Shown: positions 1 to 33,754, counted from the stretch's first letter. The stretch is 33,754 nucleotides of DNA from Candidatus Eiseniibacteriota bacterium (GCA_030600655.1 JAUVLP010000013.1:1-33754), one strand, 5' to 3'. The notes: generated from the letters alone by a model not told the origin. Numbers and translations are program-made.

Positions 1-66
1 CGTTGGCCGTCCGGAAGGAACGGCGCATGGCGTTGTCTTCAGAAAGATGTACGTAGCACAGAGATT

Positions 67-2076
67 CTAGGGAGTCTGAGGGACAGAGTCAATGCTCCTT
101 CCAGCCGCAGCACCGAGATCCTCCACCTCATCAACGAGAACACCGCTCGTGGCGTAGACGCTGAATCCTACTCGTTTTCCATCAACGCGGAAGATGCAGT
201 AGTGGTTGACGGGAGAGAAGGCTTTCACATGATCCGTCCATGGGACTGTAGTGTCCTGTGCGTAGAATGGCGCTCCTGCCCCGCCGCTGACGAAGTGCCA
301 GATCGGAGCTCTGTAAGTCGGGTGGATGTCGGAGTCTATGAGCGTCCGGCTGTAGTTATGCTCGTCCCCACACATGAAGGCCAGAACCTTGTTGTGACTC
401 GAGAGGATATTCCAGAACCTGTTCCGCATGTCGATCACGTCGCCTCGCGGAACACTCGCGTCATTGAGTCCGTCGCTGCCGGTCCGCTCCTCGTCTCTCC
501 AGAACATCGCATCGTAGGCATGTCCTCCGGTCGGAAAAGCCGGCTCGTGGGTAAAGACGAATATCCAGTCTATGTCGGGATCGGACTGGGCGACATCGAG
601 GTCGATCTTGAGCCACTTGAGCTGTTCGGGCAGGAGATAGCCTTCTCTGTTGCCCCCGAAAGCGCCGAGCGCGTACGCGACACCGTCGTGATCACTCGGC
701 CAGCGCGCGGTGTTGTGGGAGTAGTAGAGTCCGGTCACCCAGTAGTTGGAGTTGATAGATACAAAGTGGCAGTTATCGTAATTGAAGGAATAGACGGTCT
801 CACCGTAACCGGGGCCTCTGTGCTCCACGCCCCTGAAGTCTGAACGCTCTACACCGGGTATGGCATTGCCATAGCAGCTCCCCGGGGGATTCACGAACCG
901 CGCTGAGAAAAGCGCCTCTACGCTCTCCTCGCCCTGCCGGTCGCGATACATGAGGATCTTCTTCCCACTATGCTCAGGATCCGTCACCTCGAAGTAGTCG
1001 CCTACCTGCTCGTGATTGCCCATCCCTTCATATATCGGCATCGAGAACGCCACCTGATCGCTTGCCCTTCGCCAGGAATCAAGCTCGGTCAGGAAGCGCT
1101 CTCCCGAACTCGTGTATCCATCGACGAGATCACCACCGAAGAGGAAGAAGTCGGCTCCCTGCGCCTTCGCCCCAGCGAGAACCGCCTTCAGCCCGGCGTA
1201 GTTGACACCTTCGATGCTCTCCTCTCCCCCACCCACTCCGGATCGGGAGTCGGAAGCAAATGCGAAGGTGAACGGTTGCCTGCTGCCGTGGTCCGGCGCG
1301 GTCTGCACATCGTACCAACGCGTACGCACCTTGGTGTTGCCGTACTGAACCCGGTACGCATAAGCGGTGTCCGCCTCGAGGCCGGCCACAAGCACTTCAT
1401 GGCGCACATCGGCACGGTTGTCGGAGACCACCCGCTCGCTCTCCCCGTCCCTGATGATGACTCCTCCGAATGACGGAGTGTCCGTCTCCCACGACACGGT
1501 GAAGTACCCGGGACCGACACCGTCCAGGCAAGGACCGAACACGATGGTCTCTGCCCGCGCATACTCGCCGTCCCCGCGCGGACCCGACCGCGAGTAACGG
1601 AAACTACGGTCCACCGTCCTAACAACGTTGAACGCGGGATCGAACACCTCGAGCCGATACGCCACTATGCCGCCACCGTTGTCCATGTAGCTTGAGCCGT
1701 ATGCCGACGATTCAAGACTGGAAATATTTACCAGGATCGTGTGTTCGCGCGTCCACTCCTCGCTCTTCTCTGATGCGATCTTGCGGTATGCCGCCCGCTC
1801 AACACCACCGACTTCGTGTAATGGACCGAACCGGATGATACCCGGCGGTGTTTCCTCTACGGTTGTGAACTCGATGATCGCGCTTGAACCGGAGAAACCA
1901 GTGATGGTCGGCGCTCGCTCAAATAGCTCCGTCGCGTGACACTCGACCGGCACCGGGTCATCGCCGATCAGTGGCGCGAGATCGGTCGCGGCCGCAGGCG
2001 CCGGAAACATCGCGACTCCAGCCAGAAACAGAATGGAGATGGCCACGACAAAAACTCTGATGGAAATCGTATTCAT
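67..2076 (-). CDS. Secreted metallophosphoesterase, purple acid phosphatase-like (N-terminal Fn3-like domain plus calcineurin-like phosphoesterase)
   Basis: ORF 67-2187; preferred ATG at 2076 (MNTISIRVFVVAISILFLAGVAMFPAPAAA, signal peptide) with AAGGAG upstream. Motifs GGDLVDG, GNHEQ, FTHEPAF, GDEHNYSR. Confidence 0.85.
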   Translation of the reverse strand: MNTISIRVFVVAISILFLAGVAMFPAPAAATDLAPLIGDDPVPVECHATELFERAPTITGFSGSSAIIEFTTVEETPPGIIRFGPLHEVGGVERAAYRKIASEKSEEWTREHTILVNISSLESSAYGSSYMDNGGGIVAYRLEVFDPAFNVVRTVDRSFRYSRSGPRGDGEYARAETIVFGPCLDGVGPGYFTVSWETDTPSFGGVIIRDGESERVVSDNRADVRHEVLVAGLEADTAYAYRVQYGNTKVRTRWYDVQTAPDHGSRQPFTFAFASDSRSGVGGGEESIEGVNYAGLKAVLAGAKAQGADFFLFGGDLVDGYTSSGERFLTELDSWRRASDQVAFSMPIYEGMGNHEQVGDYFEVTDPEHSGKKILMYRDRQGEESVEALFSARFVNPPGSCYGNAIPGVERSDFRGVEHRGPGYGETVYSFNYDNCHFVSINSNYWVTGLYYSHNTARWPSDHDGVAYALGAFGGNREGYLLPEQLKWLKIDLDVAQSDPDIDWIFVFTHEPAFPTGGHAYDAMFWRDEERTGSDGLNDASVPRGDVIDMRNRFWNILSSHNKVLAFMCGDEHNYSRTLIDSDIHPTYRAPIWHFVSGGAGAPFYAQDTTVPWTDHVKAFSPVNHYCIFRVDGKRVGFSVYATSGVLVDEVEDLGAAAGRSIDSVPQTP

Positions 2077-2125
2077 GTTCCGCTCCTTGGAGTACCGGTA
2101 CGGATTCCCGGCCAACCTGCCCGTC

Positions 2126-3028
2126 CTAGTATGGCTTCCCCAGCGCCGCCGGCGGCCGGGCTCTTCCAATGACACCCACGAGTGCAATCATCGTCAGCAC
2201 GTACGGAATCATCTGCACGAACTGGCTCGGCACCTGCTGTCCCTGCAGGCCCATCTGGACCGCCTCCGCGTAGCCGAAAAGCAGACACGCCAGAGCGGCT
2301 CCGACGGGATTCCACTTGCCGAAGATCATGGCCGCGAGGGCAATGTACCCGCGACCGGCCGACATGTTCTTCACAAACTGATGCGTGTTGAGTGCGAGGA
2401 AGGCGCCGCCGAGCCCCGCGAGCGCTCCGCTCAAGAGCACGCCCGCGAAACGCATCTTCCTTACACTTACTCCGAGCGCATCGACGGCCGCGGGATGTTC
2501 ACCCGTAGCCCTCAATCTCAGACCGAACGGCGTGTGCCAGAGCACCACGTGGGCCACGGCCACGGCGACGAGCGCCACATAGACGAGAGGAGGATAGTGT
2601 CCGATGAAAACATTGACACCACGCGCAACCGGTCCCCAGCTTTCCGGAAGCGACCAACGCGCCATTCCGACCACGGGCGGTGAGTTCGACGAACTCCCCC
2701 ATGTGATCCATGTGAGGAACTGGGTAGCTCCGGCCGCCAGGAGATTGATGGCGACGCCGCTCACTATCTGGTCGGCCTTGAAGATGACTGTGACTGCCGC
2801 GTGTATGAGCGAGACGAGCATCCCCGCGAAAATGCCGGCGACAACCCCGACCCATGGATCGCCGGTGTAGTAGGTCGCCAGAATACTCGCAAAGGCCCCG
2901 GTGAGAAGGATGCCCTCGAGCGCGATGTTCACGACCCCGGAGCGTTCGGAGAATAGACCGCCGAGCGAAGCCAGTATGAGCGGCGTCGCCATCCTGAGAG
3001 CAGAGTCAAGCACTACAAGCTCAAACAA
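2126..3028 (-). CDS. ABC transporter permease, BMP/nucleoside (YufQ/NupQ-like) type
   Basis: Multi-TM protein MFELVVLDSALRMATPLILASLGGLFSERSGVVNIALEGILLTGAF, typical of this permease family. Start codon is TTG with a GGAGGG upstream. Confidence 0.88.
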   Translation of the reverse strand: MFELVVLDSALRMATPLILASLGGLFSERSGVVNIALEGILLTGAFASILATYYTGDPWVGVVAGIFAGMLVSLIHAAVTVIFKADQIVSGVAINLLAAGATQFLTWITWGSSSNSPPVVGMARWSLPESWGPVARGVNVFIGHYPPLVYVALVAVAVAHVVLWHTPFGLRLRATGEHPAAVDALGVSVRKMRFAGVLLSGALAGLGGAFLALNTHQFVKNMSAGRGYIALAAMIFGKWNPVGAALACLLFGYAEAVQMGLQGQQVPSQFVQMIPYVLTMIALVGVIGRARPPAALGKPY

Positions 3029-3041
3029 TCTTCATGCCCTC

Positions 3042-4676
3042 CTACTTCCTTCCTCGTATCCGTGCGATGACGCCACGCGCACCGCTGGAGCTCGCCTCCA
3101 GCATCTCTTTGAGCTCATTGGGCGCCAAGAGCCGCGCTGCGCTCAGGTAGACACCCAGTCCCACAGCTCCCATTCCCACCAGTGCCGTTATCTGCCACGC
3201 GAGCGACCCGCGCAGTCCGACGCTGATTGCAGTGGGAGACAGAAAGTAGAGAACAACAGCCATTACTGCGGTCGTGAGAGCGGTTGCGAGGAACGACCGG
3301 AAAAGCGCCGGGTAGCGCCCACCTCTCAGCTGTTTCGGCAGCAGGATGAAAAAGAGCCCGAGCTTAAAGATATGCGAGACGGATGTGGAGAGCGCCACTC
3401 CCGCGCTATCGAACATCCGCATGAAGATGAAGACGAGTCCAACCTTCATTCCGAGCCGCAGGAACCCGGCGATCACCGGCCGCTTCGTATCTTTCATAGC
3501 AATGAAGGCCGACGTCATGATACTCGAGATGCCAAGTGCCCATATCGTGGGTGTGTAGAGCAGAAGCGCAGATACCGTGAACCTCATCGACTCGTCGTCG
3601 AAGGCCCCCCGGTGAAAAAGGAGCCTCACGAACGGCTCACCAAGCATTGCCATTCCAATGGATGCCGGGAGAAGTATGAAGAATGCGATTCTCATCGCGG
3701 CCATCAGTTTGTCTGCAAGTTCGTCAATCCGGCCACGTGCAGCCATGGTCGCGAAGAACGGGAACAGCACCGTCGAGAACCCGACGATGAGAATCTCCTT
3801 CGGGAGTTCGATCAGGCGGAGCGCGTACGACAGCCCGGAGATGCTTCCCTCCGCAAGCATGGAAGCAAAGATACGATCGACAACATCGTCCAGCTTCGCT
3901 CCCGCCATGCCTATGAAGAGAGGAAGTGCCAGGCGCATGACTCCGAGGAACATCGGGTGCCTGAAATCGATGCGGAGCGTGACCCCTTTGGCTCGGCGCA
4001 AGAGGGACGGCAGCTGCACGACTGCGTGCACGACGCTGCCCAGGAGAATACCGTAGGCGAGGCCGTGAATGCCGTGGGTTTTTGTGAGAAAGACGGCTGC
4101 CAGAATCATGATGACGTTGTTGAGAGGGCGTCCGAGCCCTGGAACGGCGAAGTTCCTATAGCAGTGGAGGGTGTTCGCAAACAGGCCCGCCATGGTCGAG
4201 AAAAGTATCGAGAAGGCCATCACGCGCGTCAGCGATGTTGCGAGCGCATGCCTGGATTCATCGAATCCGGGCGCCACAAGCGACACCAGAAGAGGCGCCA
4301 GAACCAGAATAATGACGGTGACAACAAGTATGAGAAGCAGAAAATCCGCCAGAAATACGCCGGTGTCACTCCATGCCCTGCGCTCCCCGTACCGCTCCAA
4401 TCGCTCCGTGAATAGAGGAACGAAGCCTGAGCGAATAGGCGAACGGAACCAGGCTATCACCAGAGCAGGGATCGTGAGGGCCACGAGATAGCTGTCCATT
4501 TCGCTACTCGTCCCGAAGCGCTCCGCCACGATGATATCTTTGACGAGCGCGAGAGCCTTGGCCATGACGGAAAGACCTATGACCCACACCGTCGAAATCA
4601 CGATGCCGGTCGTCCGCGACTCCTCATAGCGGCTCACGGACTTCCGTTCTCCTCCCGATCCCCCACCGTCACTCAT
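3042..4676 (-). CDS. MurJ/MviN-like lipid flippase (MOP superfamily)
   Basis: 544 aa polytopic protein; N-terminal VKDIIVAERFGTSSEMDSYLVALTIPALV and FVPLFTERLERYG resemble MurJ. Start overlaps the upstream permease stop by 4 nt (ATGA). Confidence 0.8.
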   Translation of the reverse strand: MSDGGGSGGERKSVSRYEESRTTGIVISTVWVIGLSVMAKALALVKDIIVAERFGTSSEMDSYLVALTIPALVIAWFRSPIRSGFVPLFTERLERYGERRAWSDTGVFLADFLLLILVVTVIILVLAPLLVSLVAPGFDESRHALATSLTRVMAFSILFSTMAGLFANTLHCYRNFAVPGLGRPLNNVIMILAAVFLTKTHGIHGLAYGILLGSVVHAVVQLPSLLRRAKGVTLRIDFRHPMFLGVMRLALPLFIGMAGAKLDDVVDRIFASMLAEGSISGLSYALRLIELPKEILIVGFSTVLFPFFATMAARGRIDELADKLMAAMRIAFFILLPASIGMAMLGEPFVRLLFHRGAFDDESMRFTVSALLLYTPTIWALGISSIMTSAFIAMKDTKRPVIAGFLRLGMKVGLVFIFMRMFDSAGVALSTSVSHIFKLGLFFILLPKQLRGGRYPALFRSFLATALTTAVMAVVLYFLSPTAISVGLRGSLAWQITALVGMGAVGLGVYLSAARLLAPNELKEMLEASSSGARGVIARIRGRK

Positions 4677-5845
4677 GAGACCTCCGCACTTCCGTCCTGA
4701 TCGATCGGCGCGGCCTCCGAACGATGCGCCAACGTCGCACCGCGCCCGCGCCGGCGCTGCACGATCTCGTTTCCGACCACCACGAGGATGATCGTCACAG
4801 CCTGAACAACCAGAATGAGTTCCCTCGGCACATTGGTGAAAAGATCAACCTCGAGCGCACCGGTGTTGAGAACCCCAAAGAGAAGCGCGGCAAACAGAAC
4901 GCCCAGGGGAGAGTTTCTTCCCAAGAGCGCAACCGCGATTCCCATGAATCCGATACCGCTTGAGAAATTGTCGAGGAACCTGTGACGAAATCCCATCACC
5001 TCGTTCGTTGCCACAAGCCCTGCGAAGGCCCCGCTCAGGAGCATCGCCAGGATGAGCGTGCGGCGCACGTTGATACCGGCGTACTCTGCTGCAGAAGCAT
5101 TATGACCGACGGCCCGGATCTCGTATCCGAGTGTGGTCCTGCGCAGAATAAACCAGGCGAGCCAGACGGCAGCCAGGGCTATCAGAAACGAAGCATTCAG
5201 CGGGTTCGCAGCCGGGAGGGGAACACCGAGCGACTGAAAGAAGTAGGCCAGCCGCGGCAGCTCTCCCGCAATCGGGATCGTTGCCGTCTGGGGCGTCATC
5301 TGCCCGGCCTCTTTGAAGACGGCCACGACGAGGTAGCTTGTGAGTCCCACCGCGATGAAGTTCATCATGATCGTGTTGATGACTTCGTGGACTCCGAAGC
5401 GTGCCTTGAGATACCCGGGGATCGCCGCCCACAGACCTCCGCCCGCGGCGGAGGCGAGAATGAGCACCGGAATCAGCAGCACCCTCGGCGCGCCCGGCAT
5501 CTGCAGGGCCACCCATGTGCAGACAAACGAACCTATGTAGAGCTGACCCTCGCCTCCGATATTGAACAGACCGGCCCGAAACGCGAAGGCCACTGCCAAA
5601 CCGGCAAAGATGAGGGGTGTAGCATTGAAAAGCACAAGTCCAATGCTATCGGCGTTTGCAAAAGCTCCCCGGAAGAGAGTTAGATAGAACGTGAGAGGAT
5701 TCTCGCCGATGGCGGCAACCACCAGACCACCTACGAGGAAAGCCGCCAGCACAGCGACCAGCGGCGCCACCACATCCGCGATCTTTCCAGCCCCGGCAAT
5801 TTCGCGAACGCGTGTGGCCATGCCGGGTATCCTTGGCGAGCTCAT
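4673..5845 (-). CDS. ABC transporter permease, BMP/nucleoside (YufP/NupP-like) type
   Basis: 390 aa polytopic protein with FRAGLFNIGGEGQLYIGSF and GYEIRAVGHNASAAEYAGINVRR motifs; ATGA overlap with the upstream ATPase. Confidence 0.9.
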   Translation of the reverse strand: MSSPRIPGMATRVREIAGAGKIADVVAPLVAVLAAFLVGGLVVAAIGENPLTFYLTLFRGAFANADSIGLVLFNATPLIFAGLAVAFAFRAGLFNIGGEGQLYIGSFVCTWVALQMPGAPRVLLIPVLILASAAGGGLWAAIPGYLKARFGVHEVINTIMMNFIAVGLTSYLVVAVFKEAGQMTPQTATIPIAGELPRLAYFFQSLGVPLPAANPLNASFLIALAAVWLAWFILRRTTLGYEIRAVGHNASAAEYAGINVRRTLILAMLLSGAFAGLVATNEVMGFRHRFLDNFSSGIGFMGIAVALLGRNSPLGVLFAALLFGVLNTGALEVDLFTNVPRELILVVQAVTIILVVVGNEIVQRRRGRGATLAHRSEAAPIDQDGSAEVS

Positions 5846-7395
5846 GCCGCCCCTCCAGCCATGGTCTGCTCTCCGGAATCGTTCGCCGCACCTGTCATGT
5901 AGCGACCCAGATCTTCCTCCGTCACCGTCCCCGCCTCGAACTCCCCAACTATGCGTCCCCCGTACATGACCACTATCCGATCCGAGAGCGTCATTATCTC
6001 AGACAGCTCTGCCGACACAAGGAGTACTGCGGCGCCGGCATCCCGCATCTTGAGGATGCTTGTGTGAACAAACTCGATCGCTCCGATATCGACTCCGCGC
6101 GTCGGCTGAGATGCGATCAGGAGCGCCGGATCTTCGTCGAACTCCCGGGCAATGATGACCTTCTGCTGGTTGCCTCCGGAAAGATGGGAAGCACTGACCG
6201 ATGGATCGGCAGGCCTGAGGTCATGCTCCGCTATGAGTTCGCGCGCATGCTCTTCTATCTTCGCTACATTTATGAGACCGCGACGAGAGTACTCGGCACG
6301 GTGATGGTGCCCCAGTACAAGGTTCTCCGCCACCGTGAACTCCGGCACGAGTCCCCGCGCTTGTCTGTCCTCCGGAACGTGCGCCACACCCATGTCACGG
6401 ATGACGCGCGGTCTTCGATTTGTAATGTCCGATCCGCTCAATACAACATGCCCCGATGAAGCAGGACGAAGACCCGTGATGACGTCGACGAGCTCGGTCT
6501 GGCCGTTTCCCTGAACACCGGCTACTCCCAGGATCTCGCCTGATCGGATCTTGAGACTCACGTGGTCCAGGACGTGTGTTCCCTTTCTGCCGACCGCAGA
6601 CAGATCATTGACTTCGAGAACCGTTTCGCCGGGCGTTGTCTCTCCTCGCTCGACCCTCAGAAGCACATCCCGGCCGACCATCATTCTGGCCAGCTCTTCA
6701 GGAGTCGTTTCCGCTGCCGATATCACGCCGGTCACGCGCCCGTCACGCATTACGGTGACACGGTCGGCCAGTTCTATTACCTCTTTCAGCTTGTGTGTAA
6801 TGAAGATTATCGTGCGGCCGCTCTCGCGAAGCGATCTCAGGATGAGAAACAATTCGGAGACTTCCTGAGGCGTGAGGACACCAGTCGGTTCATCCAGGAT
6901 CAGGATATCGGCGCCCCGGTAAAGCACCTTCACTATCTCGGCGCGCTGCTCCAGTCCCACTGAGAGGTTCTCGATTTTCTCGTCCGGGTCCAGTGCAAGA
7001 CCGTACTCAGATGACAGGCGCTCGACTCTCTCCCTTGCCACCCTACCATCAATAAGGAGGCCCGCCCGAACCGGCTCTGTTCCCAGAACAACGTTCTCGG
7101 CCACCGTGAATGGATCTATGAGCATGAAATGCTGATGGACCATGCCGAGTCCGTGCTTGATCGAATCGCTCGCGCTGTGCCCGACAAGCGGCTTGCCGTT
7201 GAGCATTATGGAACCCTCGTCAGGCCGGACCATGCCGTAGAGGATCTTCATGAGCGTAGACTTGCCCGCTCCGTTCTCACCGATTATCGCGTGGATCTCA
7301 CCGCGGCGGACGTCAAAGTCAACGTCGTCACACGCCAGCACGCGCGGGTAGCGCTTGGTCACTCCTCGCATCTCGACGGCATTATGCTCGGGCAT
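5842..7395 (-). CDS. ABC transporter ATP-binding protein, tandem-NBD sugar/nucleoside type (YufO/NupO-like)
   Basis: Two NBDs: Walker A GENGAGKSTLMK, LSVGLEQRAEIVKVLYRGADILILDEPT, second-half LSGGNQQKVIIAREF. Confidence 0.93.
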   Translation of the reverse strand: MPEHNAVEMRGVTKRYPRVLACDDVDFDVRRGEIHAIIGENGAGKSTLMKILYGMVRPDEGSIMLNGKPLVGHSASDSIKHGLGMVHQHFMLIDPFTVAENVVLGTEPVRAGLLIDGRVARERVERLSSEYGLALDPDEKIENLSVGLEQRAEIVKVLYRGADILILDEPTGVLTPQEVSELFLILRSLRESGRTIIFITHKLKEVIELADRVTVMRDGRVTGVISAAETTPEELARMMVGRDVLLRVERGETTPGETVLEVNDLSAVGRKGTHVLDHVSLKIRSGEILGVAGVQGNGQTELVDVITGLRPASSGHVVLSGSDITNRRPRVIRDMGVAHVPEDRQARGLVPEFTVAENLVLGHHHRAEYSRRGLINVAKIEEHARELIAEHDLRPADPSVSASHLSGGNQQKVIIAREFDEDPALLIASQPTRGVDIGAIEFVHTSILKMRDAGAAVLLVSAELSEIMTLSDRIVVMYGGRIVGEFEAGTVTEEDLGRYMTGAANDSGEQTMAGGAA

Positions 7396-7437
7396 GAAGC
7401 GAGAACCCCCTCGTACAACTATTTGTGGCGGAATCGG

Positions 7438-8451
7438 CTAATCGCGCGGGACGTCGATCTCCCCGGCGATGATCTTCGCCCTCACAGTCTCGACCGTCTC
7501 GATCATAGCTTCCGTCATGAGCTCTGAATTGTAGTCGTCCACGGCGTAGCCAACACCATCCTCGGCGAGACCCAATTCCTGAACGCCCCCTTCGAACCTG
7601 TTCTCGAGGGCCGAGAGAATGACCGCGTATACGGCATTATCTACCCTCTTGACCATGCTGGTAAGCACATAGCCGGGCGCCATGTAGTTCTGATTCGAAT
7701 CGACGCCGATCGCAAGGTTGCCGGTCTCTCTCGCCGCCTCTATGACGCCTATGCCCGTGTTGCCGGAAGCGTGGTAGATAACATCCACACCTCGACCGTA
7801 CTGGAGCAGCGCCAGTTCCTTGCCCTTCGCGGGATCAGCGAACGCCTGCGGAGTTGAACCTGCATATCCAACGGTGACAGAGACGGCCGGGTTGGCATAC
7901 CTGGCCCCTGCAATGTAGCCGGCCTCGAACCGGTGGATGAGTGGCACGTCCATACCACCGATGAAACCGAGACGGCCCGTCGCGCTCTTGAGACCGGCGA
8001 TCACACCGACCAGGAACGACCCCTCTTCCTCCCGGAAGATGAGACCGGCAAGATTGTCCGGGAGCTGTTCATTCGGTCTTGCGTCGAAGTCGACACACGC
8101 GAACCGCGCATCCGGGTAGTCGACCGCCACACTCCTCATGGAATCGCTGAAGAGGAATCCTACACCGATAATGACGTCGAAGCCCGCCTGCGCCAGCTTC
8201 CTGAGACCGGTCTCCCTGTCAGCGTCCTGTCCGGGCTCGAACTCCGTGTGCTCAATCTCGAAATCGTCGGCAATTCTCAGAAGCCCGCGATATGCGGAAT
8301 CATTGAAAGATTTATCCCCCTTGCCGCCAACGTCAAAGACCATCCCGACCTTGAAAGCACCTGTGTCCTGCGACGGAGTGCTCTGCCGGCATCCCGTCAC
8401 AACGAGAGACAGAAGGACAAGCAGAAAAGCAAACAACGTGAGCTTCTTCAT
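7438..8451 (-). CDS. BMP-family substrate-binding lipoprotein (nucleoside ABC transporter)
   Basis: Lipobox LVVTGC; VGMVFDVGGKGDKSFNDSAYRGL is diagnostic of the BMP/PnrA family. Confidence 0.93.
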   Translation of the reverse strand: MKKLTLFAFLLVLLSLVVTGCRQSTPSQDTGAFKVGMVFDVGGKGDKSFNDSAYRGLLRIADDFEIEHTEFEPGQDADRETGLRKLAQAGFDVIIGVGFLFSDSMRSVAVDYPDARFACVDFDARPNEQLPDNLAGLIFREEEGSFLVGVIAGLKSATGRLGFIGGMDVPLIHRFEAGYIAGARYANPAVSVTVGYAGSTPQAFADPAKGKELALLQYGRGVDVIYHASGNTGIGVIEAARETGNLAIGVDSNQNYMAPGYVLTSMVKRVDNAVYAVILSALENRFEGGVQELGLAEDGVGYAVDDYNSELMTEAMIETVETVRAKIIAGEIDVPRD

Positions 8452-8481
8452 GATGTGCTCCTTCCTGTGACCGGCGCACCC

Positions 8482-9684
8482 TCAGACGGGGACCGACTCG
8501 GGCGCCGGGTCGACACAGTCCATCGCGCCGATCTTCCGCGCCCATCTGATCAGCAACAAGAATCCTCCAAAACCACCGACGACCACCACCAGTGAACCCG
8601 CGAAAAAGACGAAGTCCAGTCCGAACCACTCTGCAACGAGTCCTCCGGCGAGAGGCGCTACGATCAACCCCACACTCATCCCTGTATTGAAAATGGCCAT
8701 CACCGTTCCCATACCGTTGTACCTGTCTCCGCACTTCGCCGCAAGAGCAAGTGCCGCCGGCAGCCCGAGTGCCAAGGATATGCCGGTCACGATCTGCAGG
8801 CCGAACAGCCACGCAACACTCGAACAGAAGGGAATCGCAGCGATAACGGCCGCACTGGCGACGATGCCCCATCCCATAAGAAGAGGCTTGGACACCCTGT
8901 CGGCGAGCTTGCCGAACGGTATCTGCATGAACCCGGCAAGCAGTATGTTTGTGGCGAGGAGCACACCGACGATCGAAAGCGAGGCCCCTAGCTCTTCCGC
9001 AACAAACGGCAGGAAGGGAATCACGAGCCCGCGGCCAAACGATATGACGGTACGAAAGAGCACGGCCGCAAGCACGACTGGGTCCTTCAGGACCGTCATG
9101 ACCGGCGCGCGGCTCTTCCAGCGTTCCTTGTGAAGCCCGAGTTCCGGGAGAAAGATGATCGCGTAGATGAGAGCGACTCCCGACAGGGCGCCCATCGCGT
9201 AGAACGGCGCACCCAGACCGAACCGGTCTGCCAAAGGTCCAGCCAGGAGCGGCCCTATTCCAAACGCAGTGAAGAGAAATACCATGAAGGTGCCCATCAC
9301 GCTGCCCTCGCGACCCTTGGGCGCGACGTCGCCGATATAGGCCTGGGCCACGGGAACGACCATTCCGCTTGCCGCGCCGTGCAGGAATCGGACTATAAGA
9401 AGACTGGCGATGGAATCAACTTTGAGATAGGCAAACGAGAAGAGCGTAAAGATGGCGAGCCCTGCCGTGATGAACCGCTTCCTCCCGAATCGATCCGACA
9501 GTCGCCCGATAAAAGGCATGAAGACAAAACGAGCGAGCGAGAACCCGGAGAATATGAGGCCGAGAGTGAGACCAGCCGCCCCGAAGCTTCTAGCGTAGAA
9601 CGGCAACAGGGGGCCAATGAATCCGACCCCCATGGTGGACGCGAAGATTGCGATGAAGAGAGCTATGTAGACCTGTCGCTTCAT
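8482..9684 (-). CDS. MFS transporter (DHA1-like)
   Basis: 400 aa, 12-TM pattern; GRLSDRFGRKRFITAGL loop motif. Confidence 0.88.
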   Translation of the reverse strand: MKRQVYIALFIAIFASTMGVGFIGPLLPFYARSFGAAGLTLGLIFSGFSLARFVFMPFIGRLSDRFGRKRFITAGLAIFTLFSFAYLKVDSIASLLIVRFLHGAASGMVVPVAQAYIGDVAPKGREGSVMGTFMVFLFTAFGIGPLLAGPLADRFGLGAPFYAMGALSGVALIYAIIFLPELGLHKERWKSRAPVMTVLKDPVVLAAVLFRTVISFGRGLVIPFLPFVAEELGASLSIVGVLLATNILLAGFMQIPFGKLADRVSKPLLMGWGIVASAAVIAAIPFCSSVAWLFGLQIVTGISLALGLPAALALAAKCGDRYNGMGTVMAIFNTGMSVGLIVAPLAGGLVAEWFGLDFVFFAGSLVVVVGGFGGFLLLIRWARKIGAMDCVDPAPESVPV

Positions 9685-9758
9685 GAACCCCCTCTGATGG
9701 TCGAACGGGCTGCTGCCGGACGGCGGGACCGGTTCCTACCTCCCCGGCAACTCACGGG

Positions 9759-11471
9759 TCAGACGAACAGGTCGGTGAACTGGAAGCTCTCGACGTCGAA
9801 AAGCCCCCTGTCGGTCAGCTTGAGCTCCGGGATAACAGGCAGAGCCAGGAACGACATGGCCATGAATGGATCGTCGACCTTGGAGCCGATCCGCTTCGAC
9901 GCCTTGACAACCTTCTCGAGTCCCTTCACTACATTCTCAAGTGCCTCTTCCGACATGAGTCCTGCAATAGGAAGCGGCAGGCCGGCCAACAGCTCTCCAT
10001 CACACACGACGGAGAGACCGCCGCGCATTTTCGAGATCTCGACCACGGCCGCCATCATGTCCTCGCTGCTCGTCCCAATGACGACAATGTTGTGCGAGTC
10101 GTGTGCGACAGAACTCGCAATGGCGCCCTTCTTCAGACCGAACCCCTTGACCAGGCACAACCCGATGTTGTCACTCGCGTGGTGCCGCTCGACGACCGCC
10201 ATCTTGAGGATATCTCTCTTCGTGTCTGCGACTACGAGACCATCCTTCACCTTTACTTTCTCGACCGTTCCGCGTGTGACGATCTGGTCGGGAACCAGAT
10301 TGATGACGCGCGCCTTCGTACCTTTCGCGGCGATGTCGAAATCCCCGGGCGCCAACCATTTGATGTTGATCGAGCTCCGAAGCTGAGGGAGAGGCACTCT
10401 CGGGGGCGGCACTATCATCTCGCCGTTCTCGGCAACCAACTTACCGTTCTTGAAGACCATCTTGATATTGAGTCGCTTCAAACCGTCGACGACAACAAGG
10501 TCCGCCCTATACCCTGGAGCAATTGCTCCGAGGTCCTTGAGACCGAAGTACTGGGCCGTGTTGATGGTGGCCATCCTGATGGCCGTGAGGGGATCGAGTC
10601 CTTCCTTCACAGCCATCTTGACCATGTGGTCTATGTGGCCCTTCTCGAGCAGATCCTTAGGATGCCTGTCGTCGGTAACGAAGAAACAGCGCGAGCTGTT
10701 CTCGCACGTCACGGCCGGGAGAAGATCCTTGAGGTTCTTCGTTACAGACCCTTCCCGGATCATGGCGTACATCCCGAGTCTGAGCTTCTCCGTCATCTCC
10801 TTGACGGTCGTGCTCTCGTGATCGGAGGCGACCCCCGTCGCGATGTAGGCATTGAGGTCTTTGCCGGAGAGACCTGGAGCGTGCCCATCGATCCGCTTGC
10901 GGTCGTGGGTCATTGTTATCTTGTCCAGAAGACCCTCGTCCTCCATCAGAACGCCGGGGAAATTCATTACCTCCCCGAGTCCCAGAACCCACTTCTCCCT
11001 GAGGAGCGGGTAGAGGTCGAATCCGCGCAGAACGGCTCCGCTTGTCTCAAATTCCGTGGCGGGAACGCAGGATGGAAGCATCATGAAGATGTTCACGGGA
11101 CTGTACTTGCTGGAATTCAGCATGTAGTAGATGCCCTCGATCCCGTGGACATTGGCTATCTCGTGAGGGTCGGCGACGACCGACGTGGTGCCCCGCGGCA
11201 CAACGGACCGCGCAAACTCCTGCACCGTCACCATCGTGCTCTCTATGTGCATGTGCCCGTCTATGAGACCGGGCAGCACGAACGCCTTCTTGAGATCGAT
11301 CTCTTTCTTGCCCTCGTAGTCACCGATCCCGACGATGCGCTCGCCCCAGATGGCGATGTCGCCGGCATAGACTTCCGACGAGAACACGTTGACGATCCTC
11401 GCGTTCTTGAGAACCAGATCCGCCGGCATCTTGCCGCGCGCTACCCTGATGATCTTCGCCAGATCCTTCAT
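9759..11471 (-). CDS. ade: Adenine deaminase
   Basis: 570 aa; LPGLIDGHMHIESTMV, RGTTSVVADPHEIANVHG, FVTDDRHPKDLLEKGHIDHMV. Confidence 0.95.
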   Translation of the reverse strand: MKDLAKIIRVARGKMPADLVLKNARIVNVFSSEVYAGDIAIWGERIVGIGDYEGKKEIDLKKAFVLPGLIDGHMHIESTMVTVQEFARSVVPRGTTSVVADPHEIANVHGIEGIYYMLNSSKYSPVNIFMMLPSCVPATEFETSGAVLRGFDLYPLLREKWVLGLGEVMNFPGVLMEDEGLLDKITMTHDRKRIDGHAPGLSGKDLNAYIATGVASDHESTTVKEMTEKLRLGMYAMIREGSVTKNLKDLLPAVTCENSSRCFFVTDDRHPKDLLEKGHIDHMVKMAVKEGLDPLTAIRMATINTAQYFGLKDLGAIAPGYRADLVVVDGLKRLNIKMVFKNGKLVAENGEMIVPPPRVPLPQLRSSINIKWLAPGDFDIAAKGTKARVINLVPDQIVTRGTVEKVKVKDGLVVADTKRDILKMAVVERHHASDNIGLCLVKGFGLKKGAIASSVAHDSHNIVVIGTSSEDMMAAVVEISKMRGGLSVVCDGELLAGLPLPIAGLMSEEALENVVKGLEKVVKASKRIGSKVDDPFMAMSFLALPVIPELKLTDRGLFDVESFQFTDLFV

Positions 11472-11539
11472 TTGTCACCCCGACGTGTTGGCCCGCGCCC
11501 TCCGTGCGCTCTGGCTCCGACCGGAACTCAAGCAGCAAC

Positions 11540-12478
11540 CTATGCCACTATGCGTGTACCGGTCTTCTTGTCTAGCGCGCGCTCGATGGACTCCGGGTTG
11601 GTTATTATGACCTCTTTCCCTCCCCCTTCGATGAAAGCGATACCGGCTCTTACCTTTGGTCCCATGCTGCCGGCCGGGAAGTGACCTTCATCGAGATACC
11701 TGTTCGCTTCAGCAACGGTCATCATGTCCAGTGGGATCTCCTCAGTCGTACCGAAGTTGAGTACGACCTTCTCAATGTCGGTCGAGATAACAAGAAGTTC
11801 CGCACCTATGTCATTCGCCAGTAGTCGTGAAGCGTGGTCCTTGTCGATGACGGCTTCGACACCGCTGAGACCTGCTTCGTCCTCGACGACCGGAATGCCC
11901 CCACCTCCTACGGCGATAACAATGGATCCGACTTGAAGCAGTGCCTTGATCGAGCGCGCTTCTACGACACGATGCGGGATCGGCGATGCCACAACTCGTC
12001 GCCATCCACGATTGGCATCCTCCACGATATCCCACCCGTCATCTTCCCTGCGTCTTTCAGCTTCCTCCATCGTGTAGAACGGCCCGATCGGCTTGGCCGG
12101 CTTCCGGAATGCAGGATCGTCCCGGTCGACCACGACCTGTGTTACAACCGACACGACCTCCTTGTCGATTCCCCTCTTGCGAAGCTCCCTGCCGAGGACC
12201 TGTTGGATCATGTATCCCATGGCGCCCTGCGAATCCGCGCCACAGGTGTCCAGAGGAAGGTTGGGCAGAACGGAGGAAGCCATCTCGGCTCTCAGGAGAA
12301 TATTCCCGACCTGAGGGCCGTTGCCGTGCGTGATGACAACGTCCCACCCCTTCTCTATCATGCCGGCGATGTGACGACCGGTCTCCGCAGCATTCTCGAA
12401 CTGCTCGGAAATCGTGCCGCGTTGGCCGGCCTTGGTAATGGAGTTGCCGCCGATGGCGACAACAGCAAGTTTGCTCAT
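11540..12478 (-). CDS. arcC: Carbamate kinase
   Basis: VVAIGGNSI, VVITHGNGPQVGNILLR, CGADSQGAMGYMIQQ, VIDKDHASRLLANDIGAELLVISTD. Confidence 0.95.
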   Translation of the reverse strand: MSKLAVVAIGGNSITKAGQRGTISEQFENAAETGRHIAGMIEKGWDVVITHGNGPQVGNILLRAEMASSVLPNLPLDTCGADSQGAMGYMIQQVLGRELRKRGIDKEVVSVVTQVVVDRDDPAFRKPAKPIGPFYTMEEAERRREDDGWDIVEDANRGWRRVVASPIPHRVVEARSIKALLQVGSIVIAVGGGGIPVVEDEAGLSGVEAVIDKDHASRLLANDIGAELLVISTDIEKVVLNFGTTEEIPLDMMTVAEANRYLDEGHFPAGSMGPKVRAGIAFIEGGGKEVIITNPESIERALDKKTGTRIVA

Positions 12479-12487
12479 TTACTCCTC

Positions 12488-13495
12488 CTACCCCATCGTC
12501 AAAGCCATGATGGCCTTCTGGGCATGCAGTCTGTTCTCAGCTACATCGTAAATGATCGAACGCTCTGCATCGCAGACAGCGTCGTCCGCCTCGTTTCCGC
12601 GATCGATCGGCATCGGATGAATGAAGGCGGCATCGTGTGTCCGAGCCATCCGCTCCGTGGTTGCACGCCAATCCTTGTGCTTGGCGGAGAGCTCCTGCTC
12701 GCCCTCGCGGCCAAGCTCGTAGCGCTTGGGGTGCATCCAGTGGCGCGAGTAGACGACATCAACGCCGTCGTATGCAGCATCCTGATCGTGCGTGACCTCG
12801 AACGTCGTACCCGCGGCCGCACAGTTGGCCTTCGTCGTTTCGATAACGTCGGGGTCGATCTCGAAGCCTTCCGGGTACGCCATGCGCACGTTCATACCGA
12901 GCCGCGAGTTGATCACGATGCTCTCCTGCACGGAGCTCCACGATCTGACCATCGGCGAGTAGCCCCAGATCTGGAGCAGTGTTTTCCCTCTCGTGTCTCC
13001 GATGCTCTCCCGCATCCCCATGACATCGGCTAGTCCCTGGCACGGGTGGAACATGTCGTGCGCCATGCTGATAATGGGAACGGTCGCCACGTCGGCGAAG
13101 TCCCGAAGGAACTTGTCACCATCACCGTACTTCTCGACCGAATCCTCGAGAATCCGGATGCCTATGCCGACACCGTAACGACTCATCACGCCGGCCGTGT
13201 CCTTCATGACCTCCCCACTCTGCGTCTTGCTCTTGAGCCGGAGGTTCTTGGTCTCGAGAAACTGCGCGTGCCCACCCAGCTCCGTCGCCGCCGCCTCAAA
13301 CGACTGGCGTGTCCTCAACGACGAGTTGTAGAACATGAGCATGAACGTCTTGTGCCGGAGGATTGCAGCGTGCTCTTCACTGTACCGCTCCTTCTTCATC
13401 TTCGCGCCAAGCTCAAGCGTCGCCTCCAGCTCCTCAACGCTCCAGTCCTGAGTACAGATGAGATCTCGGCCTTTGAGATTCACTGCCATCATCAA
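12488..13495 (-). CDS. Knotted-type carbamoyltransferase (YgeW/AOTC/SOTC-like), paralog 1 with HPMP in place of HCLP
   Basis: FYNSSLRTRQSFEAAATELGG carbamoyl-phosphate loop, MFHPCQGLAD, FIHPMPIDRGNEADD, AENRLHAQKAIMALTMG. Confidence 0.88.
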   Translation of the reverse strand: MMMAVNLKGRDLICTQDWSVEELEATLELGAKMKKERYSEEHAAILRHKTFMLMFYNSSLRTRQSFEAAATELGGHAQFLETKNLRLKSKTQSGEVMKDTAGVMSRYGVGIGIRILEDSVEKYGDGDKFLRDFADVATVPIISMAHDMFHPCQGLADVMGMRESIGDTRGKTLLQIWGYSPMVRSWSSVQESIVINSRLGMNVRMAYPEGFEIDPDVIETTKANCAAAGTTFEVTHDQDAAYDGVDVVYSRHWMHPKRYELGREGEQELSAKHKDWRATTERMARTHDAAFIHPMPIDRGNEADDAVCDAERSIIYDVAENRLHAQKAIMALTMG

Positions 13496-13506
13496 AACCC
13501 CTCTAT

Positions 13507-14559
13507 CTAGACATCCATCGTCAGGGCCATGATGGCCTTCTGTACGTGAAGTCTGTTCTCAGCCTCGTCAAACACTACCGAATTCGGACCGTCGATGACC
13601 TCATCGGTCACCTCGAATCCCCGGTCACACGGCAGGCAGTGCATATATATCGCGTCAGGCTTTGCGAGCTTCATCTTCGCAGCGTCGCAGATCCAGTCCT
13701 TGTTGGCGTCGAAGAGCTCCTGCGTCTTCTCCATCATCGGCGCGTCGGCGATCGGCGGAATGAAGTGCTTCGAAGTCCACGCCTTCGGGTAAACGACATC
13801 GGCGTCCTTGAAAGCCTCTTCCATGTTGTTCGTTATCTCAAACGAACCGCCGGACTCCTCGGCGCGCTTGCGCGTCGCAGCGAGAACATCATCGTCAAGC
13901 TCGAGCCCCTTGGGATGCGCCAGAACCACATCACAACCGACGGTGGCGGCTGCGATCACTGCGCTGTGAGGAACCGACAGTGGCTTGTGAACGCTCGGGC
14001 TGTAGGCCCAGCTCATCACGAACTTCTTCCCCTTGAAACCGCCGCAGTGTTCTTTGACGGTAAGGATGTCGGCCATACCCTGGCAGGGATGGTAGATGTC
14101 ACACTCCATGTTGATGATGGGAACGCGCTCGGCCCAGTGTGCGAACTCACGCACTATGCGGTTGGCCTTGCCGTTGACCCAACCGACGGGATCCCCGTAT
14201 ATCCGGATGGCCATGCCGTGCCCCATGCGGTCGAGCACACGCGCCACATCCGAGATACGCTCGGTCGAGTAGGCGACCTCTTCGCCCTCGAGCACAGGCA
14301 TGTAGATCTTGTTGGGATCGAGGAAATGCGCGTGGCCACCCATCTGCGTCATCCCCGCCTCGAAACTGTTTCTCGTTCTCAGAGATGAGTTGTAGAAGAT
14401 CATGAAGAGTGTCTTGTCCTCAAGGTACTTGTGAGAACGCCCCGACTTAAACTTCTCCTTGAGCTCCGCCGAAAAATCGAGAATGAATTCTATCTCTTCC
14501 CTCGTGTAGTCCAGAAGTGTGATGAAATCTCTGCCCCTGAAGTCTTTCGTACTGAACAC
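13507..14559 (-). CDS. Knotted-type carbamoyltransferase (YgeW/AOTC/SOTC-like), paralog 2
   Basis: FYNSSLRTRNSFEAGMTQMGG, IYHPCQGMAD, KFVMSWAYSPSVHKPLSVPHS and NNMEEAFKDADVVYPKAW (close to remembered YgeW), YMHCLPCDRG. Confidence 0.9.
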   Translation of the reverse strand: MFSTKDFRGRDFITLLDYTREEIEFILDFSAELKEKFKSGRSHKYLEDKTLFMIFYNSSLRTRNSFEAGMTQMGGHAHFLDPNKIYMPVLEGEEVAYSTERISDVARVLDRMGHGMAIRIYGDPVGWVNGKANRIVREFAHWAERVPIINMECDIYHPCQGMADILTVKEHCGGFKGKKFVMSWAYSPSVHKPLSVPHSAVIAAATVGCDVVLAHPKGLELDDDVLAATRKRAEESGGSFEITNNMEEAFKDADVVYPKAWTSKHFIPPIADAPMMEKTQELFDANKDWICDAAKMKLAKPDAIYMHCLPCDRGFEVTDEVIDGPNSVVFDEAENRLHVQKAIMALTMDV

Positions 14560-14642
14560 CGCTGCCTCCGTTCTGTTCTGTCTTACCGGTGATGTCTCAA
14601 ATACCTCTCGTCAGACACATTTTGCCGTGCACAGCAAACCAG

Positions 14643-15503
14643 TCAGTCTCTCAGACACATTTCCTCAAGCGACGACGCCGTCAGTGATTCCACGAGCATT
14701 GTTCTGTACTCGGCCGTCGCCCTCACATCGTCTATCGGACTCGCCACCTCGACAGCGAGTTGCGCCACTGCCTTCACAAGCTCCGGTTGGTCATTCGAAG
14801 TCACCCACTCCGACTCGAAGTGCTCCTCGGCCGCCCTCGCGCGCACCACTGTCGGAGCAACCGAACCGAAGGCTAATCGTACTGTTGCCGTCCCGGGATC
14901 GAACGTAGCCCCGATCGAGACTATTGCGATGGCAAGCGCGTTACGCTGCCCGACCTTACGATAGTAGCTGCGGGCTCCAGCGTCGGGCAGGTCGAACGAA
15001 ACCCCGGCAATGAGCTCATCTGCGGCCAGCGTCGTCGCTCCCGGCCCCTTGAAGAAACCCGCGATAGGAATGATGCGCTCCCCCCGCACCGACAGAACAC
15101 GCACATCGGCATCCAGAGCCGCGAGCGCCGTCACGCTGTCGGCCGCAGGCGAGGCGTTCGCTACATTCCCCCCGATCGTACCTAGAGACCGTGTCTGTGG
15201 GGAGCCAACCGCGGCGCACGCCGCAGCAAGCAATCCGACTCTCTCGCGCATAATCGGGTGCTCGGCGATCTCGGCATGTGTGGCAAGCCCACCGAGCTCA
15301 ACGCGTCCATCGGCGATGGTTATCTCCGCGTGTCCTGACACGGCGGAGAGATCTACAAGCACGTCCGGTCTCGATACGCGCTTTCGGATAAGCACGGCGA
15401 GATCCGTCCCTCCAGCTATCACCTTCCCGGATTCACCGGCGTCGGCGATGGCGATCACGGCCTCGTCCAGGCTTTTTGGATGTCTCCAGACCGGCTCGTA
15501 CAC
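14643..15503 (-). CDS. Xanthine dehydrogenase-type FAD-binding subunit (XdhB/YgfM/CoxM family)
   Basis: VIAGGTDLAVLI and SLGTIGGNVANASPAADSVTALAALDA FAD motifs. Confidence 0.92.
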   Translation of the reverse strand: MYEPVWRHPKSLDEAVIAIADAGESGKVIAGGTDLAVLIRKRVSRPDVLVDLSAVSGHAEITIADGRVELGGLATHAEIAEHPIMRERVGLLAAACAAVGSPQTRSLGTIGGNVANASPAADSVTALAALDADVRVLSVRGERIIPIAGFFKGPGATTLAADELIAGVSFDLPDAGARSYYRKVGQRNALAIAIVSIGATFDPGTATVRLAFGSVAPTVVRARAAEEHFESEWVTSNDQPELVKAVAQLAVEVASPIDDVRATAEYRTMLVESLTASSLEEMCLRD

Positions 15504-15507
15504 TGCA

Positions 15508-16338
15508 TCATCTCCCAGGCAGAAAACCCCGTGACAGGAGAGCCTCTAACACGCCTCCGCCGATGGCGAGAGCTTTATCGGAGACGGTGGCAGGATCTAT
15601 CCGGTCGCCACGCGGATCGATATCCCCACTCTTCTGGCCCTCACGGAGTTCCACACCGTCCGAGACGAGCCCGCGGATGAGCCCACCGGTCCGGGCGACC
15701 ACCGCCCTCCCCCCGACCTCACCGAGTCTGTCACCGGCCTCAACCAGGTCTCCTATCTGTCGCGTGGACTGAAAGGGACCGTTTGCCGGAGAACGCACTA
15801 TCCGCTCCTCGGTCACACCCAGCACCGCACCGGGAACACCGGTGTCGGGTTCAGCGCACCCGGATCGAATGACCCGGCCCAACCTGTGTCCACGGTTGGT
15901 CTCGATCACTAGATCCACATCCCGACCGGCTTCGAATCCCGGCCCCAGTCCAATCGTGAGAGGAGCGTCGCTGATATCGGCTCCAAGGTTTCGCTTCGCC
16001 ATCCTGGCGTCCACTACCACGTCGGGACTCAGAATGCTGAGCGAACGCCCTTCCGGATCAACGACGACGGATATCGGCTGACCCGCTGCGCTTTCCGGAT
16101 CCCAGAAACCGATGGAAGTGGTCTCAAGCTCTTCCAGTGTGATTGAAAGCGAGGGGATTTCTTCAACGGACGCACGCCCGTCGAACACGGCCTGGGCAAA
16201 AGAGACTTTCCTTCTGACGACCGTGGGGCGTTCTGCTTCGAGAACCACCACTCTGTAACCTGCGCTCACAAGCCTGAAAACGACCCCGCTCCCGAGATCT
16301 CCCCCGCCCCTCACGATAATCAGGCTGTCCTGCTTCAT
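15508..16338 (-). CDS. YqeB-like (EF2563-family) selenium-dependent molybdenum hydroxylase accessory protein
   Basis: IIVRGGGDLGSGVVFRLVSAGYRVVVLE...RRKVSFAQAVFDG; neighbours XdhC and MocA homologues. Confidence 0.88.
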   Translation of the reverse strand: MKQDSLIIVRGGGDLGSGVVFRLVSAGYRVVVLEAERPTVVRRKVSFAQAVFDGRASVEEIPSLSITLEELETTSIGFWDPESAAGQPISVVVDPEGRSLSILSPDVVVDARMAKRNLGADISDAPLTIGLGPGFEAGRDVDLVIETNRGHRLGRVIRSGCAEPDTGVPGAVLGVTEERIVRSPANGPFQSTRQIGDLVEAGDRLGEVGGRAVVARTGGLIRGLVSDGVELREGQKSGDIDPRGDRIDPATVSDKALAIGGGVLEALLSRGFLPGR

Positions 16339-17165
16339 CAGTCTCTGTCCCGCCCCTTGAAGCCCATCTTGTCCATCAGTCTCGCCGTATCTCTAATGCC
16401 GTGCTTCACTGCAATTATCTCGGCGATGACACTGACCGCGATCTCATCGGGAGTCTCTGCTCCAATGTCGAGCCCGATAGGGGCATGCACAGTGTCGAGT
16501 TCGACACGCGATACTCCCTCTGCTTCGAGCTCGGTGAATGCCTCCGTGACCTTTTTCTCGCTTCCGAGCATTCCAAGGTAGGCAGGCTTCTTCACGATTA
16601 GCTTCCTGACCCACTCCTTGTCGAACCGGTGCCCCCTCGTTACTACGACCACGAAAGTCTCTCCACTCACCTTGAGATCACTCTCAAGGAGCTCCTCATT
16701 TCCCACGAGTCGCAACTCCGCGAAAGGGAATCGTTCCAGAGATACCATCTCCGCTCGGTCGTCAACCACAGCCACGCGAAACCCGGACTGTCTGGCCGCC
16801 CGCGCCACTGCCAGACCGACGTGTCCGGCGCCTATGACGACGAGCATCGGGCCGGAAGCGATGGGCTCGAGGAAGATCTCCATGCCACCACCGCAGGCCA
16901 TGCTCTGATCGCTACCGAGATCGAATGAGAAGAGTTTGCTCTCCTTCGACCCGATCATTCTTCCAGCTTCGTTGATGACCGTGCTTTCGATCGCACCACC
17001 ACCAACGGAACCGAGTATGCGTCCGCCCGCATAGACGATCATCTTGGCGCCTGCGCCTCTGGGCGTCGAGCCATCCGTGCGTACGACTGTCGCAACAACT
17101 CCCGAGACTCCCTCCCGGTGCATTCGCGCCAGCTCTTCGTAGATATCCGCAAGCCTGAGCGCCAT
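16338..17165 (-). CDS. XdhC/CoxI-family molybdenum hydroxylase maturation protein
   Basis: STPRGAGAKMIVYAGGRILGSVGGGAIE, MLVVIGAGHVGLAVARAARQSGF, YLGMLGSEKKV, APIGLDIGAETPDEIAVSV. Confidence 0.93.
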   Translation of the reverse strand: MALRLADIYEELARMHREGVSGVVATVVRTDGSTPRGAGAKMIVYAGGRILGSVGGGAIESTVINEAGRMIGSKESKLFSFDLGSDQSMACGGGMEIFLEPIASGPMLVVIGAGHVGLAVARAARQSGFRVAVVDDRAEMVSLERFPFAELRLVGNEELLESDLKVSGETFVVVVTRGHRFDKEWVRKLIVKKPAYLGMLGSEKKVTEAFTELEAEGVSRVELDTVHAPIGLDIGAETPDEIAVSVIAEIIAVKHGIRDTARLMDKMGFKGRDRD

Positions 17166-17200
17166 GGCTAGAGCTCCCTCCTAACGTGCGACGTCGCCTA

Positions 17201-17800
17201 CTACCCGCCGATCCCGTTCTTCACGGCCTCGTAATCATCAGTTTCGTCAATGTCGACCAGGAAACCTTCATCGTCGATCGGGACCTCGACGATACGGTCG
17301 GCATCGCGCTCGAGGATGTGTCTTGCTCCTGCATCCCCGTCCAGCTCTTCGAGTTCATCTCTGTAGGATCCATCGATGAGGATTGGATGCCCACGGCGTC
17401 CCGCGCTCACAGGCACGACGATTGCCGCACCGTGCGAGTGGGAATCGACCAGTCTGTCCACATCCTCGACGCAGAAGAACGGGGCGTCACCCAAGACAAC
17501 AAAGATGCCGTCCGTCCCCCACGAGCAGGCGCTGGCGCCCTGCGCCAGAGATGTCCCCATCCCGTCGCTGAACCGCCTGTTTCCCACAAGCTCAAGCCGC
17601 TCGTCTATGATCCCGGAAAGCGCCAAGCCTACCTCATCGGCGTGAGCGCCGAGCACTACGATAACCTCGTCGATCTTGCTCGAAGCAAGGAGCTTGTCCA
17701 CAACAAGCCGGATCATCGGCGTTCCCTCGATCGGGAGCAGCTCCTTCTTCGTCCCCATCCTCCGGGACTCACCCGCAGCCAGTACGACCGCTGAAATCAT
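17201..17800 (-). CDS. MocA-like molybdenum cofactor cytidylyltransferase / NTP transferase
   Basis: ISAVVLAAGESRRMGTKKELLPIEGTPMI, VVLGDAPFF, GRRGHPILI. Confidence 0.88.
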   Translation of the reverse strand: MISAVVLAAGESRRMGTKKELLPIEGTPMIRLVVDKLLASSKIDEVIVVLGAHADEVGLALSGIIDERLELVGNRRFSDGMGTSLAQGASACSWGTDGIFVVLGDAPFFCVEDVDRLVDSHSHGAAIVVPVSAGRRGHPILIDGSYRDELEELDGDAGARHILERDADRIVEVPIDDEGFLVDIDETDDYEAVKNGIGG

Positions 17801-17866
17801 GGGTACCTTCCACTCTGAGCGTGTGCACGATTCGCACTCTCGCCGTGTCTACGTCCGCGCTGCTGC

Positions 17867-17899
17867 CCATGGGAGCGGCCACCGTGGTCGCCCCCATGG
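17867..17899. repeat. Near-perfect intergenic inverted repeat (2 x 16 nt, 1 nt centre)
   Basis: ccatgggagcggccac-c-gtggtcgcccccatgg; the arms pair at 14/16 positions plus one G.U wobble. Confidence 0.85.
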
Positions 17900-17914
17900 C
17901 ACAGAGGGTTACAT

Positions 17915-19084
17915 CTAGGCCATATTCTTACGGATGTTCTCGACCGCTTTCTCGATGTTCTCCAGGGAGTTGGCGTAGCTGAATCTGAGGTAGCCTTCTC
18001 CATTACTGCCGAAGCAGGTTCCAGACAGACAGGCCACACCCGCGTCATTGAGCATTCTGTCAGCGAGTTCCTGAGACGGTATGCCGGTCTCCGTAATATT
18101 CGGGAACACGTAGAACGCACCCTTCGGCTTGAGACACGAGAAGCCCTTGACGTCGTTGAGACCGTCCACGATCGCGTCTCTTCTCTGCCTGAAGATCCCC
18201 AGCATCTCACCGACCTTGTCCTGTGGACCCGTGAGCGCCTCAGCACCGGCGATCTGGACGAAAGTGGTCGCATGGGAGTAGACGTTCGTGTTGAGCTTGG
18301 TGAACTTCTCAGCGATCGCCTTAGGCATTGCGGCGTAGCCAAGACGCCACCCTGTCATTGCGTATGTCTTGGAGTGCGCGTCCATGAGGATGGTGCGCTC
18401 CTTCATCCCCGGATATGCAGCGATGGTGTGATGCTCCCCTTCATAGATCATCTTGCTGTAGACCTCATCGGAGAGAACGATAATATCGTTCTCAACCGCC
18501 AACTCGGCGATGCGCTTGAGATCGCTCTCCTCGAGCACTCCTCCCGTAGGATTCTGCGGCGAGTTGATGATCATCATCTTCGTCTGCGGGCCGACCTTCT
18601 CCTCAAGCTCAGCGATGTCGAAGCGGAAGTCACGGTCCTCCCTGTACATGAGCGGGATGGCTTTCCCGCCGGCGAAATTGATGGCCGACTCGTAGATCGG
18701 ATAACCTGGATTCGGATAGATCACCTCGTCACCATGGTCGACAAGCGCCAGGATCGGGAGGAAGATGATCGGCTTGCCGCCCGGGGTCAGGACGATCTCA
18801 TCCGGTGAATACTGAATGCCGCGATCCTTTGCGAAGTGCTCGCATATGACCTCGCGCACTTCCATGAGACCCGCGGAGGGACCGTAGTGCGTACGACCCG
18901 CCCAGATGGCGTCGACCGCCGACTGGCGGATGTTGTCCGGTGTATCGAAGTCCGGCTCGCCTATCTCCAGATGAACGATATCGCGTCCCTGTGCTTCGAG
19001 CGCCCTCGCTTTCGCCAGCACCTCAAAGGCGGTCTCCGTTCCCAGTCTGTTCATTCTTTCTGCGAACATCGAATCTCTCCTCAT
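17915..19084 (-). CDS. Pyridoxal-phosphate-dependent aminotransferase, class I/II (aspartate aminotransferase-like)
   Basis: IVHLEIGEPDFDTPDNI, INSPQNPTGGVL, DAHSKTYAMTGWRLGY (PLP lysine), YLRFSYANS. An alternative ATG (MFAERM) lies 5 codons in. Confidence 0.93.
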   Translation of the reverse strand: MRRDSMFAERMNRLGTETAFEVLAKARALEAQGRDIVHLEIGEPDFDTPDNIRQSAVDAIWAGRTHYGPSAGLMEVREVICEHFAKDRGIQYSPDEIVLTPGGKPIIFLPILALVDHGDEVIYPNPGYPIYESAINFAGGKAIPLMYREDRDFRFDIAELEEKVGPQTKMMIINSPQNPTGGVLEESDLKRIAELAVENDIIVLSDEVYSKMIYEGEHHTIAAYPGMKERTILMDAHSKTYAMTGWRLGYAAMPKAIAEKFTKLNTNVYSHATTFVQIAGAEALTGPQDKVGEMLGIFRQRRDAIVDGLNDVKGFSCLKPKGAFYVFPNITETGIPSQELADRMLNDAGVACLSGTCFGSNGEGYLRFSYANSLENIEKAVENIRKNMA

Positions 19085-19176
19085 TTACCACGGACTCTTG
19101 CCCGTGCGTGCCGAAGCCCGCCCACAACCGATTCCAGGCCGCGACCCCGCGGCACTCCGCTGTGGGTAACAGCTGC

Positions 19177-20199
19177 CTACCTGCTCCTTGCTTCCTCTTC
19201 ATGTGCGCCGGCGGCGCCACCTTTTTTCATTGTCAGTACCTCGCGGATCGCCGTCGCGATCCCGCGGGACGTCAGGCCGAAATGCTGAAGGAGTTCCTCG
19301 TGCTCACCCGACTCACCAAATCGGTCTTCTATGCCGACTATCTTCATCGGGACCGGGCGACCCACTTGCGCAAGCGCCTCCGCGCAAGCGCCCCCGAGCC
19401 CGCCGATGGAGGCCCCCTCTTCGACCGTCACGATTGCGCCCGTCTCCACAGCCACCCTGCTCACCATCGCCCGGTCGAGTGGCTTGACCGTGTGACAGTT
19501 GATAACCCTCACACTGATTCCCTCATCTTCAAGCTTCCGCGCCGCCTTCATGGCCTCATAGACGACGACCCCACATGCCAGCACGGACACATCGTCGCCT
19601 TGCCTGTAGACTTCGGCCTGCCCCATCGTAAACGGGGTCAGATCCGTCGTCACGATAGGCACACGCGCCGACGCAAACCGCAGGTAGACTGGACCAGGGA
19701 TCCGCGAAGCGGCCATCGTGGCTTTCTTCGCCTCCATGGAGTCAGCCGGAACTACGACCGTCATACCTGTGAGCGTTCGCATAACGGCGACGTCCTCGAG
19801 TGACTGTCTCGAACCACCCGCCGCTCCAGCCGAGAGCCCGGCGTCCGCGCCACATATGTTCACGTTCAGCGTGCCGTAGCAGATCGTCGAACGAATGATA
19901 TCCCACGCCTTGCCTGCCGCCAGCATGCCGTGCGTCGTCACGAAGATGCACTTGCCGGCAAGCGCCATCCCGGCAGCCGTTCCTATCATATCCTGTTCAC
20001 ATAACCCGATGTCCATGAATCTGTCGGGGAAACGCTTCCTGAACTCGCCCGTTCCGCTGGACCCCGCGAGATCGGCATCCATGACAATAATGTCGGAACC
20101 CCGCTCGGCAAGTTCGATCAGTCCGCGCTCGTAACCCCGGCTCGTCGCCTCCAGCTTCACCGCGGTGTGATGTATGTCGGCAAGCCCCATCTCGGCCAT
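19177..20199 (-). CDS. Transketolase, C-terminal half (pyrimidine-binding plus C-terminal domain)
   Basis: The supplied ORF starts at 20358, but homology begins at MAEMGLADIHHTAVKLEATSRGYERGL (20199). Contains IGLCEQDMIGTAAGMALAGK and VTVEEGASIGGLG. Confidence 0.9.
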   Translation of the reverse strand: MAEMGLADIHHTAVKLEATSRGYERGLIELAERGSDIIVMDADLAGSSGTGEFRKRFPDRFMDIGLCEQDMIGTAAGMALAGKCIFVTTHGMLAAGKAWDIIRSTICYGTLNVNICGADAGLSAGAAGGSRQSLEDVAVMRTLTGMTVVVPADSMEAKKATMAASRIPGPVYLRFASARVPIVTTDLTPFTMGQAEVYRQGDDVSVLACGVVVYEAMKAARKLEDEGISVRVINCHTVKPLDRAMVSRVAVETGAIVTVEEGASIGGLGGACAEALAQVGRPVPMKIVGIEDRFGESGEHEELLQHFGLTSRGIATAIREVLTMKKGGAAGAHEEEARSR

Positions 20200-20269
20200 A
20201 AGTGTTACCCCTGGTAAACGTCCAGTACTGCTCTGCCGCGTTCGCCGGTCCGTAATCCGGCGTCGGTTC

Positions 20270-21085
20270 CTACGAGAGCGCCTGCATGGCCTCCTCGTAC
20301 AGATCTTCAGTAACCTTCTTGTCGTGCCACTCCGGACTGTTCTCCATGAAGGGAACACCCTTACCCTTCACTGTGCGTGCGAGAACAAGCGATGGCTTCC
20401 CCTTCACTGACGCGGCCTCTCTGAACGCCGCGAGCAGCTGCTCCATATCGTGGCCGTCGGTCTCGATGACGTGCCAGTTGAAGGTGCGCCACTTGTCCCC
20501 CAGCGGCGCGAGCGCCGCGATCTTCTCCGTGTCCCCGTCACCCATCATATGATTCCGGTCTATGATGGCACAGACGTTGTCCAGGCCGTGATGCGCCGAC
20601 GTCATGGCGGCTTCCCAGACCTGTCCCTCCTGCGTCTCCCCGTCGCCAATCAGGCAGTAGACGCGGAAACTCTTCCCGTCGCGCTTAGCGGCAAGCGCAA
20701 GGCCGTTGGCTATCGAGAGCCCTTGACCCGGCGAGCCCACCGACGCATCTATGCCCAGCGTCTTATGCATGTCCGGAAACCCCTGGAGCTTCGACTTCAG
20801 CTTCCGGAAAGTCAGGAGTTCTGCCACGTCGAAGTAACCGCGCCGCGCTAGAGCGGCGTAGAGCGCCGGAGCCGCGTGCGCTTTGGAAAGGACGAAGCGA
20901 TCGCGCTCTTCCCACACCGGTCTGTCCGGTCTGATGTCCATCACTTCCCAGTACAAAGCGGTGATGATGTCGGTAGCTGAGAGCGATCCTCCCGGGTGAC
21001 CGGAGCCGGCCTCCAGCAACATCGTGAGAATGTCACGTCGAACAGCCTTGGCTACGCCCCTCAGTTCTGTCGGGGTGGGACTCAT
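20270..21085 (-). CDS. Transketolase, N-terminal half (TPP-binding)
   Basis: AGSGHPGGSLSATDIITALYWEVM, SKAHAAPALYAALARRGYF, GDGETQEGQVWEAAM. Confidence 0.93.
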   Translation of the reverse strand: MSPTPTELRGVAKAVRRDILTMLLEAGSGHPGGSLSATDIITALYWEVMDIRPDRPVWEERDRFVLSKAHAAPALYAALARRGYFDVAELLTFRKLKSKLQGFPDMHKTLGIDASVGSPGQGLSIANGLALAAKRDGKSFRVYCLIGDGETQEGQVWEAAMTSAHHGLDNVCAIIDRNHMMGDGDTEKIAALAPLGDKWRTFNWHVIETDGHDMEQLLAAFREAASVKGKPSLVLARTVKGKGVPFMENSPEWHDKKVTEDLYEEAMQALS

Positions 21086-21094
21086 CGTGCTCTC

Positions 21095-21517
21095 CTATTT
21101 GAGACTCAGGGACTTGAGGCCCGTTGCAGGATCAAGCTTTCGCCTCAAGGGTGCGTCGGATTTCAGAATGACGATCTCGTTCGTTACGTTTACCTTCCCC
21201 TTCGAGAGGTGCCCGCCGACCGCTTCCTTGTTTGGCCGCGCCAGGACGGCGTGCAGATGGAACATATGCTCTCCATCCTGGAAGATGATGTTCCCCGAGA
21301 GCGATACAAGCTCGAGCGGCTCAGGGAAGAGCACCTGCGAGTACTCGCCCCGCTTCTTGAAGAAGTTGAGCTCCGCCTGCTTCAGCATCCCGATTCCCGA
21401 CAGCACCACCCCAACCTTGACGTCACAGGCGACACATATTTCCTTCAGACAGTCGAACAGTTCTTCGTCCTGATGAAGCCTTATGAAGATCAGATCCTTA
21501 CTTTCGAGATACTCCAT
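21095..21517 (-). CDS. PPC/DUF296-domain protein
   Basis: 140 aa; VGVVLSGIGMLKQAEL and GEHMFHLHAVLARPNKEAVGGHLSKGKV are typical of the PPC domain. Confidence 0.82.
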   Translation of the reverse strand: MEYLESKDLIFIRLHQDEELFDCLKEICVACDVKVGVVLSGIGMLKQAELNFFKKRGEYSQVLFPEPLELVSLSGNIIFQDGEHMFHLHAVLARPNKEAVGGHLSKGKVNVTNEIVILKSDAPLRRKLDPATGLKSLSLK

Positions 21518-21520
21518 CCG

Positions 21521-21985
21521 TCAGTCCTCCGTCCGCGACGCGGCCTCGACCGCATCCACGATCTTCACATAGCCGGTGCATCTGCAGAGATTTCCCGACA
21601 GCGCCTCTGCGATCTCCTCGCGCGAGGGATGCGGTTTCTTCGAAAGAAGAGCTGCGGCTGACATTATCATGCCGGGCGTACAGTACCCGCACTGTACGGC
21701 CCCTGTTTCGATGAACGCCTGCTGAATGCGGTCGAGCTTTCCGTTCTCTCCACTCAGTCCTTCTATAGTTACCACTTCCCGGCCGTCGCATTGCGCCGCA
21801 AAGACAAGGCACGAAGTCACGGGTTCGCCGTCGAGAATAACAGTACAGGCGCCGCACTCGCCGTTCCCACAACCGCACTTGGTTCCTCTGAGACCGAGGT
21901 GCTCACGCAGAAGCTCGAGGAGCATCGTCGCAGGCGGAACTTCAGCCGTCCGCGTTTCGCCGTTCACTGTGAGAATGACCTTCAT
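21521..21985 (-). CDS. Xanthine dehydrogenase-type 2Fe-2S iron-sulfur subunit
   Basis: GTKCGCGNGECGACTVILDGEPVTSC and GAVQCGYCTPGMIMSA...LSGNLCRCTGY cysteine motifs. Preferred start MKVILTVNG at 21985. Confidence 0.95.
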   Translation of the reverse strand: MKVILTVNGETRTAEVPPATMLLELLREHLGLRGTKCGCGNGECGACTVILDGEPVTSCLVFAAQCDGREVVTIEGLSGENGKLDRIQQAFIETGAVQCGYCTPGMIMSAAALLSKKPHPSREEIAEALSGNLCRCTGYVKIVDAVEAASRTED

Positions 21986-21989
21986 ACAT

Positions 21990-23231
21990 TCACTCTCCAA
22001 GAGCCCGCTCGACATCATTCAGCGACTGCCCTATCGCCAGCGGTTCACCAATCGACTTCATAGCCGCATCGGTGTCCTTGAGACCGCTTCCGGTCATCAG
22101 GACAGCGATCTTCTCGTCCGGCGCCACCATCCCTTCCCGAACGGCCTTGGTGAGACCTGCGAAGGCCGTCACACCCGCCGGCTCGCCGAAGATACCGGTC
22201 GCCTGCGCCAACTCGCGAATGGCCCCGATAATTTCATCGTCAGTAACGGTCATAACTGTTCCACCACTCGCCTTGATTCCCCGTACAGCTTTCCGCCAGT
22301 TCCTCGGGTGGCCGACCGCAATGCTGTCAGCAATCGTGCGAGCGCTGCACGGCACGAGTTCGCCCCCGCTCTCGAATACTCGCTTCACCGGACTCGCACC
22401 CTCGGCCTGAACGCCGATGAGCTCGGGCATCCTGTCGATGAACCCCAGCTTCAGGAACTCGGCAAATCCCTTGTATGTCCCGCTCATGATGCAACCGTCC
22501 CCGACAGGAACAAACACCCTGTCAGGAACCTGAAAGCCGAGCTGCTCGCATATCTCGAACGCCACGGTCTTCTTGCCCTCGACGAGATAGGGATTCACAG
22601 CGCAACAGCGGTTGTACCAGCCGTAGCGCTCAATCGCCTTGTTCGCAAGATCGAAGGCATCATCGTAGCTCCCGTCGACGGTGAAGACGGTCGCGCCGTA
22701 AACAAGAAGCTGTGCCACCTTCGGGCGGGGGGCCGTTTTGGGAACGAAGATGTAGCACGGAACCCTGTTTGCCGCAGCGAAGCCCGCCAGCGAGCATCCC
22801 GCGTTGCCGGTTGAGGCTGCGGCTACGGCTTTCACGCCCTCCTGAGTTGCTCTCGCCATGGCGACCGAGGTCGCCCGGTCCTTGAGAGACGCCGTCGGGG
22901 TGAAGCTGTCATCCTTGATGTGAAGGTCCGATAGTCCGAGCACACTCTCCACGTGATACAGGGGTGTCCAACCGACTCGGAGCGGCGGGGCGTGTTCAAG
23001 GGACTCGACCGGCATCAGCGGCAGATAGCGCCAGTGGGACAGCTCGGTCGAACGGGAGAGATCCTCCCTGGTGAAACGCGACGCGATCTCGTCGTAGTCG
23101 TAGAGGACATCGAGGATGCCTTCCACGCCACACTCGGGACACGTGAACCGAACCTCGTCGGGCGCATACTCACGCCCGCACTTCGCACACTCGAGCGCTC
23201 TGACTCTTGCTCCCCTCACACGTTCTCCCAT
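21990..23231 (-). CDS. Threonine synthase-like PLP-dependent enzyme (fold type II) with N-terminal zinc ribbon
   Basis: CAKCGREYAPDEVRFTCPEC zinc ribbon; DDSFTPTASLKDRATSVA PLP-lysine motif; AASTGNAGCSLAGFAA. Confidence 0.88.
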   Translation of the reverse strand: MGERVRGARVRALECAKCGREYAPDEVRFTCPECGVEGILDVLYDYDEIASRFTREDLSRSTELSHWRYLPLMPVESLEHAPPLRVGWTPLYHVESVLGLSDLHIKDDSFTPTASLKDRATSVAMARATQEGVKAVAAASTGNAGCSLAGFAAANRVPCYIFVPKTAPRPKVAQLLVYGATVFTVDGSYDDAFDLANKAIERYGWYNRCCAVNPYLVEGKKTVAFEICEQLGFQVPDRVFVPVGDGCIMSGTYKGFAEFLKLGFIDRMPELIGVQAEGASPVKRVFESGGELVPCSARTIADSIAVGHPRNWRKAVRGIKASGGTVMTVTDDEIIGAIRELAQATGIFGEPAGVTAFAGLTKAVREGMVAPDEKIAVLMTGSGLKDTDAAMKSIGEPLAIGQSLNDVERALGE

Positions 23232-23234
23232 CTG

Positions 23235-24644
23235 CTATATCCGGCTCCAGAGATCGCGCGCCAGCTCTCTCGCCCGCGCCGCCGTGCCTGATGCATCAAC
23301 CGTTGTGAACTCCCGGTCCCGCATGACATCCCGCCCACCGATGATCACCGTCTCGACCATCCATCCGGTCAGGCCGAATATCACATGTCCTGTGAAGTTC
23401 CTCGCCTCGAGCGGAGTCGGGGGATCGTAGTCGAGGACAATAATGTCCGCGAGCGATCCGACTGAGAGCTCGCCGACCGTACCGTTCACAAGGCGAGACC
23501 CGATCACCGCGTTGTTCCTCAGGCAGAGCCGCTCCGCGACATCGTGCCCCGCCCGGGGGTCACCTGCCTGGTGCCGGTGGATCAGGTTGGCAACCTTCAT
23601 CTCGTCGAACATGCTCCCTGTGAATCCATCCGTCCCCAACCCGACAAGGACTCCCGCCTCAAGCATCCCCGGGACATCAGCGCATCCGACTGCATTGTTC
23701 ATATTGGACTGCGGGTTGTGAACGACGATCGTCCCCGTGTCTATCAGGATATCCCGCTCGTGCTCACTGATGTGAATGCAATGCGCCGCGATCGTTTTCT
23801 TTCCCAGGATGCCGTGCTCGTGCAGTCGCTCGGCAACACGCTTCCCGCAGCGCTTGAGACTGTCCTCAACATCCGCCTGATCCTCCGCCACGTGTATATG
23901 ACAACCGACGCCGGCATCCCCGGCGATTCCCCCGGCCCGGTCCAATGTATCGTCATCAACGGTGAAACTCGCGTGGAGTCCGACGCTTGCCGTCAGGAGC
24001 CCCACACCGTCCTCAGCGCAGTCGTCGTCAGCACCACGGTCGCCAGTACTGCCGCCCGTGGATCCCGATGATTCCGCTGACGCCACCAGCTCCCGGATAA
24101 AGGCCTCGCTCTCCGCCAGCCCCTCTTCCCGCTTCGTCTCTCCGTTTCTGTCGGTGATCTCGAAGCAGAGATTCGCGCGTATCCCGATCTCCTCAAGGGC
24201 CTCCGCCACATTGGCCAGGCTGTCCGTGACGCTCACCTGGCTGGCATGGTGATCTATGATGGTCGTCGTGCCGCTCCGCACGAGATCGAGGGCGCCTGCA
24301 GCCGCCGAGTACCACGTATGCTCGTGCGTCAGGGCGCGATCGAGCTTCCACCAGAGGTGTTCAAGTATCTCGACAAAATTGGCCGACGGTGCAATGTCGG
24401 CCATAAGGCCACGCGCCAATGCACTGTAGAGGTGTGTGTGCGCATTTATGAACCCCGGCATGATCAGCTTGCCGCTCGTGTCGATCACTTCAGCGCCATG
24501 CTGCCCGGAGACAACCTCCGAGGCAGGACCAACTGCCACGATTCGATCACCATCAAAAGCGACCGCACCACCTTTTATGACCACCGGTTCAGGCCCGCCC
24601 GTAAATACGGTCCCTCCGCTCAGGATTCTCGTGACATCAGGCAA
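23235..24644 (-). CDS. ssnA: SsnA-type amidohydrolase
   Basis: IMPGFINAHTHLYSALARGLMADI, FVEILEHLWWKLDRAL, VVHNPQSNMNNAVGCADV, GLGTDGF. Likely TTG start at 24644 with AGGAG 7 nt upstream; the supplied ORF extends to 24710. Confidence 0.85.
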   Translation of the reverse strand: MPDVTRILSGGTVFTGGPEPVVIKGGAVAFDGDRIVAVGPASEVVSGQHGAEVIDTSGKLIMPGFINAHTHLYSALARGLMADIAPSANFVEILEHLWWKLDRALTHEHTWYSAAAGALDLVRSGTTTIIDHHASQVSVTDSLANVAEALEEIGIRANLCFEITDRNGETKREEGLAESEAFIRELVASAESSGSTGGSTGDRGADDDCAEDGVGLLTASVGLHASFTVDDDTLDRAGGIAGDAGVGCHIHVAEDQADVEDSLKRCGKRVAERLHEHGILGKKTIAAHCIHISEHERDILIDTGTIVVHNPQSNMNNAVGCADVPGMLEAGVLVGLGTDGFTGSMFDEMKVANLIHRHQAGDPRAGHDVAERLCLRNNAVIGSRLVNGTVGELSVGSLADIIVLDYDPPTPLEARNFTGHVIFGLTGWMVETVIIGGRDVMRDREFTTVDASGTAARARELARDLWSRI

Positions 24645-24725
24645 TCTCGCACTCCTGGATAAACCAAGACAACGGTTCGACACGCTCCGCGCCGACACCC
24701 CGCATCGCACCTGAATCCCTAGAAT

Positions 24726-24744
24726 GTGCCCTACTGAAGGGCAC
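24726..24744. promoter_or_regulatory. Inverted repeat GTGCCC-N7-GGGCAC between the putative ssnA promoter and its start codon (operator-like)
   Basis: Read directly: gtgccctactgaagggcac. Confidence 0.4.
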
Positions 24745-24758
24745 TTTCCGAACCTCCC

Positions 24759-24787
24759 AGTTTAGATGCAGCTCTCGTTAATGTCAA
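24759..24787 (-). promoter_or_regulatory. Putative sigma70-type promoter for the minus-strand purine island (TTGACA-N17-TAAACT)
   Basis: Reverse complement of 24759-24787 gives a consensus -35, 17 nt spacer and 4/6 -10, about 115 nt upstream of the ssnA start. Confidence 0.5.
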
Positions 24788-24940
24788 CGTGATTCGGGCC
24801 GGAAGGCACGCCTGAAGGCTCGCACCAGCCGATTCTGCCTGATATAGTGATAATACTGTAGTCTCGACCTCGTGGGGCTGCTGCCGTCCACTCTTCCCCG
24901 ACGCCCCACTGACCCACCCATAGAGACCGGAGGTGCTCAA

Positions 24941-26260
24941 ATGAGATCACTGTGTCTTCTCGCTCTGGCTGCCGTGGCTCTCTCAGTCCCGGTCGTTGCA
25001 CTCTCCGGAGCCAACGACGGCTATGTGGCCTGTATGACATCCGAGACGTGCGTGCCGTTTGACGTAAACACCTACTCGCAAAGCGCCCCCATCGATCTCC
25101 TTCCTGACGGTGACTACGCCTATGACTGCACCATGAAGCCGGACGGCTCGGAGATCTGGATCGCCGGCGCCAGTGGCGACGCGGTTGTGGTCATAGAAAC
25201 GGCCACGAATCACGTAACACACAGCTTCGCAGTCGGGGAGTATCTCAACTCCATTGTCTTCTCGGATGACAGTTCGTTCGTCATGGCAGCCAGCCGCGAC
25301 GACGACGTCATCTACATCATCGACACCGCTACTTACGCCGTCACCGGCACACTTCCGTGCATTGCCGGCGCGGGCGGGTCCTCCGACGGCCCGGGGCAGC
25401 TCGCCCTCGACCCGGTGAGCAAGAACATATACGCGGTCGACTGGTACGGGGACTTTCTCTACGAGATCGCCGAGGATGGCTCGGAAGTACTGAGCAAGGT
25501 AGACATCGGCAACAGCCTCTGGCAGCTGGTTGTCGATCCGGATGGTCGATACATATATGTCACCGACAGGGAAACCGATCAGGTCCGCGTCATCGACCAG
25601 GCCACGCTCACAGAGGTCATGGCGATCGACGTCGGAAACGACCCGTGGGGCATAGATGTGACGCTTGACGGTTCCAGAATAGTCGTAGCTTGCGAAGATG
25701 ACTCCAATGTATACGTCATCGACACGAGCGACTGGTCGACAACAGCCGTGTTCCTGGAGGAGAATGCCGACCCGCGCGATGTCGACATCCTGGACTCGGA
25801 GGGATTCGCATTCATTGCGGGTGGAACTCTTCTCTCCGCTGTGACAAAGGTCTACATCATCCAGCTCCTTGACAACACGCTCAAGGACTCATTCGTGGTC
25901 TCCGGCGGCACGAACGCGAACTGCCTTGCCGTACAGCCGCAGGTAACGTCCGAGTCCACCGACGTGCCGGAGGAACCGTTTGAGCCGAGGGTCCGTCTCG
26001 ACTGTTACCCGAACCCGTTCAATCCGAAGACGACGGTCGTCTACAGCCTGCCGTCGCCTTCCGACGTCAGGTTATCGGTCCACGATGTGAATGGAAGACT
26101 GGTTGCGGTTCTGGAAGACGGTGAGTGTGCCGCCGGCGGCCACGAGGTCATCTGGCTGGGAACCGACGCTTCCGGGGATGATGTCGCTACCGGTGTCTAC
26201 TTCTTCAGACTGACAACGGCTGTCGGGAGCACAACGACAAAGGCCGTTCTTCTGAAGTAG
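24941..26260 (+). CDS. Secreted YVTN-type beta-propeller protein with FlgD-like/T9SS-type C-terminal domain
   Basis: Start ATG 24941 with GGAGGTG upstream; signal peptide MRSLCLLALAAVALSVPVVAL; repeats such as RYIYVTDRETDQVRVIDQATLTEV; tail YPNPFNPKTTVVYSLP...GVYFFRLTT...KAVLLK. Confidence 0.88.
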   Translation: MRSLCLLALAAVALSVPVVALSGANDGYVACMTSETCVPFDVNTYSQSAPIDLLPDGDYAYDCTMKPDGSEIWIAGASGDAVVVIETATNHVTHSFAVGEYLNSIVFSDDSSFVMAASRDDDVIYIIDTATYAVTGTLPCIAGAGGSSDGPGQLALDPVSKNIYAVDWYGDFLYEIAEDGSEVLSKVDIGNSLWQLVVDPDGRYIYVTDRETDQVRVIDQATLTEVMAIDVGNDPWGIDVTLDGSRIVVACEDDSNVYVIDTSDWSTTAVFLEENADPRDVDILDSEGFAFIAGGTLLSAVTKVYIIQLLDNTLKDSFVVSGGTNANCLAVQPQVTSESTDVPEEPFEPRVRLDCYPNPFNPKTTVVYSLPSPSDVRLSVHDVNGRLVAVLEDGECAAGGHEVIWLGTDASGDDVATGVYFFRLTTAVGSTTTKAVLLK

Positions 26261-26304
26261 TGCAACTGCAGCAGTACTGCAGCTGTGGCCGCAAGCGTGG
26301 GTGC

Positions 26305-26360
26305 GACCACCGGCGTGGAGACCACCGGCGCGGAGACCACCGGCGCGGAGACCATCAGGG
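26305..26360. repeat. Short tandem repeat, 15-bp unit gaccaccggcgcgga, 3 copies plus a partial fourth
   Basis: gaccaccggcgtgga gaccaccggcgcgga gaccaccggcgcgga gaccatcaggg. Confidence 0.8.
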
Positions 26361-26391
26361 CCGCCATCGAGAACGCACCACGCGGATGACC

Positions 26392-27786
26392 CTACTCCAC
26401 CCGATGCCCCGGTCTCTGACAGACCTTGCCGCGTCTGATGAACGATCCGAGCTCGTGGCTTCCCACGAGCTCGCGGTCTCTTACGACCCAGTTGCCGCGA
26501 ACCATTGTACAGACGGGCCAGCCTGTGACCTGCAAGCCATCGTAGGGCGAGTAGTCGGTGTACCCGTGGAGAACGTCCGGAGAGATCGTTACCTTGAGAT
26601 CCGGATCGAAGATGACAATGTCAGCATCTGTTTCGACCGAGAGCGTTCCCTTCTCCGGACAGAGCCCGAAGATCTCAGCAGGATGCGTACTCAGAAGATC
26701 GACGAGCTGATTCTCCGTCAGCCTCCCCTCCCGGACTCCGTACTGCCACATGAGCGGAAGAAGCGTGCCTATACCGGGAACACCCATCGGAATCTTCCTG
26801 AAGTCCGCTGCCCCCTCATCCTTGGCTTCCGCCATGAACTCGGCGTGATCGGTTGCCACCACCTGGATCAGCTCCTCTTCGAGCGCGTCCCAGAGCTCCT
26901 CGCGATGAGCCTTGGAGCGGATGGGCGGACAGGTTGCGAAGCGCTGGCCGTCGGCGGTCGCGAGCTTCTCCTCGTCGAGAAGCAAGAAGTGCGGACAGGT
27001 CTCCGCGAAAACGTCGATCCCGGCATCCTTGGCCTCGGCTATCGTCTTGGCAGCCTCACCTGAGGAAACATGCACAATGTAGACAGGGGCACCGGCATCG
27101 CACGCCATTCTGATGACGGAGGCGACAGCTTCTCCTTCCACGTAACCGGGCCTGGTCTCGGCGTGATCGGCCGCTGACAACCTTCCCTGATTGGTCAGCC
27201 GGGCGATGCGGCTTTCGATCATCCATTCGTTCTCGCAGTGCACTTCGATCAACCCGCCGTGTTGACCGGCGAGGAGGAATGCCTGGTAGAGTTCATCCTC
27301 GCTGCTGGCCAGTCCCGCATCAGAGTAGACGGTGTACATCTTGAAGGATGGGATGCCTGCCTCGATCATCTGGGGGATCTCATCGTCCTCCCGGTCTTCC
27401 CACCGAACGAGCGACGCATGGAGGCCGTAGTCCACGTAGCATTGTCCGTTCGCCCGCGCCTGACGGGCGTTGACAGCTTCCATGAGCGACTCGCCGACGC
27501 GCGGTGTTACGTATGTAAGAAATGATGTCACGCCGCCGAACGCAGCCTCGCGTGTTGTTGCACGGAAATCGGAAGACGCGTGTCCTCGGAGTTCCAGACC
27601 GACGTGAACGTGCGCGTCTATGACACCGGGGAGAACAAGTTTGCCCGAAGCATCGTAGACGTCTGCGCCCGCCGGCGCAGCCAGGTCGATCCCGATCTCC
27701 ACGATCCTGCCATCTTCAACCAAGAGGTCGGCCGCGTAGGAATCGATCGCTGTGACGAGCTTTCCTCCCTTGATCATGACTGCCAT
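26392..27786 (-). CDS. Dihydropyrimidinase/D-hydantoinase family cyclic amidohydrolase (HyuA-like)
   Basis: LPGVIDAHVHVGL, PSFKMYTVYSD (carboxylysine region), EVHCENEWMI, VYIVHVSSGEAAKTIAEAK, ETCPHFLLL. Confidence 0.92.
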   Translation of the reverse strand: MAVMIKGGKLVTAIDSYAADLLVEDGRIVEIGIDLAAPAGADVYDASGKLVLPGVIDAHVHVGLELRGHASSDFRATTREAAFGGVTSFLTYVTPRVGESLMEAVNARQARANGQCYVDYGLHASLVRWEDREDDEIPQMIEAGIPSFKMYTVYSDAGLASSEDELYQAFLLAGQHGGLIEVHCENEWMIESRIARLTNQGRLSAADHAETRPGYVEGEAVASVIRMACDAGAPVYIVHVSSGEAAKTIAEAKDAGIDVFAETCPHFLLLDEEKLATADGQRFATCPPIRSKAHREELWDALEEELIQVVATDHAEFMAEAKDEGAADFRKIPMGVPGIGTLLPLMWQYGVREGRLTENQLVDLLSTHPAEIFGLCPEKGTLSVETDADIVIFDPDLKVTISPDVLHGYTDYSPYDGLQVTGWPVCTMVRGNWVVRDRELVGSHELGSFIRRGKVCQRPGHRVE

Positions 27787-28049
27787 TGTTTTCCTCTTTC
27801 ACTGGTCACGCGCCTGAGCGGGACTGGCCTGCACGCGGACGAGTTCACCTTTGATGCTCATGGGGTTGATTCTACCGGATGGACGGTTGTGGCTCAAGCG
27901 TATGCGGGGACCTGGCGAAAATCGGCGTGCGGCTCAACCGGCTACCTGCGCGAGACCGGAAATCGGGGCGCCGACGGGCAAACAGCGCGCCGGAGCACGT
28001 TGCGAGGGAGAAATACCCTGGCGCCCCATGATCGGAGACCTCGCAGGAA

Positions 28050-29006
28050 CTATCTGTACATCAGCTTTATGTCTGTCCAGCTTGAGGCTTCAACTGGAGT
28101 GATCTCAATGATCACGACGGTACCATCGACAGCTGTAGCTGGTATGGGATTGTTCTCCAGATCTCTGAGGTCGACATCGTAGAAGCTCACCGGTGAGACC
28201 CCCTCCACAAGCGCCTGGAACGTGAGTATTGCGAGTTGCCCGGCGCCATCCACCCATCCCCCGAGTATGGCGCCGTTGATCAACACCATCTCAGACGGCG
28301 TGCCGTCATCTGTCCAGTAAAGGAACGTCTCGTAACCGCTGCCTGCAGGGAGCGCTCCTTCGGAGACGCCGACCAGATCCATGAGGGTCTCATCGTAGTC
28401 GATCCAGAAATCGTAACCAGTGAGTCCTATCAGCCCGTCGTTGATGGAGACAGATACATCGAAGAAGCCATTGACGCTGACAGTTGTCTCATACGGGTCG
28501 ATGTAAATGGTCGGTGGAGCGGTAATAACTTCACCATCTATGTGCGCTGCTGTTATCGTGTTGTTGTCGATATCCCTCAGATCGATGTCATGGAAAGCGA
28601 TTGGAGATGTTCCTCCCGCCAGCGCCACGAACGAGAGAACCAGAAGTTCACCGGGGCCATCCACGCATCCCCCGAGTACGGCGCCGTTGATCAGCGCCAT
28701 CTCAGACGTAGTACCGGCATCCGTCCAGTAGAGGAAGGTCTCGTGACTGCTCCCGGCAGGGAGTGCTCCTTCAGAGATGCCTGTAAGGTCTATCAGAGTC
28801 TCATCGTAGTCTATCAAGAGATCGTAGCCCGTGAGCCCCATGAGCTCACTATTGATCGAGACCGATATCTCGAAGGGATCACCTATCTCAACATACTTCT
28901 CAGGCGGATCAACGTAGATAGTCGGGGCGGCTGCCGCCTGCTCGCCGACCAGCAGGATCACGCACGCGATCCCCACAACGAAGAAGGCCGTTCTTGCAGT
29001 GTTCAC
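28050..29006 (-). CDS. Secreted protein with two tandem cohesin-like domains
   Basis: Signal peptide MNTARTAFFVVGIACVILLVGEQAAAA; two homologous modules, each with GLTGYD..IDYDETL.DL...SEGALPAGS..ETFLYWTD...DLRD..NN.I; ends SSWTDIKLMYR. Confidence 0.82.
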   Translation of the reverse strand: MNTARTAFFVVGIACVILLVGEQAAAAPTIYVDPPEKYVEIGDPFEISVSINSELMGLTGYDLLIDYDETLIDLTGISEGALPAGSSHETFLYWTDAGTTSEMALINGAVLGGCVDGPGELLVLSFVALAGGTSPIAFHDIDLRDIDNNTITAAHIDGEVITAPPTIYIDPYETTVSVNGFFDVSVSINDGLIGLTGYDFWIDYDETLMDLVGVSEGALPAGSGYETFLYWTDDGTPSEMVLINGAILGGWVDGAGQLAILTFQALVEGVSPVSFYDVDLRDLENNPIPATAVDGTVVIIEITPVEASSWTDIKLMYR

Positions 29007-29052
29007 GATTACCTCCGGTGGTCCTGATCAGAACATTGTCTTCTGCTGTCCC

Positions 29053-29856
29053 CTAGCGCGATATCACGATCTTGCGTCTGTCCACGATCTCTCTGCCACA
29101 TGTGAGGTCCGCGCCGAGTTCCACAAGATACACTCCGGATGGCACCGCCGCGCCGACGGCATCGCAACCCTTCCACATGACACTCTTCACATCCGCCGAT
29201 TCGATGAGACCGGATCTCCAGACCACTCTCCCTGCTACGTCGTAGATGCTCAGAGAAGCGGTTCGCGTGGAGTCTGGTAGTCGGAAACGGAGCTCTGTTT
29301 CATTGACGCTGGGATTGGGCATAATCGAAAGGCTCATGCTTCCTCCGCCATCGTTATCTGGAACACCGGTACCGGGTACGACCGCCACGAGCGCCGACTC
29401 GGCGAAGAGTGGAAGAATGGGTTCTCGACGAAGATCCCTGAGATCTGCATGGACAATCTCGATCCACGTCACACCTTCACCCACCGGTATGAACTCCAGA
29501 TTGACGAGTTCACCGGGGCAAAGCACGTGAGCATCGTGCCCGAGCGTCACATCATTGCAGGCGTGATCCCCGGAATCAGAGGCGTCCCAGTGGTACATTG
29601 TCCCGTACCCACACTCTGTGAACAGGCTGCCTTCTTCTGCAGAAACGAGTTCCAGCACAGAAGAGTCAAACTGAAACTCCACGAGGAAACAGGTCACCGT
29701 ATCGGCGCCGGCATCAACCCTGACGCTCATCGAGAACCCCATTCCTGGTTCAACAAGAAGCTCAGCGGGATGCACAAAGACCGTCGGCGCCGCATACGCA
29801 GACACCGCCGCCGTGAGAATGAGTGTAGTAGCCAATCGTGCAATCAACTTCGTCAT
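29053..29856 (-). CDS. Secreted cohesin-like protein with FlgD-like C-terminal domain
   Basis: Signal peptide MTKLIARLATTLILTAAVSAYAA; FDSSVLELVSAEEGSLF...ADLRDLRREPI; tail MPNPSVNETELRFRLP...SIYDVAGRVVW...SGVYLVEL. Confidence 0.82.
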   Translation of the reverse strand: MTKLIARLATTLILTAAVSAYAAPTVFVHPAELLVEPGMGFSMSVRVDAGADTVTCFLVEFQFDSSVLELVSAEEGSLFTECGYGTMYHWDASDSGDHACNDVTLGHDAHVLCPGELVNLEFIPVGEGVTWIEIVHADLRDLRREPILPLFAESALVAVVPGTGVPDNDGGGSMSLSIMPNPSVNETELRFRLPDSTRTASLSIYDVAGRVVWRSGLIESADVKSVMWKGCDAVGAAVPSGVYLVELGADLTCGREIVDRRKIVISR

Positions 29857-29970
29857 GGCACACCTTCCCCGTGATGTTCAGGGTCGGTCCGGACGAAACC
29901 GCGAGCCCAAACTTGAGGTTGCCGCCCGGACCTTCCCGCAAGCCATCCCTGAGAGCGGTCAGGAATGACC

Positions 29971-32424
29971 CTACCGCATCAGAACCATCTTCCTCTCTAG
30001 CCTCACGTCGCCGACCTCCAGCACATAGAAGTAAACGCCACTGCTCGCATCTACCCCGTTGTCGTCCTTGCCGTTCCATACGACCGTGTGCCGACCGGAA
30101 TCGCAGACACCGTCCTTGAGCCGTGCCAGACACCGTCCAGACACCGAGTAGACAGAGACTGACACTATCGCCTCCTCGGGAACGTCGAATGCGATCGTCG
30201 TCACCGGGTTGAATGGGTTCGGAACATTCTGAGCGAGAGATATCACAGCTCCCGTTGCTTCTTCCGAACCTGAGCCAATGCCGAGCAGGCGACACTCGAG
30301 TCGCTCGTTGTCTATTCCGCGGGCCTTCGCCCCAGCGAAACCAACTTCGATTCGATTGACCGCCACAGCACGGAACCGTAGCTCTGCCACCGGCCCCGAA
30401 CCTTCTATTGCTACGTCAGTACCGAGAGATGCCACATCGATTCGAAGCCCGCCGCTCTGTTTCTCTACCCAGTGGAAAAAGATCTCATCGTCCCAATCCG
30501 ACAGCGCATCGGACGCTGCAACACCGATGAGTTCGAGCGCTCCTGGATCGTATGTGAGCTCGGCAGATAACCCCTTCACCTCGGCGCAGTTACCCTTCAG
30601 TGTGAGGACTACGATCACTTCAGCTCCCGGCTCCGTATCCGAACTGATCGGAGTGAGAACCAGCGACAACGGACCAACAGGATCGCCTCCGACGAGACTG
30701 TGGGTTATCACCTTGCCTGAAGGATCCACCCGGCCATAGTTCATCGCGACGAGCATGAGGTCTTCGAAGTCGATCGCATCATCCGTCAGCGGTATGCCGA
30801 ACCGACTCCAGTCATCGGTCGGTCCGACGTCCAGCTCTGACTCGTAGTATATGTCCCCATCCTGAGTGCCGTAGGAATCCGACAGGATGATCTTGTCGGA
30901 CCAATCGACATAGCCATCGTACACGCCTGCTGTCCCTGTTACATCATCAACGTCAGCCAGCCAGTACGACGTCGAGCGATCCTGCGCACTTGCCACTGCG
31001 GCCGAATAGTTCCCTGCGGCATCTCGGGCAAATGCTGTGTAGTAGTAGATGTTTCTGGTCGCGTCCGTGAATGTCTCATCGTCGTACGTCTGTGTACCGG
31101 TTCCGGGAATAAATGCTACAACGGTCCCATCGGCCGGGTTGCCGGGGTAACCGGCAGCGGCGCCCCAATCGTCATACTCGGGATAGGCACCTGTACCCCA
31201 AGCCTTCTTCACGATGAGGGTTCCCTCAATGGGCGCATAGCGCATCGCCGGTACTGTCCAGGAGAGATGGATCCTGTTGTGCCCCGGCAGTGTTTCCATA
31301 TCGACCACAGCATCTGGAGGCGTAAGATCCACCTCGGTCGTGCAGTCGGGTAGCGCCGGGACCGCCTCGACATTCTCAACGTTGTCGGTCGCTCGAGTGT
31401 AGAAATCGTAGACGCCCTCCCCCGACGCAACGAAGTCTATCGGGCTTGCCGTGTACGTGCCGCCATGCTGAGTCCACATTCCCCCGTCCATGCGGTAGAA
31501 GAGCCTGACGAAGTCAACGCCGCTCGTGGCATCACCGCTGGTGTATGGGATGCTCAGAACCACCGTGTTGTAGTACGGATCCAGTGGCCCGGCCTCGCTG
31601 TACGGAGCAGAGTCATCCTGGGTGGAATACTCACTGTTGGACCAGTCGGAGGTGTTCCAGAGAGCGTCCCTGCACTTCACGCGGAAATAGTAGATCTGGC
31701 CATCATCGAGCCCCAGGAGATTGTGCCACGTGAAGGGCGTGCAACCACTTGTGCTCACGATGACTGCGAAATCGGATGTCTCCGAGGCCTCAATGCAATA
31801 GCCCATTGCTCCGGACGCGCTCTCGTTTGACCAGGAGACGCGGTTGATCGCGCCCGGAGTGAATTCCGGTTCCGGATCGATCACCGGGACATTCGGTGGC
31901 GTGTTGTCCAGCACGATGATCCCCACCACGCCGGTTGCACCGATCGGGAAGTTGTCCTGGTCGCGCAGCGTCATTTCAGTGAACTGAACGAGGCTGACAC
32001 CGTCTCCTGTAGGCTGCCCGGTGAACGTGATCGAGAAGAGGTCCCCCGCTCCATATGCTCCACCCGCATCCCCCAGAACGGCTCCATCAATCACAACTAC
32101 ACCTGGTGACACATCCACCGCGAAGAACGCGGTCGACCCAACGTTCGTGAGGAAGCTCCCCTCCACAATGTCGACACTCACATCATTCACGTAGACCAGT
32201 GCGGCATCGAAACTGATCTCGATGTGATAGCCCCTCAACCCCTCCGTCACATCGCTTCCATCGTAGATGATGTTGAAGGCCGCAGTCTGACCACCGGCGA
32301 TCTCCCGCACGGTTGGATCAGTGTATACGAGGGCGATCCCCCGGTCGTCTGCCTCCGCCGGCGACTCCATCCCGCACATCATGAGGAGCACGACCGCGCT
32401 CAGCAGAATCCGTCTCAGGCTCAT
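29971..32424 (-). CDS. Large secreted multidomain protein: cohesin-like module, Fn3-like repeats, dockerin-like segment, second cohesin-like module, FlgD-like tail
   Basis: 817 aa; signal peptide MSLRRILLSAVVLLMMCGMESPAEA; TLRDQDNFPI cohesin-like signature; YFRVKCRDALWNTSDWS Fn3-like; GYVDWSDKIILSDSYG...DDAIDFEDLMLVAMNYG dockerin-like; tail NVPNPFNPVTTIAFDVP...GVYFYVLE. Confidence 0.82.
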   Translation of the reverse strand: MSLRRILLSAVVLLMMCGMESPAEADDRGIALVYTDPTVREIAGGQTAAFNIIYDGSDVTEGLRGYHIEISFDAALVYVNDVSVDIVEGSFLTNVGSTAFFAVDVSPGVVVIDGAVLGDAGGAYGAGDLFSITFTGQPTGDGVSLVQFTEMTLRDQDNFPIGATGVVGIIVLDNTPPNVPVIDPEPEFTPGAINRVSWSNESASGAMGYCIEASETSDFAVIVSTSGCTPFTWHNLLGLDDGQIYYFRVKCRDALWNTSDWSNSEYSTQDDSAPYSEAGPLDPYYNTVVLSIPYTSGDATSGVDFVRLFYRMDGGMWTQHGGTYTASPIDFVASGEGVYDFYTRATDNVENVEAVPALPDCTTEVDLTPPDAVVDMETLPGHNRIHLSWTVPAMRYAPIEGTLIVKKAWGTGAYPEYDDWGAAAGYPGNPADGTVVAFIPGTGTQTYDDETFTDATRNIYYYTAFARDAAGNYSAAVASAQDRSTSYWLADVDDVTGTAGVYDGYVDWSDKIILSDSYGTQDGDIYYESELDVGPTDDWSRFGIPLTDDAIDFEDLMLVAMNYGRVDPSGKVITHSLVGGDPVGPLSLVLTPISSDTEPGAEVIVVLTLKGNCAEVKGLSAELTYDPGALELIGVAASDALSDWDDEIFFHWVEKQSGGLRIDVASLGTDVAIEGSGPVAELRFRAVAVNRIEVGFAGAKARGIDNERLECRLLGIGSGSEEATGAVISLAQNVPNPFNPVTTIAFDVPEEAIVSVSVYSVSGRCLARLKDGVCDSGRHTVVWNGKDDNGVDASSGVYFYVLEVGDVRLERKMVLMR

Positions 32425-32491
32425 TGTCCACGCTCCGGTTCTTGCTCCACTTCCGTCTATCGATATCCCTGTAGAACAGGCACATTAGGCA

Positions 32492-33322
32492 TCACCGTAG
32501 TTTGACGACCCGCGAGAGCGACTCGCCGGCCTCGCCCGAAAGCCTCACATAGTAGACGGACGATGGAAGCTCATGCCCTTCCCTGGACCGTCCGTCCCAT
32601 TTGATCTCACCATCCAACACACCGGGAGGCAGATCGAACACGCTCACGCATCTGCCGGAAGCGCTGAAGATCTCTACCATCCATCCTGCGAGCGATGCCG
32701 GCACGCTGTACTGGATCCGGGTCTCCCCCGTGAAGGGGTTGGGCGCGATGCGCCTTATCCTGGGTTCCACCACATTTCCACCCGGCACACCCGTGGCAGG
32801 CACGACAAAGATCCACCCGTTCTCGAACGAGTCGACGGACAACGACTCGCGCCGGATATCCGACATCTTGATGGTGTCCATGAACGCCTCCGTCTGACCG
32901 TAATCGACTGCCCGAAAGGTCAGGTGTAGAAGCTCCCCGGGGGGGAGTACGCAGCTCCCCTCGCCGAACACTGTATCGAAAAAATGCCAGAACCCCGGGT
33001 ATTCCTCCTCCCCGGTGAAAAAGGTCGGGAAGCCGCTCTCCACGTAGAGGCTTCCTTCCTCCACCGAGACAAGTTCCACAACCCCCGGATCAAATGACAT
33101 ATATAGCTGATAGCCGGCAATGGAATCATCACAGGCGCCAACCCGGAGGCTGAGTTCGCACTCCTCTCCGGGCGCGAGCAGCATAGTCTGTGACGGTTCG
33201 AAGTAGACGTGCGTCCCGGCGGCCGCAACCACCGGGAGGGATGCTATGAGAACGTACGTGGCCCACACCCATACGGCTCGGGCACGAGTTCTCCTGCGTT
33301 GATGCTTCTGGGCTCGCTTCAC
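32492..33322 (-). CDS. Secreted cohesin-like protein with FlgD-like C-terminal domain
   Basis: Hydrophobic N-terminal segment VWVWATYVLIASLPVVAAAG; FDPGVVELVSVEEGSLYVESGFPTFF; CVLPPGELLHLTF; tail IAPNPFTGETRIQYSVP...SSVYYVRLS. Confidence 0.82.
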   Translation of the reverse strand: MKRAQKHQRRRTRARAVWVWATYVLIASLPVVAAAGTHVYFEPSQTMLLAPGEECELSLRVGACDDSIAGYQLYMSFDPGVVELVSVEEGSLYVESGFPTFFTGEEEYPGFWHFFDTVFGEGSCVLPPGELLHLTFRAVDYGQTEAFMDTIKMSDIRRESLSVDSFENGWIFVVPATGVPGGNVVEPRIRRIAPNPFTGETRIQYSVPASLAGWMVEIFSASGRCVSVFDLPPGVLDGEIKWDGRSREGHELPSSVYYVRLSGEAGESLSRVVKLR

Positions 33323-33368
33323 TACAACCTCCCCGCTCGGCGGCCTCTCCCTCGGACCGCGTGAGGTC

Positions 33369-33399
33369 GCGGGGCCCAGGACTCAGTCCCGGGCCCCGC
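33369..33399. terminator. Strong GC-rich hairpin just 3' of the right-edge gene, terminator-like
   Basis: gcggggccc-aggactcagtccc-gggccccgc: 9-bp perfect outer stem, one mismatch, 4-bp inner stem, 3-nt loop. A T-rich tract (ccttttcttct) follows on the plus strand only. Confidence 0.55.
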
Positions 33400-33409
33400 A
33401 CCTTTTCTT

Positions 33410-33754
33410 CTACTTCAGGAGCGTCATCTTGTGGCTACCGCGATAGTCGGGTGTCTCCATCACACAGAAGTACACACCACTACCGACGGACTCACCACAA
33501 TCGTTCCTGCCATCCCAGATCACACTGTGGCGACCCGGATCAACCGCACCATCCACGAGCGTCGTCACAAGACGACCCGAGACGTCGTACACAGTGATTG
33601 TCACTGCGGACGCCTGGGGTACCTCGTAGGCGATCGTCGTCAATGGATTGAACGGGTTCGGTGCATTCTGAACCAGACGGAACATCGCCGGGATCTCATC
33701 ACCCGAACCGAAGCCCGCAAGATCTGCATCCAGATCACCGTTCTCCGCGCCACG
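33410..33754 (-). CDS. C-terminal fragment of a secreted protein with FlgD-like/T9SS-type domain (truncated at the window edge)
   Basis: Frame stays open from 33685 to the window end (RGAENGDLDADLAGFGSGDEIPA before MFRLVQNAPNPFNPLTTIAYEVP); ends GVYFCVMETPDYRGSHKMTLLK. Confidence 0.85.
   Translation of the reverse strand, partial: RGAENGDLDADLAGFGSGDEIPAMFRLVQNAPNPFNPLTTIAYEVPQASAVTITVYDVSGRLVTTLVDGAVDPGRHSVIWDGRNDCGESVGSGVYFCVMETPDYRGSHKMTLLK

Follow-up and report, generated by a model that had tools for sequence, protein, structure and literature searches.

In the reductive (anaerobic) uric-acid pathway of Escherichia coli, SsnA opens the dihydro-yanthine ring and HyuA yields 2,3-diureidopropionate; YgeW then phosphorolyses one ureido group to carbamoyl phosphate, from which ATP is formed, and YgeY hydrolyses the other (PMC12507026). 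SsnA has been proposed as a marker of this pathway (PMC12507026). The pathway chemistry has been described (PMC12507026; PMC12990295), and the order and the enzymes of ureido removal have been named as an open question of this newly solved pathway, which ureido group leaves first being disputed (PMC12990295). For YgeW and acetylornithine transcarbamylase (AOTC), the positions that bind the second substrate have been named, and the side chains of the HxLP motif normally make no substrate contact (PMC4581275).

In this work, we analysed a stretch of 33,754 nucleotides (the window) from Candidatus Eiseniibacteriota bacterium (GCA_030600655.1, JAUVLP010000013.1:1-33754), which makes up an entire contig (G000:C59) in a 2.6 Mb draft genome that is 99.4% complete. 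Two carbamoyltransferase genes lie side by side on its minus strand, 11 nt apart: paralog 1 (P1; 12488..13495; PF02729/PF00185) and paralog 2 (P2; 13507..14559). Both proteins match the Pfam models OTCace_N and OTCace far over the gathering cut-offs and share 42% identity. They have in common FYNSSLRTR, the matching pair HPCQGLAD/HPCQGMAD, and the C-terminal ending AENRLHA/VQKAIMALTM, and P1 carries FIHPMPIDRGNEADD where P2 has YMHCLPCDRG. Both open reading frames, their coordinates, the intergenic gap, and every motif quoted in the preliminary description of this DNA were thus confirmed. The reading frame of P1 begins with TTG and that of P2 with GTG; the real start of P1 is probably an ATG located 3 or 6 nt inside the TTG frame. 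Of 20 genomes in the window's phylum-level group, 17 carry the two genes next to each other, and one more has a truncated copy at a contig end. In the remaining two, both the pair and SsnA are missing. Within the genus, dN/dS is ~0.04 for P1 and for P2, which indicates strong purifying selection. The pattern is more than chance, since the pair is kept in most of these genomes, dN/dS is this low, and the HPMP motif is fixed in 74 of 86 P1 sequences. The possibility that P1 is a pseudoenzyme was ruled out by the low dN/dS together with the invariant catalytic residues described below.

A maximum-likelihood tree of 76 sequences, from which SOTC, PTC, and DPTC references were left out, resolved four clades of knotted-type enzymes (P1, P2, YgeW, and P3), each with support of at least 100/99. 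P1 forms its own monophyletic clade (100/100). The P2 clade (100/99) is sister to the YgeW clade (91/76), whose members include E. coli YgeW along with the lone enzymes encoded beside YgeY. P3 is a basal knotted-type clade and provides the partner of P1 in Caldiserica and some other lineages; overall, the partner of P1 varies among the P2, P3, and YgeW clades. P1 is joined weakly to AOTC (95/74, with a long branch). The pair had been taken as the duplication of one gene, but the placement of P1 and P2 in two ancient, separate clades and the varying partner of P1 rule out a local tandem duplication. The tree points instead to an old association of two ancient lineages.

Neither protein reaches the curated cut-off of any of the transcarbamylase models compared here. 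The scores of P1 and P2 were 123.4 and 180.1 bits against the YgeW model TIGR03316 (cut-off 500), 252.7 and 287.1 bits against the AOTC model PRK04523 (cut-off 288), 204.6 and 258.7 bits against the ornithine transcarbamylase (OTC) model TIGR00658 (cut-off 280.85), and 107.2 and 111.5 bits against the aspartate transcarbamylase (ATC) model TIGR00670 (cut-off 236.95). The DxxxSMG loop motif of OTC is absent from P1 and P2, and separate OTC and ATC genes are located on other contigs of the window's genome. On these scores, the genome's own OTC and ATC, and the tree, ordinary OTC, AOTC, or ATC identities were rejected for both proteins. This agrees with the earlier view that neither is an ordinary OTC or ATC, for which a phylogeny with YgeW, AOTC, OTC, and ATC had been proposed as a check; P1 and P2 fall outside OTC and ATC in it.

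Relative to E. coli ArgI and PyrB, both P1 and P2 have a proline-rich-loop insertion and an extended 120s loop, with few prolines in the loop of P1. Their predicted structures (pLDDT of 93.3 for P1 and 93.6 for P2) have the same best match in the PDB, the knotted AOTC 3kzk. Assignment of both proteins to the knotted type is supported by these loop insertions, the tree, and the structural match of the models. Judging from the sequences compared, the P1 family appears to be an undescribed family of knotted-type carbamoyltransferases that occurs across many anaerobic bacteria and archaea, and our literature search found no account of it.

Residues were compared over 86 P1 and 45 P2 sequences. All P1 (86/86) and P2 sequences keep the residues that bind carbamoyl phosphate, namely SxRT, the beta-4 Arg, HPxQ, and the C-terminal Arg, and the SxRT and HPxQ motifs are invariant across the P1, P2, YgeW, and P3 clades. 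Because these residues are kept in all 86 homologues, P1 should be an active enzyme. The second-substrate site is different. Five residues before HPxQ, P2 has Glu (45/45) and the YgeW clade has Gln or Glu, whereas P1 has Ala (86/86). The 240s loop opens with Lys in P2 (45/45) and with Arg in P1 (85/86), and the Lys-Pro of the proline-rich loop in P2 (Lys in 45/45) corresponds to Arg-Ser in P1 (86/86). All YgeW-type second-substrate anchors are therefore kept in P2 and none is present in P1; since they are changed uniformly, P1 would be expected to use a substrate other than that of P2. At the HxLP position, P2 retains HCLP (45/45), while P1 has HPMP (74/86) or HCGP (12/86, all from Thorarchaeota), with the Leu lost. 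The earlier reasoning for different second substrates had relied on this motif and was partly right, but the Ala in place of Glu/Gln, the Arg in place of Lys, and the Arg of the proline-rich loop are more telling.

Around the pair, the window carries genes of the reductive uric-acid cluster, among which SsnA, HyuA (as TIGR02033), and carbamate kinase all exceed their curated cut-offs. All of the following genes with assigned functions are on the minus strand. A carbamate kinase of the ArcC/YqeA type (11540..12478; TIGR00746, 389 bits, cut-off 358) lies 9 nt downstream of P1. The cluster also includes genes for adenine deaminase (9759..11471; TIGR01178, 663 bits, cut-off 472.5), the SsnA aminohydrolase (23235..24710; TIGR03314, 514 bits, cut-off 455.5), and a HyuA-like D-hydantoinase/dihydropyrimidinase (26392..27786; TIGR02033, 433 bits, cut-off 393); the last scores 288 bits against the allantoinase model TIGR03178, under the cut-off of 358. 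A threonine-synthase-like PLP enzyme (21990..23231; PF00291) is a candidate replacement for the diaminopropionate lyase YgeX, and its gene lies close to P1 at 28 of the 80 loci among the matches listed. A separate PLP (PALP) family of ~495 residues, distantly cysteine-synthase-like, recurs beside YgeY, SsnA, and P1/P2 (L167:5857-7350, L083:8434-9912, L039:4990-6456, and 14 more loci) and may supply the pathway with another PLP enzyme in addition to the threonine-synthase-like one.

Genes for a xanthine-dehydrogenase-type hydroxylase encode its FAD-binding subunit (14643..15503; PF00941, PF03450) and [2Fe-2S] subunit (21521..22018; PF01799, PF00111). They are accompanied by YqeB, for maturation of selenium-dependent molybdenum hydroxylases (15508..16338; TIGR03309, 321 bits, cut-off 220), an XdhC-type maturation factor (16338..17165; best NCBIfam match NF045664, below cut-off), and a MocA-like molybdenum cofactor cytidylyltransferase (17201..17800; best NCBIfam match TIGR03310, below cut-off). 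The gene for the molybdenum-binding subunit is absent from the window cluster; such genes are located on contigs C39, C135, and C212, and an XdhD-like ORF of 994 residues (575 bits, resembling E. coli XdhD) is on another contig. For YgfK, only the C-terminal electron-transfer half was matched in the window's group, and its dearomatising N-terminal half was not found there. The upper pathway is thus incomplete as seen, because a YgfK-type dearomatising domain is missing and the Mo-subunit genes lie on other contigs. Elsewhere, SsnA is adjoined by an ORF of ~850 residues that is GltD-like in its C-terminal half but different in its N-terminal half (L084:10449-13013 in G037 and L212:15422 in G118), and ORFs of similar length with the same partial YgfK match are found near SsnA in G102, G131, and G147; these may represent another kind of yanthine-dearomatising reductase.

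Transport genes complete the cluster, namely those for a BMP/PnrA-type substrate-binding lipoprotein of a nucleoside/purine ABC transporter (7438..8451; PF02608) and the ATP-binding protein of the same importer (5842..7395), the latter assigned from its position beside the BMP gene, its sequence features, and a gene order kept in relatives. The two permease genes of this transporter flank a gene (3042-4676) whose membrane-protein product looks, by eye, like a MurJ-type flippase, and the same arrangement is found in relatives. Also inside the purine cluster (17915-21517), in an order kept in relatives, are genes for a class I aminotransferase, a split transketolase with its C- and N-terminal halves encoded by separate genes, and a PCC/DUF296 protein, which perhaps serve the ribose part of nucleosides. 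Beyond the cluster (28050-33322) are genes for several secreted proteins that by eye have repeated cohesin-like segments and FlgD-like C-terminal tails.

A scan of GTDB representatives with the P1 alignment found at least 80 loci with 53-97% identity, and all locus counts given here are lower bounds. Among the matches listed, the bacterial hosts include Eisenbacteria, Caldisericota/Cryosericota, Elusimicrobiota, Chloroflexota, Atribacterota, Auribacterota, Mcinerneyibacteriota, WOR-3, Neomarinimicrobiota, Cloacimonadota, Acidobacteriota, and delta-/myxobacterial and Bacillota MAGs, and the archaeal hosts, Asgard archaea included, are Thorarchaeota, Hodarchaeum, and Undinarchaeales. Among the same matches, P1 is adjoined by a carbamate kinase gene in 53 of 75 non-redundant loci and by another carbamoyltransferase gene in 30 of 75. 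This frequent proximity of carbamate kinase points to a catabolic, ATP-forming direction. No carbamate kinase gene is nearby at the P1 loci of Thorarchaeota and some Chloroflexota, and a P2-type partner is absent in ~8 of 50 sampled P1 genomes. In Thorarchaeota, P1 with HCGP lies near genes for ODP/flavodoxin-type proteins, rubrerythrin, and oligopeptide ABC transporters (L127, L128, L136, L137, L141, L143, L148, and L168). SsnA (E <= 1e-80) was found in 44 of 50 sampled P1 genomes, whereas 12 of the 76 domain-wide genomes that lack P1 have it (Fisher p = 2e-16, which is indicative only, as the samples were drawn differently and kinship was ignored).

YgeY was not found in the window's group (0 of 20 genomes). 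By comparison, it adjoins the YgeW-clade enzyme in 8 of 8 genomes that have a lone enzyme of this clade and no P1. Among genomes with SsnA, YgeY scored over the cut-off in 16 of 44 with P1 and in 9 of 12 without P1 (p = 0.023), but with a looser threshold the difference (25/44 and 10/12, respectively) was not significant (p = 0.18). Over all sampled P1 genomes, 18 of 50 have YgeY over the cut-off. Where true YgeY occurs in P1 genomes, it adjoins true YgeW in a separate module (L083, L085, and L196-L199). A second YgeY-type hydrolase stands alone at L200-L209 and shares an operon with P2, P1, and carbamate kinase at L153, L155, L167, and L173; P1 and a YgeY-type hydrolase are also in one operon at L108. 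In the Eisenbacteria relative G131, genes for YgeY-type and RarA-like proteins (L205:4955-6268) hold the slot that P2 and P1 occupy in the window, flanked by XdhB-like and carbamate kinase genes; the rest of that cluster resembles the one in the window, and the P2-P1 genes of G131 are on another contig. A strict replacement of YgeY by P1 was ruled out, since both coexist in some operons; P1 is thus an addition or an alternative to YgeY rather than its obligatory replacement.

Based on these patterns, the cluster may encode a variant of the reductive uric-acid pathway. HyuA would produce 2,3-diureidopropionate with its two ureido groups, P2 (as the YgeW equivalent) would move one carbamoyl group to phosphate, and P1 would move the other, a step for which E. 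coli uses hydrolysis by YgeY. The carbamate kinase of the same operon would turn both carbamoyl phosphates into ATP, for a yield of 2 ATP per urate/purine instead of 1, and the resulting 2,3-diaminopropionate would be split by the PLP enzyme. The parts of this scheme differ in strength. We have high confidence that P1 and P2 are knotted-type carbamoyltransferases with a catabolic role in anaerobic purine breakdown. P2 is likely the equivalent of YgeW. For P1, phosphorolytic removal of the second ureido group is the best single explanation, with a chance of roughly one half. The absence of YgeY in the window's group implies that something else must remove this ureido group, a task for which P1 is the only candidate found next to the remaining genes of the operon. 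We infer the substrates, the carbamoyl group taken by each enzyme, and the ATP yield from these observations. The scheme with two carbamoyltransferases and 2 ATP per purine, taken as a whole, is the explanation that we favour, although we rate it as just short of an even call. Slightly more tentative still is the proposal that P1 founds an undescribed family, present in uncultured anaerobic bacteria of many phyla and in Asgard archaea, that phosphorolyses the second ureido group, such that both groups are conserved as ATP. The suggestion in the preliminary description that the two enzymes act on different acceptors of purine-ring breakdown holds as the best reading, given the purine cluster and the different second-substrate sites, and these acceptors can be specified, in the best reading, as the two ureido groups of 2,3-diureidopropionate. 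Evidence against this explanation comes from the operons that contain both P1 and YgeY, the loss of significance at the looser threshold (p = 0.18), the occurrence of P1 without carbamate kinase or P2 in some genomes, and the gaps in the upper pathway of the window's group.

Alternatively, P1 may be a catabolic carbamoyltransferase of these purine degraders that acts on another ureido compound (e.g., one derived from another purine or hydantoin), while P2 and a further hydrolase handle 2,3-diureidopropionate. In the operons where P1, P2, and a YgeY-type hydrolase occur together (L153, L155, L167, and L173), both ureido groups would already be served, and the uniform replacement of substrate anchors in P1 is also compatible with such a role. 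However, 2,3-diureidopropionate has exactly two ureido groups, and in the group without YgeY, P1 is the only candidate found for the second one, such that we consider this alternative unlikely but the most serious of those weighed here. Much less probable is an allantoin-type pathway, in which the hydantoinase would be an allantoinase and P1 and P2 would phosphorolyse the two ureido groups of allantoate. In its favour, a role in allantoin degradation was reported for operons of deep-sediment Atribacteria that combine a carbamoyltransferase, an 'allantoinase', and a purine ABC transporter (PMC6469976); the same layout is seen at L115, a P1 locus of Atribacteria with genes for a hydantoinase, a carbamoyltransferase, P1, carbamate kinase, a BMP-type ABC transporter, and a PLP enzyme; and a ureidoglycine carbamoyltransferase is known in Rubrobacter (PMC4016543). 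Yet the window hydantoinase passes the D-hydantoinase cut-off and fails that for allantoinase, P1 tracks SsnA, a gene of the reductive pathway, and the Rubrobacter enzyme is an unknotted member of the ATC branch with H(T/S)LP (PMC4581275). Based on the gene layout of L115, those Atribacteria operons may themselves belong to the reductive uric-acid pathway.

It was also suggested earlier that the two proteins form a heteromer, in which case P1 and P2 would be subunits of one mixed-chain oligomer and P1 would have a structural or regulatory role. The adjacency of the genes in 17/20 genomes and the location of active sites between subunits in the transcarbamylase family (PMC4581275) are consistent with this idea. 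It is nevertheless improbable, because every carbamoyl-phosphate residue is invariant in P1 and because P1 can lack P2 altogether or be paired with members of two other clades; an obligate P1-P2 heteromer in particular is unlikely given the ~8 of 50 P1 genomes with no P2 match. We give hardly any weight to the view that P1 and P2 are ordinary transcarbamylases of arginine or pyrimidine biosynthesis. Their best sequence and fold matches do include OTC and AOTC, and AOTC is the weak sister of P1 (95/74), but OTC and ATC are encoded by genes of their own elsewhere in the genome, no curated cut-off of OTC, AOTC, or ATC is reached, and the two genes lie in a purine cluster beside carbamate kinase.

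A distinct second carbamoyltransferase able to take the place of an absent YgeY provides a direct test of the ureido-removal question. If the two-carbamoyltransferase scheme is true, the higher ATP yield per purine would matter for energy-starved microbes of sediments and the subsurface, and widespread genes that are likely annotated as ornithine or acetylornithine carbamoyltransferases would be re-labelled, perhaps together with the 'allantoin' operons described from deep-sediment Atribacteria (PMC6469976).

Among the known systems, E. coli YgeW (TIGR03316) is similar to P1 and P2 in being of the knotted type and in its location near hydantoinase and SsnA genes and carbamate kinase. It further resembles P2 in the matching substrate anchors (Glu/Gln, Lys, and Lys-Pro) and in the sister relationship of their clades (91/76), but the terminal extensions of YgeW are missing in P2, and P1 differs from YgeW in lacking both the second-substrate anchors and HCLP. 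AOTC (3kzk) has the knotted fold and is the best structural match of both models; in contrast to AOTC, neither protein has the 80s-loop Trp, their setting is catabolic rather than arginine-biosynthetic, and P1 lacks the equivalents of Glu144 and Lys252. P1 is proposed to stand in for YgeY in removing the second ureido group, but the two are unrelated: YgeY is an M20-type hydrolase, and its reaction loses the carbamoyl group as CO2 and NH3, whereas P1 would conserve it as carbamoyl phosphate. Finally, the ureidoglycine carbamoyltransferase of Rubrobacter (PMC4016543) is alike in the phosphorolysis of a purine-derived diureido acid and in the adjoining carbamate kinase, but it differs from P1 and P2 as an unknotted enzyme of the ATC branch that carries H(T/S)LP and functions in the oxidative allantoin pathway.
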